From Spirosoma aureum (lineage in GTDB: Bacteria > Bacteroidota > Bacteroidia > Cytophagales > Spirosomataceae), in contig NZ_CP050063.1 in the NCBI RefSeq assembly GCF_011604685.1, positions 1,386,501-1,450,500 on the forward strand: DNA of 64,000 bases. Reading direction: 5' to 3'. Of the stretch, positions 1 to 64,000 are shown piece after piece. Numbering within the stretch: position 1 is the first letter of the stretch; each line of letters begins with the position of its first letter. Both the position numbers and the translations under genes were made by a program. The notes under the pieces were generated by a model. That model searched no databases, was not told where the DNA came from, and saw only the letters and a program-made list of their open reading frames with translations.

Positions 1-2
1 AG

Positions 3-2555
3 GAAGCCAGGTTATTCCTGCTACCACCAGGCTATAAAATCGAACCTGTCCTGACCGAACCCGCTATTCAGCAACCGGCAGCCATTTCCTTCGATGGTAA
101 TGGCCGCATGTACGTGCTGGAGCTACGGACCTATATGCTCACGGCTGATTCTAAAGATGAATTGCAGCCGACGAGCCGGATTTCACGCTGGGAGGATAAA
201 AACAACGATGGCGTCTACGAAACCGGAACCGCCTTTGTCGACAACCTGATTTTCCCCCGTTTTGTGCTACCCTACGGCAAAGGCTGCATTCTCACCATGG
301 AATCTGATGCCGATAATGTCTATAAATACACGGATACCAACGGCGATGGCAAAGCCGATAAAAAAGAGTTGTTTACCAACAAATATGGGCGGTCGGGCAA
401 TGTCGAGCACCAGCAGGCTTTTCTGTATTGGGGCATGGACAACTGGCTCTACAGTACCGTCAATGCCTTCCGGGTGCGGGAAACGCCCAACGGCGTCATT
501 CGTGAAAAAACGGGCTTTAACCGGGCTCAATGGGGTATCACTCATGATGATAATGGCAAATTGTGGTTTCAGGGTGGAGCCAGTGGTCTGCCTTCCTATT
601 TTCAGTTTCCGATTCACTATGGCAATTTCGAAGTACCGAATGAATTTGCGAAGGGTTTCGACGTGCCCTGGGGAGCGCCCGTAAAACTGGCTGATATGCA
701 GGGCGGTATGGACGAAGTCCGCCAGCCCGACGGGTCGCTTAACCGGGTGACAGGCGCGGCTGGCAATGACGTGTATCGGGGTGATCGACTCCCCGCCGAC
801 TTGAAGGGACAATATTTTTACGGGGAGCCCGTCGCCCGGATTGTTCGTCAGATCAACCCCATCGTAACCGAGGGACTGACCACACTACACAACGTTTATC
901 AGGATCAGAAATCCGAGTTTCTGCGCTCGACCGATCCGCTGTTCCGGCCCGTTGATATGACCACCGCCCCCGATGGTACACTCTATATCACCGATATGTA
1001 TCACGGCATCATTCAGGAGGGGCAGTGGACTCAGAAAGGAACCTATCTGCGGACAAAAATCGAGCAGTATCAGCTGGATAAAGTGGTTGGGCTGGGCCGA
1101 ATCTGGCGCATCACCTACGAGGGCAAAGAGCGTGATAAGACTCGTCCGGCTATGTATGCTGAAAAATCGGCCGATCTGGTGAAGCATCTGACGCATCCCA
1201 ACGGGTGGTGGCGCGATATGGCCCAGCAGGTACTGGTTCAGCGCAACGATCTGTCGGTCGTGCCGCAGTTGACTACAATGGCACTCACCAGCAAAAACTC
1301 ACCAGCACGGACCCACGCCCTCTGGACACTGGAAGGGCTCGGCGCATTGAAAACGAGCGTCGCGCAAAAAATGCTGAAAGACGCCAGCCCACAACTACGC
1401 ATTCAGGCACTTCGCACGGGTGAAAGTCTCTATAAAGCGGGTGACAAAACGTTGGAAGGGGATTTTAAACAGGCATTGGCCGATCCCAGCACCGACGTTC
1501 AGATTCAGGCCATGTTGACGGCCAAATTTTTGAAACTACCCGGATTGGAAGAGGGCATCAAAGCGGCCATGGCTAGTAGTAAAGCCGCAGGGGTTAAACT
1601 GGTTGGCGAACAAATCCTGACGCCACCCAAACAGCGGAATATGGGGCCGTTTGGTGCACCGGAACTGAGCGCGAACCAGAAGGCGCAGGTGGAGCGCGGA
1701 TCTTTGATTTATAACGAATTGTGTTCGCAATGTCACGGCAACAATGGCATGGGAACCCCCGCCGGAAATGGCCGGTTGCTGGCTCCTGCGCTGGCAGGGT
1801 CGCAACACATGCAGGCGCACCCAGATTATGCCATACGCGTTGTTCTGCATGGGCTGGAAGGTCCTATTGAAGGCAAAACATACGCTGGTGGCCTGATGGC
1901 GAGCATGAAAGAACAGTCAGACGAGTGGGTCGCTGATGTGCTTTCTTACATACGAAATGGATTGTCAAACGATGCGTCGTTGATTTCACCGCAACAGGTG
2001 GCGCGGGTTCGCCATAAAACGGCGGATCAAAAAGGGTCGTATCAGTACGCTCACCTGTCGAAATTGATTCCTTATGAACTGCAGCCACAGACTTTACAGG
2101 TTACCGCCAGCCACACGGCCTCTACCCGGATCGGCGGTAATGTGTCGCCTGCAAGTGCTTTTACCTACGAGGGCTGGTCAACGGGTAAGCGTCAGGAAAA
2201 GGGTATGTGGTATCAGCTGGAATTTCCCAAAGAGGTAAGTTTAGCCGAATTACGATTTACCGCATCGCAAACCATTAAAAAGGGCTGGAAGCCAACACCT
2301 GGTCAACCCATGGCATCGATGACGATACCGTTTATTCAAAACTACCCCCGAGCCTTTGTCCTTCTGGTGTCTTCCGATGGCCAAACCTGGCATGAAATCC
2401 AGCCCGAAACGAAAGGTGTTTCGGGAGATAATATCATTTCGCTGAATGGGACTAAGGCCAAATTTCTGAAGATGCAACTGAGCGAGAATTTAGCCGACGA
2501 TGGTGATGATATTCCATGGTCAATGAGTCAACTAAAAGTATTTGCCCAGGAATAA
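3..2555 (+). CDS. PVC-type heme-binding CxxCH dehydrogenase-like protein, 5' end outside window
   Basis: The reading frame is open from base 3, so the gene starts upstream of the window; the first internal ATG at 108 is not the true start. About 850 residues are visible. The N-terminal half resembles the membrane-bound dehydrogenase or glucose-sorbosone-type beta-propeller, with aspartate-rich turns (DKNNDG, DTNGDG) that look like Ca-binding loops. A HEAT-like helical stretch follows. A cytochrome c domain carries the heme motif CSQCH at bases 1722-1736, and the C-terminus resembles an F5/8 type C (discoidin) beta-sandwich. Proteins of this layout are usually exported and thought to oxidise sugars, passing electrons to heme; the substrate is unknown. 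It is followed 47 bases later by a Tat-exported sugar epimerase, probably in the same transcript. Confidence 0.8.
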   Translation, partial: EARLFLLPPGYKIEPVLTEPAIQQPAAISFDGNGRMYVLELRTYMLTADSKDELQPTSRISRWEDKNNDGVYETGTAFVDNLIFPRFVLPYGKGCILTMESDADNVYKYTDTNGDGKADKKELFTNKYGRSGNVEHQQAFLYWGMDNWLYSTVNAFRVRETPNGVIREKTGFNRAQWGITHDDNGKLWFQGGASGLPSYFQFPIHYGNFEVPNEFAKGFDVPWGAPVKLADMQGGMDEVRQPDGSLNRVTGAAGNDVYRGDRLPADLKGQYFYGEPVARIVRQINPIVTEGLTTLHNVYQDQKSEFLRSTDPLFRPVDMTTAPDGTLYITDMYHGIIQEGQWTQKGTYLRTKIEQYQLDKVVGLGRIWRITYEGKERDKTRPAMYAEKSADLVKHLTHPNGWWRDMAQQVLVQRNDLSVVPQLTTMALTSKNSPARTHALWTLEGLGALKTSVAQKMLKDASPQLRIQALRTGESLYKAGDKTLEGDFKQALADPSTDVQIQAMLTAKFLKLPGLEEGIKAAMASSKAAGVKLVGEQILTPPKQRNMGPFGAPELSANQKAQVERGSLIYNELCSQCHGNNGMGTPAGNGRLLAPALAGSQHMQAHPDYAIRVVLHGLEGPIEGKTYAGGLMASMKEQSDEWVADVLSYIRNGLSNDASLISPQQVARVRHKTADQKGSYQYAHLSKLIPYELQPQTLQVTASHTASTRIGGNVSPASAFTYEGWSTGKRQEKGMWYQLEFPKEVSLAELRFTASQTIKKGWKPTPGQPMASMTIPFIQNYPRAFVLLVSSDGQTWHEIQPETKGVSGDNIISLNGTKAKFLKMQLSENLADDGDDIPWSMSQLKVFAQE

Positions 2556-2602
2556 ATGCTTTATACGCTTGGAGTTTAATCAATTCGATAGCCTTGAAAA
2601 TC

Positions 2603-3643
2603 ATGAAAAACCAACCAACACGCCGTCAGTTTTTGGGAGCTACGGCAGCTCTCGTTGCGGGGACTGTCGCAGGCAGCCATAAACTTTTTGGCGCTCCTGC
2701 TCTAATCCGTAGTTTGGGTGATAAGCCCAATTCGCTGATCGATGGCGTACAGATTGGCGTCATCACCTACTCGTTTCGGGACATGCCCGACCAAAGCGCC
2801 GAAGCCACTCTGAACTATGTATTGGATTCTGGGATCAGCGCTATTGAATTGATGGGTGGGCCTGCCGAATCGTTTGCCGGTGCTCCGAAAAATACGGTTA
2901 ATATGCAGGCTGTTTTCCCTTTGATGCGAAAGCGACGGGAGAAGCAGGAACTTACCGAAGACGAAAAGAAACAACTGGCCGATGCCGATGCCCAAATGAA
3001 AGCGTATCGGGAGGAGGTGGCCAAATGGCGACTATCGGTGCCTATGGATAAGTTCGAGCAGGTCCGTAAGATGTACAATCAGGCAGGCGTAAAAATTTAT
3101 GGATTTAAGCCTGATACGTTTGGTGTACAAAATTCGGACGCCGAAATAGAATATGGTTTAAAGGCGGCTAAACTGCTGGGTGCCAATCAGGTCACGGTAG
3201 AACATCCGGGCAACGATGCGCATACGCTTAAATTAGGAACGATGGCTCATAAACAGGGTTTACGAGTAGGTTATCATGGACATGAGCAGCAAACACCCAC
3301 TTTCTGGGATACCGCCCTTGCTCAATCGCCGGGTAATGCCATTAATTTCGATTTAGGCCATTACGTAGCCGCCGGGAATCCCGATCCATTGGTCTTCCTG
3401 AAGCAAAAGCATGATCGAATTGCCAGTATGCACATCAAGGATCGCCAAACGGCCGACCACGGCAAGGGCAATTTACCGTGGGGACAAGGCGATACGCCCT
3501 TACTCCAGGTATTGAAACTGATGCGTGATCAGAAATATAATTTCCCGGCTACGGTCGAATTGGAATACAAAGTACCGGAAGGATCTAATGCCGTAGCTGA
3601 AGTAAAGAAATGCGTGAATTTCTGTCGGAATGCACTGAGTTAG
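2603..3643 (+). CDS. Tat-exported sugar phosphate isomerase/epimerase (TIM barrel)
   Basis: 346 residues. I chose the ATG at 2603 over an upstream ATG at 2516 because the protein then starts with a clean twin-arginine signal (MKNQPTRRQFLG, then an alanine-rich hydrophobic core and GAPALI) and no longer overlaps the previous gene. The mature part is an AP-endonuclease-2-like TIM barrel of the sugar isomerase/epimerase family: see VEHPG, GYHGHEQ, NFDLGHY and SMHIKDR, which supply the usual His/Glu/Asp metal ligands. Such exported members often sit with Gfo/Idh/MocA oxidoreductases and PVC-type cytochromes, as here. Substrate unknown; a role on keto-sugars is inference from context. Confidence 0.85.
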   Translation: MKNQPTRRQFLGATAALVAGTVAGSHKLFGAPALIRSLGDKPNSLIDGVQIGVITYSFRDMPDQSAEATLNYVLDSGISAIELMGGPAESFAGAPKNTVNMQAVFPLMRKRREKQELTEDEKKQLADADAQMKAYREEVAKWRLSVPMDKFEQVRKMYNQAGVKIYGFKPDTFGVQNSDAEIEYGLKAAKLLGANQVTVEHPGNDAHTLKLGTMAHKQGLRVGYHGHEQQTPTFWDTALAQSPGNAINFDLGHYVAAGNPDPLVFLKQKHDRIASMHIKDRQTADHGKGNLPWGQGDTPLLQVLKLMRDQKYNFPATVELEYKVPEGSNAVAEVKKCVNFCRNALS

Positions 3644-3774
3644 GCGGTAGGTGCGCGTACCTAACGAACAAAATACCCTGTTTTTGGTTACAATATCGAG
3701 CGATTTTCCATCAGGGGCGTGAGCACAGATGGATGTTGCGCTGTGAGAACATATTGAGAGAATATGTCTGAGCG

Positions 3775-3809
3775 AAAACCCCGGCGATACGATTTCTCCG
3801 GGGTTTTTT
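3775..3809 (+). terminator. Rho-independent terminator after the epimerase gene
   Basis: AAAACCCCGG and CCGGGGTTTT form a strong stem around a 13-base loop, followed by a T-run. It lies between convergent genes and can serve the + strand epimerase gene. The rest of 3644-3774 holds only a small ACATATT/AATATGT inverted repeat (about 3749-3767). Confidence 0.75.
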
Positions 3810-3821
3810 GTTGAGCTGCAG

Positions 3822-4196
3822 CTACAAAAAGAGCTTGAAATGTTTCTCCGTTAAAAGCAGACAAAGCGATAAAATGCAGGCGATTAAAGCATTATAAAAA
3901 TGCTTGTATTCCGAATGTGCAAAATGGGCGATGAGCGCTCCTACAGCAAATGGGAATAAAAACAATACGGCTGCATTCTTGATCTGGTGATTCCAGACAC
4001 CAGCAAGCAACCCTACTACACCAATTGTTTCGGCAATGCCAATCCAGATTGTCCAGGTTTTATCAAAGCCAAGCGATAACATACTCGTCATCATTTTGGG
4101 CTTTTGAAGAACTTTAAAAAGCCCGGCGTATCCAAATAGATACAGGTAATAGGAGTAGCATAGCCAGTGAACGACACTCGTAATTTTTTCCATCAT
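3822..4196 (-). CDS. DoxX-like small membrane protein
   Basis: 124 residues from the ATG at 4196; a TTG five codons upstream (4211) would also be in frame but is less likely. Four hydrophobic segments are visible (around LCYSYYLYLFGYAGLF, IWIGIAETIGVVGLLAG, AVLFLFPFAVGALIA and the C-terminal ALIACILSLCLLL), which matches the four-helix DoxX/DoxX-like family. Function of these small quinone-pathway-like membrane proteins is often unclear. It is transcribed divergently from an HxlR regulator, a common pairing, so it is probably the regulator's target. Confidence 0.75.
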   Translation of the reverse strand: MMEKITSVVHWLCYSYYLYLFGYAGLFKVLQKPKMMTSMLSLGFDKTWTIWIGIAETIGVVGLLAGVWNHQIKNAAVLFLFPFAVGALIAHFAHSEYKHFYNALIACILSLCLLLTEKHFKLFL

Positions 4197-4243
4197 CTTT
4201 TTTGATGACAAAAGTATTGGTCTACTTTACGAAGAACAATGTA

Positions 4244-4259
4244 CATACAGAATTGTATG
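4244..4259. promoter_or_regulatory. Candidate HxlR operator
   Basis: CATACA GAAT TGTATG is a perfect 6-bp inverted repeat with a 4-base spacer, centred in the 85-base divergent gap between the DoxX-like gene and the HxlR gene. HxlR-family winged-helix dimers bind short dyads like this next to their own promoters. Assignment is by position and symmetry only. Confidence 0.45.
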
Positions 4260-4281
4260 ATACTGATAAAAAAAGCAGTAT

Positions 4282-4644
4282 ATGCACAAAGAAACGTCCA
4301 CAAATGCCCTGAACAGGAAGAGCTTGAATGAAGAATGTGGGATGGCCTATACGTTAGCCGTCATTGGCGGACGATGGAAATTAAGCATCCTTGGCTTTTT
4401 GATGAACGGTGAAAAACTCAGATATAATGAAATCCGAAGAAAGCTTGTGGGGGTGTCTGAGCGAATGCTGATCACACAGCTCAAAGAGCTAGAGCGTGAC
4501 GGTTTGATTGAAAGAACGGTTTACGCTGATGTCCCTCCCAAAGTAGACTATCAATTGACAGATCTAGGGAATTCGTTGCGGGAAATCCTGAACGCCATGG
4601 CTTACTGGGGTGACATACATCGTGAGAAACAGCAGGAGGAATGA
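4282..4644 (+). CDS. HxlR-family winged-helix transcriptional regulator
   Basis: 120 residues. The family signature is clear: an N-terminal conserved cysteine (Cys19 in NEECGMAYTLAVIGGRWK), the helix-turn-helix around LRYNEIRRKLVGVSERML, and the wing LIERTVYADVPPKVDYQLT. HxlR/YodB-type regulators use the conserved cysteine to sense quinones, aldehydes or other electrophiles. The divergent DoxX-like gene is the likely target. Ordinary length for the family and no sign of damage. Confidence 0.9.
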   Translation: MHKETSTNALNRKSLNEECGMAYTLAVIGGRWKLSILGFLMNGEKLRYNEIRRKLVGVSERMLITQLKELERDGLIERTVYADVPPKVDYQLTDLGNSLREILNAMAYWGDIHREKQQEE

Positions 4645-4664
4645 GCTGATGGGATTTACCTGGC

Positions 4665-5696
4665 TCAGTGCTGTTCCCTAATCTTCAGAGATGACTCCCG
4701 TATAAGTAATTCCGAATGTAAAATAATGGTATTGGTCGTTAGAATATCCATTGCACCATTCAAATGATTGATCAGGCTCTGGGCTGCTACTTCGCCCATT
4801 TTTTCGCCGGGGTAGTTGATCGTTGTCAGATTGGGTTCAATAACTGTTGATACAGGGTCATTGTTAAAGCCCACAACGGCGATGTCGGCAGGAATCGAAA
4901 ATCCAGCGTGTTTTAGGACACTCATACAACTCACCGCGCAGAAATCATTGGTCACAAAAAGGCCATCAGGCCGTATTTTCATTGCCTGAATACGCCGGGC
5001 AGCTTCTGCTCCCGCTTCCTGACTTAAATCAGTTACCATAACCAAGTCTTCGTCATAGGGTAAATTATACTCAAGCAAGGCCAATCGATAGCCTTTGAGC
5101 CGGTCAGCGTAAACATTCCGTTTCAGATTGCCGGTTACGTGCATAATCCGCTGGCATCCCTGTTCGATCAAATGAGCAGTAGCTTCATAACCTGCTTTGG
5201 TATTATCGATAACTATACTGGTTCCCTGTTTATGCTCGAGTACGCGGTCAAAAAATAGCAGCGGAATTCCTTTGTTTACAAACGAATCAAAGTGGTCTGC
5301 TTTGTCTGTGTCGTAGGCGACAGATACCAACAACCCATCGACCCGGCTGTTGAACATCGTTTTTGCATTCGCGATTTCTTTTTTGACTGACTCCAGTGAT
5401 TGGCTGATAATCAGATTATAAGATGATTTGTTTGCTACCTTTTCCATGCCAGCCAGCACAGTCGACATGAAGTTACTATTCAGCCGGGGCACGATAACAC
5501 CAATCGTATTGGTTCGCTGACGTCGCAAATTACTGGCAAACGTATTCGATCGATAACCCATCTCCTTGGCTGTTGCAGCAATCATGCTTTTTGTATTGCT
5601 GTTGATGGCGGGGTGGTCGTTCAACGCTCGGCTAACCGTGGCGGGGGATAGATTCAACAGTTTCGCGATGTCGTATATAGTCGTTTCTTTTTCCAT
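4665..5696 (-). CDS. LacI-family transcriptional regulator of the glucuronate block
   Basis: 343 residues from the ATG at 5696. The frame extends 30 codons further upstream, but LacI proteins begin just before the helix-turn-helix, and the chosen start gives MEKETTIYDIAKLLNLSPA. The DNA-binding part (TIYDIAKLLNLSPATVSRAL) is followed by the hinge and a periplasmic-binding-like effector domain (TIGVIVPRLNSNFM onward, VDGLLVSVAYD, PLLFFDRV). It is divergent from a GH35-like gene. A perfect-centre operator lies 67 bases upstream of its own start and two more lie near the downstream genes, so it probably represses itself and the sugar genes until an inducer binds. Inducer unknown. Confidence 0.9.
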   Translation of the reverse strand: MEKETTIYDIAKLLNLSPATVSRALNDHPAINSNTKSMIAATAKEMGYRSNTFASNLRRQRTNTIGVIVPRLNSNFMSTVLAGMEKVANKSSYNLIISQSLESVKKEIANAKTMFNSRVDGLLVSVAYDTDKADHFDSFVNKGIPLLFFDRVLEHKQGTSIVIDNTKAGYEATAHLIEQGCQRIMHVTGNLKRNVYADRLKGYRLALLEYNLPYDEDLVMVTDLSQEAGAEAARRIQAMKIRPDGLFVTNDFCAVSCMSVLKHAGFSIPADIAVVGFNNDPVSTVIEPNLTTINYPGEKMGEVAAQSLINHLNGAMDILTTNTIILHSELLIRESSLKIREQH

Positions 5697-5762
5697 AAAC
5701 AGAATGGCCGCTGGGGCTGGATTATCAAAGTAACGCAAAATCTCTTTTTGCTCAATTTTATT

Positions 5763-5774
5763 GCAATCGGTTGC
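5763..5774. promoter_or_regulatory. LacI-type operator, copy 1 (autoregulatory)
   Basis: GCAATCGGTTGC is a near-palindrome with the central CG typical of LacI-family operators (half-site GCAA). It lies 67 bases upstream of the lacI start on the minus strand, in a position suited to autorepression. The same 12-mer recurs at 6024 and, with one change, at 8149. Confidence 0.65.
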
Positions 5775-6023
5775 TTTTAAATACAATCAGGCGGGTAAAT
5801 GGCCGGAAAAATTGACAATCTATGATTATTGTACTGACTTTCAGTTGATTAATAAATAGCTGTAAACTTTTATCTCACTACTACTATCCGCTTTTCACCA
5901 AGCGAAGCAAAAGTAAAGAAATTATTCTGATATCTTTATTGCAATAATTTATGTAAAAAATACTGAAAATTGAAAAATGTGCACGTTATAGATGTTAAAT
6001 TTAATTAATTAAAAAAATACTTT

Positions 6024-6035
6024 GCAATCGGTTGC
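6024..6035. promoter_or_regulatory. LacI-type operator, copy 2 (before GH35-like gene)
   Basis: Identical 12-mer to the site at 5763, here extended to TTGCAATCGGTTGCAA (6022-6037), symmetric except at the two positions flanking the CG. It overlaps a TACTTTG promoter-like element about 300 bases before the GH35-like start, which suggests a long 5' leader. Confidence 0.7.
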
Positions 6036-6338
6036 AATTGTAAAAATTAGCAGGAACTTTATAGTCAAAATGGGAGGATAGGAAAACTAATACATGAAAA
6101 AATTCAATCCGCCAGAAAGCATAGCCTCTGCATACAACCTGAGGTTTTCAGCGTAACGAAAAGGATCAACCAATACACCCAATTGATGAATTATAAGACG
6201 TCTACCCAAACGATACGTAGCTGTTTTACTGACCGACGTTTGTGTGACCAGTCTGATAAGACCCGGTACATGAATTCCCGAAAGATTATGCATCTTGGCC
6301 AATGCTTTCGGAAAACGTGTACAAATTCTATCAATCGA

Positions 6339-7964
6339 ATGATTCGTTGCTACTGCCAGATTCTCCTGTTTTTTGTGGCGTTTTCGGCCACTGCGCAATC
6401 GCCTGCTAACCTGCCCCATCTTCAGAAACAGGGCAATGCTACACAGCTAATCGTGGCGGGTAAACCGTTTCTGATGCTCGGTGGTGAATTAGGGAATTCC
6501 AGTGCATCGGACATGTCCTATATGAAATCCGTTTGGCCTAAACTGCAACAAATGCACGTAAACACGGTTTTAACGCCGGTTTATTGGGAATTACTGGAGC
6601 CTAAGGAGGGTAAGTTCGACTTTACACTGGTCGATGAACTGATTAGGGATGCCCGCGCTCATCAGATCAAACTGGTGCTCTTATGGTTTGGCAGCTGGAA
6701 AAACAGCATGTCCTGTTATGTTCCCGATTGGGTGAAAACCGACACGAAACGCTTCCCAAGAGCACAAAACAAAGCGGGACAAGGTCAGGAAATTCTGACA
6801 CCCTTCGATAAAAACAATCTGGATGCCGATGTAAAAGCCTTCAGTGCGCTCATGCGGCACATTCGTGATACCGACGAGCGGCAGCAAACGGTTATCATGA
6901 TTCAGGTCGAAAACGAGATCGGAATGCTGCCCGATGCCCGTGACCATTCGCCCGTTGCCAATGAAGCCTTTCGGCAATTAGTACCTAAAACGCTGCTTCA
7001 GTACTTACAAACGAATAAAACTACGCTGGCTCCCGCTGTGCTGGAAGCCTGGAAAAATGCTGGTTATAAAACCAGTGGAAGCTGGGACGACGTTTTTGGT
7101 AAAAGTCTGGCAACCGATGAAATCTTCATTGCCTGGCATTTTGCGCAGTATGCCAACCGAGTGACTGAAGCAGGGAAAGCGATTTATGCACTGCCCATGT
7201 TTGTTAATGCAGCTCTGAATCGTCCGAATGTCAAACCGGGCGATTACCCCAGTGGTGGGCCGCTTCCGCACATCATCGACATCTGGAAAGCTGGTGCGCC
7301 CGCCCTCGATTTTCTCTCCCCTGACTTCTATAACCCGGATTTCAAACACTGGAACGACCTCTATAAGCGTCAGGATAACCCGCTATTTATTCCAGAAATA
7401 AAGTTTGAGCCGTCTGTGGCCCCCAAAGCTTTCTATACCCTTGGTCATTATGATGGGATGGGTTTTTCGCCATTTTCGATTGAATCAACGGATAAACCCG
7501 GGGAGGAACCTCTTGCAAAAAGCTATTCGGTACTCGATCAGCTAAGTCCGGTTATTCTGGCCAGTCAGGGTAAGCGTCTGATGGATGGGTTTCTGTTCGA
7601 TAAAAAGACGACTACCGATACGGTTCGGCTGGGAGACTATACTTTTTTGGTAAAGCATGATTATACATTGGGCTGGTCGCCAAAAGCCAAAGATGAGGAG
7701 TGGCCAATGACGGGTGGGCTGATCATTCAAACTGCCCCCGATGAATTTACGGTAGCAGGAACCGGTGTGGTTATCACGTTTTCGTCTGATAAGCCCGAAG
7801 CGCCCATTGCGGGTATTGTTCGGGTCGATGAGGGGAAATACGTTGATGGAAAATGGCAACCGGGACGACGCTTGAATGGCGATCAGGACCACCAGGGGCG
7901 GCATGTGCGCATTCCGGTAGGTGAATATGGAATCCAGAAAGTGAAGCTGTACCGGTATAGATAA
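6339..7964 (+). CDS. Secreted GH35-like beta-galactosidase (DUF5597 type)
   Basis: 541 residues from the ATG at 6339, chosen because it directly precedes a signal peptide (MIRCYCQILLFFVAFSATAQ) while earlier in-frame ATGs add 52 basic residues. The TIM-barrel catalytic domain carries an acid/base motif IQVENEIG (Glu193) and a likely nucleophile in FIPEIKFE (Glu353), as in clan GH-A families GH35/GH42. A C-terminal beta domain follows (about residues 420-541). Export is to periplasm or outside. It is the first gene downstream of the LacI operator region and presumably trims galactose or a related sugar from a hemicellulose side chain; exact substrate not readable. Confidence 0.8.
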   Translation: MIRCYCQILLFFVAFSATAQSPANLPHLQKQGNATQLIVAGKPFLMLGGELGNSSASDMSYMKSVWPKLQQMHVNTVLTPVYWELLEPKEGKFDFTLVDELIRDARAHQIKLVLLWFGSWKNSMSCYVPDWVKTDTKRFPRAQNKAGQGQEILTPFDKNNLDADVKAFSALMRHIRDTDERQQTVIMIQVENEIGMLPDARDHSPVANEAFRQLVPKTLLQYLQTNKTTLAPAVLEAWKNAGYKTSGSWDDVFGKSLATDEIFIAWHFAQYANRVTEAGKAIYALPMFVNAALNRPNVKPGDYPSGGPLPHIIDIWKAGAPALDFLSPDFYNPDFKHWNDLYKRQDNPLFIPEIKFEPSVAPKAFYTLGHYDGMGFSPFSIESTDKPGEEPLAKSYSVLDQLSPVILASQGKRLMDGFLFDKKTTTDTVRLGDYTFLVKHDYTLGWSPKAKDEEWPMTGGLIIQTAPDEFTVAGTGVVITFSSDKPEAPIAGIVRVDEGKYVDGKWQPGRRLNGDQDHQGRHVRIPVGEYGIQKVKLYRYR

Positions 7965-8148
7965 ATGGTCAGGCATGGACTGCCTGTTTTTGGGATGAGC
8001 ACCTCAACCGTAACTAATGAGTCAATACCCAATTTAAACTGTCCTTTTTGTTCATTATACATGGTAAGTAATACACCCTTCTGTCGGTGGGTGGGAGGGT
8101 TGTTTTTAGGTGATTTGGTAGGAGGTTCATTTCCTTCGCTGCAAAAAT

Positions 8149-8160
8149 TCAATCGGTTGC
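8149..8160. promoter_or_regulatory. LacI-type operator, copy 3 (before RraA-like gene)
   Basis: TCAATCGGTTGC differs by one base from the operators at 5763 and 6024 and is followed by AA as in copy 2. It lies 73 bases before the RraA-like start, in the 268-base gap after the GH35-like gene. The remainder of that gap shows nothing convincing; the 80-codon open frame there is probably not a gene. Confidence 0.6.
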
Positions 8161-8232
8161 AAAGGGTAGAAGCCTACACTAAAGTCCTTATGCTGAGCAA
8201 ATACTAAACCTCTTAATTCTGTATAGTTTGTT

Positions 8233-9177
8233 ATGAAACTATTCGTCATTATTGCTGCCATGCTGTCTCTGACCGGATCGGTAACGAGAACGGTAGCCCA
8301 GCAGATTTCCCGCGAAGAACTTATCTTCCTGACCCCCGACTGGAAAGGAGAACGCTTCCCCGATGGGCGTCCGAAGGTGCCGGATGCTATACTGAAACGC
8401 ATGAAACGGGTTACACAGGAAGAAGCCTGGGCAGTGCTGAAAGGTGAAAACTACCGCTACCAGTTTGCCGGTGACTGGCAAACGATCAACCCGGATAGCG
8501 TACTGGTTGGGCGGGCACTCACGGCAACGTTTATGCCTGGTCGACCGGATGTACACCGTGTTACAGACGAAAAAGGGCACACGAAAGACGGGCGCGTAAA
8601 ATCGCAGAATGCCTGGCCCATTGACATGCTGATTAAAGGCGATGTGTACGTTGTCGATCAGTTTGGTATGCACGAAGATGGGCCGACCATTGGTGATAAC
8701 CTCGGCAACTCCATCTACGCCAAAACCGGCAACGGTATCGTTTATGAAGGAGCCGTTCGCGATGTGGCCGGACTAAAAGAAATTGGAGGGTTCACGTCTT
8801 ATTTCCGGAGTTATCATCCCTCCCATCATAATCCGGAAGGCAACCTGAATACGACATTGGTGGGCATCAACCGGCCGACGCGCATTGGTAAGGTCATGGT
8901 GATGCCGGGCGATGTGGTGCTTGGGCGCGATGGGGGTGTTTGTTTTATTCCGCCACATCTGGCCGAGAAAGTTGTCAAAACCTCCGAGATTATCCGGTTG
9001 CGTGACATGTTTGGTCACCTGCGTCTACGGGAGCAGAAATACACACCAGGTCAAATCGACTCGCGCTGGTCAGATGATATTGAGAAAGATTTCTCGCAAT
9101 GGCTGAACGCACACGTGAACGAACTGCCCGTTCCGAAAGAGCAAATTCAGGATTATCTCAAAACCCGCACCTGGTAA
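8233..9177 (+). CDS. Secreted RraA-family protein
   Basis: 314 residues with a signal peptide (MKLFVIIAAMLSLTGSV...VAQQ). The core matches the RraA/HMG-aldolase fold: GDVYVVDQFG, then GDNLGNSIYAKTGNGIVYEG with AVRD immediately after, and the late PGDVVLGRDGGVCFIP. In true aldolases of this family the G-AVRD region holds the Arg/Asp that bind the metal-enolate; both are present here. Classical RraA is a cytoplasmic RNase E inhibitor, so a secreted copy in a sugar-acid cluster more likely has lyase/aldolase-like activity on an oxo-acid (inference). It starts the run of genes behind operator copy 3 and is 25 bases ahead of the enolase-superfamily gene. Confidence 0.8.
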   Translation: MKLFVIIAAMLSLTGSVTRTVAQQISREELIFLTPDWKGERFPDGRPKVPDAILKRMKRVTQEEAWAVLKGENYRYQFAGDWQTINPDSVLVGRALTATFMPGRPDVHRVTDEKGHTKDGRVKSQNAWPIDMLIKGDVYVVDQFGMHEDGPTIGDNLGNSIYAKTGNGIVYEGAVRDVAGLKEIGGFTSYFRSYHPSHHNPEGNLNTTLVGINRPTRIGKVMVMPGDVVLGRDGGVCFIPPHLAEKVVKTSEIIRLRDMFGHLRLREQKYTPGQIDSRWSDDIEKDFSQWLNAHVNELPVPKEQIQDYLKTRTW

Positions 9178-9202
9178 ATCGACCGCCTAAACCTTTTTAA
9201 CC

Positions 9203-10480
9203 ATGAAAACATCCCGTCGTTCATTTCTTACTAAAAGTGCCATCGCCAGTGCGCTAACAGCCAGTTCATTATCTGGCTTTGGAAATGGCCTGGAAACGGC
9301 TGTTGATCGGACTCCGCAATCGTCAGCTCCCTCCGACCTCAAAATTACCGACATCAAATGCGGCTACACGCGCAACGGACATAGCCTGTTCGTCAAAGTT
9401 CATACCAATCAGGGCATCTGGGGATGTGGCGAAGCGGTCGATGCGTCGGTTGGTACCTATCATTTGGTAAAGCTGATCGGTGAGCGCATAAAAGGCCGTA
9501 GCCCCTTGAATGTCCACCGAATATTCGAAGATGTTCGTAAAGCCGGGTTTTTTGAAGGCGCTCAGGCGGGTATCTATATCTCTGTGCTGTCGGCGGTCGA
9601 AACGGCCCTGTGGGATCTGGTCGGTAAAACGCTCGGCCTGCCGGTTTACCAGTTATTGGGTGGGAAATTCAGGGATAAAATTCGCGTTTATTGCGATACG
9701 GGGGCCTATCGGGAAACAGACACGAGCCCGGATGCTTTCGGGAAAAGCGCTAAAAAAGCCGTCGATATGGGCTTTACTGCCGTGAAATACGACATCGACG
9801 AGCGCAATGATCCCAACAAATACGACGCCTACAACTGGACAGCCAGCCAGGGCGAGCTGGAGCGAATGTACAACCAGATTGCCGGTGTCCGGAAAGCCGT
9901 CGGCCCGAAGATCGACATCTGCGTGGATATGCACGGCCGGTACGACGTAACCACAGGCCGACGCGTTGCCAAGATGATGGAGCCCTTGAATCTCCTCTTT
10001 CTCGAAGAACCGATTCCCGCTGAAAATCCCGAAGCATACCGACAGATTCGCGAGGCCTCCAATACACCCATCTGTGCCGGTGAAAATCATTACCTGGCAC
10101 ACGGTTTCCGCAAACTGCTCGAAATCGGGGCGGTGGATATCATTATGCCTGATTTGCAGAAAGCAGGGGGCCTGGGCGAAGCGCAGCGGATTGCCAATCT
10201 ATCCAACCTCTATTACGTTCCGTTTGCCCCACACATGGTGGCCTCATACCTGGGAGCAATGGCATCGAGTCACGTCTGTGCGTCGGTGCCGAACTTCCTG
10301 ATTCTGGAGTGGCAGATCTACTTCCACGAGGAGCCTATGTTTAAAGAGATCGTTACGTTCGATGGACCAATGGTAGAAAAGGGATTTATTCCCCTATCGG
10401 AAAAGCCTGGTATTGGCGTGGAAATCAATGAAGAGGGAATGCGGAAGTACGCGCCGAAAGATGTGCCATTTTTTGTCTAA
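9203..10480 (+). CDS. Tat-exported enolase-superfamily (mandelate racemase/galactonate dehydratase-like) enzyme
   Basis: 425 residues beginning with a twin-arginine signal (MKTSRRSFLTKSAIASAL). The two-domain enolase-superfamily layout is intact: capping domain to about 150, then the barrel. Metal ligands are visible as Asp242 (ICVDMHGR), Glu268 (LFLEEP) and Glu294 (CAGEN), with the His344-Asp317 dyad (FAPHM and MPDLQK) that acts as catalytic base in the mandelate racemase group. Similar proteins dehydrate sugar acids such as galactonate. Export by Tat is unusual for a catabolic dehydratase and matches the exported neighbours. The position between RraA-like and CE15-like genes supports a role on an aldonic or uronic acid. 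Confidence 0.85.
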   Translation: MKTSRRSFLTKSAIASALTASSLSGFGNGLETAVDRTPQSSAPSDLKITDIKCGYTRNGHSLFVKVHTNQGIWGCGEAVDASVGTYHLVKLIGERIKGRSPLNVHRIFEDVRKAGFFEGAQAGIYISVLSAVETALWDLVGKTLGLPVYQLLGGKFRDKIRVYCDTGAYRETDTSPDAFGKSAKKAVDMGFTAVKYDIDERNDPNKYDAYNWTASQGELERMYNQIAGVRKAVGPKIDICVDMHGRYDVTTGRRVAKMMEPLNLLFLEEPIPAENPEAYRQIREASNTPICAGENHYLAHGFRKLLEIGAVDIIMPDLQKAGGLGEAQRIANLSNLYYVPFAPHMVASYLGAMASSHVCASVPNFLILEWQIYFHEEPMFKEIVTFDGPMVEKGFIPLSEKPGIGVEINEEGMRKYAPKDVPFFV

Positions 10481-10618
10481 ACGCCTGACTGTAATTTTCG
10501 CATTTATGTATTCTCGCTTTGCCGGACGGCGCTGATCGCTATGTAAAGCAATGCGCTGACTAATAAGTAATTATCCCTGAAAAGGATAAGCTAAATGGCA
10601 TGAAAAATAATTTTCCTA

Positions 10619-12085
10619 ATGCATAATTCCCTGCCCGAACGTGTTGACCTTTTAGGTAGATCGCCCAGACTTCTCGCAGCGATTCGTCTCTGTTGCCTGG
10701 TTGCCATTATCCTACCCGGCTCTGTTGCGAACGCTCAGGCACCCGATTTTCAGAAAATGACGCCCGAACAACGGACGGCTTATATGAACAAAATGCGGGA
10801 GGCCAGTCAGGAAGACTGGCAGAAAGTAATGAATCAGTTTAATCTGAAATTGCCAACGCTGCCTCCGCCTGCCGATGATCCTAAACGACCCCCGCAACTC
10901 AAACAGAAAGAGGGGTCAACCAATTGGTACGATGATGCGGGCAATACTCATGTTCGATCGGGATGGGGCAACTGGACCAACTACGACGAAGCGAAAGCTG
11001 AAGGCCATGACTTGCCGAATCCACTAGTGCTGAAAAGTGGTAAGCCTGTCAAGGATGCGAATGCCTGGTGGAAACAGCGCCGACCCGAAATCCTGAATGA
11101 TTATTTGACCGAGATATACGGTAAAACACCGAAGAATACGCCCAAAGTACGCTTTGAAGTCACAGAGGTGATCGATACCGCACTCAAAAGCAAAGCTATC
11201 CGAAAAACAATTGTTGGCCACATCGACAATTCACGCTACCCCAGCGCCAAACCAAGTATCAATATAACCCTGTATACACCAGTCAGTGCCAAAGGACCGG
11301 TTCCCCTGATGGTGCTGGTCTGGGGATCATTTCCCGCGCCAATGCTGACTATTAATCGGGTCATTACGGCGGGCTGGGCGGTAGCCACTGTCAATACCGG
11401 CTCTATTCAGATGGATAACGGGGGTGGCTTGCATGAAGGTATTATTGGCCTGGTCAATGAAGGGAAAGACCGAAAACCCGACGACTGGGGCGTGTTGTCG
11501 GCCTGGTGTTGGGGACTAAGTCGTGCATTCGATTATTTCGAGACTGACAAAGCCATCAACGCCAAACAAATCGGGATTCAGGGGCATTCGCGCTGGGGGA
11601 AAACCGCCTTGCTGGCAGGGGCTACCGATCCTCGCTGGGCCATTGTTTTTGCCAGTTGTTCCGGATCGATGGGGGCTTCCCTCGAAAAACGAAATTATGG
11701 CGAAACCATCGACAACGTGGCTGGCTCGGGTGAATATCACTGGATGGCTGAGAACTTCATTAAATACGGGGGCAACTGGGCGGCCATGCCCGTCGATGCG
11801 CATGAACTGATAGCCCTGGTGGCTCCCCGGCCGTTATTTATTACGGGTGGCACAAAAGACAGTTGGGGCGACTCGTATGGAATGTTTCTGGCCTGTGTTG
11901 GTGCCAGCCCGGTGTATAATCTGCTTGGTAAAAAAGGGTTGACTACAACCGAAATGCCCAAACCTGACGAAGCGCTGATGGACGGCGAGCTGGCTTTCCG
12001 CAACCATGAAGGTGGTCATACCGATGCCCCCGACTGGCCGGTATTTCTGGAATTTGCCGAAAAACAATTTAAACGAATTAAATAA
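10619..12085 (+). CDS. CE15-type glucuronoyl esterase-like alpha/beta hydrolase
   Basis: 488 residues with a hydrophobic export signal ending near VANAQ (about 40). An insertion rich in Met/Gln/Lys follows, then the alpha/beta hydrolase domain. The nucleophile elbow is GHSRWGKTA with Ser324, close to the GCSRxGK elbow of CE15 4-O-methyl-glucuronoyl methylesterases, and the catalytic His is probably His467 in HEGGHTD. The acidic member is not certain. CE15 enzymes cut ester bonds between lignin alcohols and the glucuronic acid of xylan. Sitting between a sugar-acid dehydratase and UxuA plus a GH67 enzyme, it fits glucuronoxylan use very well. Confidence 0.8.
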   Translation: MHNSLPERVDLLGRSPRLLAAIRLCCLVAIILPGSVANAQAPDFQKMTPEQRTAYMNKMREASQEDWQKVMNQFNLKLPTLPPPADDPKRPPQLKQKEGSTNWYDDAGNTHVRSGWGNWTNYDEAKAEGHDLPNPLVLKSGKPVKDANAWWKQRRPEILNDYLTEIYGKTPKNTPKVRFEVTEVIDTALKSKAIRKTIVGHIDNSRYPSAKPSINITLYTPVSAKGPVPLMVLVWGSFPAPMLTINRVITAGWAVATVNTGSIQMDNGGGLHEGIIGLVNEGKDRKPDDWGVLSAWCWGLSRAFDYFETDKAINAKQIGIQGHSRWGKTALLAGATDPRWAIVFASCSGSMGASLEKRNYGETIDNVAGSGEYHWMAENFIKYGGNWAAMPVDAHELIALVAPRPLFITGGTKDSWGDSYGMFLACVGASPVYNLLGKKGLTTTEMPKPDEALMDGELAFRNHEGGHTDAPDWPVFLEFAEKQFKRIK

Positions 12086-12139
12086 ACGGTTTGGAACAGG
12101 CTAATCAGCTTGTGTGTCCAAATGCGACGAGTATTTATT

Positions 12140-13396
12140 ATGGGAATGTTACAAACTATGCGCTGGTTCGGCCCGAACGACCCGGTTTCATTAATGGATA
12201 TACGACAGGCAGGTTGTACGGGCGTAGTGACGGCATTGCATCAGATCTCGGTCGGAGAGGTCTGGTCAGTCGAAGCCATTGAGGAGCGAAAACAGCTTGT
12301 CGAGGCCAGTAATGATCGTTATTCGTCTTTAGAATGGGCAGTGGTCGAAAGTTTGCCCGTTCATGAGGACATAAAAAAAGGTCGTTCGGGCAGAACCGCG
12401 TATATCGAAAATTATAAACAGTCGATCCGCAATCTGGCCGCTTGTGGCATCAACACAGTATGCTACAATTTTATGCCGGTGCTCGACTGGTCGCGTACCA
12501 ACCTTACCTACGAAATGCCGGATGGGTCGCGGGCTCTGCGGTTCGTTTGGGAGGATTTCGCGCTGTTCGATTTGTGCATTTTAAAGCGTCCGGGTGCTGA
12601 ACCCGATTATGAACCTGAAGTGGCCCGGTCGGCTCGACAGAAGTTTGAGCAGATGACGCCTGACGAAATTGCCGCATTGACCAATGTTGTTTTACTTGGA
12701 TTACCGGGTTCTGAAGAGGCCTTTTCGCTCGATACATTTCAGAGCCTGTTAAATGAGTACGCGACAATTGGCGATAAGGAGCTTCGTGAAAACCTGTATT
12801 ACTTTATTCAGGAAGTTGCCCCACTCGCTCAGGAAGTCGGGGTCAACCTCTGCATTCACCCCGACGATCCCCCCCGACCTTTGTTAGGATTGCCCCGCGT
12901 GGTCAGTACTGAAGCGGACCTGGCGCAACTGATGGCGGCTTGCGACGTAACCGCCAATGGCATCACGTTCTGTACGGGTTCGCTGGGTATTCGCTCCGAC
13001 AATGATTTACCCGGAATGATTCGGCGATTCGGTAATCGCATTCACTTCATTCATCTCCGCACAACGAAGCGGGAAGGTGCCGATGGTTCGGGTGATGCTC
13101 GCAACTTTCATGAAGCAGATCATTTGGCTGGCGATGTAGATATGTATGCTGTGGTGAAGGCAATTGTACTGGAACAGCAGCGGAGAGCGCAGCTGGGTAT
13201 TGGGGTGACGTCGATACCGATGCGTCCTGACCACGGCCACCAGATGCTCGACGATTTGCATAAGCGAACCTATCCCGGTTATTCGGCAATTGGTCGGCTG
13301 CGCGGACTGGCTGAACTACGGGGCCTGGAGTTCGGAATCATTCGATCGCTGGAGGAAACAGAAGGTATACTGACCCAGCAATCGGCCGACTATTAA
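12140..13396 (+). CDS. uxuA: D-mannonate dehydratase
   Basis: About 418 residues. The family normally begins a few residues before WFGPNDPVSL; I use the ATG at 12140, though 12146 is equally possible and the in-frame ATG at 12110 is too early. Signature stretches include QAGCTGVVTALHQI, GEVWSVEAIEERK, CYNFMPVLDW, IHPDDPPRPLLGLPR, FIHLRTTKRE and RPDHGHQM. The enzyme converts D-mannonate to 2-keto-3-deoxygluconate in glucuronate catabolism. No signal peptide, so it acts in the cytoplasm, unlike its exported neighbours. Uronate isomerase (UxaC), KDG kinase and KDPG aldolase are not in the window. Confidence 0.95.
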   Translation: MGMLQTMRWFGPNDPVSLMDIRQAGCTGVVTALHQISVGEVWSVEAIEERKQLVEASNDRYSSLEWAVVESLPVHEDIKKGRSGRTAYIENYKQSIRNLAACGINTVCYNFMPVLDWSRTNLTYEMPDGSRALRFVWEDFALFDLCILKRPGAEPDYEPEVARSARQKFEQMTPDEIAALTNVVLLGLPGSEEAFSLDTFQSLLNEYATIGDKELRENLYYFIQEVAPLAQEVGVNLCIHPDDPPRPLLGLPRVVSTEADLAQLMAACDVTANGITFCTGSLGIRSDNDLPGMIRRFGNRIHFIHLRTTKREGADGSGDARNFHEADHLAGDVDMYAVVKAIVLEQQRRAQLGIGVTSIPMRPDHGHQMLDDLHKRTYPGYSAIGRLRGLAELRGLEFGIIRSLEETEGILTQQSADY

Positions 13397-13473
13397 TTTT
13401 TTGACTAATTCTGATCGGACATCCTCAGCCTTGGCTACTGCTACCCAATTTCAAAAAGCGTTACTAGCAACAC

Positions 13474-15609
13474 ATGAATTCGATAAAGTACAGTAAACTC
13501 GTTGTCTTTCTGCTGCTGGTCGCCACCAGTACCTACGCCGGACCACCAGACCGGGAGGACGGGTATCGGCTGTGGCTGAAATATGATTTGATTAACGACG
13601 CGGGTCAGCGGGATGCTTACGCGCGTTCGGCGCAGTTTATCGTGGTGAATGGTAACAACCCGGTTTTGAAAGCCGCGGCCGATGAGTTGCAGATCGGTTT
13701 GCAGGGGTTGCTGGGTAAATCGATACCCATTATTGCCAACGCTGGTAGCCGGACGGGTGGCATTGTTCTGGCTGTCGGGAATGGGCCAACGGCCAGCAAT
13801 CAGGAATTGAATGCAGAAGGATACCAGATTTCAAGCCGGTCAAACAACATTGTCATCAACGGAAAAACCGAATCGGGCGTTTTGTATGGTGCCTTTGGGC
13901 TACTACGCCAACTTCAGACGCGTCAGCCTCTCTCCACTATTTCACTGACCAGTAACCCAAAGGTTCGCTATCGGATGCTCAACCACTGGGATAATACCAA
14001 CGGCACAATTGAGCGGGGTTACGCAGGAGGAACGCTCTGGAAATGGTTCGAACTCCCCGAACGGCTGGACCCCCGCTACCGCGATTATGCCCGCGCCAAT
14101 GCGTCGCTGGGTATCAACGGAACGGTAGTCAATAACGTCAATGCCAGCGCTCGTTTTCTTACAGGCGAATACATCCAGAAAATAGCAGCACTGGCTAAGG
14201 TTTTCCGGCCTTATGGCATTCGGGTTTATCTGTCGATTTATTTCCCGGCTCCCAAAACCATTGGCGGTCTGAAAACAGCCGATCCACTCGACCCGGAGGT
14301 TCGGAAATGGTGGGCTGATAAGGCCAAAGAAATCTACGCGCTCATTCCGGATTTTGGCGGTTTTCTGGTTAAGGCCAATTCGGAAGGGGAGCCTGGTCCC
14401 CAGGATTACGGCCGCAATCATGCCGATGGGGCCAACATGCTGGCCGACGCATTGAAACCCTACGATGGTATTGTGCTGTGGCGGGCCTTTGTCTACAAGG
14501 CTGACCCTAAAGCCGACCGCTTCAAGGCGGCTTACGAAGAGTTTGGTGATCTCGACGGTAAGTTCGATAAAAAAGTGATCGTTCAGGTAAAAAACGGCCC
14601 TATTGATTTTCAGCCTCGTGAGCCATTTTCGCCCTTATTCGGGAAAATGCCCAAAACACCGCTGGCCATGGAGTTCCAGATTACGCAGGAATACCTCGGC
14701 TTTGCGACGCACATGGTCTACGAAGCGCCCATTTTTAAGGAATGCCTGGAGACAGATACCTACGCGAAAGGTAAAAATTCAACCGTCGCCAGGGTTGTGG
14801 ATGGTAGCTTACACGGCTATGCAATAACGGCCATGGCGGGTGTTGCCAACACGGGCTCCGACCGTAACTGGACGGGCCATCCGATGGCGCAGGCAAACTG
14901 GTATGCTTATGGACGATTGGCCTGGGACAATACGCTGTCTGCTGAAGCGATTGCGAACGAATGGATAAAAATGACGCTGACCAATGAGCCCCAGGCGGTA
15001 AAACGCATCGCTGATCTGATGCTCCGATCGCGGGAAATTTATGTGAATTACAATACCCCGCTTGGGCTTTCGCGCCCCTGGTCGGGCGTTCACTTTGCGC
15101 CCGAACCCTGGCAAAATAAAAGCTCCCGGCCCGACTGGACAGCCATTTATTACCACCGGGCCGATTCCGTCGGGTTGGGTTTTGACCGGACGTCAACAGG
15201 GAGCAATGCGCTGGCACAATATAGTCCGGAGGTGCAGCAACGCTGGAATAACGCCGAAACCTGCCCATTGCCCTATTTGCTCTGGTTCCACCATGTGCCG
15301 TGGACCAAAAAACTGGCAACAGGCCGCACGCTCTGGGATGAACTCTGTACGCGTTTCTATACGGGTGCCGATTCCGTTGGCTGGATGCAGCAACAGTGGG
15401 CGCAAGTGAAGAACAATATTGATCCGGAAACATATGCCGACGTCGCTGCCCGACTGGAAACCCAGCATAAAGAAGCAATCTGGTGGCGGGATGCATGGGT
15501 TTTGTATCTACAGGAGTATGCGCGCCAGCCTATTCCGGCTCCCTACAAAAAGCCGAAACGAACATTGGATGAGGTAAAACAACTGGTTGATATTTACCTG
15601 CTTCGTTGA
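13474..15609 (+). CDS. aguA: Alpha-glucuronidase, GH67
   Basis: 711 residues with a signal peptide (SKLVVFLLLVATSTYA). An N-terminal beta domain is followed by the GH67 barrel. Catalytic residues match the family pattern and spacing: general acid Glu304 (KANSEGEPGP) and the water-activating pair Asp378 (GPIDFQ) and Glu406 (ITQEYLG), the last two exactly 28 residues apart as in characterised enzymes. WRAFVY and the C-terminal helical region are also present. It removes (4-O-methyl)glucuronic acid from the non-reducing end of xylo-oligosaccharides. Together with the upstream esterase and UxuA it defines the cluster as glucuronoxylan side-chain degradation. Confidence 0.93.
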   Translation: MNSIKYSKLVVFLLLVATSTYAGPPDREDGYRLWLKYDLINDAGQRDAYARSAQFIVVNGNNPVLKAAADELQIGLQGLLGKSIPIIANAGSRTGGIVLAVGNGPTASNQELNAEGYQISSRSNNIVINGKTESGVLYGAFGLLRQLQTRQPLSTISLTSNPKVRYRMLNHWDNTNGTIERGYAGGTLWKWFELPERLDPRYRDYARANASLGINGTVVNNVNASARFLTGEYIQKIAALAKVFRPYGIRVYLSIYFPAPKTIGGLKTADPLDPEVRKWWADKAKEIYALIPDFGGFLVKANSEGEPGPQDYGRNHADGANMLADALKPYDGIVLWRAFVYKADPKADRFKAAYEEFGDLDGKFDKKVIVQVKNGPIDFQPREPFSPLFGKMPKTPLAMEFQITQEYLGFATHMVYEAPIFKECLETDTYAKGKNSTVARVVDGSLHGYAITAMAGVANTGSDRNWTGHPMAQANWYAYGRLAWDNTLSAEAIANEWIKMTLTNEPQAVKRIADLMLRSREIYVNYNTPLGLSRPWSGVHFAPEPWQNKSSRPDWTAIYYHRADSVGLGFDRTSTGSNALAQYSPEVQQRWNNAETCPLPYLLWFHHVPWTKKLATGRTLWDELCTRFYTGADSVGWMQQQWAQVKNNIDPETYADVAARLETQHKEAIWWRDAWVLYLQEYARQPIPAPYKKPKRTLDEVKQLVDIYLLR

Positions 15610-15707
15610 GTTCCGGCAGCAATCTGTAAGAAATCATTTTCTGAAAAACAGATAGATGTAATGTTTAATAAGCTTTGTATACTAACGATTCCTAAATCCT
15701 TAATGCC

Positions 15708-17126
15708 ATGAAAAAAGACGAAGTAGTGGACGTATCGAGACGTAGTTTTCTGAAAACGACAGCAACAGGAGCCTTAGCCACGACGATCATAGGTGGTTTT
15801 CCAACGATTGTGCCTGCGTCGGTATTTGGGAAGAATGCCCCCAGTAATCGAATCAATATCGCTGCCATTGGCACAGGACGTATCTCACGTGGACACGATA
15901 TGCCAGGGGTCTGGCAATATGATAACGCACTGATTATGGCCGTTTGCGATCTGGACAGTAACCGGGTTGAAGATGCCAAAAAGCTGGTCAACGGCTATTA
16001 TGCCAAAAAAACAGGTAAAGATTATGATGGCGTTCGGGGCTACACCGACTATCGGGAATTATTGAATAACAAAGATATCGATGCTGTAATTGTCAGCACA
16101 CCCGATCATTGGCATGCCCCGATTGTGGTTGATGCAGTGCGGGCCAAAAAGGACGTTTATATGCAGAAACCAGCGTCGCTTACCATCGCCGAAGGCCGGA
16201 TGATGGCTGATGCGGTCAAGCAATCGGGCCAGATCGTACAGGTTGGTAGCCAGCAGCGTTCATCGGAGCAGTTTCGGTACGCTGCCGAGCTGGTCCGCAA
16301 TGGCCGGATCGGACAGTTAAAAACGGTCTATGTGGGTTTGCCCGGCGACCCATCGGGTGAGGAGGAACCCCAGATGCCTGTTCCGAAAAACCTGAATTAC
16401 GACATGTGGCTGGGCACAACGCCGGAGGTTTACTATACCGAAAAACGAGTGCATCCACAAGTTGGTTACGATCGGCCCGGCTGGTTACGTTGTGAACAAT
16501 TCGGAGCCGGAATGATCACTGGATGGGGCGCACACCATGTCGATTCCGCGCATTGGGCCATGAATACAGAATATACGGGGCCCGTTGAAATCTGGGGTAA
16601 AGCCGATTTTCCGAAAAAAGGCCTGTGGGATGTACATGGCATTTTCCGTACAGAAGCCCTGTATGAAAATGGCGTGCGGATGATTGTCACGAATGAGATT
16701 GCCAATGGCATTAAATTCGAAGGAACCGAAGGCTGGATTTTCGTCTCTCGTGGCGATGCAGCCGTAACGGCCAGCGATCCCATTGCGAAACAAAATGCAG
16801 CCAAGAAGCTGGATGCCAGTGATCCAAAACTCCTTACATCGGTTATCGGACCCAATGAAGTTCATCTGACTGTTAGTAAAGAACATCACGGCAACTGGCT
16901 GGAAAGCATCATCAGCCGCAAGGAACCGATTGCTCCGGCCGAAGTTGGTCACCGTTCCTGCTCGGCTTGCCTGCTCCATCATGCGGCTATGAAACTGAAT
17001 CGGAAACTCTATTGGGACCCGAAAAAAGAACAGTTCAAAAACGACCCTGAAGCCAATAAACTGCTGTCGCGCCCACAGCGTGCAACGTATGCTATTAAGG
17101 CCGTGGCCTCGGCGAAGGGGAGATAA
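15708..17126 (+). CDS. Tat-exported Gfo/Idh/MocA oxidoreductase (GH109-like)
   Basis: 472 residues. A twin-arginine signal (DVSRRSFLKTTATGALATT) precedes the Rossmann fold with IAAIGTGRIS as dinucleotide-binding loop, VSTPDHWHAPI, the MQKPAS motif at the position of the usual EKP lysine, and the second-domain GAGMITGWGAHHVDSAHWAM. Members of this exported group keep a tightly bound NAD and can act as NAD-recycling glycosidases or as keto-sugar oxidoreductases. It is the first of three Gfo/Idh/MocA genes in a row. Substrate unknown. Confidence 0.87.
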   Translation: MKKDEVVDVSRRSFLKTTATGALATTIIGGFPTIVPASVFGKNAPSNRINIAAIGTGRISRGHDMPGVWQYDNALIMAVCDLDSNRVEDAKKLVNGYYAKKTGKDYDGVRGYTDYRELLNNKDIDAVIVSTPDHWHAPIVVDAVRAKKDVYMQKPASLTIAEGRMMADAVKQSGQIVQVGSQQRSSEQFRYAAELVRNGRIGQLKTVYVGLPGDPSGEEEPQMPVPKNLNYDMWLGTTPEVYYTEKRVHPQVGYDRPGWLRCEQFGAGMITGWGAHHVDSAHWAMNTEYTGPVEIWGKADFPKKGLWDVHGIFRTEALYENGVRMIVTNEIANGIKFEGTEGWIFVSRGDAAVTASDPIAKQNAAKKLDASDPKLLTSVIGPNEVHLTVSKEHHGNWLESIISRKEPIAPAEVGHRSCSACLLHHAAMKLNRKLYWDPKKEQFKNDPEANKLLSRPQRATYAIKAVASAKGR

Positions 17127-17229
17127 GTGTTTACGGTCAGGAAGCTAGGGTGGGCCGATATGCCGAAGCGACATGAAACGGATGTGTCAGCTCATCGTAA
17201 CTGATTGGTCGTAAATTAGTTAAATCATA

Positions 17230-18636
17230 ATGCTAGCTAAAATGAAGTTATTGCCCACTGTTGGTAGCCTGTTTATGGCTGCACTACTTGTCGCCTGTCA
17301 ATCGTCGGAGAAAAAAGCCGGACAGGATTCTGAAGATGGTATGATACACCTGATCACGTTAGACCCCGGTCATTTTCATGCGGCTCTGGTGCAGAAAACG
17401 ATGTATGACGGCGTGGATTCGGTCGTGCATGTGTATGCATCCGAAGGGCCCGATTTGCAACTGCATCTGGATAAAATTAAGGGCTACAATACCCGCTCCG
17501 ACGATCCGACGCATTGGAAAGAAGAAGTCTATAAAGGCGCGGATTTCCTGGACAAAATGATCGCTGATCGGGCCGGGAATGTAGTGGTAATGGCTGGGAA
17601 CAACCGCCTGAAAACAGATTACATCCAGAAAACGGTTGACGCCGGATTTAATGTACTGGCCGATAAACCAATGGTTATTAGTTCGTCGAATTTTGGCCAA
17701 TTGAAAGATGCTTTCGCTACGGCGGAGAAAAATAAGGTGCTGCTCTATGACATCATGACGGAACGGTACGAAATCTCGACCATGTTGCAGCGGGCCTTTT
17801 CGATGCAGGCCGACGTGTTCGGAACACTGGAAAAAGGGACGCCCGACAATCCGGCTGTTACGAAAGAGAGCGTTCACCATTTCTATAAAAATGTGTCGGG
17901 TAGCATCCTGACGCGCCCGGCCTGGTTTATGGACGTTGCTCAGCAGGGCGAGGGTATTGTCGATGTAACGACTCACCTCGTCGATCTCGTTCAGTGGGAA
18001 TGTTTTCCCGAACAAACCATTGATTATCAGAAAGAGATTAGCCTTACATCGGCCCGGCGATGGACGACGGATATGAGCCTGAGCCAATTTAAGGCGATAA
18101 CCAAACTGGATGCTTTCCCGGATTACCTCAAAAAAGATGTCGTGAAAGACAGCATACTGCGGGTATACAGCAACGGTGAAATTAACTATCAGCTCCGGGG
18201 TGTTCATGCGAAAGTATCGGTTACCTGGGCCTATAAAGCACCGGAAGGAGCAGGCGACACCCACTACTCGATTATGCGCGGAACGAAAGCCAACCTGATC
18301 ATTCGACAGGGAGCCGAGCAACAGTATAAGCCAACGCTCTATATCGAGCCGATCAAAGGAAATACTGCCCTCGATGCCTCGCTGAAAACCGTTTTGCCGA
18401 CCATTCAGAAGGAGTTTCCCGGTGTGGAAATCAAGAAAATAGCAAAAGGCTGGGAAGTCGTCATTCCTGAAAAATACAAGGAAGGTCACGAAGCCCATTT
18501 TGGCCGGGTAACGCAAAAATACCTGCAATACCTGAAAGAAGGCAAGATGCCTGCCTGGGAGGTCCCCAACATGCTGGCTAAATATTATACCACAACTCAA
18601 GCGCTGGAACTGGCGAAAAAATCAAAGAGTAAATGA
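17230..18636 (+). CDS. Gfo/Idh/MocA-family lipoprotein
   Basis: 468 residues with a lipobox (MAALLVACQS) rather than a Tat signal, so it is probably membrane-anchored outside the cytoplasm. The N-terminal part reads LDPGHFHAAL, where a glycine-rich NAD loop would be expected, then VVVMAGNNRLKTDYI, VLADKPMVI and YDIMTERYE; the C-terminal half (from about 200) matches the 'putative oxidoreductase C-terminal' domain found in Bacteroidota. The poor nucleotide-binding loop is odd and raises doubt about NAD use. Flanked by two Tat-exported relatives. A start four codons later (MKLLPTV, base 17242) is possible. Confidence 0.8.
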   Translation: MLAKMKLLPTVGSLFMAALLVACQSSEKKAGQDSEDGMIHLITLDPGHFHAALVQKTMYDGVDSVVHVYASEGPDLQLHLDKIKGYNTRSDDPTHWKEEVYKGADFLDKMIADRAGNVVVMAGNNRLKTDYIQKTVDAGFNVLADKPMVISSSNFGQLKDAFATAEKNKVLLYDIMTERYEISTMLQRAFSMQADVFGTLEKGTPDNPAVTKESVHHFYKNVSGSILTRPAWFMDVAQQGEGIVDVTTHLVDLVQWECFPEQTIDYQKEISLTSARRWTTDMSLSQFKAITKLDAFPDYLKKDVVKDSILRVYSNGEINYQLRGVHAKVSVTWAYKAPEGAGDTHYSIMRGTKANLIIRQGAEQQYKPTLYIEPIKGNTALDASLKTVLPTIQKEFPGVEIKKIAKGWEVVIPEKYKEGHEAHFGRVTQKYLQYLKEGKMPAWEVPNMLAKYYTTTQALELAKKSKSK

Positions 18637-18642
18637 CTGAAA

Positions 18643-18718
18643 GAGCGAAAGAGTGAATGAGCGGTGCACGTCATTTTTTGCTGAAGCATCACTCATTCAC
18701 TCATTCACACTTTCGCTC
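18643..18718. repeat. Intergenic hairpin with 21-nt arm shared with 37700
   Basis: The left arm begins GAGCGAAAGAGTGAATGAG at 18643 and is nearly complementary to 18701-18718. The arm's first 21 bases recur exactly at 37700-37720 in another gene junction. It sits 7 bases after the lipoprotein stop and could act as a terminator or mRNA-stabilising hairpin, or derive from a small mobile palindromic repeat. Confidence 0.65.
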
Positions 18719-18744
18719 ATTACCTCTTTCATCCCCTTAAAATC

Positions 18745-19923
18745 ATGAACAACCCACAGGATAATCGACGCAAATTTCTTAAAGAGTCCGTCGCAACGGC
18801 GGCTGGCCTGATCATGCTACCGGGTTTGCCCGGTGAGGTGTTGACGGCTCCTCAACGACTGGTCATCGAAAATGAAACGAAGACTTCGCTGGCTCCCAAG
18901 GCCGGACGGATTAAGTTCGCCGTTATTGGTATGAATCATGGCCATATTTACGGTCAGGTGGAGGCTACGGTCCGGGGCGGTGGCGAATTAACGTCTTTCT
19001 ACGCGAAAGAGCCTGATCTGGTCGCTGCGTTTGCCAAACGATACCCACAGGCCAAACTCGCCAAAAGTGAGCAGGAAATTCTTGATGATAAGTCCATACA
19101 ACTTGTTCTCAGTTCTGCCATTCCCGACGAACGGGCACCATTGGGCATTCGGGTCATGAAGGCTGGCAAGGATTACATGGCTGATAAACCCGGTATCACA
19201 ACACTCGAACAACTGGCCGAAGTACGTCGCGTTCAGAAGGAAACGAAACGTATCTACTCAATCATGTATAGTGAACGTTTCGAGAATAAGGCGACGATTA
19301 AAGCCGGAGAGCTGGTTAAGGCCGGAGCAATTGGCAAAGTGATCCAGACAATTGGCCTGGGGCCGCATCGCATAACGCCTAAGTCGCGTCCGGATTGGTT
19401 TTTCGACCGGAAGCGGTTCGGTGGCATTATCTGCGACATTGGTTCGCACCAGTTCGATCAGTTTCTCTACTTTACCGGTTCTTCCAAAGCCGATGTGGTT
19501 GCCTCGCAGATTGGCAATACGAACCATCCGCAATACCCAAACTTCGAAGATTTCGGCGATGTGATGCTGCGCGGTGATGGCGGTGTGGGCTACATTCGGG
19601 TCGACTGGTTTACGCCGGATGGGTTGAAATCCTGGGGCGATGGTCGCCTGACAATTCTTGGTACAGAAGGCTTCATTGAGATTCGTAAGAACATTGATCC
19701 GGGTGGGCGCGAAGGCGGAAACCATCTGTTTCTGACAGACAATAAAGAAACCCGCTACTTCGATTGTAGCAAAGAGACACTGCCCTATGGCGAACAGCTC
19801 GTGAACGACATCCTGAATCGTACCGAAACCGCTATGACGCAGGAGCATTGTTTTCTGGCTACCGAGCTGGCCCTTAAAGCCCAGAAGCAGGCTCAACCAA
19901 TTCACCTGAAAAATAAGAGTTAA
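18745..19923 (+). CDS. Tat-exported Gfo/Idh/MocA oxidoreductase (ThuB-like position)
   Basis: 392 residues with a twin-arginine signal (QDNRRKFLKESVATAAG). The Rossmann loop is FAVIGMNHGH, followed by LVLSSAIPDERAPLG, MADKPGI (DKP in place of EKP) and the second-domain ICDIGSHQFDQFLYFTG. The next gene encodes a ThuA-domain protein. In Sinorhizobium the ThuA/ThuB pair acts on trehalose and related disaccharides through 3-keto-sugars, with ThuB being a Gfo/Idh/MocA enzyme; the pairing here suggests similar chemistry but outside the cytoplasm (inference). Confidence 0.85.
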   Translation: MNNPQDNRRKFLKESVATAAGLIMLPGLPGEVLTAPQRLVIENETKTSLAPKAGRIKFAVIGMNHGHIYGQVEATVRGGGELTSFYAKEPDLVAAFAKRYPQAKLAKSEQEILDDKSIQLVLSSAIPDERAPLGIRVMKAGKDYMADKPGITTLEQLAEVRRVQKETKRIYSIMYSERFENKATIKAGELVKAGAIGKVIQTIGLGPHRITPKSRPDWFFDRKRFGGIICDIGSHQFDQFLYFTGSSKADVVASQIGNTNHPQYPNFEDFGDVMLRGDGGVGYIRVDWFTPDGLKSWGDGRLTILGTEGFIEIRKNIDPGGREGGNHLFLTDNKETRYFDCSKETLPYGEQLVNDILNRTETAMTQEHCFLATELALKAQKQAQPIHLKNKS

Positions 19924-19989
19924 GGCGTTGAAACGCCGAGCTTTCCGAACGTTTTGAGCGATAGGGAAGCCGAATTCCGATATTGACAC

Positions 19990-20829
19990 ATGACGAAACA
20001 ATACGTACTTACCCTGCTTTTAGCTCTGGTTGCCACGAGTGTCGGCTGGTCATTGGACGATCAGGTGAACTGGAAGAAAGTTCGGGTGCTGGTCTACACA
20101 AAAAATGGGAAAGGATATGTTCACGATAACATCCCCAATGCTGTTCAGTGTATTCAGAAACTTGGGCAGCAGCATGGATTCAAGGTTGATGTGTCAGATC
20201 AGCCGGCGGTCTTCACCGAAGAAAATCTGAAGCAATATACCGCCCTGATTTTTCCAAGTACCAACAACGACGTGTTCGATACCGATGCGCAACGACTGGC
20301 GTTTCGACGGTATATTGAGGCTGGTGGCGGGTTTGTTGGCATTCATTCCGTTATAGGTACCGAGCGTAACTGGCTATGGTTTAAGCGAATGCTTGGCGGG
20401 ACGTTTGCCTGGCACCCTCACTTTCAGAAACTCAAACTCACTATTATCGACACGAACCATCCGTCTATGCAGGGATTGCCCAAGGTTTGGGAGAAAGGGG
20501 ATGAGTGTTATTTCTCGAAAGAAATGTCGCCTGGTCCGACGGTCGTAATGGCACATGATCTGACCTCACTGACTCCACAAAATCAGGAAGAAAAAGACAA
20601 GATACTGGCAAACCGGGGTTCATATACCGAGCTCTATCCGGCGGCCTGGTATTACAATTTCGATGGAGGATATACCTGGTGTACGGCGCTTGGTCACGAT
20701 AAAAAAGACTACGAAGACCCTACGTTTACCCAGCACATTTTTCAGGGCGTCCGTTTCGTGGTCGGGCAGGTCAGGAAAATCGATTTCAGTAAAGCCTACG
20801 CCGATTCGAGGGATACACCTATAAAATAG
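19990..20829 (+). CDS. Secreted ThuA-domain protein
   Basis: 279 residues with a signal peptide (YVLTLLLALVATSVGWS). The ThuA fold, a glutamine-amidotransferase-like flavodoxin fold, is visible as VRVLVYTKNGKGYVHDNIP, TALIFPSTNNDVF, GGGFVGIHSV, FAWHPHFQKL, TIIDTNHPSMQGLP and YTWCTALGHDKKDYEDPTF. Biochemical role of ThuA is poorly defined; it is tied genetically to 3-keto-disaccharide metabolism. It is directly behind a Gfo/Idh/MocA gene, a frequent pairing in Bacteroidota and Planctomycetota. Confidence 0.87.
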   Translation: MTKQYVLTLLLALVATSVGWSLDDQVNWKKVRVLVYTKNGKGYVHDNIPNAVQCIQKLGQQHGFKVDVSDQPAVFTEENLKQYTALIFPSTNNDVFDTDAQRLAFRRYIEAGGGFVGIHSVIGTERNWLWFKRMLGGTFAWHPHFQKLKLTIIDTNHPSMQGLPKVWEKGDECYFSKEMSPGPTVVMAHDLTSLTPQNQEEKDKILANRGSYTELYPAAWYYNFDGGYTWCTALGHDKKDYEDPTFTQHIFQGVRFVVGQVRKIDFSKAYADSRDTPIK

Positions 20830-20833
20830 TTTA

Positions 20834-20911
20834 CGGTTTAGGGTAGTTGGTTTCCGGTAAGCTGGAATGGCCAGAGGCAGAAAGCCCGCTGAAACCAACT
20901 ACCATAAACCG
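20834..20911. repeat. Intergenic hairpin between ThuA and SDR genes
   Basis: Arms 20834-20853 and 20892-20911 pair over 19 of 20 positions (CGGTTTAGGGTAGTTGGTTT against its near-perfect complement) around a 38-base loop. It lies within a same-strand junction, so it may attenuate or process the transcript rather than end it; no long T-run follows. Confidence 0.65.
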
Positions 20912-20932
20912 ACAGAATAACCAACCTAAAAA

Positions 20933-21757
20933 ATGGAACAAGTGCAAGAGAATACGAACGTGCAGCAGGCAGTCAATCCAACGTTTCAAACTATTTTTTC
21001 GCTCGAAGGTAAACTCGCGCTCATTACGGGCGGGGGGAGTGGTATTGGCTTTGATATTGCCCGTTGTATGGTGCTGGCCGGAGCCAGTGTTGTCATCACA
21101 GGTCGTCGGGAGCAACCCCTGCAGGAAGCTGCCAAACAGCTTGTTGACAGCCGTACCGGTGCTCAGGCCTACTACAAAGTGAACGATGTGACAGCAAGGG
21201 AGTCGCTGGATGGCCTGGTTGAGGAAATTGAAGCCGCACACGGTCCCATTGATATTCTGGTCAATAATGCCGGTATCAACATGAAAAAACCTGCCCTTGA
21301 AGTAACCGACGAAGATTTCGACCGTATTGTTCACACAAATCTGAACTCCGTTTTCAGCCTGACCCGTGCCTGTGCGCAACGCATGATGGCGCGTAAAAGT
21401 GGTTCGATCATCATGATTTCGTCGATGGCCGCCTATTATGGTCTTGATCGGGTGGTGGCTTATGCCGCGTCCAAGTCGGCCGTTGAGGGCATGGTTAAAG
21501 TGCTGGCGTCGGAGTTTTCGGGCAATGGCGTTCGCGTCAATGCGATTGCCCCCGGATTTATTGAGACGGCGATGAGCAAAACAGCGATGGGCGGAGATCC
21601 AGATCGGTTTGCCCGCGCCATGCGCCGGACACCGATGGGAAAATTTGGCAAACCCGATGATATCGGTTGGGCCGCTGTTTACCTGGCTTCTGAAGCCGCC
21701 AAATATGTCACTGGCGTATCACTGCCCGTTGATGGGGGTAATTCAATCGGGTTTTAA
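20933..21757 (+). CDS. SDR-family oxidoreductase, candidate D-mannonate oxidoreductase
   Basis: 274 residues, no signal peptide. Classical SDR motifs are intact: TGGGSGIG (32-39), NNAG (111-114), Ser163/164 in MISSMAA, and Tyr177-x3-Lys181 in YAASK. The C-terminus PVDGGNSIGF is typical of gluconate 5-dehydrogenase or mannonate oxidoreductase-like members. B. subtilis uses an SDR (YjmF/UxuB) to reduce fructuronate to mannonate, the step before UxuA, and no long-chain UxuB is seen here. I therefore suggest fructuronate reductase; a keto-gluconate reductase is the alternative. It closes the glucuronate block. Confidence 0.85.
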   Translation: MEQVQENTNVQQAVNPTFQTIFSLEGKLALITGGGSGIGFDIARCMVLAGASVVITGRREQPLQEAAKQLVDSRTGAQAYYKVNDVTARESLDGLVEEIEAAHGPIDILVNNAGINMKKPALEVTDEDFDRIVHTNLNSVFSLTRACAQRMMARKSGSIIMISSMAAYYGLDRVVAYAASKSAVEGMVKVLASEFSGNGVRVNAIAPGFIETAMSKTAMGGDPDRFARAMRRTPMGKFGKPDDIGWAAVYLASEAAKYVTGVSLPVDGGNSIGF

Positions 21758-21922
21758 CATAGGGTTTGTGCTGGCATACATACGTAACTGCCGGGGGTAA
21801 GAATTATCCGTTGTTGTTCGATACCTGTTTGAAGTCTAAAAAAGCGTACGACGAAGTCGTTACGTTCTACTTTAGTGAGATTTATTGGTTAGGCGGCTTT
21901 TGTCTGGCAGATCGATGATCGT

Positions 21923-22696
21923 ATGGAAAACCAACAGCAGCCTCAACCTCAATCGGATCAGGAGCCAGCCAATAAGCCACCAGCACAAAAAAAGGGGCTT
22001 GGCCGGGTTTATGAGCTAGTACAGGAACGTTGGCCAGAATATGTCCTCGAAATTGTCGTCATTATTTTTAGTATCACCATCTCGTTTGCTTTAGACGAAT
22101 GGAAAGAGAAGGAACGCAAGCAGGAAGTTGAACAGATCTACCTGAAGGGGCTTTCGGATGACCTGAAGCGAGATCGTGTTTTGCTGCGGGAAGTCATGGC
22201 AGAAACGCAGCAGATTGTGCAGAAAGCACGGACATTGGTGAAACTCAGCAGCCAGTCCGATATTGATAAGCTAGGGTATAATCAGGTGATCAGAGATGTC
22301 AAGTTTGTGTTTAAACGTCCCCGCTTCATTGCCGAAGATGCCACGTTTGCTGATCTGAAAAGTACAGGAAACATGCAGTTGATTACCAGCTATCTGTTAA
22401 AAAGCAGTTTGTTCGACTACTACAAAGGCTATGAGTCGATCGATCAGGTCGAAACGGCTGAACTCCAGACCACGAACTTTGTTATTGCTCCTGTTCTGCT
22501 AAAGCGCTTTCCGGTGATTGGCGATAACGCGTTAGAAAAGAAGGTTGATTTACGCTCAATTATCAATGAGATCGAGTTTAAAAACACAATGTACGTTCGT
22601 CAAACGACACGTGAGGAGTTGCTAAGAGATTATCAACGGCTTTATAAACAGGCAGATACGATTCAGGCAATGTTGGCCCATCAATTAAAGAAGTAG
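21923..22696 (+). CDS. DUF6090-like single-TM protein
   Basis: 257 residues. A Pro/Gln-rich N-terminus (about 1-25) leads to a transmembrane segment (EYVLEIVVIIFSITISFAL, about 40-58) immediately followed by the charged DEWKEKERKQEVEQIYL stretch that marks this Bacteroidota family. The rest is helical and polar, with predicted coiled-coil character. Function unknown. It is 5 bases ahead of the next secreted protein, so the two are probably co-transcribed. Gap 21758-21922 shows nothing recognisable. Confidence 0.65.
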   Translation: MENQQQPQPQSDQEPANKPPAQKKGLGRVYELVQERWPEYVLEIVVIIFSITISFALDEWKEKERKQEVEQIYLKGLSDDLKRDRVLLREVMAETQQIVQKARTLVKLSSQSDIDKLGYNQVIRDVKFVFKRPRFIAEDATFADLKSTGNMQLITSYLLKSSLFDYYKGYESIDQVETAELQTTNFVIAPVLLKRFPVIGDNALEKKVDLRSIINEIEFKNTMYVRQTTREELLRDYQRLYKQADTIQAMLAHQLKK

Positions 22697-22701
22697 ATTT
22701 T

Positions 22702-23499
22702 ATGAAACAGTTCTTCCTCTTCGTCTGCAAAGTCGCCCTGCTTGGTTTGGTATGCCTGTCCGGCAGTCGCTTATTGGCTCAGTCGGCTCCCACCGCCAAA
22801 ACCTATACGTATTTCATTTTTCATAAACTGTCGCCCGGTCTTACTATCCAGGATGCGCTGCCCGTTGAGCGGGAGTGGCGGGTCATCAATCAGGCTGCAG
22901 TAGATGAAGGCAAGATGATTGGCTGGCACATGATGGTCAAACAGATGAGTTCTAACCCGAACCCGGATTATGACTATGTAACGGTGATTGTTTCCCCGGT
23001 AATGGGTATTCAGGGCGCTTCTCCGGCGGCCATCGCGAAAATCTATGGCGATAGTGTGCAAACCCGTATGGCCAATCTGCAAAAACGTGACCGGGCTACG
23101 GCACCTGTCGTGAAAATGGAAGTGTGGGAGACGGTAGACGCATCGTTTGGCACTGGATTTTCGCCCGATAAATCCCCCATCGTTGTGGTTGACTTTATGA
23201 AATTACGCGATCCCACGGCTGATTGGTTAACGTTGGTTACGCCCATAAAGCAATTGAACGCTGTTCGTGTCCGGCAAAACGAGGCTTCTGGCGCAGGTGT
23301 GTCAACGCTGATTGTACCAAAAGGTAGCGAGAAAGGATATAATCTGATCGCCTTTCAGACTATGGCAAACACGAATGTACTGGCCAATCCGGCAAGCAGC
23401 GAGACGACGAAACTTCAGAGCCAGATTAACCGCTCATTTGATGTTGTCCGGCAGGAGGTTTTTCGTTTCACGGAGTATACCAAAAGGCCAGGGAAATAA
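22702..23499 (+). CDS. Secreted protein of unknown function
   Basis: 265 residues with a signal peptide (FFLFVCKVALLGLVCLSGSRLLAQ). I do not recognise the family. It appears to have two similar alpha/beta halves (about 35-130 and 150-250), each opening with a beta strand and containing a conserved-looking Trp/Val pattern, reminiscent of ferredoxin-like NIPSNAP or stress barrel domains, but this is weak. Starts 5 bases after the DUF6090-like gene and ends at a bidirectional terminator. Confidence 0.7.
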   Translation: MKQFFLFVCKVALLGLVCLSGSRLLAQSAPTAKTYTYFIFHKLSPGLTIQDALPVEREWRVINQAAVDEGKMIGWHMMVKQMSSNPNPDYDYVTVIVSPVMGIQGASPAAIAKIYGDSVQTRMANLQKRDRATAPVVKMEVWETVDASFGTGFSPDKSPIVVVDFMKLRDPTADWLTLVTPIKQLNAVRVRQNEASGAGVSTLIVPKGSEKGYNLIAFQTMANTNVLANPASSETTKLQSQINRSFDVVRQEVFRFTEYTKRPGK

Positions 23500-23510
23500 G
23501 CTAGTTTAAG

Positions 23511-23564
23511 GTATTGGGTAATTAAGGCTTATTTATTCACCTGATTGCCTTAATTACCCAATAC
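23511..23564. terminator. Bidirectional hairpin terminator at convergent junction
   Basis: GTATTGGGTAATTAAGGC (23511-23528) and its exact complement (23547-23564) form an 18-bp stem with an 18-base loop, filling the 69-base gap between two convergent genes. AT-rich flanks allow termination from both sides. Confidence 0.75.
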
Positions 23565-23568
23565 TCAT

Positions 23569-25857
23569 TCATGCATAAACTCTGACCTCCAGTAAAGCAG
23601 CCGGTGCATTGCCGTTCATGGCTTTCAAATGGATTGTCAGGCTACTGGTATCAAGTGGTTGCTCGAACCGGATAACGTTCCGGCTCTGGTGATTTTCGGT
23701 CTGGTGAAAAATGCGTTCATTGCGATCATTACAAAGTACATATTCCTGAACGCAAAAGGGTGATGCTGTTTCGGGGTGTACCATAATAACCGATTCGAGC
23801 GGATGGTCGAAATCCGAATCGAAAAACAACTCGACCCGACTAATTTGCTTCCGGTCGGCCCAGCTCATCGTTAACGTCGGGTTGGGATCAGTCGGAGCTG
23901 CTACCCAGGCATTAGGCTGGTTCGTAGGGCGCTGAAAGCCATTTCGCACATTTTCAGCCGCAAACAGCCGGATGCCGGGTTCAATCTGTAAGGCAATATT
24001 ATGCCCTTTTGGGCGACGTTCCGGGCACCAGAATTCAAACGTTTCGACACCAATGTCGTCGGTTGGCTCCTGCTTGCCATAATTTGATACCGCCGGATTA
24101 CTCTTATTAAACACCGATACAATACCCGTCGCTCTCAATTGGCTGTACTGGAGCCGGATGTGTTCATTTTTCAAGAAACACACGAATACATAACCCGCGT
24201 GGTCCAGCGTTGCATTAAACGGTAAGTCTACTTCTTGCTTCCCTTTTCGTACGGGAATTGTCAGGGTTTGCAGCGTTACATCGGGCGTATGATTGCCGGG
24301 TTTGCTACTTCGACGTAGTTCTACCGTAAGGGTTGTGTCCTGATCAGCCGTCACATACGCCTTCAAATGAGGTACGGGTCCTGCCGGAATTGGCAGCATC
24401 TGTGCCGATGGTTGCGCCAGCGTTACAAGTGGGCCATCGGGCGGTAAGCTGCTCAAAACAAATTCGCTGGATGCCGATAGATGCGCCTGTTGGGCTAAGT
24501 CCTGGTCATCGTGCAACCGAAGGCCGGGTATGTACTGACCGATTTTCAGCAGTTCTTTCTGTAGAGACGCAACGTATTGCCGCTCTGGCCTGTCAACAAG
24601 ATCACGGGGTTTTAACCCATCGCGGGTACATAGGGCAGCAGCCATACCGACGGCTTGCGCTACATAGGCACTGGTGCCCATCACACGCGACGACCCGAAT
24701 GCAACGTGCGAGGCACTGATCAGGCGACCAGCCAGAAACAGGTTATTGATATTACGGGAATAAAGACTGCGATATGGAATCTGATAAATTCCTTTGCTAT
24801 GCCATTGATTACAGCCGGGTTTTTCGCTGAATACGCCATCGGCCGGGTGTAAATCGATACTCCAGCCCCCGAAAGCCACCGCGTCGACATGTTCACGTTG
24901 TTCGACAACATCCTGCTGGCGAAGAATGTAATCCCCCTCAAACCGACGGCTTTCGCGCTTACCCGGAATATGACCGACCCATTCCAGCGTCAGCGTTTCG
25001 GCTTCTGGGAACTGCCCCGAATTTTTGATGTAGTTCCAGACCCCATAGACAACCTTCCATAATTCCCATTTGATTTTTTCGGTATCGTGAACGGTGTCTA
25101 AGCGGCCACCATATTCGATCCACCACAGCTGACAACCATATTCCTGGGTATTGAACCGACGGTAGCGTGGAATTTTGGTGATGTCATCCAGTGCATAAGA
25201 CGGTGGAACAAAGCGAACCGGGCGACCCGTATCTTTCGTGTAGAAGTACATCGAATGGCCCAGCAACTCGCCGTATTCGGCCGAAGGAGCGAACTTTTCG
25301 CCAAACTCTTCCTCTGACTCAGCTCCCATCCGAAAGGCTGCACCCGCCTGAAAACCTACAATTCCGTCGCCTGAGGCATCGCAGAACAAAGGAGCTACAA
25401 GCTCATATAGCGTGCTATTCTGGCTGCAAAAGGCTTTCAGTTCACTGATGGTATCCGGCGTCGATTTCTCTACCTCATACACCGCCGTATTCAGTAACAG
25501 GGTGATATTGGATTCGCCAATTACTTTTTCGAGCAGAATCGTATCGAAAATCAGCGGATTCCCTTCCGGATTTCGGTACCAGTTTTCGAGAAGCAATTCG
25601 TCGATGACACCGCCTTCGCGGGCCCATCGATTGTTGTTGCCCATGTGTGAAGTTGCGCCCAGAACCCACAGCCGTACTTCGCTCGAAGCGTTGCCGCCGA
25701 GCACAGGCCTGTCCTGCACCAGCACGACGCGAATGCCTGCCCGAGCTGCTGTGATGGCACAACAGACACCCGATAAGCCCCCGCCAACTACAATCAGATC
25801 GGCGTCATGTCGGATGGTTTTTAAGGTTCGTTTATCGGTTGCTTGTTCGCGTATCAT
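23569..25857 (-). CDS. FAD-dependent oxidoreductase (FAD_oxidored type), cytoplasmic
   Basis: 762 residues, no signal peptide. The dinucleotide-binding loop is DLIVVGGGLSGVCCAITAAR, followed by the family hallmark LGGNASSEVRLW. Other conserved blocks are CDASGDGIVG, GKRESRRFEGDY and IPYRSLYSRNINNLFLAGR. The C-terminal part (about 520-762) looks like beta-sandwich or discoidin-type sequence (VELFFDSDFDHP). It is the last gene of the nine-gene operon and overlaps the GH2 gene by 26 bases. It is a clear paralogue of the secreted FAD enzyme at 33225. Substrate unknown, probably a sugar or sugar-derived alcohol. Confidence 0.88.
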   Translation of the reverse strand: MIREQATDKRTLKTIRHDADLIVVGGGLSGVCCAITAARAGIRVVLVQDRPVLGGNASSEVRLWVLGATSHMGNNNRWAREGGVIDELLLENWYRNPEGNPLIFDTILLEKVIGESNITLLLNTAVYEVEKSTPDTISELKAFCSQNSTLYELVAPLFCDASGDGIVGFQAGAAFRMGAESEEEFGEKFAPSAEYGELLGHSMYFYTKDTGRPVRFVPPSYALDDITKIPRYRRFNTQEYGCQLWWIEYGGRLDTVHDTEKIKWELWKVVYGVWNYIKNSGQFPEAETLTLEWVGHIPGKRESRRFEGDYILRQQDVVEQREHVDAVAFGGWSIDLHPADGVFSEKPGCNQWHSKGIYQIPYRSLYSRNINNLFLAGRLISASHVAFGSSRVMGTSAYVAQAVGMAAALCTRDGLKPRDLVDRPERQYVASLQKELLKIGQYIPGLRLHDDQDLAQQAHLSASSEFVLSSLPPDGPLVTLAQPSAQMLPIPAGPVPHLKAYVTADQDTTLTVELRRSSKPGNHTPDVTLQTLTIPVRKGKQEVDLPFNATLDHAGYVFVCFLKNEHIRLQYSQLRATGIVSVFNKSNPAVSNYGKQEPTDDIGVETFEFWCPERRPKGHNIALQIEPGIRLFAAENVRNGFQRPTNQPNAWVAAPTDPNPTLTMSWADRKQISRVELFFDSDFDHPLESVIMVHPETASPFCVQEYVLCNDRNERIFHQTENHQSRNVIRFEQPLDTSSLTIHLKAMNGNAPAALLEVRVYA

Positions 25858-27886
25858 TCGTTAGATCAATCGTTTGAGTAAGAATTGAAAAGCCCGTTGG
25901 TTTCAGGATGGTTACAGAAAGGGTTTTGTCAAACCCACGAACGGGAACAACGAGGTCAACGCTTTGACCCGGTTGCAAGGTTGGTATAGTAAGGCTGTCA
26001 TCGTTGGCTTTTAGCTGGTAGCCCTGAAGCGTATAGGCCGGAAAATCGTTACGGGCCGTTATCCGGATGGTAAGTGTATGAACGCCTTCTGGCCCAGGAG
26101 TCCAGCTTGTTTTTTCAACGGTTACGGGTGCCATTTCGCGCTGATAGGTCGCGTACATCGGTCGTTTTGCCCGTTCTGGCCCGACCAGCCCCCAGGGCCG
26201 GTAGCCGTTGGGATTGGTGCCCTGATGCCGACTTTGATAATCATTGAATGACCACCACGACGCGCCGATTACGTAAGGCCGCTTCCTGATTTCCCGAACA
26301 ACCTGCTCCACGTCGGCAATCTGTCCGGCATCGCCCATTTCGGTGTCGGCCCGGCGACCCCATTCGCTGATCAGAATAGGCTTATCGGGATAGAGCTGAT
26401 GAATGTGATCCAGTACTTTGGCATGATTGCCGTAGGAATTTGTTGAAACAAAATCACAATACTGACTGGCTTCATCCTCCGGTTTTTTGGGCAGTATGTT
26501 CAACCGCATCGATGCAAATGTGTAGAGCCGGGTGGCGTCGAGTGTGCGGGCAAAAGCAATCATGTCTTTCGTCCAACTCTGCCCCGAAGGCGTTTCAGAC
26601 AGGTATTCATTGCCAACGCTATAAGCGATTACGCTGGGGTGATTCCAGTCGCGTTCGGCCATTTCCCGGAATTGCTGCTGGAATTTTCGGCGGATCGTAT
26701 CGTTTGCCATCTGCTTTGGGGTAAGCTGCCAATTACCCGCTTCCGAAATAATCAGCATTCCGTTTCGGTCGGCCCAGTCGTAAACGGCCTCGCTGGGGGT
26801 ATAATGCGTCAGACGGTGAAATTCCATGCCTGCTTCCTTCATCAGCCGCAGATCCTTCTCGATCAGCCAGTCGGGTTCCATCGAGCCCAGCCCCGGATAA
26901 TCGACAACCCGATTGCCACCCGCTACTTTGATGGGCTGGCCATTGAGCAAAAGCTGCGCATTACGAACTTCAACCTTCCGAATACCAAAGTGCGTCGTGG
27001 TTGTATCGGTCCCGGCAATAACTCGTAGATCGTAGAGTGTCGGTTTGTCAACGCTCCATAAAGCCACATCAGTGGCTTTTAAGGGCGCTTCGGCTTCCAG
27101 CACGGCCGTTTGATTAGGACCGACAGTACCAGTTGCACTCTTCCATTTCAGAACCAGTGTTTTATTTCCTTGCTTAACCTGATACTGAATAGCAGGCGTA
27201 ACCGCCTGACCCGATGTATTCCGAATGCGGGTTTTGAGGGTGAGCGTGGCTGTTCCTTTGACTAAATCAGGTAAGGCTTCCACCTTCATGTTCTCCACGT
27301 AGACTTCCGGTTCGACAGTCAGATAAACCGGCCGAATCAGACCACCGTAATTCACCCAGCCTGGGAACGGATCATTGGGACGGCCATTGTCTTTGGCTCC
27401 GGGTATACTGCCCGGTTTCCAGGTGTTGTTATTTACTGAGATAGCCAGACTGTTTTCTGAACCGGCTGTCAGGTAGTCGGTAACATCGAAGCTAAACGGG
27501 GTATAGCCGCCTTCATGTGAACCGACTTTACGGTTATTGAGCCATACCGTCGTTGCATAATAAACCCCGTCGAAATGCAATAAAACCCGTTTTTTGCCCG
27601 ATGGTTGCCAGGTAAATGTGCGTCGATACCAGGTCGTGCCGGTATAAAATTGATACCGTGGATCGACCGAAAAACAATGCGGCACACTGACTTTATCCCA
27701 GCCATTGGCCGGTATCTTATTGGAGAACCACTGTTCTGACTCGCCGGCCTCGGCCGGATCGAGCGCAAACCGCCATTCGCCATGTAGCGGAATTGCTTTC
27801 GGGTCACGGATTGCATATTGGCCCTGCGCCGAACCCGCCAGCAAAAAAACAGCCATCACTATCAACCTATGGAATTTACTGATCAT
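25832..27886 (-). CDS. Secreted GH2 glycoside hydrolase (beta-galactosidase/glucuronidase-like)
   Basis: 684 residues from the ATG at 27886, which gives a signal peptide (MISKFHRLIVMAVFLLAGSAQGQ); an upstream in-frame start would overlap the symporter. GH2 domains in order: sugar-binding jelly roll (HGEWRFALDP, VWLNNRKVGSHEGGYTPF), Ig-like domain, and the TIM barrel with FHRLTHYTPSEAVYDWAD, acid/base Glu in YSVGNEYLSE and nucleophile Glu in ILISEWGRR. Only one base separates it from the symporter stop, so translation is probably coupled. It likely trims a beta-linked hexose or hexuronic acid from the oligosaccharide imported by the SusCD pair. Confidence 0.9.
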   Translation of the reverse strand: MISKFHRLIVMAVFLLAGSAQGQYAIRDPKAIPLHGEWRFALDPAEAGESEQWFSNKIPANGWDKVSVPHCFSVDPRYQFYTGTTWYRRTFTWQPSGKKRVLLHFDGVYYATTVWLNNRKVGSHEGGYTPFSFDVTDYLTAGSENSLAISVNNNTWKPGSIPGAKDNGRPNDPFPGWVNYGGLIRPVYLTVEPEVYVENMKVEALPDLVKGTATLTLKTRIRNTSGQAVTPAIQYQVKQGNKTLVLKWKSATGTVGPNQTAVLEAEAPLKATDVALWSVDKPTLYDLRVIAGTDTTTTHFGIRKVEVRNAQLLLNGQPIKVAGGNRVVDYPGLGSMEPDWLIEKDLRLMKEAGMEFHRLTHYTPSEAVYDWADRNGMLIISEAGNWQLTPKQMANDTIRRKFQQQFREMAERDWNHPSVIAYSVGNEYLSETPSGQSWTKDMIAFARTLDATRLYTFASMRLNILPKKPEDEASQYCDFVSTNSYGNHAKVLDHIHQLYPDKPILISEWGRRADTEMGDAGQIADVEQVVREIRKRPYVIGASWWSFNDYQSRHQGTNPNGYRPWGLVGPERAKRPMYATYQREMAPVTVEKTSWTPGPEGVHTLTIRITARNDFPAYTLQGYQLKANDDSLTIPTLQPGQSVDLVVPVRGFDKTLSVTILKPTGFSILTQTIDLTNDTRTSNR

Positions 27887-27887
27887 T

Positions 27888-29633
27888 CTATATTTGTTCG
27901 TTAACTGGCCTGTCGATCGGCGCATTTGAGGAAATAGTTTTAACAACAGTACCGGCAGCCCGCCAGGGAATCAGAGCGGCCAGTAAAATGACTACGGCAA
28001 TGCCTGCTGTAATACCCGCGCCGGATGCGGTCAGAAAGCTTAGCCCGAACAGCATCAGGGCCGTGAACACCAGTGAACCCGCAATGACCTGTAAGCCAAA
28101 GCGATTTTGTTTTTTTACCTCGATGGCCTCTGCTGCTAACTCCGTTTGTGCTTCCTTACTTTGTGCGTCATCCCGTTTTTGTTGTCGGGCCACCAGGTAG
28201 CTATAATACTCATTGGCCGTTTTGTCCTGCGAACGTGCCCAGAGTTCGTAACCAAGCAAGAGCAACAGAGGTATCCCCATGCCAATGGCTGTTTCCCACG
28301 ATCTTGAGAGTTTGAAATCCAGCAATAAAGGCGATAGTACTTTAAAGAATAAGTTAACCGCCAGGCCGATACTGGTAATCCAGAGCGTTGCACGGCTAGT
28401 CAGGCGTTTGGAGAACAAAGCCCAGAGGGGAGGAGCCAGCAGCGGTCCTCCCGAAATGGCCGAAATACTGAGTACCACTTCAACAATTCCGCCTGCTGCC
28501 GGAACGAGCAGCGCAATGCCGATCATGCCCAGGCCAAATACCCACGACGACCCGCGTGCTACCCGAATCAGTTGTTTGTCCGATGCCTTCGGGTTTATGA
28601 TGCCCTTATAAATGTCATTCGTAAAAACAGCGGATACCACATTCAGGGCCGTATTGGCGCTTGCCGAGGTCGAGAAATACATACCTGTCAGCATCAGACC
28701 CAGCAAACCGGGTGGTAACACAAGCTGGCAGATTTTCAGGTAGGCGTTTTCTGTGTCTAAACCAACCAGCCCTGGATTGATGGCTTTGTAGATCATAGGC
28801 GGCATCATCCAGATAATCGGGCTGATGAGGTAGAGTCCCGCGAACAGAAAGGCGACTTTTCGCGCTGATTTTGGGCTGTCCACACTCGTGTAGCGTTGTA
28901 CGAATGTCCAGTTACCGCCGATGTAAGCGATGTGATAAAGCACAAAGGCCAGCACGAATCCAATGGTGTATTCCCCATTGAGGGGAGAAAAGAAGTCGAC
29001 GGGTACGGCCTGTGTGAAGCCATCGAAACCACCGACTTTATCCAATGACAATGGCAACAGAATGAATACGGCGGCTGACAGCACCACAAATTGCAGAATG
29101 TCGGTAACCATAACCGCCCACAACCCACCCACGGCGGTGTAGGCAATCATGAACAGACCCAGACCAATGGTACAGGGTACCAGTGGCAGGTTAAGGGATG
29201 AACTGACCAGTTTAGCTACTGGATACAGTACCGATCCTTTAATGAAAATACTGACCAGCGTGAAAATGAAAATATAGACTTTCTGGACCGTGAGGCCGAG
29301 CCGTTCACGAATAAACTCGGCGGCAGTGAGGGCTCCGGCGGCTTTCCAGCGAGGGGCCAGATACAGACCCGTTACCAAAGCGCCAATGCACATTGTCCAC
29401 TGAATGGTAATTGCGACCCAGCCATACTTATAAGCAATTGATCCCCAGGCAACAAAAGTGCCTGCTGAGAAAAAGCTCATGAAAAGAGACAATCCACCAA
29501 TGAACCACGGAACGGCTTCTCCTCCCGCAAAAAACGATTTCAGGTTTCGTCCCGTCCGGGCAAACAGCATCCCGATTCCCAGCACAAAAGCCGAGAATAT
29601 GACGATGACGGCAGTATCAATGGTTGTATTCAA
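27888..29633 (-). CDS. Sodium:solute symporter (SSS family)
   Basis: 581 residues with about 13-14 hydrophobic segments. The N-terminus (IDTAVIVIFSAFVLGIGMLF), the FFAGGEAVPWFIGGLSLFMS block of TM2, and YTAVGGLWAVMVTDILQ are typical of SSS sugar or organic-solute transporters. It should import the released mono- or disaccharide with Na+. It is 19 bases downstream of the alpha/alpha-barrel-like gene and one base from the GH2 gene. A hydrophilic stretch around 480-520 separates the last helices. Confidence 0.9.
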   Translation of the reverse strand: MNTTIDTAVIVIFSAFVLGIGMLFARTGRNLKSFFAGGEAVPWFIGGLSLFMSFFSAGTFVAWGSIAYKYGWVAITIQWTMCIGALVTGLYLAPRWKAAGALTAAEFIRERLGLTVQKVYIFIFTLVSIFIKGSVLYPVAKLVSSSLNLPLVPCTIGLGLFMIAYTAVGGLWAVMVTDILQFVVLSAAVFILLPLSLDKVGGFDGFTQAVPVDFFSPLNGEYTIGFVLAFVLYHIAYIGGNWTFVQRYTSVDSPKSARKVAFLFAGLYLISPIIWMMPPMIYKAINPGLVGLDTENAYLKICQLVLPPGLLGLMLTGMYFSTSASANTALNVVSAVFTNDIYKGIINPKASDKQLIRVARGSSWVFGLGMIGIALLVPAAGGIVEVVLSISAISGGPLLAPPLWALFSKRLTSRATLWITSIGLAVNLFFKVLSPLLLDFKLSRSWETAIGMGIPLLLLLGYELWARSQDKTANEYYSYLVARQQKRDDAQSKEAQTELAAEAIEVKKQNRFGLQVIAGSLVFTALMLFGLSFLTASGAGITAGIAVVILLAALIPWRAAGTVVKTISSNAPIDRPVNEQI

Positions 29634-29652
29634 TGGATAAGTAGGTTAAGGG

Positions 29653-32187
29653 TTATAAATCCTTGGATTCGACCGTAATCACCTCGATTCCGAACGCGGG
29701 CAACCGCTTCGAAATGGATTTTCCGTTTCTGATAGCCAGTTGAAAATCAGATGCCTGCGCCCGATTGTTCATTAAGACGACAAACAGCTTTTCGCCTTTT
29801 ACGGCTTTGGCCAGTAGATAGTCAATCGACGGGTTATCGATCTTGGCCAGGTTTTCATCGATGAGCAGTGTCGCTTTTTCGCCATTGATCGTCCCTGGTG
29901 CGAAACCATACGTCTGGTGAGGGCCAACTTTAGGGGCTACGAACCCACGCGGGAATGTTACCTTTCCGCCCGACCGCAACTCCGCTTCAGCCATCAGGTA
30001 ATCGGTGAGCCAGCCGATTTGCCACCAGGCGTGGTGTGGATACGGCCCGGAGCCTCTGTTCATGGCTTGCCAATAGTAGGAGGCAACACTGGTTTTAGGG
30101 TCAACGAACGCGTCGCGCCCAATGGCACCTGAACGGGCCATGTCCGCAAAAATTGGCTCTTTCGTCAGGCCATACATCCGGATGAACATCCCGGCATGAC
30201 TACACAATTGAATCGGACCTAACCGGGTGGCCGAACCGAAAATACCACCATGTTCAAAACTCAAACCCGCCTGGCTGATTTCCCAATCTTCGCGTGGGGT
30301 CCCATTCACGGTTTTTGCCTGATGACTGGCAATGGGGTGGGTATAAATCGAAGTGGTATAGATCTTGGCCGCTGTAATAGCTGCGTCTTTGTAGCGGACG
30401 TCGCTGGTCAGGTCAAACAAATCCAGAAACGCCTGCGCCGATTGACCCGTAGCAAAGTCAGGGGCATAACGGGCATCGCCACATACGCCCAGAAAACTCC
30501 CCGTTTCAACGGCGTTTTTAATCAGCCAATCGGCTCCTTTTCGGGCGGCAGCGAGGTATTTCGGCTCTTTCAGAATCCGATAGGCAACAATCAATCCGTA
30601 AAATGTCGGCCTTACATCCTGAATGTCTTTGAAGATTTCCTGCTCCGAATGACGATCGTAGGCGACCGCCCAGTGGCCATCTGATTTCTGCCAGGTTAAT
30701 AAACGGTCGGCACCGAAGCGCAGTCGTTCTTTCAATTCGGCGTTTTCTGGCTCGAATAACAGCATATTGCCGATGTCGAGCATGGTGTAGTAGGTTAAGC
30801 CAATCGGTTCGACCACTTCACCCCATTCTTCGACGAATTTTTTTGCTTTGGCCAGGTAGTATTGTCCCTCAGGAGCACCCTTGAAAAAACTATTTCCGGT
30901 TTCCTGCTGAGCCAGTTTGAAATTCTCGGCGTAGGGCAGAACGTTTTTTGTTAACGCCGTGTCTTTGGTAGCCGTTGCCAGCATCCACATGGCGCCGTAA
31001 TCGGAGTTTTTCATGGCGTCTTTGTTCGATCCTACCACGCCACCCAGATACGATTGTGCCCCAATTTTCTTCCCCTCAAAATCCTCAATGTTCCACAAGG
31101 ACGTTTTCGGATCGGTCAGGTAGTGGTGCATTTTGGCAATCCGGTCCGTTAATGATTGTTTGCTCTGCCGCAATGCCAATGCTTCGTTGAACCGATAAAC
31201 GTCGTAAACAGCATGGTTCAGCGCTTTGAACCAGTCCCCATCGGTCAGGCTGTATCGGAAACTATAACTGATGGTTTCACCCGCTTTCAAGGCCGATTTT
31301 GGTTCGCCCAATACCGGATAATACAGCGTCGGCGAAAGCTGGGCTTTCCGGTTCATATGCGATAACCCGATGTTCCAGTCTATTTGCGTGATTTTATCAT
31401 TCGCCCAGGGGTCGCGCGCCAGACCGGGCTCGGGAATAACCGAGAGGGTTATGCCGTTTTTGGTCGTTATCATCGGACTGAGTGTACTGGCGCAGCGTTC
31501 ACGGTAGAGGACGGGCAAGGATGGAATGCCGTGACCATAGGCATAGGCCAGTGCGAAATTTGTCTGGATTTTATTTCCCTGAAAATAGCCGGGAACCGTT
31601 GCCCAGGTCAGATTCTGTTCTGAGATCGTGGCGATTGTCGGGCTGGCAAGCGAAAAATACCCATCTTTCTTGGGCTTAATGGTTTGCCTGACAATAATAT
31701 CTGACGAAAATTTTGGGTCTAACGTCCATTCCGAAACAATGGTAGCGACTTCGGTTTCCTGGCTGAATACGACCTTGTTTTTTCCACTCTGTTCTGCCTT
31801 CTTCGGGAAGAAGTGGATGGCCTGTCCGGCCTTATTCAGCGAAACCGGATTGGTACTTTCTGCCCATTGCACTTGCTGGTAGTGATATTTCGGACTGGGG
31901 AAATCTTCGCCCGTAATCGTTTTGAATGTCGTATCGGGTTTCGGATTGGGCTTATCTGCTGAATAGAGCAGCGTATTTTCACCAGAAGGCGTACCAAGGG
32001 TTTGCCAGCGGTCGCCTTTCCTGACCTGAATCTGCTTCTCTTCGAAACCACGGGTGGTTTTTGTCCAGACCAGGCGAATACGATCATTAGCCAACTGAGG
32101 TGTAATCGTCTGTCCTGTTACTGGATGAAAGCCCGAAAAAGCACTTAGCGTCAGTAGATAAACAGCAATTAAGGTTTTATTCTTCAT
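29653..32187 (-). CDS. Large secreted six-hairpin (alpha/alpha-barrel)-like protein
   Basis: 844 residues with a signal peptide (KTLIAVYLLTLSAFSGF). The first ~350 residues look beta-rich, and the remainder has repeated helical pairs with aromatic and Gly-containing loops (WQKSDGHWAVAYDRHSEQE, AARKGADWLIKNAV, FLDLFDLTSDVRYKDAA, HHAWWQIGWLTDYLM) as in six-hairpin glycosidases and polysaccharide lyases. I cannot assign a family; catalytic residues are not certain. Context (SusCD, GH2, SSS) supports a glycan-active enzyme acting outside the cytoplasm. Confidence 0.65.
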   Translation of the reverse strand: MKNKTLIAVYLLTLSAFSGFHPVTGQTITPQLANDRIRLVWTKTTRGFEEKQIQVRKGDRWQTLGTPSGENTLLYSADKPNPKPDTTFKTITGEDFPSPKYHYQQVQWAESTNPVSLNKAGQAIHFFPKKAEQSGKNKVVFSQETEVATIVSEWTLDPKFSSDIIVRQTIKPKKDGYFSLASPTIATISEQNLTWATVPGYFQGNKIQTNFALAYAYGHGIPSLPVLYRERCASTLSPMITTKNGITLSVIPEPGLARDPWANDKITQIDWNIGLSHMNRKAQLSPTLYYPVLGEPKSALKAGETISYSFRYSLTDGDWFKALNHAVYDVYRFNEALALRQSKQSLTDRIAKMHHYLTDPKTSLWNIEDFEGKKIGAQSYLGGVVGSNKDAMKNSDYGAMWMLATATKDTALTKNVLPYAENFKLAQQETGNSFFKGAPEGQYYLAKAKKFVEEWGEVVEPIGLTYYTMLDIGNMLLFEPENAELKERLRFGADRLLTWQKSDGHWAVAYDRHSEQEIFKDIQDVRPTFYGLIVAYRILKEPKYLAAARKGADWLIKNAVETGSFLGVCGDARYAPDFATGQSAQAFLDLFDLTSDVRYKDAAITAAKIYTTSIYTHPIASHQAKTVNGTPREDWEISQAGLSFEHGGIFGSATRLGPIQLCSHAGMFIRMYGLTKEPIFADMARSGAIGRDAFVDPKTSVASYYWQAMNRGSGPYPHHAWWQIGWLTDYLMAEAELRSGGKVTFPRGFVAPKVGPHQTYGFAPGTINGEKATLLIDENLAKIDNPSIDYLLAKAVKGEKLFVVLMNNRAQASDFQLAIRNGKSISKRLPAFGIEVITVESKDL

Positions 32188-32239
32188 GTCAGGGTTTCAG
32201 AGTTACTGCTTGTAATCCGGTTGAGTATCAATTTATTCG

Positions 32240-33250
32240 TCACAAGTTTTTCAATCCTTCGCTGGCAAACGCCTTCAGTTGACCATCTTCGCTGGTATAG
32301 AGGATATACACATCCAAATCGGGTCTCCTGGCTAAAAAACGCTTCGTTGCTTCCAGGCCCATCACAAAAAACGCGGTGTCGTAGCCATCGGCGGTTATGG
32401 CATCCGGCGCAAATACGGTTACGCTCAACACCGAACTTTGCTCCATCGAACCCGTTTTTGGATTGATGATGTGGCTAAACGTCTGGCCGTTCGATTGGTA
32501 GTGGTTCCGGTAGTTTCCGGCGGTTGTCATAGCCCGGTTGACCAGCTTCATGGTCGTTTGCATTTTTCCGGGCTGGAGTGGATTCTCGATGCCGATTGTC
32601 CACGTTTGACCATCACCTTTCGGCCCTTTCGTCCGGATCTCCCCGCCAATTTCTACCATATACCGGTTAATCCCTTTGCGTTCCAGAAACTCAGCAATGA
32701 CATCGACGCTATAGCCCTGAGCAATGCCATTAAAGTCCAGTCGTATGTTTTTCTTTACTTTTCGGATAGACACAGCATCAAACAAGACGTTGCGAAAACC
32801 AACTAACTGTAATAATGAATCGACATTGACCGGTCCTGTCGATCGTACTTTTTTAGGCCCAAACCCGTAGGCTTCAACCAGCGGCATCACCGTTGGGTCG
32901 AAAGCACCATTCGTTTCCCGGAACACCTCTTCCGATTTTTTGAGGACCGGGTAGAAATAGGGCAGCCGAAATCGATGCATCGTCTCCGAGCGATTAAACT
33001 GCGAAATCTCGGAATCGGCCACATAGGTGGATAGACAGTTGTCAATTGTTACCAGAACCGAATCAATTTCTTTTTTGAGATTACGCTGCTGTTCGTCCCT
33101 GTATTTGATGTGGTAGGATGTGCCCTGCGTTTCCCCTTCCAGACTGACCATTGGGTGCTCTGTTACCGCTTCTGCTCTCCCCAAAAAAGAGAGCAGAAGG
33201 AGCAGGAATACCCAGGGAATCCGGTTAAGGTTTGGCCGCAGTTGGTTCAT
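32240..33250 (-). CDS. apbE: FAD:protein FMN transferase (ApbE)
   Basis: 336 residues with a signal peptide (IPWVFLLLLLSFLGRAEA), as for periplasmic ApbE. Family motifs: QGTSYHIKY, DNCLSTYVADSEIS, TNGAFDPTVMPLV, RLDFNGIAQGYSVD, MVEIGGEIRTKG, TTAGNYRNHY, HIINPKTG, and DGYDTAFFVMG near the Mg/FAD-binding end. The enzyme moves FMN from FAD onto a Thr of target proteins. It overlaps the secreted FAD oxidoreductase by 26 bases, and a protein with a GAT-type acceptor motif is encoded two genes upstream. A dedicated flavinylation enzyme inside a polysaccharide locus is unusual. Confidence 0.92.
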   Translation of the reverse strand: MNQLRPNLNRIPWVFLLLLLSFLGRAEAVTEHPMVSLEGETQGTSYHIKYRDEQQRNLKKEIDSVLVTIDNCLSTYVADSEISQFNRSETMHRFRLPYFYPVLKKSEEVFRETNGAFDPTVMPLVEAYGFGPKKVRSTGPVNVDSLLQLVGFRNVLFDAVSIRKVKKNIRLDFNGIAQGYSVDVIAEFLERKGINRYMVEIGGEIRTKGPKGDGQTWTIGIENPLQPGKMQTTMKLVNRAMTTAGNYRNHYQSNGQTFSHIINPKTGSMEQSSVLSVTVFAPDAITADGYDTAFFVMGLEATKRFLARRPDLDVYILYTSEDGQLKAFASEGLKNL

Positions 33251-35027
33251 CTTTAATAATTGCCATTAATTCCGGCAGGTGTTCCTGATAAACTCCGCGC
33301 GGTGATGTATTGTATTTTTTGCCCAGATAAGCCGCAAAGCCAACCACTTCGCCCATCATACCGCAGGTACGCATAACCCGCGTGCTGCCAAACGCAACGT
33401 GGGTTGTGCTGATATTGCGCCCAGCCATGAATAGATTGGGAATGTTGCGGGAATACAGACACCGATACGGAATGGTATAAGGCGCCACTTTAATGTGCTT
33501 GGTTCCGGCAAAAAACTCCTGTCCCTCAAAATATTTGCTGTTTTTGGCATCCGGAAAATGAAGGTCGATGGTCCAGGTGGCTGTTACGGTTCCGTCCGGG
33601 TATTGTTTCCCTTCCTGAATGTCCATTTGGTTCAGGACATGATCGCCCATGAGCCTTCTGGATTCGCGCTTGCCGCCGATATAAGCCACCCAGGCGAGTT
33701 CGCGCTTGGCATATTTGGCCTGTTTGTTGTGTTTCAGATACGCCCAGTTTCCATAGATGGCCCGCAGATTATGGTCGCGGATTTTTTCAGCATCAGTGAT
33801 GGTGTTAAAATTACCAAAACCTGTTTCCCATTGCCAGTCGGCTTTGGCCTCGTCGATGTGATATTCATCTGAAAAGGGAATTGCCCAAGGCGTTTCGGGG
33901 AATGAAGAGGCCGTATCGCGCTCCAGCGACGCCCACAGATTTGATGTGCCGAGTGTAAAATCATCGGCTTTGTCGGCCGCCAGTGATTCGCCGGTATCGG
34001 TTTTGCTCTCCCGGCCAAACCGATAGTCGGCTCCGGCCAGATGCCCTAATGTACCGTCGCCGGTGCAGTCAGAAAACAAAGCACCCGTAAAACGCACTTC
34101 CTGATTGGTCGCAATGTCCCGCCCAATCACGGCGGCAATGGCATTCCCTTTCTTCTCGACTTTATAGACGTGGGTATTCAGGAAAAGTGAAATGTTCTTT
34201 TCGGCTTTGACGATGGAAAATTTTCGGGCATCGCCATACTCTTTGGCGTCGGCGTTTCCGTTGCCGGGGTCACCATTGTCCATTTCCCGAACAATGCGTC
34301 CCAACTTGGGGTAATGGTTTTTGTCGACATCGCCCATAAGGTGTACCCTGATTTCGGAACTGTTGTTCCCCCCCAAAACAGGACGGTCCTGAATCAACGC
34401 GACTTTCAGCCCCATTCGGGAGGCAGAAATAGCGGCACAGGTTCCGGCAACTCCGCCACCCACAACAACCAGATCGAAGTTTCCGGCTTCGGTGGGTTTA
34501 TCCGTCAAGTTCAACAGCTTATTTCGGAAAGCGGTCAGTGCTTCGGGCTTATCGGGTGGTGTGAATTTGGGTGCATTGGTAAACAGAATGGCGTCGCAGC
34601 GTCCGTTAAAACCGGTCAGATCATGTAAAGCCAGCTTCATCTGCTCACTTTTTACGTCTATTTCTCCGCCACTATACCATTTCCATTCGTCGGAACCGCT
34701 TTCGCCAAAGATGGTTTTTATCGGCTGGCCATCAACGACAACCTGAAATTTACCGGGTCCTTTCGGGAAGGGTGCCCAGTCTTTGGTACGTATCCAGAGC
34801 TGATATTTACCCTTTTGGGGGAAAGTAATGGTGGTGGTGGCATCTTTTACCGGGCGACCCATGCCGTGTGCCATCAGGTAAGAGGAACCCATCACGACAA
34901 ACGATTGCTGATCGATTACCCAACCGCCTTTATCCTGAAACGATTCTGTTTCCAGAAAGACATGATTCTGCGCCGAAAGGGGCAGAGTGAGCAACAGGCA
35001 TAACAGAAATTGAAGGATTGTTTTCAT
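33225..35027 (-). CDS. Secreted FAD-dependent oxidoreductase with N-terminal beta domain
   Basis: 600 residues. Signal peptide (MKTILQFLLCLLLTLPLSAQ), then a ~140-residue beta-rich module resembling carbohydrate-binding or golvesin-like domains (FLETESFQDKGGWVIDQQ, ITFPQKGKYQLWIRTKDW, KFQVVVDGQPIKTIFG). The FAD_oxidored domain begins with DLVVVGGGVAGTCAAISASR and LGGNNSSEIR, with CTGDGTLGHLAGADYRFGR, GKRESRRLMGDH and IPYRCLYSRNIPNLFMAGR. Its start overlaps the preceding stop as ATGA, and its end overlaps apbE by 26 bases. The module suggests a redox enzyme that docks on glycan outside the cytoplasm. Electron acceptor unknown; the neighbouring FMN-motif protein is a candidate. Confidence 0.87.
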   Translation of the reverse strand: MKTILQFLLCLLLTLPLSAQNHVFLETESFQDKGGWVIDQQSFVVMGSSYLMAHGMGRPVKDATTTITFPQKGKYQLWIRTKDWAPFPKGPGKFQVVVDGQPIKTIFGESGSDEWKWYSGGEIDVKSEQMKLALHDLTGFNGRCDAILFTNAPKFTPPDKPEALTAFRNKLLNLTDKPTEAGNFDLVVVGGGVAGTCAAISASRMGLKVALIQDRPVLGGNNSSEIRVHLMGDVDKNHYPKLGRIVREMDNGDPGNGNADAKEYGDARKFSIVKAEKNISLFLNTHVYKVEKKGNAIAAVIGRDIATNQEVRFTGALFSDCTGDGTLGHLAGADYRFGRESKTDTGESLAADKADDFTLGTSNLWASLERDTASSFPETPWAIPFSDEYHIDEAKADWQWETGFGNFNTITDAEKIRDHNLRAIYGNWAYLKHNKQAKYAKRELAWVAYIGGKRESRRLMGDHVLNQMDIQEGKQYPDGTVTATWTIDLHFPDAKNSKYFEGQEFFAGTKHIKVAPYTIPYRCLYSRNIPNLFMAGRNISTTHVAFGSTRVMRTCGMMGEVVGFAAYLGKKYNTSPRGVYQEHLPELMAIIKDEPTAAKP

Positions 35028-36142
35028 TTTTGAGTAGCTCTTGTTTTAAACGCATTCATCTTCGCCACAACATCGTGATTCCGAGGGTGGAAAGCGGTCA
35101 GTACCCGGTAGATTTCAGCGGCATAGTCCTGATTGGCATTATTCAGATGATTCGCCATCGTTTGCTGGGCTTTGTCTGATAGCCTTGGTTGGGCAGCCAG
35201 CAAATTGAGCATCATCGTAAACTGTTCGCGGTTGGCATTGGCCATCTCGCTGGCGGTTGCTTCGGCCAGCGCATTCTGAAAGGGAATTTTGGCCAGTTTT
35301 TTTAAGATCGCAATTTGTAGCGGGTAGCCCGCCGACCGGTATGTTTCCCACAGCCAGATTTGACGGGCATTTTCCATGAAAAACGGGTTGCCGAGTTTTT
35401 GCAGTGCCGAACGGGCGGTAAAAATATTTTTTCCCCGAATAATGCTCAGCATATCAGGGCTGAACGACTCCAGGACCGTCCCGTCTTGAGCGACGACTTT
35501 TTCCATGGCCCAGTATTGGTAAAAGTGATTGCTGCTGGCCAGAAAACGGTGCAGTAGTGGCTCGGTTCGATAGGTCTCCGTTATCTTCTGCATTTCATCG
35601 ACCACCTTTCCATGAACAATGTGCCAGAGCGTATAACAGGTGTAGACCGCACCGTCGATCACTTCATTTTTTACCGTTTTCAGTGTGGCCCCCGCTTTGG
35701 CGTCTACAGAATCGGCCAGATTTTCGGTTCCTTTCCCAACCAGATCCTCCATCGCTACATCTTTCAGGAGTGAGTTCGGGTTGTTCAGGATGTCCTGTAA
35801 CTTGTCATAATCTTCCTGCTTGAATTCCCGGTGATCCATCTTGGTCAATACCTGCCCCGGCGGGAAATCATACCGGGTGTAATTGCCCAATAAATCCCAG
35901 TAGAAATTGATATACACCGGTTTACATTCGCCCGTCAGACAAACGGGCGTAAATACATTACGAAAGAAGTACGACGGCTGATCTGACTCATCGAAAGCCA
36001 GTTTGAGCGTGTAAGAAGTTGTGTCGTTTTCGGTGATGGTAAACTCCCGTATTTTGGCTGGCTTTCGGGCAAAAGGTGCTGGTCGTTCCGAAAAGCCGGA
36101 AAGTAGCAGCAGGATTACTAGAAAAGCCGTTGAGCGTACCAT
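35024..36142 (-). CDS. Secreted protein with candidate FMN-attachment motif (FMN-binding-domain-like)
   Basis: 372 residues with a signal peptide (STAFLVILLLLSGFSERP). Residues 147-153 read DAKAGAT, followed by LKT, closely resembling the D-x-x-SGAT-x-T acceptor motif of NqrC/RnfG-type FMN-binding domains, in which ApbE couples FMN to the Thr (here Thr153). The region just after it (VIDGAVYTCYTLWHIVHG) also resembles FMN-binding-domain-like proteins. The C-terminal half (about 190-372) is helical and HEAT-like. It lies immediately before the secreted FAD oxidoreductase (ATGA overlap) and apbE. Flavinylation is inferred, not shown; Ala replaces the usual Ser/Thr before GAT. Confidence 0.6.
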   Translation of the reverse strand: MVRSTAFLVILLLLSGFSERPAPFARKPAKIREFTITENDTTSYTLKLAFDESDQPSYFFRNVFTPVCLTGECKPVYINFYWDLLGNYTRYDFPPGQVLTKMDHREFKQEDYDKLQDILNNPNSLLKDVAMEDLVGKGTENLADSVDAKAGATLKTVKNEVIDGAVYTCYTLWHIVHGKVVDEMQKITETYRTEPLLHRFLASSNHFYQYWAMEKVVAQDGTVLESFSPDMLSIIRGKNIFTARSALQKLGNPFFMENARQIWLWETYRSAGYPLQIAILKKLAKIPFQNALAEATASEMANANREQFTMMLNLLAAQPRLSDKAQQTMANHLNNANQDYAAEIYRVLTAFHPRNHDVVAKMNAFKTRATQK

Positions 36143-36170
36143 TTTGATGATTGATTAGACACCCGGTTAG

Positions 36171-36203
36171 AAACCTATAAGGTCTTTGAGACCTTATAGG
36201 TTT
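36171..36203 (-). terminator. Hairpin after susD
   Basis: AAACCTATAAGGTCT and its exact complement form a 15-bp stem around TTG in the 72-base gap between susD and the next minus-strand gene. No long T-run follows on the minus strand, so it may be a partial terminator or RNA-stability element that lowers expression of the enzymes relative to SusCD. Confidence 0.6.
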
Positions 36204-36214
36204 GGGCTACCTGT

Positions 36215-37690
36215 TTACTTCCAGGCTGTGTTTTGCTCCAGTTTTGGATTGGCATTCAGTTCATCCTGCGGAATCGGGAAGTATTTGTTCTTTGCCGTTA
36301 CGTTTCGAACTGGATAAACGGCGTTGACAGCTTTGGGAATCACGGTCAGGTATTTGCCGGTGCGGGTGAGGTCATACCAGCGATCGCCCTCCGCGAAAAA
36401 TTCCCAGGCACGTTCCTGAATAACCGCATCAACAAAAGCATCTTTGCTCAAACCCGTTTGCAGATCAGGCAATCCGGCCCGTTTCCGAACGGTATTGATA
36501 TAACCGTATGCCGTTGGGGTTGCACCGTTCAGGCGGGCTTCAGCTTCGGCAGCAATCAGGTACATATCTGCCAGTCGGAAAATCGGGATATTATTGATTT
36601 CATTCAGCGTCGAAACCGGGTCCTGGTATTTCTTGATCAACACACCGTCAGTTGTAATAGGCGTAATGCTCTTTTGCGGAACGGTTTTGCCGTTTTTATC
36701 CACGTAGGTTGTGTCAAGCAAAAGCCGGCGTTTATCCTGCGGGTTGAATGAATTGTAGAAAGACTGATAAGCGAACATCGAACCGAACGTCGTTTTGCCG
36801 TATTCCGGTCCTGCGCTGGCAGGCGGTCCGCACAGACCGGTCAACTGGTGGCCCCGGCCGGGTGAAATCGGGTCAACTTCAAACGCCCACATATTCTCGA
36901 TGCGAGCCGCATCTTCCTGATCATATTTATAGACGTTGCGGACATCCGGCATCAGGGCGTATTTTCCCGATGTGATCACCGCCTGTGCTTTTTCGAGCGC
37001 TTTTTGCCATTCTTCGTTATATAAAGCTGCTTTTGCGTAAAGTGCATTTACCACTTCCTTTGACGGACGGCCTTTGTCAACCGCCGGATACGAGGGCAAA
37101 CCAGCTGCGAAGGCCATGTCTAAATCGGCATAAATCTGTTTATAAACATCGGCTTTGGGGCTTTTTCCAACAATGGCATCTGCCTGCGAATAGCTGGGCG
37201 TGGTCTTGATAACTACATCCCCGAAGTTTTTGGTTAACATCCAGAGGTAGAACGCCCGCAGGTAATAGGCCTCACCGATGATTTGCTTTTTGCGGGTTTC
37301 GTCCATTACGGCCGCCGGAACCTTGGCAATGATCCAGTTCGCTTTTTCAATGCCGTCATAGCCCGACGTCCAGATTTGCTGGGGCGCTTCATTGAGCCGG
37401 GAATTACTTTTCTGTGTCGTATAGTTGACATCATAAGTGAAAAGTGTCAGCGTATTACGGCCTACAACCCCCCGTGGGTAGGTCTGGTCATCGCTAAAAT
37501 CGGCGATCAATGTTCCGGCTGGACCACTGTACATATCCGCAAACGGATCATAAGCCGCTATGAGCCCTTTCTCCGCATCGGCTGCGGTTTTGTAAAACGC
37601 TTCGGTATAGATGGACGAATAAATGGTTTCGTCCAGTTGGCAGGATGCCAGGCTGAAGGCAACTACTATAGGAATAAGTATCTTTTTCAT
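36215..37690 (-). CDS. susD: SusD/RagB family glycan-binding outer-membrane lipoprotein
   Basis: 491 residues from the ATG at 37690, chosen because it gives a lipoprotein signal (MKKILIPIVVAFSLASCQLDE) while the longer frame runs through a hairpin. SusD features: YYLRAFYLWMLTKNFGDVV, FRLADMYLIAAEAEARLNG, INTVRKRAGLPDLQT, ERAWEFFAEGDRWYDLTRTGK and the C-terminal YPIPQDELNANPKLEQN-type ending. It caps the SusC channel encoded directly upstream and binds the glycan on the cell surface. Specific ligand cannot be read from sequence. Confidence 0.93.
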   Translation of the reverse strand: MKKILIPIVVAFSLASCQLDETIYSSIYTEAFYKTAADAEKGLIAAYDPFADMYSGPAGTLIADFSDDQTYPRGVVGRNTLTLFTYDVNYTTQKSNSRLNEAPQQIWTSGYDGIEKANWIIAKVPAAVMDETRKKQIIGEAYYLRAFYLWMLTKNFGDVVIKTTPSYSQADAIVGKSPKADVYKQIYADLDMAFAAGLPSYPAVDKGRPSKEVVNALYAKAALYNEEWQKALEKAQAVITSGKYALMPDVRNVYKYDQEDAARIENMWAFEVDPISPGRGHQLTGLCGPPASAGPEYGKTTFGSMFAYQSFYNSFNPQDKRRLLLDTTYVDKNGKTVPQKSITPITTDGVLIKKYQDPVSTLNEINNIPIFRLADMYLIAAEAEARLNGATPTAYGYINTVRKRAGLPDLQTGLSKDAFVDAVIQERAWEFFAEGDRWYDLTRTGKYLTVIPKAVNAVYPVRNVTAKNKYFPIPQDELNANPKLEQNTAWK

Positions 37691-37699
37691 TTGCTTAAA

Positions 37700-37797
37700 G
37701 AGCGAAAGAGTGAATGAGCGAAAGGTGAAGGATTGTAATAGTTGTGAATTGTATGAATGCGATCTATTTGCACGTTCACTCATTCACTCTTTCGCTC
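37700..37797. repeat. susC-susD intergenic hairpin, shares 21-nt arm with 18643
   Basis: GAGCGAAAGAGTGAATGAG (37700-37718) pairs perfectly with 37779-37797, a 19-bp stem with a 60-base loop that fills the susC-susD gap. The left arm is identical over 21 bases to the hairpin at 18643. It probably modulates susD expression or mRNA decay, or is the footprint of a dispersed palindromic repeat. Confidence 0.7.
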
Positions 37798-37802
37798 ATT
37801 GG

Positions 37803-40800
37803 TTAAAACGTTACCTGAAGACCGCCCAGAAATGATTTGGCTTGTGGATACACCAGATTGTCGATACCAATGGCGGTATTTGAACCCGCGTACGTGTTCA
37901 CTTCCGGATCAAAACCACTGTATTTAGTGATCGTGAAGAGGTTGTTGGTACTCACATACACCCGAATTTGCTGGAGTCCTTTGATGCGTGGCAGCGTATA
38001 ACCCAACGTCAGATTCTTGCAACGCAGGTACGAGCCATCTTCAACTACCTGGCTGGTTACGGGCAGGCGACCTGCCTGAAAACCGCTCACATACTGATTG
38101 CTTGGGTTGGTAGCCGACCAGCGATTGGCAAGCCCTGCCAACTGATTCCGTTGTCCCAGCGGCATTTCGAACGAAAGACGGCTCGCGTTGTAAATATCAT
38201 TTCCCTGTGAACCCGACAGAAACATATTCAGATCGAAGCCTTTGAACGATAGATTGGTGGAAAAACCGTAAATGAATTTCGGGTTCGGATTTCCGGTAAT
38301 CACCTGGTCTGCAGCCGAAATAGCGCCGTCGCCGTTGATGTCTTTCACTTTCAGACCGCCCAAACGACCGTCATAACCAGGAAGAATTGCCTCGCCAGTT
38401 TGATTGATTCCGTCGAAAACATAGGTTTTGAAAACGCCCAGTGGCTGGCCAACTTTCAATACCGAATAGGCCGTGATGAACCGCTCCTGCGTGGTGCCAC
38501 CGTCCAGATCCAGCACTTTATTGCGGTTCATAGTCATATTGCCAGAAACACTCCATTTTAGCGGGCCATCCAGAATCCGGGCATTTACGGCGAATTCCAG
38601 TCCCTTGTTTTCCAGCGAAGCAAAATTGCCCGTGATCGTGCTGTAGCCAGAGCTCAACGGCAAGCCTTTCACATACAATAAATCTTTGGTGGTCTTCTGA
38701 TACGCATCGATAATGACGCTGATACGGTTATTAAGTAGGCTAATGTCAAGGCCAATGTCTGACTGGGTAGATTTTTCCCAGCGTAAATCGGGGTTGGCGA
38801 TGCCCGACGGATTAATACCAATCATATACGTGTGATTAATGTTGTAATCACTACCGGGATTGGGTGCCGATACAGTCGCCAATGATTGATACGGGTTGAG
38901 ACCACCGGCATTTCCGGTAATACCGTAGCTAGCACGCAGTTTCAAATCTGAAAGCCAGGAAAGGTTCTTGGCAAATGGCTCCTCAATGATCCGCCATGCT
39001 GCAGAAACAGCCGGAAATAAACCGTATTTGTTGTTGGCTCCGAATCTGCTGGACCCATCGACGCGGGCAGTCAAGTCCAGGAAATACTTGTCTTTGTAGC
39101 CGTAATTGATACGGGCTAGGTACGAGTCCAGACGGGTACGAGACCGACTGCTGGTGATCGTTCGGGTTAACGCCAGTTGCAGGGCTTCGTTCTGGGTGGC
39201 ATCGTTCGGGAAGCCAGTGGCGTTGATTTGATTGGAATTATTGTCCTCCGATTGGGAAGCCACTACCGCCGTCGCCTTAAACGAATGATGCTGAGCAAAC
39301 AGGGTGCTGTAGGTCAGGATGCTTTCGTGCAGCAAAGCCAGCCCGTTAGTATTCACCTTAAAGCCTGATCCCGAATTATCATTCAAATCCGCTTTGTTAA
39401 CGATCGAACGGGGCGAATACCCATCGCGCAAACTACTTTGCAGGTCCGTATTGAAGGATGCCCGGTACGTTAGACCCTTCAGAATAGTAAAATCAGCATA
39501 GAGGTTGATGAGGGTCCGTTTGATGGCGTTCCGGTTCAGCACACTGGCGAAGTTGAGCGGATTGGTAACTTCCCGATACTGACCGCCAGCCTGCTCGCCA
39601 AATGGAAAAATCGTACCATCAGCACGGTAAGGTACCAGCGTTGGGGGGGCACCAATGGCCGCACCGAGGATGGAAGCCGTTACAACGCCCGCGTCACCGA
39701 TCGTTTCAGAACCGGTTGTGATACCGGAGTTAATGGCGTAACTGCCTAAGATACTGGTTCCTACTTTTAACCGTTCGCTTATTCGGTGATCAACATTCAA
39801 CCGGTATGAATACCGTTTAAAGGCCGAGTTAATGATGATACCGTCTTGATTGAAGTAACTAGCCGAAAGAGCTAACTGGGTTTTTTCGTTTCCGCCGTTG
39901 ATCGACAACTGGTGATTTTGGATGGGTGCCTCACGGAAAATGAGATTTTGCCAGTTCGTGCCTGCCCCTAACGATGCTGGATCGGGATAGAAATTATTTT
40001 TGAAAACCTCGTTTTCCAATTGCGCAAATTGAGCCGCATTCAAAACCGGTAAGGTTTTATTTACTTTCTGCACACCATAATAGCTGTCGAGCGTTACGCG
40101 GGTAGCGCCTGTTTTACCGCGCTTGGTTGTAATGAGTACAACGCCGTTGGCTGCCCGTGACCCGTAAATGGCAGAGGCAGAGGCATCCTTCAGAATTTCG
40201 ACTGACTCAATATCGTTCGGATTGATGGTCGAAAGCGGGCTGACATCGTTAATACCGCCACTGTTCGAAATCTGGATACCATCCACGACATACAACGGTT
40301 CGGAACTCCCGTTAATCGAGTTTGTTCCCCGAATCCGTACACTGACGTTTCCGCCGGGAGCGCCCGTATTCTGATTCACCTGAACGCCTGCAACCCGCGA
40401 CTGGAGCCCCTGAGCCACGTTGGCAACTGGCGTTTGCACCAGATCAGCGGCTTTTACCGACGCAATAGCGCCTGTCGTTTCTATTTTTCGTTGTGTACCA
40501 TAACCCACGACCACAACTTCGTTCAGCGACCGGTCGTCGGTCTGAAGCGTCAGATCAATCGTCGAGCGATTTCCTACTGTAACGTCCTGCGAGACATAGC
40601 CGATAAAGGAGAATGTAAGAACTGCTGTTCCGTTTTCGGTCGATACGTTGGGTAAAGAATACCGGCCTTCTGCATTCGTGGTCGTACCGCGTTGGGTATT
40701 CTTCAGTATGACACTGACACCTGGCAACGCATTGCCGTCTGGTCCTGTTACACGCCCATTGACAGTAAGGCCCTGAGCCAGCACACCCGATGCCGCTGCA

Positions 40801-40847
40801 AGAACCGTTAGTCCCAGACAGAAGAGGAATCGTATTCGTTTTTTCAT
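37803..40847 (-). CDS. susC: SusC/RagA TonB-linked outer-membrane transporter
   Basis: 1014 residues from the ATG at 40847, which starts a signal peptide (MKKRIRFLFCLGLTVLAAAS...LAQ); 30 codons upstream are open but basic and unlikely. Order: carboxypeptidase-regulatory-like domain (VNGRVTGPDGNALPGVSVIL), TonB-box-like VVVGYGTQRKIETTGAI, plug (VAGVQVNQNTGAPGG, IRGTNSINGSSEPLYVVDGI, KDASASAIYGSRAANGVVLI) and the 22-strand barrel ending in aromatic/Phe (GGLQVTF). It imports oligosaccharides with energy from TonB. It is the first gene of the nine-gene operon and is divergent from a LacI regulator. Confidence 0.95.
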   Translation of the reverse strand: MKKRIRFLFCLGLTVLAAASGVLAQGLTVNGRVTGPDGNALPGVSVILKNTQRGTTTNAEGRYSLPNVSTENGTAVLTFSFIGYVSQDVTVGNRSTIDLTLQTDDRSLNEVVVVGYGTQRKIETTGAIASVKAADLVQTPVANVAQGLQSRVAGVQVNQNTGAPGGNVSVRIRGTNSINGSSEPLYVVDGIQISNSGGINDVSPLSTINPNDIESVEILKDASASAIYGSRAANGVVLITTKRGKTGATRVTLDSYYGVQKVNKTLPVLNAAQFAQLENEVFKNNFYPDPASLGAGTNWQNLIFREAPIQNHQLSINGGNEKTQLALSASYFNQDGIIINSAFKRYSYRLNVDHRISERLKVGTSILGSYAINSGITTGSETIGDAGVVTASILGAAIGAPPTLVPYRADGTIFPFGEQAGGQYREVTNPLNFASVLNRNAIKRTLINLYADFTILKGLTYRASFNTDLQSSLRDGYSPRSIVNKADLNDNSGSGFKVNTNGLALLHESILTYSTLFAQHHSFKATAVVASQSEDNNSNQINATGFPNDATQNEALQLALTRTITSSRSRTRLDSYLARINYGYKDKYFLDLTARVDGSSRFGANNKYGLFPAVSAAWRIIEEPFAKNLSWLSDLKLRASYGITGNAGGLNPYQSLATVSAPNPGSDYNINHTYMIGINPSGIANPDLRWEKSTQSDIGLDISLLNNRISVIIDAYQKTTKDLLYVKGLPLSSGYSTITGNFASLENKGLEFAVNARILDGPLKWSVSGNMTMNRNKVLDLDGGTTQERFITAYSVLKVGQPLGVFKTYVFDGINQTGEAILPGYDGRLGGLKVKDINGDGAISAADQVITGNPNPKFIYGFSTNLSFKGFDLNMFLSGSQGNDIYNASRLSFEMPLGQRNQLAGLANRWSATNPSNQYVSGFQAGRLPVTSQVVEDGSYLRCKNLTLGYTLPRIKGLQQIRVYVSTNNLFTITKYSGFDPEVNTYAGSNTAIGIDNLVYPQAKSFLGGLQVTF

Positions 40848-41014
40848 GAGGTTAGTTATAGGAATAATTAAATTTTTTGGTCCTGGCGTCTGGTACTTTC
40901 TTCTGTGGTGGTAGGTATTAAAAAAGCCCCAAATCACACGGAAGATGCCTATTCCAGCGCTGTTTGTTTGAATTTCTCTTCAAAACTGCCTTTTGTCAAG
41001 GAAAACTTTACTTA

Positions 41015-41062
41015 TTTTTCTGGGAACATTCCCAATTTAAATTGGGAATGTTCCCAGAAAAA
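41015..41062. promoter_or_regulatory. 48-bp perfect palindrome, probable double LacI operator
   Basis: Every base from 41015 to 41062 is mirrored about the centre 41038/41039 (AATTT|AAATT). Each arm contains TGGGAACATTCCCA (41021-41034) or its complement TGGGAATGTTCCCA (41043-41056), itself a near-palindromic 14-mer like LacI-family sites but with CA/TG in the centre. The two sites are 22 bases apart, about two helical turns, so two dimers or a tetramer could bind side by side. It lies in the 276-base gap between divergent susC and lacI. A perfect cruciform is also possible. Confidence 0.7.
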
Positions 41063-41123
41063 AATGATCTTTAAGTGCTGGTTTTAGATTTCTAATATCG
41101 TTAATTCGGGAAAGTACAATTTT

Positions 41124-42143
41124 ATGCAACAGCACCTGCCTACTATTATCGACATTGCCCGGCAACTGGGTATATCAAAATCGACAGTATCGCGCGCCTT
41201 AACGGCACATCCCAATGTGAGTGCGAAGACGCGGCAACGGGTGCTGGAACTGGCCGAACAACTGGATTATCAACGGAATCAGTTAGCCATCTCACTGCTG
41301 ACCAATCAGACCCGGACCATAGGTATTATGGTGCCTGAATTCATCAGCTTTTTCTTTCCAAAAGTGATTATTGGTGCGCAGGAAGTGCTGGCCGAAGCTG
41401 GCTACAATGTCGTAATCTGTCACTCCAATGAATCGTACGAAACCGAGGTAGAGAACGCTAAAGCACTGCTGGCCAGTCGTGTCGATGGGTTGATCGTGTC
41501 GCACACCAAAGAAACCCGCAATTTTGATCATTTTCGCATCTTTCAGCGCAAGGGCGTTCCGGTCGTGTTTTTCAACCGGGTCTGCGAAGATATGAATGTG
41601 TCGAAGGTTACGGTCAATGATTACGACGGGGCTTTTCGGGCTATTGAGCACCTGATCCAGACCGGCCGACGGCGTATTGCCCACCTTGCCGGGCCAGACA
41701 GCCTGCCCAATAGCCGTAATCGGCTCAATGGCTACCGCGATGCGCTGCGGCATTATGGCATTGCCGAAGAACCGGAACTGGTCATTTCGTATGACCTGAC
41801 GCTGGAGAAGGCTAATATCTATGTGAATCACCTGCTAAATCTGCCTCAGCCACCCGACGCGTTGTTTACGATCAATGACCCCACTGCCATCGAAGCACTC
41901 AAGGTGATCAAAAGTCGTGGACTGCGCATTCCCGACGATATTGCCATTGTTGGATTCAGCAACGATCCGATTTCTGCGTTGGTCGAGCCAGGCATAACGA
42001 CTGTTTCTCAGCCTGTTAGTGAAATTGGCCAGCAGGCCGCTGCCTTATTGATGGAGCAAATAACGGATAAGGACAATACTGTACCTCCAAGAACAATTGT
42101 GCTGGAAACGCAGCTCATTATAAGAGGGTCGACGGTACATTAA
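41124..42143 (+). CDS. LacI-family transcriptional regulator of the FAD/SusCD operon
   Basis: 339 residues. The helix-turn-helix (TIIDIARQLGISKSTVSRAL), hinge (RVLELAEQLDYQRNQLA) and effector domain (TRTIGIMVPEFISFFFPKVI, ASRVDGLIVSHTKE, GFSNDPISALVEPGITTV) are all normal. It is divergent from susC with a 48-bp palindrome in the gap, so it very probably controls the nine-gene operon. It shares family and layout with the regulator at 4665 but the two candidate operators differ (TGGGAA half-site versus GCAA), consistent with separate regulons. Effector unknown. Confidence 0.92.
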   Translation: MQQHLPTIIDIARQLGISKSTVSRALTAHPNVSAKTRQRVLELAEQLDYQRNQLAISLLTNQTRTIGIMVPEFISFFFPKVIIGAQEVLAEAGYNVVICHSNESYETEVENAKALLASRVDGLIVSHTKETRNFDHFRIFQRKGVPVVFFNRVCEDMNVSKVTVNDYDGAFRAIEHLIQTGRRRIAHLAGPDSLPNSRNRLNGYRDALRHYGIAEEPELVISYDLTLEKANIYVNHLLNLPQPPDALFTINDPTAIEALKVIKSRGLRIPDDIAIVGFSNDPISALVEPGITTVSQPVSEIGQQAAALLMEQITDKDNTVPPRTIVLETQLIIRGSTVH

Positions 42144-42395
42144 GCAAATAGTGTTCGCCCGGTCCGAAGATCCTATCACGAAAGCAAACGATTTGTGTTA
42201 ATTTTTTGACAAATAAAATGCTGAATAATAACAGCTTGAAAACAGTAGATTAAAATACGGGTAATGTTTAAGCACTTCCTTTGTGCTTCGAAAATAGCCT
42301 ATGAAGATCGTTCTGTCAGTTGCCTTTGTTTCGGTTGACATTCAGGCAATTACCCCTAAATGGTGCCGATCGCACGGGCGCTTAATCCAATGCTT

Positions 42396-43265
42396 ATGAA
42401 GATGCTACTATGCCTCGTAGCCTGTTTCGTTGGCATACTTTCCTTTTCAGGATTTGATGTTAATGTTATCCTCTCTCAATCAACAACAATCGATTCGCTG
42501 GGTGCCTGTCAGGGAGTGAGTTACCAGTCGGGCAAGGCCTATCTCTACGGCGATCGTGAAGTGGGTGTGATTCGCACCTATGCAGTTGGTAAAGATGCGC
42601 TGACCTATGCCGGTCAGGAAGTTAAATTAACGGTAGAGGGTAAGGATGTTATTAACCACCCGACCGGAATCGCGTACAATAAAACCGGCCCAACCTTCAT
42701 CGGCAACAGTATACGGTTGAATCCCGAAGGCACGCAATGGCGGGCGGTGATCTATTTGGTGAACTGGGCGGGACTGCTCCGTACCGGAACGCTCGATGGC
42801 AATTTGCTGAGTACAATCGAAGATGATGCCTGCATTCAGGGCACCCGGCCCGAATATGTCCAGTACCAGAAAAAGTGGTACGTGGCCACTGCCGACTATG
42901 GCGACAAACGCAATGAAGTCCGGCTCTACGATCCTGTCTTGCTGGCAAAAGCCAAAAAAACCAGCGAGCCGGGTGTGGTTGTGAAAAAATTTACCTGCTC
43001 ACCCTGGGTGCAAAACCTGCACTGGATTCCGTCGAAAGGGGTACTCGTGCTGATTCAGAATCAGATCGAAGGACGTCGCTGGCGATTTACGTTCGTAGAT
43101 TTGAAAAAATCCATTGAGTCTGGACAAGAACAGGTTATCAAGGTAATTGACGTGGATAAAGCCGATGAATTAGAAGGCTTTACGCTCCTGAACAATCTCA
43201 GGACGGGAATCGCTGATACGTCATCCCGCAGCAATAATGTGCATTTTATGAACCTCAACTGGTGA
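42396..43265 (+). CDS. Secreted beta-propeller-like protein of unknown function
   Basis: About 289 residues from the ATG at 42396 (ATG at 42360 or 42390 also possible); an export signal follows (MKMLLCLVACFVGILSFSGF). Short beta-strand repeats such as YQSGKAYLYGDREVGVIRTY, GIAYNKTGPTFIGNSI, RPEYVQYQKKWYVATADYG and LHWIPSKGVLVLIQN suggest a beta-propeller. No family assigned. It lies 48 bases before the second susC and may be part of that locus, for example as a surface glycan-binding or lactonase-like protein (inference). The 252-base gap upstream holds a short AAGCAC/GTGCTT hairpin only. Confidence 0.65.
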   Translation: MKMLLCLVACFVGILSFSGFDVNVILSQSTTIDSLGACQGVSYQSGKAYLYGDREVGVIRTYAVGKDALTYAGQEVKLTVEGKDVINHPTGIAYNKTGPTFIGNSIRLNPEGTQWRAVIYLVNWAGLLRTGTLDGNLLSTIEDDACIQGTRPEYVQYQKKWYVATADYGDKRNEVRLYDPVLLAKAKKTSEPGVVVKKFTCSPWVQNLHWIPSKGVLVLIQNQIEGRRWRFTFVDLKKSIESGQEQVIKVIDVDKADELEGFTLLNNLRTGIADTSSRSNNVHFMNLNW

Positions 43266-43313
43266 GGTTTCCAACCGAGCTTACCAAAATCTAATTCCAA
43301 CATACAACTTGAT

Positions 43314-46300
43314 ATGAATCACTACTCAATTCAGTTGAGCAGAGGACTCTTGTGCCTGCTGCTACTGCTTAGTCCACTCGTCTATAGACCGGTTTGGGCA
43401 GCTAATGCCTCGCTCATGTCGGGCCAGACCAGCCGGTTAGTCAAACTGACGGGAATTGTAACGGACGAACAAAATCAGCCAATTCCGGGAACCAATATTG
43501 TTGAAAAACAAACGCGCAAAGGTACCGTTACTGACGCTGCAGGACGGTTTATCATCGATGTGAACGCAGGGGCAACACTGGTCTTTTCGTCAGTCGGTTT
43601 TGCCACGCAGGAGATTGTCGTTGGTTCGCAATTAACACTGAACATTACGCTGAAAGAAGACGTAAATCAGTTGAGCGAAGTCGTGGCGGTGGGGTATCAG
43701 ACATTGCGAAAGAGTGATGTTACCGGGGCCATTTCGAACGTAAAAGCCAGAGAACTAAACATTGCTGCCCCAACGCTCGGACAGGCGCTGGTGGGTAAGC
43801 TCGCTGGGGTACAGGTGTCGCAGGTAGGTGGTGCTCCGTATAATTCGACCAAAATTCGGGTGCGGGGTATCGGGTCGATCAACGCCAGTTCAGATCCGCT
43901 CTACGTCATTGATGGATTCCCGGCTGGTAACGACGTGTTTATCAACCCGAATGACATCGAAAGTATCGATATTCTGAAAGATGCGGCTTCGGCGGCTATC
44001 TACGGGTCGCGGGCGTCGGGTGGGGTTGTTATCATTACGACCAAACGCGGTAAAGACGGCAAAGGGAAGTTCGATTATGAATATCAGTATGGCATCAACC
44101 AGCTGGCTAAGAAAGTGGATCTGCTGGATGCCAGCGGCTTTGCTCAAGTGATGATTGATGGCCGTAACAACACCTACCGCGATCTGGTACAGAACAGCGG
44201 CAAGCCCTGGACCGACGCGATGTTCTCCGACGACAACGCCACCCGCATCGCTAAGGTCGGAAATGCCAGCTCCGTCAGTATTCCGACCGATATGTATGAT
44301 TTTGCCAGTCAGAAACTCATTACGCCAAAATATAACACAGATTGGCAGAATGAGCTTTACCGGAATGCGCCCGTTAGCCGTCATAACCTTACCTTCTCTG
44401 GCGGTAACAATGGGGTTCGTTATCTGTTGAGCGGTGGGTATCAGAATCAACAGGGGATCATTGTCAATACCAAGCAGGAACGGGTCAATTTCCGGGCGAA
44501 CATTGATGGCGATATCAGCAAGAAATTCAAGGTGGGGGCCAGCGTTTTTGTTACATCGACCAGCAATCGCGAAGTGCAGGAAGGTCGCTTCAACCAGGGG
44601 CCAATTCTGGGTGCATTGATTTATGCCCCAATTTTCAGGGCTTACGATGACAAAGGCAATCTGGTGAAAAACGAGATGGCCTCCCAGCAACCTGTATATG
44701 GGTATCAGACGATCGAAAACCCGGTTGCAATGGCGATGGAAACCAACATTACGCGTAAAGGTCTGCGCGGCACATACAACGGTTCGGCCAGCTATGAGAT
44801 CATTCCGGGCCTGGTTGCCAAAGCTAGCCTCGGTCTACAAACCTATAACGAAAAGTATAGCTACTATTTGCCAACCAGCCTGAGTAACGGAAACAATCCA
44901 CCCTATTCGCCCCAGGCAATTGCGGCTGCAACAGCCTCTGCACTACAGCTTACGACTCAGAATGTACTGGCTGAATTTACGGCAACCTACGCAAAACAGT
45001 GGGGCAAACACAGCCTGAACGGTCTGGTTGGGTACACAGCTCAGAAAACGAACCTCGACCAGATTAGTGTGTCGGCGCAGGGTTTTCAGAACGACGCCAT
45101 TCAGGAAATTACAGCTAAGGGAGCCGATCCAACGAACTTTTTCCTGAACCTACCTCCCGCACCGGGTAGCGGGGTTCCGAATACAACCACTTCACTGTCA
45201 ACCAGTAGCATTGGATTTACTGGAACCGGCAAGCAGGAAGAAACGCTACTTTCCTATCTGGCACGGGCCGAGTATAACTACGACAGCCGGTATTTTCTGA
45301 CGGCAGCGTTCCGTACCGATGGATCGTCGCGTTTTGGGCCGCTCAATCGCTGGGGTAATTTTCCGTCAATATCGGGAGGCTGGACTATCTCGAATGAGCC
45401 GTTTTATACAGACTGGCTGGGCGCAGCCTCCACGCTCAAACTTCGGGGAAGCTGGGGACTCACCGGAAACTATAATGTTGGTAACTACAATTACCTGCAA
45501 ACGATGAACAGCCCTACCGGAGCCGTATTTGGATCGGGTACGATACAGACAGCCTTCTATTCGGGAGCCATCAAAGACCAGAAACTTGGCTGGGAGTCGA
45601 CATCGCAGTATAATCTTGGTCTGGATGTCGGTCTGTTCAATAACCGGTTATTACTGATTGCCAATGGTTATCTAAGTGACTCATATAACCTGTTGTTCAA
45701 CCAACCGATTTCGGCTATTTCGGGTACGACAAGTATCCTGACGAACCTGCGGGATTCTAAAATTCGCAACCAGGGCGTTGAGTTACAGATCGATGGCCGG
45801 GCCGTTTCGACCCAGGACTTTAAACTGAATCTGAGTGGTAACATCTCCTTCAACCGCAATAAAGTCCTGAACATGGGCGGAGCCAACACGATTCTGTCGG
45901 CAGGTGCTGAGCGTTCGTACATCACGCACATTACGCAGGAAGGCCAGCCAGTGGGTATGTTCTATGGTTTTAAAGCCATTGGGATGGTGCGGCAAAAAGA
46001 CATGGATAATATTGCCGCCGACAATGCGGTTTACAACTCGGCTACGCAGTCGTTCCCGGCGGGTTATGTCCTGAAAGGGCCCGCCCGCTCAACGGCATCG
46101 ACCAACCCGCTTCGTCCCGGCGACCTGATTTTTCAGGATGTAAACGGCGATGGCGTTGTGAATGATGCTGATAAGCAGGTGATTGGATCGCCGTATCCAA
46201 AGTTCACCTATGGTTTTTCGGTAACGGCCACTTACAAAGCATTCGATGCGAATGCCTCATTCAACGGCATATATGGTAGCCAGGTGCTCGATGGGCAGGA

Positions 46301-46706
46301 TTACTACCTTTTCAACATGGAAGGCTCGGGTAATCAGTACTCGGTCGTGGCTGATCGCTATCGGTCAGAAGATCAGCCGGGCAATGGCCAGATTTTCCGG
46401 GCATCACGGGGCGGTACGCAGAGCAATAGCACCCGACTGTCGACTTTCTACCTGCAAAATGGCTCCTACTTCCGTTGTGCTAATATCACACTGGGATATA
46501 ACCTGCCTGCTGCACTCATCAGCAAAGCGCGGGTAAGCGGCCTGCGTCTGTACGTTAACGTCAATAATGCCTTTACGATCACCAAATACAAAGGATATAA
46601 CCCTGAAGTAGACTACAACAATGGCGCTAACCTGGCTCCTGGTGTCGATTATGGGAAATATCCGCTGGCACGCGGCTACAACATCGGTGCGAAAATCACT
46701 TTTTAA
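43314..46706 (+). CDS. susC: SusC/RagA TonB-linked outer-membrane transporter, second locus
   Basis: 1130 residues with a signal peptide (GLLCLLLLLSPLVYRPVWA). A carboxypeptidase-regulatory-like domain (LTGIVTDEQNQPIPGTNIV), then VVAVGYQTLRKSDVTGAI, plug blocks GKLAGVQVSQVGGAPYNS, VRGIGSINASSDPLYVIDG and KDAASAAIYGSRASGGVVII, and a long barrel ending GYNIGAKITF. Intact. It pairs with the SusD 84 bases downstream. No dedicated regulator, sigma/anti-sigma pair or glycosidase is adjacent, so the substrate is open; it is a separate transport unit from the 37803 locus. Confidence 0.95.
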   Translation: MNHYSIQLSRGLLCLLLLLSPLVYRPVWAANASLMSGQTSRLVKLTGIVTDEQNQPIPGTNIVEKQTRKGTVTDAAGRFIIDVNAGATLVFSSVGFATQEIVVGSQLTLNITLKEDVNQLSEVVAVGYQTLRKSDVTGAISNVKARELNIAAPTLGQALVGKLAGVQVSQVGGAPYNSTKIRVRGIGSINASSDPLYVIDGFPAGNDVFINPNDIESIDILKDAASAAIYGSRASGGVVIITTKRGKDGKGKFDYEYQYGINQLAKKVDLLDASGFAQVMIDGRNNTYRDLVQNSGKPWTDAMFSDDNATRIAKVGNASSVSIPTDMYDFASQKLITPKYNTDWQNELYRNAPVSRHNLTFSGGNNGVRYLLSGGYQNQQGIIVNTKQERVNFRANIDGDISKKFKVGASVFVTSTSNREVQEGRFNQGPILGALIYAPIFRAYDDKGNLVKNEMASQQPVYGYQTIENPVAMAMETNITRKGLRGTYNGSASYEIIPGLVAKASLGLQTYNEKYSYYLPTSLSNGNNPPYSPQAIAAATASALQLTTQNVLAEFTATYAKQWGKHSLNGLVGYTAQKTNLDQISVSAQGFQNDAIQEITAKGADPTNFFLNLPPAPGSGVPNTTTSLSTSSIGFTGTGKQEETLLSYLARAEYNYDSRYFLTAAFRTDGSSRFGPLNRWGNFPSISGGWTISNEPFYTDWLGAASTLKLRGSWGLTGNYNVGNYNYLQTMNSPTGAVFGSGTIQTAFYSGAIKDQKLGWESTSQYNLGLDVGLFNNRLLLIANGYLSDSYNLLFNQPISAISGTTSILTNLRDSKIRNQGVELQIDGRAVSTQDFKLNLSGNISFNRNKVLNMGGANTILSAGAERSYITHITQEGQPVGMFYGFKAIGMVRQKDMDNIAADNAVYNSATQSFPAGYVLKGPARSTASTNPLRPGDLIFQDVNGDGVVNDADKQVIGSPYPKFTYGFSVTATYKAFDANASFNGIYGSQVLDGQDYYLFNMEGSGNQYSVVADRYRSEDQPGNGQIFRASRGGTQSNSTRLSTFYLQNGSYFRCANITLGYNLPAALISKARVSGLRLYVNVNNAFTITKYKGYNPEVDYNNGANLAPGVDYGKYPLARGYNIGAKITF

Positions 46707-46720
46707 GTAATCAATACCGG

Positions 46721-46772
46721 ACTCTGTACGATGAATAATGAGGATCTCTATCCAGTATTCATCGTACAGGGT
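46721..46772 (+). repeat. susC-susD intergenic hairpin, second locus
   Basis: CTGTACGATGAATA (46724-46737) pairs exactly with 46756-46769, and the stem extends to about 17 bp with one G-T pair. It fills the gap between the susC stop and the susD start at 46791. Position matches the hairpin at 37700 in the other locus though the sequence differs. Confidence 0.65.
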
Positions 46773-46790
46773 TCACTGGCCAACATAATC

Positions 46791-48326
46791 ATGAACTTTA
46801 GATCACCACTTCGATACATACCCCTGCTGACGTTTTTTTTGCTAGGATCGTGCAGTCAGGATTTTCTGGTTGAAACCAACCCCAATGCCATCGCTACGGC
46901 CGATTATTACAAAACCGAGAATGACGTACTGCTGGCACTAAACGGCGTGTATAATGCCCTGCGCGATAATAGTGGTATTGCCGAAGGGAGTGGACTTTAT
47001 TCGGAAGAACGCTCCGACAATACGGGGCGGAACGACAATCAGTCAAACGCCGGAGAGCCGTTTCAGTTTAATGCATTCGCGATTTTACCGAGCAATTCGT
47101 ACCTGCAAACGCACTGGACGTCGTTGTATCAGACCATTACCCGCGCTAACTATGTGCTGGCTGGCTCCGAAACCGTGACGTATGCCAAAGCGGATACGAA
47201 AGCCCAGTATCAGGCTGAAGCCAAATTTATTCGGGCCCTGATTTATTTCCATCTGGTACGGAAATGGGGTGATGTGCCGCTTGTCACAAAGCCACTTACC
47301 ACTACCGACGATGTGACGACAAATACCTTTCGCGAGAAAAAAGAAAAGGTCTACGCTCAGATCGTAGCTGATCTTACAGACGTGATTAATAGCTCGCTAC
47401 CCGACATTCGGACATCGGCCGATAAGGGTCGCGTTTCGAAAGTGGCCGGTAATGCGCTATTAGGACAGGTATATCTCACTATGGCAACGACGCTTGATCA
47501 GGCTAATCGGGCAGCTAACCTCAATCAGGCCAAGACCTATTTGACCAATGCCTACAGCAAGCGGACGTTCGGACTGCTGAAAGAAATCCCGTATGCCGAT
47601 GTATTCGATGTGAGCAAAAAGACGGCCAATCCCGAAGCGATTTTTCAGATTGTCTATAAGCAGGGCGACATTAACTATTCGTCGAGCATCGCAGCCAACA
47701 ATCAGGCACAGGGAGAAACGATCAACTCACTGAAAACCGCAACGGGCGTTGGCGGTAACGTGACGCCCGATCTGGTAAAAGATTATGAAGAAGGTGATGT
47801 GCGGAAAGATTTTTCGATCAAATACGCGAATGCGGCTGTGGTGAAAGACTATTTTATCACCAAATTTCGGGATGTGAGCTTGACGGCTGGCACGAGTGGC
47901 TACGGCGGAAACGACTGGTTGCTGATTCGCTACGCTGACGTGATTCTGATGCTGGCCGAGGTGAATCTGTATCTCGGTGACGAGGCTACGGCTATTAGCT
48001 TGCTCGATCAGGTACGCGACCGGGCTAAGCTGCCGCTTTATGCCGTTGCGAAAAACAATGCGGCCTATAGTGCGAAATACTCAACGCTCAAACTTGCCAT
48101 CCTGCACGAACGGCGCGTTGAACTGGCCTTCGAAAACCAGCGCTGGTTCGACTTATTAAGATTTTTTACCCCCGATGAATTAGTAACGTATTTCCGTGCC
48201 AAATCCCAGACCGATTTTGGAGCGGCTCAGCTAACCAACTTTGGTCCGAAAGATTATTATTACCCGATTCCGTTCAATGAATACAAACTGAATCCAACCA
48301 GGATGGCCCAGAACCCTGGGTATTAA
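46791..48326 (+). CDS. susD: SusD/RagB family lipoprotein, second locus
   Basis: 511 residues from the ATG at 46791, chosen for its lipoprotein signal (YIPLLTFFLLGSCSQDF); the 20 codons upstream lie inside a hairpin. SusD features: EAKFIRALIYFHLVRKWGDV, NALLGQVYLTMATTLDQA, LLIRYADVILMLAEVNLYLG, LAILHERRVELAFENQRWFD and the ending YYYPIPFNEYKLNP...MAQNPGY. It works with the SusC just upstream to capture a glycan. Ends at a strong bidirectional hairpin. Confidence 0.93.
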   Translation: MNFRSPLRYIPLLTFFLLGSCSQDFLVETNPNAIATADYYKTENDVLLALNGVYNALRDNSGIAEGSGLYSEERSDNTGRNDNQSNAGEPFQFNAFAILPSNSYLQTHWTSLYQTITRANYVLAGSETVTYAKADTKAQYQAEAKFIRALIYFHLVRKWGDVPLVTKPLTTTDDVTTNTFREKKEKVYAQIVADLTDVINSSLPDIRTSADKGRVSKVAGNALLGQVYLTMATTLDQANRAANLNQAKTYLTNAYSKRTFGLLKEIPYADVFDVSKKTANPEAIFQIVYKQGDINYSSSIAANNQAQGETINSLKTATGVGGNVTPDLVKDYEEGDVRKDFSIKYANAAVVKDYFITKFRDVSLTAGTSGYGGNDWLLIRYADVILMLAEVNLYLGDEATAISLLDQVRDRAKLPLYAVAKNNAAYSAKYSTLKLAILHERRVELAFENQRWFDLLRFFTPDELVTYFRAKSQTDFGAAQLTNFGPKDYYYPIPFNEYKLNPTRMAQNPGY

Positions 48327-48328
48327 GT

Positions 48329-48389
48329 GACTAAACGTTGATAGGATGAGAAATACCGTAGGCATTCCTCATCCTATCAACGTTTAGTC
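48329..48389. terminator. Bidirectional hairpin terminator, susD / epimerase junction
   Basis: GACTAAACGTTGATAGGATG (from 48329) is the start of a 22-bp arm that pairs perfectly with 48368-48389; the inner 17 bases pair partly as well. It joins two convergent genes and even covers the TAA stop codon of the minus-strand gene (48384-48386). Confidence 0.75.
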
Positions 48390-49358
48390 CAGCTGGGCCG
48401 CTTTAAGAAAGCCACGAAGCGTTTGTAGATCGTGTTTTATTGCGGCTAAAACGGTTTCTCTGGGCATGGTAAGCTGCCGTTGACCCGTGTCGGCCCCGCC
48501 TAGCGGAAACTCGTAATGGATTGACATTGGTCCCGAAAAACTGTACTGTTTCAAGAGTGCGAAGTATGCTTTGAAATCGACCATACCTTCGCCAAGTGGC
48601 ACCACCTGATCGTGCCATTTATCTGCTTTCTTCACCCAGATAAAATCCTTGATATCAATGCACCGAATGTGTGCTTTCAGAACATCTAATCCATTTATCC
48701 ATGACATGCCACCTTCTGCAACGGCGTGTTTGATATCGTACTGACAGCCCAGCCAGCGAGGGTCGATGTCTTTGATGAGCTCCCACAAATCCCAAACCGC
48801 TGCCCCAACTCGTGTACCGGCATGATTCTGATAGGCACCGTGGATCCCATATTTCTGGTTCAAAGCCGCCAGTTTCTGCAACTGCTCTTTATAACGGTCG
48901 AGGCTCTGGGCAACCCCTAAAGCCCGGTCGTAATTCAGGTAAGCTGTCCGATAATTGGGTATGCCAAGTCTGGTCGCCGTTTTTAAGATCGGTTCGGTAA
49001 GTGGATCGTCCGGGCTAATCACGTCAGTCGTGATCATGGGTACGTCTAAACCTGCTGTCCGAATAACCGATACGGCTTTAGGCAGATCGTCTACAACGCG
49101 TTCGGGGGCAACATGTCCACCTTTCCGAACGGTGAGATCTATGCCGGAAAATCCCAGAGTAGCTGCCGTTTCGGCCATTTCTGGTATGGATAACCAGTGC
49201 AGATGTTTGGAGAAGATACAGATTGTTGAACCCTTGCCAGCCATCGGAGGCAAGGGTTCAGTGGCTGCAAAGTCCAGTGAAGGCAATACTAGCCCGGCTG
49301 TTGCTACCGAACCTATAAATTGCCGTCTGCTTATAAAATGGGCTTGCTCTGTTCTCAT
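48384..49358 (-). CDS. Tat-exported sugar phosphate isomerase/epimerase (TIM barrel)
   Basis: 324 residues with a twin-arginine signal (FISRRQFIGSVATAGLVLP). The AP-endonuclease-2-like barrel shows GFSGIDLTVRKGGH, GIHGAYQNHAGTRVG, GCQYDIKHAVAEGG, IRCIDIKDFIW and MSIHYEFPLGG, providing His/Asp/Glu ligands. It is related in family, not closely in sequence, to the exported epimerase at 2603. The second member of this class in the window supports exported sugar-isomerisation chemistry. Convergent with susD; the APC permease lies 33 bases upstream on the same strand. Confidence 0.83.
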   Translation of the reverse strand: MRTEQAHFISRRQFIGSVATAGLVLPSLDFAATEPLPPMAGKGSTICIFSKHLHWLSIPEMAETAATLGFSGIDLTVRKGGHVAPERVVDDLPKAVSVIRTAGLDVPMITTDVISPDDPLTEPILKTATRLGIPNYRTAYLNYDRALGVAQSLDRYKEQLQKLAALNQKYGIHGAYQNHAGTRVGAAVWDLWELIKDIDPRWLGCQYDIKHAVAEGGMSWINGLDVLKAHIRCIDIKDFIWVKKADKWHDQVVPLGEGMVDFKAYFALLKQYSFSGPMSIHYEFPLGGADTGQRQLTMPRETVLAAIKHDLQTLRGFLKAAQLD

Positions 49359-49391
49359 CGATCACGGGGACAGAATCTGGCTTTAGGCAGG

Positions 49392-50867
49392 CTATCGCCC
49401 TCGTGTTGTGAGGTAATAAACCGGAATCCCTAACCCTGCAATTAACAGGCCCATGCCTGTATTGAAGGTTTTGGTATAAAGCAGAATAGCACAAATCGTC
49501 AGTGCGGCAATGATATAGAGCGCTGGCACAAGCGGGTAACCGAATGCGCGGTAAGGCCGTTCGGCATTTGGTTCGGTACGCCGAAGCCGGAACAGACCCG
49601 CAATGGTGACCATGTAGAACAGGAGCGATGCAAACGTGCAGTAATCGAGCAGATCGCCATATTTTCCGGAAAGACACAGGATGGATGCCCAGATGCACTG
49701 AAGCCATAATGCGCGGCCCGGAACGGCATTTTTGTTGAGGTGCGATGCCTGCTTGATAAACAGCCCATCTTTAGCCATCGCATAATAGAGTCGTGCTCCG
49801 GCCAGAATCAATCCATTATTACAGCCAAAAGTCGAAATCATGATCAGAACGGCCATGATCGCGACGGCTACATTTCCAAAAACTGTTTCGACGGCCGCCG
49901 TTGCGACACGGTCGGCGTCGGCAAACTGGATGCCCCGGCCGACGATGTCCGTAGCTGTTGGTAAGCCTTTGAGAGGCAGCAGAGAAAGGTAGGAAACGTT
50001 GGCCAGGAAATAGATCGTTGTGACAATGAGCGTTCCGAAAAACAGAGCGAGCGGAATATTTCGGCGCGGATTTTTGATTTCTCCGGCAATGAACGTTACG
50101 TTGTTCCAGGCATCGGCTGAAAATAAAGAGCCAATCATGGAGGTGCCAAAAGCGAGTATAAGCGCCATGCCCGCCAATGGAATAACATCGCCTGTTGCCG
50201 ATGTGCTGCTCGCATCCCAGGCATTGCTGAGATTGGTTGAGAGCAAGCCACTGCTCAGGCCGATCGTAATTCCGATGACAATCAAACCAAGCAGAGCAAT
50301 CAGCTTGGCCGATGTAAACACGTTTTGAATCAATTTGCCACTCTGTACGCCCCGGCTGTTTAGCCAGGTAAGTAATACCAGGCTGGCAATGGCGAAGAGC
50401 GAGCCCAGTGTAACTTTAACCGGCCCCAGCGCCAGTAAGACATTATCGGGCCCCAATGCCGGAATAAAGACCGCTGTATATTTTGTGAAGGCCACTGCTA
50501 CGGCAGCAATGGTGCCCGTCTGGATGACCATAAAAACGGTCCATCCGTATACGAAGCCCGTCAGGTGACCATAAGCGCGCTGAATGTAAATGTACTGCCC
50601 GCCTGCTTTGGGCATCATGCCTGCCAGCTCGCCATAGCTGAGTGCTGCGGCCACCGTTAATACGCCGGTTAATACCCAAAGCATCAGTAGCCAACCCGAC
50701 GAACCGAGGTTACGGGCCATGTCAGCAGTGACAATAAAAACACCCGAACCGATCATCGAACCCGAAACGATAAGGGTAGAGTCGATGAGGCTCAGTGAGC
50801 GTTTGAATTCGGTTGGTTCTGTGGTCTCATTGACCGACGAAACGGGTTGAGGTACGTTTTCTGACAT
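49392..50867 (-). CDS. APC-family amino acid permease
   Basis: 491 residues from the ATG at 50867; the open frame runs 97 codons further but that part is low-quality and overlaps the divergent sigma factor region. About 12 TM segments. The first reads SLIDSTLIVSGSMIGSGVFIV, the family's unwound TM1 with GSMIGSGVF that binds the amino acid alpha groups; MPKAGGQYIYIQRAYG follows. Probably a cation-coupled amino acid transporter (LAT/serine-threonine exchanger-like). No clear functional link to the neighbours. Confidence 0.88.
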   Translation of the reverse strand: MSENVPQPVSSVNETTEPTEFKRSLSLIDSTLIVSGSMIGSGVFIVTADMARNLGSSGWLLMLWVLTGVLTVAAALSYGELAGMMPKAGGQYIYIQRAYGHLTGFVYGWTVFMVIQTGTIAAVAVAFTKYTAVFIPALGPDNVLLALGPVKVTLGSLFAIASLVLLTWLNSRGVQSGKLIQNVFTSAKLIALLGLIVIGITIGLSSGLLSTNLSNAWDASSTSATGDVIPLAGMALILAFGTSMIGSLFSADAWNNVTFIAGEIKNPRRNIPLALFFGTLIVTTIYFLANVSYLSLLPLKGLPTATDIVGRGIQFADADRVATAAVETVFGNVAVAIMAVLIMISTFGCNNGLILAGARLYYAMAKDGLFIKQASHLNKNAVPGRALWLQCIWASILCLSGKYGDLLDYCTFASLLFYMVTIAGLFRLRRTEPNAERPYRAFGYPLVPALYIIAALTICAILLYTKTFNTGMGLLIAGLGIPVYYLTTRGR

Positions 50868-51036
50868 TGAAGAAGAAGATATATTGACAAGAAGCGGTCT
50901 ATTGTGCAAAAAAACAAACCTTTGCCCGTAAATGCCTAGTAACCGCATACTAAAAATTCTGGTAGTCGGCTTGATGCCAGAATTTATTTTGCATGGTAAC
51001 GCCTGATTAACCCGCTGTTTATAAGGATGATTATTT

Positions 51037-51585
51037 ATGAAAAAGCCACCGACTATTCCTGAGGATGAACTGGTTGAGGCTCTGAAAGCCCGTAGCCAGA
51101 AGGCATATTCTGTTTTATACGACAGGTATGCGCCTACCTTGCTGGCTATTATTTGCAAAGTAGTGAAAGATAATGATGAAGCCGAAAATGTTCTTCAGGA
51201 TACATTCGTAAAAATATGGAGACACATTGATAGTTATGATGCCAGTAAGGGACGGCTTTTTACGTGGATTCTAAACATTGCCCGGAATACAGCCATCAAT
51301 TTCCTGCGTTCGCAACGAAATTCGGATCATACCGACATCCAAACGCTGGCCGATAGTGTACATACGGATAGGAACGCTATATCCGATGCAATCAATGTTA
51401 ATCACATTGGCGTGAGCGACACCGTAGCTCGGCTCGAACCGAAACTTCGCCAAATGATTGACCTGATTTATTTTGAAGGCTATACTCAGCAGGAGGTAGC
51501 CGACCATTTGAAAATGCCATTAGGTACGGTTAAAACCCGAACCCGTATGGCATTGCAACAACTGAAAGACCTATTTGACCGATGA
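51037..51585 (+). CDS. ECF-type RNA polymerase sigma factor
   Basis: 182 residues. Sigma region 2 is clear (AYSVLYDRYAPTLLAIICKV, AENVLQDTFVKIWRHIDSYD, GRLFTWILNIARNTAINFLR), and region 4 ends with YTQQEVADHLKMPLGTVKTR and TRMALQQLKDLF. Overlaps the following anti-sigma gene by four bases (ATGA), the standard arrangement. Regulated stress or envelope response is expected; target promoters were not identified. Divergent from the APC permease with a 169-base gap. Confidence 0.93.
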   Translation: MKKPPTIPEDELVEALKARSQKAYSVLYDRYAPTLLAIICKVVKDNDEAENVLQDTFVKIWRHIDSYDASKGRLFTWILNIARNTAINFLRSQRNSDHTDIQTLADSVHTDRNAISDAINVNHIGVSDTVARLEPKLRQMIDLIYFEGYTQQEVADHLKMPLGTVKTRTRMALQQLKDLFDR

Positions 51586-52190
51586 GATTTAACGAGCAGG
51601 AATACCTCCAGTCCGATCAACTTGAACAGTATTGTTTAGGATTACTTAGCCCTGATGAAGCTGCGGAGGTAGAACAGTTAGCGCGTACTTATCCGGCCAT
51701 TCGCGACGAGCTGGACCGGCTTACGTTGCTATTGGCCGATTATGCTATCGACGAACCCGTTACGCCCAGCCCGGTTCTGAAAAGCCGGGTGATGATGACA
51801 TTGAGCCAACTAGGAGAAGCGCCAACGTTCGATCTGAACAATTTACCGCTCATTAATGCCTTCTCTGATGCTGATCAGTGGCAACGGACGGTTGAAGCGA
51901 TTCAGCCTCCTGAAACGTATCGAAATATTTTTGGCCATGTGCTCCGGCAGGATCAGGAAGCAGAGCAGTTTTTAGTGTGGGTGCGCCACACCATCAATCC
52001 AGAAGATCATCACGATGAGCAGGAGAGTTTCCTGATTCTGGAGGGTCGTTGCGAATGCTCCATCGGCGGAGAGCTGGTGCAACTGTCGGCGGGCGATTAC
52101 CTGTCGGTTCCGCTTGATCTGGAGCATACCGTTCGGGTTATTTCCGAAACACCCGTTAAAGCCATCATTCAGCGGTTGAAGGCCGTATAA
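51582..52190 (+). CDS. Cupin-type anti-sigma factor (ChrR-like)
   Basis: 202 residues. N-terminal helical part (EYLQSDQLEQYCLGLLSPDEAAEVEQLA) is the anti-sigma-like domain, but it lacks the zinc-binding HxxxCxxC motif of ZAS proteins. From about 115 there is a cupin domain: EQFLVWVRHTINPEDHHDEQE, FLILEGRCECSIGGE, LSAGDYLSVPLDLEHTVRV. The cupin may bind a metal through the HHDEQE and LEH histidines/glutamate, as in ChrR. Four-base overlap with the sigma gene. It should hold the sigma factor until a ligand or oxidant is sensed. Confidence 0.83.
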   Translation: MRFNEQEYLQSDQLEQYCLGLLSPDEAAEVEQLARTYPAIRDELDRLTLLLADYAIDEPVTPSPVLKSRVMMTLSQLGEAPTFDLNNLPLINAFSDADQWQRTVEAIQPPETYRNIFGHVLRQDQEAEQFLVWVRHTINPEDHHDEQESFLILEGRCECSIGGELVQLSAGDYLSVPLDLEHTVRVISETPVKAIIQRLKAV

Positions 52191-52222
52191 CGTAGGTTGT
52201 CAGATCGTTTTTTGACGGTAGC

Positions 52223-52263
52223 AGCAACACCCGAACGTCCAGAACTTTCGGGGTGCTCCTTTT
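52223..52263. terminator. Probable hairpin terminator, anti-sigma / histidine kinase junction
   Basis: CCCGAA (52230-52235) and TTCGGG (52247-52252) pair, with an outer AGCA/TGCT extension interrupted by bulges, followed by CCTTTT. It lies between convergent genes. Moderate strength. Confidence 0.45.
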
Positions 52264-53309
52264 CATCCAGCAGCTACAATTTCCAGAGCGGGTGAGATTA
52301 AAGGCACGCGGACCAGAAACTTCTCGTCGTCGTGGTGTACTATAACCGACGAATGATCCAGTAGCTTATACTTCATCATGATGTTCTGCAAACCGATCTG
52401 ATTAGACGGAACGGCCAGTTTCTTTTTCTGCAAATTGTTTTCCACATATAGGTTATTGTCCTGGGTGTAGAGCCTGATTGTCAGCGGGCGATTCACCGAA
52501 ATGACGTTGTGTTTAATTGCATTCTCGAAAAGAATCTGTAGTGTCAGCGGTGGAATCAGGTAGCGCATGTAAGTTCCTTCTACTGTATTCTCCATAAAAA
52601 TGCCGTCCCCGTAGCGGGTTTTAAGCAAGTGGAAATAGGCATTAATGAATGAGATTTCGTCAATGAGCGGGCACAGATCACGATTATTCTGCTGGAGCAA
52701 ATAGCGGTATACCGACGAGAGTTCATCGAGAAATCGCTCGGCCTGTTCGGCATCGCTTGTGATCAGCGATGATAACGAGTTCAGGTTGTTGAACAGGAAA
52801 TGCGGATTTATCTGGGTTTTCAGTGAATCGAGCTGACTTTGAAGATTCACTTTCTTTAGCTCCTGTGCTTCGGTAAACGATACTTTCCAGCGTTGATAGA
52901 GATAAACTCCTTCGTAGTAGGCCGCAACCTGGATCGTTCCGACGACCGATACGAGCGTATTGAAAAAATAGGGCTTAAAAAGCAGATAGTCTTCCGATGG
53001 CCAGAGGCCTATGATGTGGTAGAAAAACGTTTGCGTAATCCGGATGATGCTCGAAAAAATAAAAAACCACATGAGCTGATACAACACCCGCTGGCGGGTT
53101 TGGGCGAGTTCGGGATAATGCCGGCGCGACAGGATAATGCCCCATCGGTTCAGTTCCCAGACAATAATGGTCCCCAAAGTGAAAAAGAACGGAATACGCC
53201 AGTCGTCGGGGTAGGGCATGTTGGTATAGCCATACATCATCCACTGACCCGCCAGAGCCAGCAACGGAACGCCGACAATGCGCATCCACTTATCGTTCAG
53301 TTTCTGCAT
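52263..53309 (-). CDS. Sensor histidine kinase, LytS/YehU type
   Basis: 348 residues. Four hydrophobic segments in the first ~140 residues (VGVPLLALAGQWMMYGY, PFFFTLGTIIVWEL, LMWFFIFSSIIRIT, NTLVSVVGTIQVAAYY), then a coiled linker and the His_kinase domain with the phospho-acceptor His170 in QINPHFLFNNLNSLSSLI, and IPPLTLQILFENAIKHN as N box. Partner response regulator lies one base upstream on the same strand, so the pair is translationally coupled. Stimulus unknown. Confidence 0.92.
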   Translation of the reverse strand: MQKLNDKWMRIVGVPLLALAGQWMMYGYTNMPYPDDWRIPFFFTLGTIIVWELNRWGIILSRRHYPELAQTRQRVLYQLMWFFIFSSIIRITQTFFYHIIGLWPSEDYLLFKPYFFNTLVSVVGTIQVAAYYEGVYLYQRWKVSFTEAQELKKVNLQSQLDSLKTQINPHFLFNNLNSLSSLITSDAEQAERFLDELSSVYRYLLQQNNRDLCPLIDEISFINAYFHLLKTRYGDGIFMENTVEGTYMRYLIPPLTLQILFENAIKHNVISVNRPLTIRLYTQDNNLYVENNLQKKKLAVPSNQIGLQNIMMKYKLLDHSSVIVHHDDEKFLVRVPLISPALEIVAAG

Positions 53310-53310
53310 T

Positions 53311-54078
53311 TTATCTGCTTAGCCATTCGGTAAATTCGCTGGCACGGTCGCGATTCACTAGTACTTCGTGTTCTATTTCGGGATTCAGGTCTATTTTAAG
53401 CCGCCCGTTCAGAGAGTGATGAATGCGTGAAACGGCCATTGGCTGAACAAGGAATTCGTCATTAAGACGGAAAAAGAAAGCGGGGTCAAGTAAGTTCTCC
53501 AAATCGTTGAGGCCATACTCAATCAGGTAACTGGTTTTGTTTTTGCCACACAGATAGGTTGCATTACCTCTGGTATAAAAATAGGCAATATCAGCTGTAT
53601 CAATGGGAATCATTTGCTGGTCATGGTTTACCAGAAACTGACTCCTGACGGTTTCCTGCCAATTCTGTTTTTTGAGATCATCGATAAGAAGACCAATATC
53701 GATTGCGGTAACATGCCTTACTACGGATGCCTGTTGAAATTTATGGAGTGCCTGCTCTAATTCGTCTTTTTTAATGGGTTTAAGCAGATAATGAAGGCTG
53801 TTACCCCGGAATGATTTAATCGCAGATTCATCATAGGAGGTAGTGAAAATAACCGGGCAAGTGATCGTGACCAGATTGAAGATTTCAAAGCTCTGCCCGT
53901 CTGCCAGTTCAATGTCCATCAAAATCAGGTCGGGCTGAGGGTGCGTCTGGAGCCACTCAACGGTCGATTCAATACCATCGGTAACGCCGATTACGTCAGC
54001 AGAATACTCGCTCAGGCTCAGCAACTTCATTAATTTCTGAACGGCCAGAAATTCGTCCTCAACAATCAGGATGTCCAT
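53311..54078 (-). CDS. LytTR-family response regulator
   Basis: 255 residues from the ATG at 54078 (MDILIVEDEF); the 74 codons upstream are open but outside the receiver domain. The receiver has phospho-acceptor Asp55 (LILMDIEL), Thr in VIFTTSYDE and Lys in YLLKPIKKDE. The LytTR DNA-binding domain is C-terminal (FLVNHDQQMIPIDTADIAYF, TSYLIEYGLNDLENLLDP, FFRLNDEFLVQPMAV). One base separates it from the kinase gene. The divergent secreted-protein gene at 54402 is a possible target. Confidence 0.92.
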   Translation of the reverse strand: MDILIVEDEFLAVQKLMKLLSLSEYSADVIGVTDGIESTVEWLQTHPQPDLILMDIELADGQSFEIFNLVTITCPVIFTTSYDESAIKSFRGNSLHYLLKPIKKDELEQALHKFQQASVVRHVTAIDIGLLIDDLKKQNWQETVRSQFLVNHDQQMIPIDTADIAYFYTRGNATYLCGKNKTSYLIEYGLNDLENLLDPAFFFRLNDEFLVQPMAVSRIHHSLNGRLKIDLNPEIEHEVLVNRDRASEFTEWLSR

Positions 54079-54401
54079 AGTTCTAAAATTATACGCCTTT
54101 GAATTAAAGACCAATTTTCTCCCCGAAAAATGCACTGGGCGGTAAGGCGGGATAAATTGGGTATGAACCGTAATTCTGACCAATTGGATTGAAAAACGTA
54201 TCGTCAACATGGCTTGTTTTGGCAAGAATAGCAGGTTCTGATTGTGCCGATAGATTCCTTCGTATTGCGATTCAATGGGTAGTTTTCGTGGGTTATACAA
54301 TGAATGCTACCAGTTGTTCATTGACGATGGTTAGCCGTATTGAAGGCACCTACTTTTGTATCGTTCAATTGAACAAGAAACAAACAACAACAAATAAGCT
54401 A
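54079..54401. promoter_or_regulatory. Divergent region with candidate Bacteroidota promoter
   Basis: A 323-base gap between the divergent response regulator and secreted-protein genes. It has no convincing gene; the upstream open frame is basic and lacks a signal. TACTTTTG at 54351-54358 matches the Bacteroidota -7 consensus TAnnTTTG and would drive the secreted-protein gene with a leader of about 45 bases. A -33 TTTG was not found at standard spacing. LytTR sites could be here but I could not identify them. Confidence 0.35.
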
Positions 54402-54815
54402 ATGAAAACTTTCCTCTATTCTGTAGTATTGGCGCTGATTTTACTCGGTGCGTTTTGTGGACTTCTGCTTCTTACGGCCCAATCAGCCAATGCCCGTCCA
54501 ACGGGTGATCGTCCTGACGAAGCATTTCGGACTGCCGTTTTTAAAGCACATAATCAAGCCATGGTTTATGTGCTGGTTGATAAGCTTAACCATCAACCTA
54601 GTATTATTGAAATTAAAAACAAGAATGGCCAACTGGTATGGAATCAGGTCGTTTCTAAAAAAACAACCAAATTCCGACTCAAATTAAACCTGACTGAACT
54701 GCCCGACGGTCAGTATACGGTTTCGGTTGTCAGCGGTAAGGATAAAATGGATTATCCCGTTTTGTTGTCAACTTCGGCTCCGATCGATGCTAAACGCGAG
54801 CTTGAAGTCAACTAG
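54402..54815 (+). CDS. Small secreted beta-sandwich-like protein
   Basis: 137 residues from the ATG at 54402, which gives a signal peptide (MKTFLYSVVLALILLGAFCG...NARP); earlier in-frame starts add about 70 residues without features. The mature part (about 35-137) has alternating strands (AMVYVLVDKLN, PSIIEIKNKNGQLVWNQVV, KFRLKLNLTELPDGQYTVSVV) ending in YPVLLSTSAPI, an Ig-like or T9SS-adhesin-like fold. Function unknown. It is followed by a strong terminator, so it is monocistronic. Confidence 0.75.
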   Translation: MKTFLYSVVLALILLGAFCGLLLLTAQSANARPTGDRPDEAFRTAVFKAHNQAMVYVLVDKLNHQPSIIEIKNKNGQLVWNQVVSKKTTKFRLKLNLTELPDGQYTVSVVSGKDKMDYPVLLSTSAPIDAKRELEVN

Positions 54816-54865
54816 TTGACGATGTGGCTACAATAAATGTAGCTCAACGCAGATCCTCAATAACT

Positions 54866-54907
54866 AATCAGCCACCCTGCTAAGCCAGGTAGCGGCTGAT
54901 TTTTTTC
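54866..54907 (+). terminator. Rho-independent terminator after secreted-protein gene
   Basis: AATCAGCC (54866-54873) and GGCTGATT (54894-54901) form the outer stem, with an inner CCTG/CAGG pairing, followed by TTTTTTT. A textbook terminator for the + strand gene ending at 54815. Confidence 0.8.
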
Positions 54908-55146
54908 TGTTTAGGAGTAAGGGGGAGATGTGAATTGGCGCTATTTCCTGAATTGAAAATCGCCCTTGTATGCCTGGTCCGCTAAAACCTGCATCACTTT
55001 TTAAGCCGTTGCCATAGGCGTCGGGGCTTAGTTAGCAGATAGTTATAACGCTGGATAGAGAAAAACAAATTGCTGAAATCCAATACTGTATCGCTGGTGT
55101 AAATAGTAGTGAAATTCATTTTCTCCTAAACTATTTCGTTTAACCA

Positions 55147-55266
55147 ATGAAAACGACACACACTAAGTCTACACTCCATTCAGGGCAACGTATTCCGATA
55201 ACTGTATTGCTATGGGACATTGCCGGGCTAATGATTTATGGGGGCATTGCCTCATTTCTATGCTGA
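55147..55266 (+). CDS. Possible 39-residue hydrophobic small protein
   Basis: ATG at 55147 opens 39 codons: a polar, basic N-terminus (MKTTHTKSTLHSGQRIP) then a hydrophobic tail (VLLWDIAGLMIYGGIASFLC), ending just before the convergent GH20 stop. The composition suggests a membrane-inserted peptide. It lies in the 464-base stretch 54816-55279, which otherwise holds only the terminator at 54866 and nothing else I can recognise. No ribosome-binding site is obvious; could be chance. Confidence 0.3.
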   Translation: MKTTHTKSTLHSGQRIPITVLLWDIAGLMIYGGIASFLC

Positions 55267-55279
55267 ATCTGAATCTGAA

Positions 55280-57643
55280 TCACCTTACTTCAATCTCATC
55301 CACCATTAACTGTGCTGCCTTGCCCGGATTACGTAGTCCGGCGGGTACCCGCCCGATGTTCCGGGCAATGATCCGTACGTAGCGGGCTGTGGTAGGGGAG
55401 AAGTCGAACGGTAATCGTACAAAGCCTCTTTTTCCCGCTTCGGCGGGATTGGTTTTGGCCGTGAGTACGAGCTGGAACGTTTTTCCATCTTCCGAAACTG
55501 AGATTTCAACCTGTTTGGGTAGACAAATATTCTTAGCGGTGTATTTCAGGAAACCCACCCGCACGCCCTCTATCGACTGTGACTGGCCAAGGTCGATCAC
55601 GGCGTTGATATCATTGCTGAACGACACGACACCAGCTACTTCATAGCCTCCCATGCCGCCAGTAACGCCATCGGTCAGGCTGTAGTTTTTGTCGGGTCGC
55701 CCGGCGCTGGGCGCATTCAGAAGGGTGTATGGCTTTCCGGTCGCTTTCGAGACGATATAATCTTTTCGCATTTTGGCCAGCTGACTCAATGCCGATCCGT
55801 CGGCAAACGTTGCCGCTCTGATCGTTGTTGATTTGTCTAAAACAAGCGATCTTTCGTATTGGAGCGATTCGTCGGAAGGGATGCTACCGTCGAGTGTGTA
55901 GCGAATTTGGGGAGCCTGTTTGTCGGCCGATAGCGAAACGTCAACCTTTCCATCGCCCGTTGGTTTAGCAGAGAACGAAACGTCATAAATCGTGCGGGCA
56001 TACGTAACGTTCAGCGTAGATAAACGCTCAAAGAGTACAGGTAATCGCCGGGTGAAATCCTCATAGTTTTTCTGGTTCAGCGGGGTCCAGACTACTTCGG
56101 CAAGGGCAGCGGCTCTGGGCCAGAGCATATAGTTCAGTTGGTCCCAGGTACTGATGTATTCGGTCCAGATATTACCTTGTGCTCCCAGAATGTGAGTGGC
56201 TTCCGTGGTCGTTAGTTCGGGCGGTGTGGGGTTATAGGAATACACTTTAGCCAGGGGTAATGAGCCGCCAAATCCCGTTGGTTCCTGCGCCGGATCACCC
56301 TGAAAATGATCAAAATAACAGAACTGACCCGGTGTCATAATAACATCGTGCTGTTGGCGGGCAGCCTGAATACCGCCTTTTATGCCACGCCAGCTCATGA
56401 CGGTAGCGTTGGGTGAAAGTCGAATCGCTGGTCCGTTTCCCTCCAGAATCTCATCCCAGCCAATTATTCGTCGACCTTTTGAGGTCACAAATTTGTCGAT
56501 GCGGTTAATAAAATAGCTTTGCAGACCATTCTCATTTTTCAGCCCTTCGCGCTTAATCAGCTGCTGGCAAAAAGCATTCTTTTTCCAAACCGTTTTAGGG
56601 CATTCATCCCCCCCGATATGAATGTATTTACCCGGAAACAGATTTATTACTTCCGTCAGCACATCCTGCAAAAACGAGAATGTTTTTTCCGTTGGGCAGA
56701 ATACATCATCAAAAACGCCCCATTTGGTCGCTACCTGATAAGGGCCGGGGGAGCAGGCCAGTTCAGGATATGCAGCCAAAGCGGCCAGCGCATGACCAGG
56801 CAATTCGATTTCCGGCACCACATTTATATACCTTGAAGCGGCATAGCGAATAACTTCGCGAATCTCGTCCTGTGTGTAATAGCCACCATACGGTTTTCCA
56901 TCAAATACCTGAGGATCATAATCATCGTAGTGGCCGACGATGGTTTCGCGACGTTGCGCACCGATCTGCGTTAGTTTCGGGTACTTTTTAATCTCAATTC
57001 GCCAGCCCTGATCATCGGTTAAGTGCCAGTGGAAGTTGTTAAACTTATGCATGGCCATCAGATCCAGGTATTTTTTGATCAACGGAACCGGAAAGAAATG
57101 CCGGCCAACGTCAAGGTGTAGCCCACGGTAACTATAGCGTGGCCGATCCTGAATGCGGCAGGCCGGAATCGAAAGCGTGGTTAAGTTTGTGGCTGGTACT
57201 GGATGTTTTGTGGCAAAAACTGCCGGTGGAAGCAATTGATACAGGGTTTGAACGGCGTAAAAAAAACCTTTAGAACTCGACGCTTCAATGGTTATGAGTT
57301 TGTTGGTGGCGTCGATCCGGTAACCTTCATCGCCAAGGGTAGTATCGGGAGAAGGGATGAACTCAATCAGATTTTCTGGCACCGTCAATTTATTGACATT
57401 GCGCACTGACAGGTTCATGCCGGTGCTACGATTCATGTGATTTGCCAATGTGTCGACTACTGCTTTAAGATCGGGCTGGCCAAACGGCACGCCAATGGTA
57501 GTCGAACGACTGATGATAAACTCACCGGCACGGGGTTCGAGCTGGGCTGGACGAGGAATAATCGAGTAACGCTCAATCGATTGGCCAAAGGCGGATGTCA
57601 CCACCCAAAACAGGCCGAAAAACACAACAAGACGATTCAACAT
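55280..57643 (-). CDS. Beta-N-acetylhexosaminidase, GH20
   Basis: 787 residues with a signal peptide (LNRLVVFFGLFWVVTSAFG). Domains: GH20b N-terminal alpha/beta (about 25-160), the GH20 barrel with SYRGLHLDVGRHFFP, NFHWHLTDDQGWRIEI, PEIELPGHALAAL and the catalytic pair Asp346-Glu347 in IHIGGDECPK, then a chitobiase-type C-terminal beta domain (RYTLDGSIPSDES) and an F5/8 type C-like domain (VRVGFLKYTA, QVEISVSEDGKTFQLVL). It releases GlcNAc/GalNAc from chito-oligosaccharides or glycoconjugates by substrate-assisted catalysis, in periplasm or on the surface. Probably single-gene. Confidence 0.95.
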   Translation of the reverse strand: MLNRLVVFFGLFWVVTSAFGQSIERYSIIPRPAQLEPRAGEFIISRSTTIGVPFGQPDLKAVVDTLANHMNRSTGMNLSVRNVNKLTVPENLIEFIPSPDTTLGDEGYRIDATNKLITIEASSSKGFFYAVQTLYQLLPPAVFATKHPVPATNLTTLSIPACRIQDRPRYSYRGLHLDVGRHFFPVPLIKKYLDLMAMHKFNNFHWHLTDDQGWRIEIKKYPKLTQIGAQRRETIVGHYDDYDPQVFDGKPYGGYYTQDEIREVIRYAASRYINVVPEIELPGHALAALAAYPELACSPGPYQVATKWGVFDDVFCPTEKTFSFLQDVLTEVINLFPGKYIHIGGDECPKTVWKKNAFCQQLIKREGLKNENGLQSYFINRIDKFVTSKGRRIIGWDEILEGNGPAIRLSPNATVMSWRGIKGGIQAARQQHDVIMTPGQFCYFDHFQGDPAQEPTGFGGSLPLAKVYSYNPTPPELTTTEATHILGAQGNIWTEYISTWDQLNYMLWPRAAALAEVVWTPLNQKNYEDFTRRLPVLFERLSTLNVTYARTIYDVSFSAKPTGDGKVDVSLSADKQAPQIRYTLDGSIPSDESLQYERSLVLDKSTTIRAATFADGSALSQLAKMRKDYIVSKATGKPYTLLNAPSAGRPDKNYSLTDGVTGGMGGYEVAGVVSFSNDINAVIDLGQSQSIEGVRVGFLKYTAKNICLPKQVEISVSEDGKTFQLVLTAKTNPAEAGKRGFVRLPFDFSPTTARYVRIIARNIGRVPAGLRNPGKAAQLMVDEIEVR

Positions 57644-57755
57644 AAATACAACAAGAATGGCAGGTAGTAACCTATGGCATCAACGTGTAATGGTATTCAA
57701 ACCATATATACGCGCCATATCCAGTAAACTTCTTCTGGAAAGCCATATTGTTTTG

Positions 57756-58475
57756 TCAATTTAGTGACGAGGACGTTTTAGGTGATTTTCGCCGAAATGC
57801 TTTGACTAAAAAATAGATGCCTCCTGCAAAAGCGCCTAATGCCAGTAAGCCAACTAATGCGGCCGCAAGCCCTTGATTGGAGCAACTTAAATTACAGGCT
57901 AAACCAGCCCCCAGAAAGGCCAGGCCTACACCTAGTAGAAAAAGGAGAATGTTGGCTACCGTATCGGTATTTGCCGGATGTTGATTGGATTTTTGGCGGG
58001 ATAACCGTCGCTCTTCGCGTAGTGCTTTACGGGTGAGACGTGTGCTTCTATGGTTATCGGGATTTATCTCTTTCTGGTTTTCTGTTCCATCGATGGCGCC
58101 TTCGATCCGACTACTAGCTGCCCATACTGAGAAGCTGTTTTTATGAGGAGTGACGAAATGTTGACAACGATTACCCAATACTATAAACAGTAGGAAACTG
58201 GCTGTAAACAAATAGAATGAGCTCCGTACCCGTAAGTCATAGCTTCCTGTTTTTGTCAAAAATGGTGTTGCTGATTGGCGAAAATAGTTTTTCTCAATGG
58301 CTAAAGCCCCCATCGCAATGGCAAGTACACTAAGCTCAATGAGCAAATCTGGAAGTGCCATAAGGATGCGAAAGCCAAAACGTATGCCTATCCAGCCTTT
58401 TATAATTTCCAGAATAATGATCAGCGAGATAGCCGACCATGAATGCTGGCGAGCCCAGTATGACAGTTTTTTCAT
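57756..58475 (-). CDS. Membrane protein of unknown function
   Basis: 239 residues. Hydrophobic segments are at about 12-30, 35-58, 88-102 and two near the C-terminus (about 172-190 and 200-222). The middle part has the CQHFVTP and RLTRKALREERRLSRQ stretches seen in Cytophagales lipoprotein-like membrane proteins that end in a TM2-like hydrophobic region. Function unknown. The N-terminal ~85 residues look like an addition to that pattern. Monocistronic. Confidence 0.65.
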   Translation of the reverse strand: MKKLSYWARQHSWSAISLIIILEIIKGWIGIRFGFRILMALPDLLIELSVLAIAMGALAIEKNYFRQSATPFLTKTGSYDLRVRSSFYLFTASFLLFIVLGNRCQHFVTPHKNSFSVWAASSRIEGAIDGTENQKEINPDNHRSTRLTRKALREERRLSRQKSNQHPANTDTVANILLFLLGVGLAFLGAGLACNLSCSNQGLAAALVGLLALGAFAGGIYFLVKAFRRKSPKTSSSLN

Positions 58476-58618
58476 TTTTTGCGTGGCCTATGGATCGTTT
58501 GATCGTGAATAGCTGTGGTGTATATTGGCTAATAAATGTAAATAATATAACTTATCTTATTCTATGGTTTTAGAAAAGAATAGCATGGTTAGGTTCGCAA
58601 CGCCACTTTCTGTTCAAA

Positions 58619-59248
58619 ATGAATCTGAAAATACCCTTTTTATCCTTACTGTTTTCAGTCTATCCTTCGAGCTTTATTAATGCTCAAATCTCTGGTAGCC
58701 CAGCCACCGCCGAGACTCACCATTATGCCATTGAAATGGCCGGAATCCGCGTTGGAACGATGACTGCTATTCGCCAGCCACAGGCGGGTAATCATACGAC
58801 TTACACGCTTATCAGCGATGTGAACGTGTCATTATTGGTGTATACTGTAAAAATTTATTACAAGGTCATTAGCCAGTTCGAGGGTAAAAAACTAATGCTG
58901 TCAACCGTCGAAGCGCACACAAATCGTGGTAATTATGCATCACGGACTGAATGGAAAGGTGATCATTACGACATCTCTGCCGATCAATACAAGTACAAAC
59001 GACAGGCAACGGAGTCGCAAAACATTGATTTTTCCGTTTCCTCATTGTACTTTTACGAACCAGCTGGACGCAGCAGGGTGTACGCCGAGTACTTTGGCGA
59101 TTATTTTGCCTTTACTCAAAAGGCTACCGGAACATACCGCGCTATGCTGAATGACCGGGAAGATGAGTACTTCTACCAGAATGGTCGATTGGTAAAGGTG
59201 ATTAAACATAACTCAATAAAGAATTTTGTAGTGCGGCTGCTGGATTAG
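58619..59248 (+). CDS. DUF6134-like secreted protein
   Basis: 209 residues with a signal peptide (FLSLLFSVYPSSFINAQ). The mature protein is beta-rich: HHYAIEMAGIRVGTMTAIRQ, YTLISDVNVSLLVYTVKIYY, AHTNRGNYASRTEWKGDHYD, FSVSSLYFYEPAGRSRVYAE and VKVIKHNSIKNFVVRLLD. This pattern matches the DUF6134 family of Bacteroidota, of unknown role. The next gene, a lytic transglycosylase, begins 103 bases downstream on the same strand. Confidence 0.75.
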   Translation: MNLKIPFLSLLFSVYPSSFINAQISGSPATAETHHYAIEMAGIRVGTMTAIRQPQAGNHTTYTLISDVNVSLLVYTVKIYYKVISQFEGKKLMLSTVEAHTNRGNYASRTEWKGDHYDISADQYKYKRQATESQNIDFSVSSLYFYEPAGRSRVYAEYFGDYFAFTQKATGTYRAMLNDREDEYFYQNGRLVKVIKHNSIKNFVVRLLD

Positions 59249-59351
59249 TGCAGCAAAGACAGAACAGGAAGAGGAGCGAGATGCCGCAGAGTATCGATTG
59301 CCGTTCAACGTGAACGGCCGGAAAGCGTACCAATCGTACCCACTGTTGTCA

Positions 59352-60683
59352 ATGACGAAACTGATCCTGATGGTTACAGCCGGAATCGGCTGCTTAATCA
59401 CCCTTGCCAGCCTGTCGGCCGTTGCCCAAACCAGCCATTTTCTAGCGCTTAATACGAGCAATCTGTCCTCTGAAACTTCATTTTCTTCCCGACTTGACCT
59501 TGAGAAGGTTGTTAATTTTTGTGGAGAAAATCTGCCTACAAATCACCCGACGATTTCTACGAACTGGACCCGAACGCTTATTCGGCAAGCTGCATTGGCC
59601 AGTAGCCTGACTTTGCTTAAACGCAGGGCTGCAGTCGTGTTTCCGCTGATTGAACCAATCCTTAAACAGTATCGAATTCCGTCTGATTTTAAGTTTTTGC
59701 CACTTCTTGAAAGCGCGGTAACAAACCGGGCTGTATCGCGAAAAGGCGCAGCTGGTTTCTGGCAACTAATGCCTCAGACAGCCCAGTCGTTGGGATTGAG
59801 CGTATCGCGTCGCCATGATGAGCGGTTTAACCTTCGCAAAGCAACTCATGCTGCCTGCCGCTATCTCAATGAATTGTATGATCAACTGGGCTCCTGGATG
59901 CTGGTCGCAACAGCATACAATGCTGGGCCGAATTATATCCAGCAATTGAGCCGTAAACATCCCGATGTGCATCCAATGGCTTTGCCCTACCGGACCGCCG
60001 AAACCAGAGCCTATCTATTTCAGACTGTGGCAATTAAAGAATTACTTACCCGGCCAGAAGCTTATCCTGACCACTTAAGCAGTCATCATATTGCGGCTCT
60101 GAGTGATTCTGAAACGCCCGTTCCTTCCTCGGAGCGAGCGTCTATTCTGGCATCATTCGACATAGATGAGGCTACGATGTCGGCTGCTGTTGAAGGCCAG
60201 TCAGAAGATATAGAACTGGCCTTTGTTGCGGATTCCACCACAACAGTTGTCTTGTTAACTGAAGATGAGCCTTCTCCTGATGGAGTAGAATCAGCAAATT
60301 CGGCAGGTAGTCCGATTGATGCCCCGCAGAAACTAAATAGTGTTCAACCTGTTTCACCCGAGGTAACGGCTCAGCCAGACCGACTGGTTACCAGGAGTTT
60401 AAGCGAGGGTTCTTTGGCTGAAGGGCAGTTTTACATATTCCAGGTTGTGCAGCCTGTTACAATCAATGAACGGACGTTTGCCGTTGGCGATGTAATTCAT
60501 GCCCACGTCGAATTGGTTGATGCGGCATCGGGGCGCGTTTTTTTGCGTACAGACCGGCTTATAACTGCACAGACCCAGGAAACGATTCCGTTAAAATTAG
60601 TCGCTACCGAACAGCCCAGGCATCCGGGTGTCGCTGTTCCATCCCGGATTGATGGGTGGCGACTGACGTGGGAGCAACTTTAG
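59352..60683 (+). CDS. Lytic transglycosylase (SLT/MltD-like) with C-terminal beta domain
   Basis: 443 residues from the ATG at 59352 (signal peptide LILMVTAGIGCLITLASLSAVAQ). The SLT domain has catalytic Glu120 in KFLPLLESAVTNRAVS, then GAAGFWQLMPQTAQSLGL, ERFNLRKATHAACRYLNELY and WMLVATAYNAGPNYI. It cleaves peptidoglycan glycan strands to 1,6-anhydroMurNAc products. No LysM is seen; the last ~90 residues (TINERTFAVGDVIHAHVELV, FLRTDRLITA) form a beta domain that resembles conjugative-transposon TraM C-terminal domains, unusual for this family. A low-complexity acidic linker joins them. Confidence 0.88.
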   Translation: MTKLILMVTAGIGCLITLASLSAVAQTSHFLALNTSNLSSETSFSSRLDLEKVVNFCGENLPTNHPTISTNWTRTLIRQAALASSLTLLKRRAAVVFPLIEPILKQYRIPSDFKFLPLLESAVTNRAVSRKGAAGFWQLMPQTAQSLGLSVSRRHDERFNLRKATHAACRYLNELYDQLGSWMLVATAYNAGPNYIQQLSRKHPDVHPMALPYRTAETRAYLFQTVAIKELLTRPEAYPDHLSSHHIAALSDSETPVPSSERASILASFDIDEATMSAAVEGQSEDIELAFVADSTTTVVLLTEDEPSPDGVESANSAGSPIDAPQKLNSVQPVSPEVTAQPDRLVTRSLSEGSLAEGQFYIFQVVQPVTINERTFAVGDVIHAHVELVDAASGRVFLRTDRLITAQTQETIPLKLVATEQPRHPGVAVPSRIDGWRLTWEQL

Positions 60684-60694
60684 TTTTTGATCTA

Positions 60695-60756
60695 GTACTA
60701 ATGGCAACGGGGTGATTGAATTTAGCTAAATTCAATCACCCCGTTGCCATTAGTAC
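60695..60756. terminator. 62-bp perfect loopless palindrome, bidirectional terminator
   Basis: The sequence reads identically on both strands over all 62 bases, centred on 60725/60726 (TTTAG|CTAAA), with a GC-rich core ATGGCAACGGGGTGATTG on each arm. It separates two convergent genes by 11 bases on one side and 8 on the other, so it is almost certainly their shared terminator, but stem length and lack of a loop are extreme. Confidence 0.7.
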
Positions 60757-60764
60757 CCGTTTTT

Positions 60765-61715
60765 TCAATGAACAACCTCTTGACTAGCCAGCACTTTAGG
60801 CCCCTGTCGGTTGATTTCTGATACGTATGCTTCACTGGTGATGCTCGCCGACAGGAACGCCTGTTGCATGGCCGCGCCAACATGCTCGGCGGTCAGGGCG
60901 TCACGGCTAAGCGCAAACATCGATGGGCCTGAGCCCGAAATGCTGCATCCGAGCGCACCGTTCTCCAGCGCAGCCTGCTTCACTTCATTAAATTCCGGAA
61001 TCAGTATCGAACGCACAGGTTCAATAATGACATCGACCAGCGATCGACTGATCAGCCCATAGTCGGGTGTCATCAAACCTGCAATCAGGCCGGCCACGTT
61101 ACCCATCTGTATGATTGTGTTCTTCAGCGAGACTTCATTTTTCAGAATGAACCTCGCATCTTTCGTATTAACTTCAATGTCAGGATGAACGATTGTACAG
61201 AATAACGTTGCCGGCGTTTCAATGCGAACGACATCAAGCGGTTGATAACTCCGGATAACAACAAAGCCGCCCAGCAGAGACGGCGCTACATTGTCGGCGT
61301 GGGCTGAACCACAGGCGATGCGCTCACCCTCCATAGCGAAGGGTAATAATTTTATCGTTGGCAACGGCCTGCCAAGCAATTCATTGATGGCATAAACACC
61401 AGCTACAGCGCTGGCTGCACTAGAGCCTAATCCACTGCCGAGCGGCATTTGTTTACGCAGCACGACATCAACACCAACGTCTGTTCGGTTAATGTGCTGA
61501 AGGTACGACTGAATGGCGATGCCAGCCGTATTGCGGCCTGTCTCGCGAGGTAGTCGGCCTTCATCACCAATAATGTCGGTAATACGAACCCCTGGTTCTG
61601 GGCTGGCAGTCAGGGTAATCTGGTCGCCGGGATTATCGACGGCAAAACCAAAAATATCAAAGCCGCAAGCCACATTGGCTACGGTAGCAGGAGCAAATAC
61701 TGTAATTGAATCCAC
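60765..61715 (-). CDS. thrB: Homoserine kinase
   Basis: 316 residues. GHMP kinase motifs: ITVFAPATVANVACGFDIFG (motif 1), MPLGSGLGSSAASAVAGVYA (ATP-binding motif 2) and GCSISGSGPSMFALS (motif 3). It phosphorylates homoserine using ATP in threonine synthesis. In many Bacteroidota thrB sits between thrA and thrC; neither neighbour is here, as the flanks are a transglycosylase and an M23 peptidase. The 226-base gap upstream shows nothing recognisable. Confidence 0.93.
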   Translation of the reverse strand: MDSITVFAPATVANVACGFDIFGFAVDNPGDQITLTASPEPGVRITDIIGDEGRLPRETGRNTAGIAIQSYLQHINRTDVGVDVVLRKQMPLGSGLGSSAASAVAGVYAINELLGRPLPTIKLLPFAMEGERIACGSAHADNVAPSLLGGFVVIRSYQPLDVVRIETPATLFCTIVHPDIEVNTKDARFILKNEVSLKNTIIQMGNVAGLIAGLMTPDYGLISRSLVDVIIEPVRSILIPEFNEVKQAALENGALGCSISGSGPSMFALSRDALTAEHVGAAMQQAFLSASITSEAYVSEINRQGPKVLASQEVVH

Positions 61716-61941
61716 GATGGAAGAGGGAGCAACGTCGTCACAAATTTAGCGTTTTAGGCCGGAAAATCAATTTTGTGGATTCTCTGTCTAAAAGAAGGTA
61801 GGCAGACAACCTATTTTTTATCAAAGGTTTAGCGAGCTGAGTTATCAACTCGTTCAGGGTTTGTTGTAGTAGCACTTTGGTCAGCCAGGAATTTGCCGAA
61901 ATATTAATCATGTATTAGTCGTTTAATGCTATAGTTCTACT

Positions 61942-63288
61942 ATGGATTTAAAATCGTTATTCTGTTTTTTTTATACATGTGTGGGGATAGTTGCCCTACA
62001 TGCCTGCACGGGTATTGGTCCCGCTACCACTTTATTTCGTCCATCGTCACCGCATGAACAGTACGGACAATCGCTGAAAGCCGCCAAACTTGATCAAACG
62101 GCACTGGGCGCTGATTGGGTTGCAGCTGGCGAACGGGCGTTACAGGATTCGCTTACAATCTCGATTCCGTATCGTGAGCGGGGTTATTTTTCGGCTAATA
62201 AACCCACTGCGGCTGGTTACCGGATGAGTGCCCAGCGTGGCGATCGTTTTCTGGTACGTGTTGAAACGCAGGGCCAGAAAGATGTGCAGGTATTTATTGA
62301 TGTTTTCGCTTTAGACGACCGCAACCGGACCAGCCTGGTAGCGGCCTCAAAAGCCGATACAAACGTACTGGCCTGGGAACCCCGGCGGACACAGAATTTT
62401 CTGATTCGTATCCAGCCTGAATTACTGAGAAGCGGTAGCTATACTGTTTCTGTTACGCGGGAACCAGCACTTAGCTTTCCCGTTCAAGGCCGGGATAGCC
62501 GACAGATCAGCAGCTTTTTTGGTGCATCGCGCGATGCAGGGCGCAGGCGACATGAAGGAGTCGACATTTTTGCACCCCGAGGAACACCTGCTGTAGCATC
62601 GGTTGATGGCATTATTACGAGCGTTAGTACAAACAGCTTAGGCGGCAATGTGGTGTTCTTGTCAGACAATCAACGTAATATTCGATTGTATTATGCTCAC
62701 CTTGATCAATGGAATGTCAATGCAGGACAGCACGTAACCATAGGTGATACAATTGGGTTTGTTGGCAATACGGGAAACGCCCGTACAACAGGACCTCACC
62801 TTCATTTTGGTATATATGGCTTTAGTGATGGAGCCACAGACCCCCTTCCCTTCATCCGGCTCGGTCGCGGCCCAGCTCGTCAGGCGCTGCTGCCTGTATC
62901 TCGATTAGGTGATTCAATACGGGTTTCGGCGGCCCGTACCTTTGTTCGATCTGCCCCTTCCAGCGATGCCAGCATGGTGAATGAACTGAGTAAATCGACG
63001 GCGTTGATGATTATTGGGGGTACTGAAGCCTGGCTTCGTGTTGAACTCCCCAATGGGCAAACTGGCTATGTGGCCAGTAATACAACTGAACCCGTGAAAC
63101 GTCCGCTTCGTCACTGGTCACTTACTTCACCATCTGATTTGCTGGATGCGGCCGACAGAAGGGCAGGTGCTATGAAGACATTACCAGCCGGTTACGCTGT
63201 TGATGTACTGTCTACATATGCTGGTTTTCAACTCGTTCGTGGTATTGATGGGCAGACAGGCTGGTTAGCGCCTACAACCGCTCCGTAA
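61942..63288 (+). CDS. M23 metallopeptidase lipoprotein with SH3-like domains
   Basis: 448 residues with a lipobox (VALHACTG, Cys22). After a beta-rich region (about 60-175) comes the M23 LytM domain with zinc ligands His204 and Asp208 (RRRHEGVDIFAPRG) and the HxH motif His286-His288 (GPHLHFG), plus His253 (YYAHL). Two SH3-like repeats follow (TFVRSAPSSDASMV...GYVASNT and LPAGYAVDV...GWLAPTT). All catalytic residues are present, so it should be an active peptidoglycan endopeptidase facing the periplasm or outer membrane. Confidence 0.92.
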   Translation: MDLKSLFCFFYTCVGIVALHACTGIGPATTLFRPSSPHEQYGQSLKAAKLDQTALGADWVAAGERALQDSLTISIPYRERGYFSANKPTAAGYRMSAQRGDRFLVRVETQGQKDVQVFIDVFALDDRNRTSLVAASKADTNVLAWEPRRTQNFLIRIQPELLRSGSYTVSVTREPALSFPVQGRDSRQISSFFGASRDAGRRRHEGVDIFAPRGTPAVASVDGIITSVSTNSLGGNVVFLSDNQRNIRLYYAHLDQWNVNAGQHVTIGDTIGFVGNTGNARTTGPHLHFGIYGFSDGATDPLPFIRLGRGPARQALLPVSRLGDSIRVSAARTFVRSAPSSDASMVNELSKSTALMIIGGTEAWLRVELPNGQTGYVASNTTEPVKRPLRHWSLTSPSDLLDAADRRAGAMKTLPAGYAVDVLSTYAGFQLVRGIDGQTGWLAPTTAP

Positions 63289-63338
63289 ACGTGGTATAAA
63301 TTATTATTTAGAAGTGCTCTAAATTACGAGTTGCTTTG

Positions 63339-63346
63339 TATCTTTG
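63339..63346 (+). promoter_or_regulatory. Candidate Bacteroidota -7 promoter element
   Basis: TATCTTTG fits the TAnnTTTG consensus and lies 20 bases before the ATG at 63366, giving a short leader. No clear -33 TTTG is seen at the usual spacing. Confidence 0.45.
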
Positions 63347-63365
63347 TGCATCATTTAGCGTGATC

Positions 63366-63722
63366 ATGACGAGTAACCTACCGGCAACGTACCAGGTAAT
63401 ATTTAAGACAGATAAAGGGGTTGTTTATCAGTGCGATGCAACGAATCGGCTGATCCTGGAGTTCTGGGACACCCACACAGCACTATCAGCGCGCGATTTT
63501 ACCCAATTTCGGCGCATGGTCGAAACGGTCGACATTCGACAGATGGCTCTGAGCACTGATGCGGCTTATGATCTCGAGATTTTGACACCACCCCGCTCTG
63601 AGCGCTGCTATGTACTTACCCTCTGTGAAATTGTTCACTTGCGTGAATTGCTTAATGGAGCTAAACTTATGCTGGAACTTAACGCCATGCTTCGTGAGTG
63701 TGGCTGTTCGTTAGCAGAATAA
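63366..63722 (+). CDS. Small cytoplasmic protein of unknown function
   Basis: 118 residues from the ATG at 63366; an in-frame TTG ten codons earlier lies inside the promoter element and is rejected. Two cysteines near the C-terminus (RECGCS) and a helical segment (IVHLRELLNGAKLMLELNAM) are the main features; the N-terminal half is beta-like (YQVIFKTDKGVVYQCD, LILEFWDTH). Not assigned to a family. It precedes a ferritin gene, separated by a terminator, so co-transcription is doubtful, though a link to iron is possible. Confidence 0.75.
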   Translation: MTSNLPATYQVIFKTDKGVVYQCDATNRLILEFWDTHTALSARDFTQFRRMVETVDIRQMALSTDAAYDLEILTPPRSERCYVLTLCEIVHLRELLNGAKLMLELNAMLRECGCSLAE

Positions 63723-63757
63723 CTATATATAGACTTCTTCTAAATTTTCTGATAATC

Positions 63758-63788
63758 AACCGGCTGTATAACAATGGCCGGTTTTTTG
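63758..63788 (+). terminator. Rho-independent terminator
   Basis: AACCGGC (63758-63764) pairs with GCCGGTT (63777-63783) around a 12-base loop, followed by a T-run. It ends the small gene at 63722 before the ferritin gene. Confidence 0.8.
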
Positions 63789-63834
63789 TTGTTTTTTTGT
63801 TACTAAATTATCTCACCGCATACGGTAGCACACT

Positions 63835-64000
63835 ATGAAAGACCTAGCAAGACTTCGTACGTCAATCAAGGAAAGCGTCGAATTAGCCCTAAACCAGCAG
63901 ATACAAATGGAACTGATTTCGTCATCGAAATACCTGGCGATGGCGGGCTGGTGCGACCGTAACGGGCTGGACTATAGCGCGGGCTTCTTCTACAAACAGT
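63835..64000 (+). CDS. Ferritin, 3' end outside window
   Basis: Only the first 55 codons are present. They read as the first helices of bacterial non-heme ferritin: LNQQIQMELISSSKYLAMA followed by WCDRNGLDYSAGFFYKQ. The Glu in QIQME is the first ferroxidase-site ligand. The full protein would be about 170-180 residues and stores iron as a 24-mer cage in the cytoplasm. Confidence 0.85.
   Translation, partial: MKDLARLRTSIKESVELALNQQIQMELISSSKYLAMAGWCDRNGLDYSAGFFYKQ

Follow-up and report, generated by a model that had tools for sequence, protein, structure and literature searches.

A predicted flavinylated protein paired with a PF12831 FAD oxidoreductase in a SusCD locus of Spirosoma aureum

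In reductases that carry an FMN_bind domain, an FAD enzyme works with a covalent FMN domain, as we propose below for two separate proteins; urocanate reductase is one such enzyme. The FMN-containing fumarate reductase of Klebsiella is another reductase with an FMN_bind domain, according to an excerpt of PMC12052999. The same excerpt gives the ApbE recognition motif as D-x-x-[S/T]-G-A-[S/T] and reports that, in one tested protein, flavinylation was abolished when the final Thr was lost, little affected by Asp to Ala, and about halved by Gly to Ala as well as by Ala to Val. The ApbE substrates named in excerpts of PMC8238504 and PMC11334425 are FMN_bind, NqrB/RnfD, DUF2271, DUF3570, Flavodoxin_4 and FMN_red. 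An excerpt of PMC8238504 adds that 4% of the genomes in that study (670) retain apbE without a known substrate, and that unidentified substrates are to be expected.

The stretch of DNA analyzed here (the window) comprises 64,000 nucleotides of Spirosoma aureum, whose genome is a single 8.9 Mb contig. The original prediction described three overlapping, tightly packed genes, and ORF calling reproduced their coordinates as well as their overlaps of 4 bases (FlavP/FADox1) and 26 bases (FADox1/ApbE). They belong to a nine-gene run on the minus strand with gaps of -59 to 72 bases between successive genes, ordered SusC, SusD, FlavP, FADox1, ApbE, an 844-aa protein, a sodium:solute symporter, GH2 and a second PF12831 enzyme. 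SusC and SusD thus lie immediately upstream of FlavP-FADox1-ApbE. With a susC-susD pair and glycan genes in one gene run, this is a SusCD polysaccharide utilization locus, which may be co-transcribed. Its features, by position in the window, are the following:

41124..42143, plus strand: LacI-family regulator, divergent from the operon (profile search)
37803..40937, minus strand: SusC-like TonB-dependent receptor (profile search)
36215..37783, minus strand: SusD-like protein (profile search)
35024..36142, minus strand: FlavP (name coined here), 372 aa, with a hydrophobic N-terminus, an NqrC/RnfG-like N-domain and an ARM/HEAT repeat; predicted ApbE substrate
35924..35941, minus strand: Cys68-x4-Cys73 in the FlavP N-domain, invariant in 127/127 unique sequences
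35684..35704, minus strand: candidate flavinylation motif DAKAGAT, FlavP residues 147-153, read from the sequence; Thr153 is the predicted FMN site
33225..35027, minus strand: FADox1, PF12831 FAD oxidoreductase, 600 aa (profile match), hydrophobic N-terminus
32240..33250, minus strand: ApbE FAD:protein FMN transferase, 336 aa (PF02424 match), within the module ApbE clade
29653..32187, minus strand: 844-aa protein, hydrophobic N-terminus, sub-threshold family matches only
27888..29633, minus strand: sodium:solute symporter (profile search)
25832..27946, minus strand: GH2 glycoside hydrolase (profile search)
23569..25857, minus strand: second PF12831 FAD oxidoreductase, 762 aa (profile search), FAD domain from residue 20

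Of the 58 loci L006-L063, 44 likewise have a LacI gene. Matches of the 844-aa protein to GH127 (17.4 bits, cut-off 24.9) and GH88 (15.1 bits, cut-off 26.6) both stayed below threshold, and those to PDB sequences were weak (LANCL1 and an alpha-1,6-mannanase, E 0.025-0.035). The second PF12831 enzyme is probably cytoplasmic, judging from the start of its FAD domain; it passes a crude hydrophobicity scan on its first Rossmann strand. Past the operon end, GH67, GFO/IDH/MocA, ThuA and SDR genes lie on the plus strand (window 13474-15609 and 18745-21757), and the neighborhood there is possibly uronate-related.

FlavP matched no family in Pfam or NCBIfam at E 0.1, neither DUF2271 (PF10029) nor DUF3570 (PF12094) being found in Pfam at that threshold; a search of PDB sequences at E 1 gave no match either. 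When 64 close relatives were searched at E 0.1, they matched 20 families in all, FMN_bind (PF04205) not being one of them; nor was it among the families listed at E 10 (25 of 35). Three of ten distant members reached 15.8-16.6 bits against FMN_bind at the motif, the Pfam cut-off being 22 bits. Because no match reached that cut-off, we term FlavP FMN_bind-like and not a member of PF04205. Structure prediction divides the protein into an N-domain (approximately residues 26-186) and a C-terminal ARM/HEAT repeat (approximately 193-372). Since the repeats filled the fold search with whole-length FlavP, the N-domain was modeled separately, and the predicted structure has the NqrC/RnfG fold. The resemblance to FMN-binding domains originally suggested for this protein is visible in the predicted fold and not in the profile search, which gave no match over cut-off to FMN-binding models.

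A homologue search with FlavP returned 308 proteins; among the 120 listed, all named ones are “hypothetical” except three annotated “HEAT repeat,” and the nearest named relatives among the matches listed come from Spirosoma. From these 120, alignment A1 took 28 and A2 took 64. Alignment A4 holds 61 of 74 N-domains, 13 similar ones having been left out, and the FMN_bind comparison alignment was built from matched ORFs, with 21 of 40 loci retained. Short stand-alone N-domains turned up in 36 proteins, many of them on short contigs and perhaps fragments; they carry no weight in what follows. We conclude that FlavP is a previously unclassified family, in which structure prediction indicates an NqrC-like domain joined to an ARM/HEAT repeat.

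That all three proteins are secreted, as first proposed, agrees with their hydrophobic N-termini (2.92, 2.69 and 2.85 for FlavP, FADox1 and ApbE) in a Kyte-Doolittle scan, which is a simple hydrophobicity measure and no signal-peptide predictor. Across the loci, the same crude scan was positive at the N-terminus for 117/133 FlavP, 46/52 ApbE and 66/137 FADox1-type ORFs; 52 of the 137 last-named begin with RRx.

The motif DAKAGAT was found where the original prediction placed it. We counted motif residues over 127 unique sequences out of 132, with the window included and the broken locus L061 left out. Asp147 is present in all 127, Gly151 in 103, Ala152 in 122 and Thr153 in 126, with Ser at the final position in the one remaining sequence (L187); the conservation of Thr153 on which the prediction leaned thus held among homologues. 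Position 150 is Ser in 53, Thr in 39 and Ala in 35. The strict D-x-x-[S/T]-G-A-[S/T] motif occurs in 68/127, and another 35 deviate solely by Ala at position 4. FlavP of the window belongs to this second group, and Ala at that position is not among the substitutions covered by the cited passage of PMC12052999. In five paralogues (L187, L188, L189, L192 and L195), Pro replaces Ala at motif position 6. Cys68 and Cys73, conserved throughout the 127 sequences, possibly form a disulfide.

The third protein proved to be a complete ApbE, matching PF02424 at E 1.9e-77 (260.9 bits, cut-off 25.6) over profile positions 2-265 of 266. In the locus surveys detailed below, apbE lies within 3 kb of FlavP in 43 of 57 intact close rows and within 400 bp in 9 of 56 distant copies, so that the expected presence of apbE in homologous loci holds for close relatives but mostly not, at the locus itself, for distant copies. 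Seven Larkinella genomes have no apbE at their first FlavP and one right after the second, the copies being assigned to genomes by their contig coordinates. The whole-genome search for apbE covered 26 of the 28 genomes without a local copy (that of L068 was left out and the S. aureum genome was searched separately); 25 of the 26 have apbE elsewhere, the exception being a MAG (L073). Co-occurrence of FlavP and apbE at the genome level was rejected as evidence, as apbE is present in 148 of 150 family genomes and the comparison is uninformative.

In a midpoint-rooted FastTree phylogeny, all 51 unique module ApbEs group together in a clade with support 0.972 that contains none of 31 other ApbEs, the latter drawn only from the S. 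aureum genome and the searched genomes without local apbE. A single lineage of ApbE accompanies part of the FlavP family. We searched the S. aureum genome for FMN_bind genes and found none. The ApbE at 7.19 Mb has a DUF3570 gene 0.7 kb away, the one at 3.98 Mb has a DUF2271 gene at a distance of 2.4 kb, and the fourth ApbE (C1:8817312-8818132) is split across two frames, probably because it is broken or through a sequencing error. Since the other ApbEs of the genome pair with DUF3570 or DUF2271 or are split, the window ApbE would be left for FlavP.

The second protein, earlier assigned to FAD_oxidored, matches PF12831 at E 2.1e-74 (251.8 bits, cut-off 27) over profile positions 1-412 of 416. 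The match spans residues 185-584, and the approximately 160 residues ahead of the FAD domain have no family. PDB sequence matches cover mainly the FAD-binding segment; over that segment only, they include flavocytochrome c fumarate reductases, beside many unrelated FAD enzymes. The S. aureum genome contains 30 PF12831 matches, 11 of them full-length, and two FlavP copies, each directly beside a PF12831 gene. With so few full-length PF12831 genes, adjacency of both copies is above chance. The second copy (L086, G000:C1:5696000-5714000) lies in a SusC-SusD-PF12831-FlavP locus at 10484-18001 with no apbE nearby; its motif is DGVSSAT and its FAD enzyme has a twin-arginine-like start.

We surveyed 70 loci from named genomes plus L086. 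The 58 close rows consist of 57 intact ones and the broken L061, the 17 distant rows of 16 intact ones and a fragment of L061. A PF12831-type FAD gene lies within 400 bp of FlavP in 55 of the 57 intact close rows; in the other two the distance is 642 bp for L038 and 986 bp for L024. SusC or SusD lies within 8 kb in 58/58. Among the intact distant rows, 11/16 have a FAD gene no more than 400 bp away; none was found in L066 or L068 (a 3.9 kb contig), L070 meets a contig end, and the distances in L069 and L071 are 742 bp and 3.2 kb. In a less selected sample of 150 family genomes, 51 have FlavP, and the 55 regions examined hold 56 distant copies: the FAD gene is within 400 bp in 54 (exceptions L165 and L191) and SusC or SusD within 6.5 kb in 47. 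All 15 FAD-enzyme genes tested were confirmed as PF12831. Some regions occur in both sets (L150 = L049, L159 = L059, L197 = L074), so the counts are not independent. At L061 (9983-12869, Chitinophaga sedimenti), FlavP and FADox1 are both broken into pieces. FlavP thus almost always accompanies a PF12831 enzyme, is often duplicated and lies mostly in SusCD loci.

The motif, fold, pairing and ApbE clade support the earlier reading of the first protein as a flavinylated relay for electrons from sugar oxidation by the FAD enzyme. We consider it probable, as the best explanation of the whole, that FMN-bearing FlavP takes electrons from sugar oxidation by FADox1 and passes them to cytochrome c. ApbE would fix FMN on Thr153 in the NqrC/RnfG-like domain of exported FlavP, and exported FADox1 would oxidize a sugar or glycan fragment that the SusCD locus processes. 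The covalent FMN would then reoxidize the reduced FAD of FADox1, the ARM/HEAT part may dock the enzyme or the acceptor, and FlavP would pass its electrons on to a c-type cytochrome and into the respiratory chain, the operon itself having no gene for the cytochrome step. The gene set, motif conservation, fold resemblance, near-constant FAD-enzyme pairing and module-linked ApbE lineage are supported; FMN attachment, redox partnership, oxidative direction, substrate, docking role and cytochrome step are what we infer. We also lean, less firmly, toward a general form of this proposal, in which FlavP is a new ApbE-substrate family and the dedicated acceptor of PF12831 oxidoreductases in SusCD loci, delivering respiratory electrons from extracytoplasmic sugar oxidation via a covalent flavin and then cytochrome c.

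A CxxCH scan of the nine operon proteins found none, and a CxxCH protein lies within 4 kb of FlavP in just 7/126 loci, a count that slightly lowers our confidence in the proposal; the seven themselves are nonetheless informative. Five of the seven second copies in Larkinella encode a DUF7133/HEAT/cytochrome c protein after apbE, the order being SusC-SusD-FAD enzyme-FlavP-ApbE-DUF7133/HEAT/cytochrome c (L151, L153, L154, L158 and L173); the other two (L168 and L170) have hydrolase and luciferase-like genes in its place. PSCyt1 proteins come after FlavP in L066 and L070. A DUF7133 and cytochrome c gene from the family seen in the Larkinella modules is present at 108-2555 of the window, approximately 20 kb from the operon end. 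We take sugar oxidation by FADox1 as most likely, because of the sugar-locus context and the cytochromes in some loci.

Electrons might instead flow from flavinylated FlavP to FADox1, which would reduce a substrate. The flavocytochrome c fumarate reductases among the FADox1 matches, limited to the FAD-binding segment, would suit this, as would the respiratory oxidoreductases in ApbE-linked gene clusters described in an excerpt of PMC8238504. We nevertheless regard such a reversal as unlikely, since none of the nine operon proteins was recognized as an inner-membrane electron donor in profile searches and every close row has SusC or SusD nearby. Moreover, the minority of loci that encode a further redox protein have c-type cytochromes, the usual acceptors of sugar dehydrogenases. 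It is less plausible still that FADox1 is an oxidase using O2, with FlavP flavinylated for another partner or for a structural or sensing role. Some FAD sugar oxidases do use O2 directly, GMC-family glycoside 3-oxidases make H2O2 (excerpt of PMC10646112), and the operon is without an acceptor gene, but a PF12831 gene beside FlavP in nearly every locus, close or distant, would be unlikely without joint function. That FlavP is not flavinylated, the motif being a fold element and ApbE acting on something else, would fit Ala at motif position 4, the missing Pfam FMN_bind match and the mostly non-local apbE of distant copies, but is improbable given Thr153 in 126/127 and the strict motif in 68/127 sequences, the NqrC/RnfG-like predicted fold, the single ApbE clade and the pairing of the other S. 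aureum ApbEs.

In a phylum sample, 8/395 have the N-domain, and all eight belong to the class of S. aureum; among the named loci are also some from Chitinophaga, Saprospiraceae, Paludibacter, Pontiellaceae and Kiritimatiellae. Our literature search found nothing joining flavinylated proteins with polysaccharide utilization loci, or ApbE with Spirosoma; papers on FAD-dependent oxidoreductases and SusD were found, none with ApbE, and searches on ApbE with FMN-binding and SusC, and on PF12831, gave only Brucella flavoproteins, in excerpt. The FlavP family does not appear in the excerpts of PMC8238504 or PMC11334425, and their supplements may mention it. PDB sequence matches and literature yielded no substrate or acceptor assigned to PF12831 enzymes of SusCD loci. 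These enzymes recur in the surveyed SusCD loci, and a partner with a predicted covalent flavin offers a testable role, that of dehydrogenase plus carrier. Beyond the original prediction, the near-constant PF12831 pairing, the duplication, the NqrC-like and ARM/HEAT architecture and the traveling ApbE lineage are new. FlavP enlarges the set of predicted ApbE substrate families, and its pairing with FADox1, recurring in many related bacteria, may represent an overlooked kind of electron-transfer system. The module suggests an oxidative, energy-yielding extracytoplasmic branch of glycan breakdown in these Bacteroidota.

Compared with known systems, FlavP shares with the NqrC/RnfG FMN_bind domain (PF04205) a predicted fold, a candidate Asp...Thr flavinylation motif, predicted export and an ApbE in the genome. 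It differs in lacking a Pfam match over cut-off, in its invariant Cys68-x4-Cys73 and C-terminal ARM/HEAT repeat, and in its partner, a PF12831 enzyme encoded in a SusCD locus. DUF2271 and DUF3570 are likewise ApbE substrates outside PF04205 identified through gene context and motif (excerpt of PMC8238504), whereas FlavP matches neither, and the same genome has one gene of each elsewhere, near its own apbE. Unlike the FMN_bind-domain reductases, FlavP and FADox1 are two separate proteins, with a PF12831 enzyme, in a sugar locus and probably oxidative. The LacABC-type periplasmic sugar 3-dehydrogenases (excerpt of PMC9007349) resemble the proposed module in oxidizing sugars outside the cytoplasm; the scanned operon proteins, in contrast, gave no DUF1080 hydrolase or GMC-type match, and the operon has instead a PF12831 enzyme and a predicted flavin carrier.
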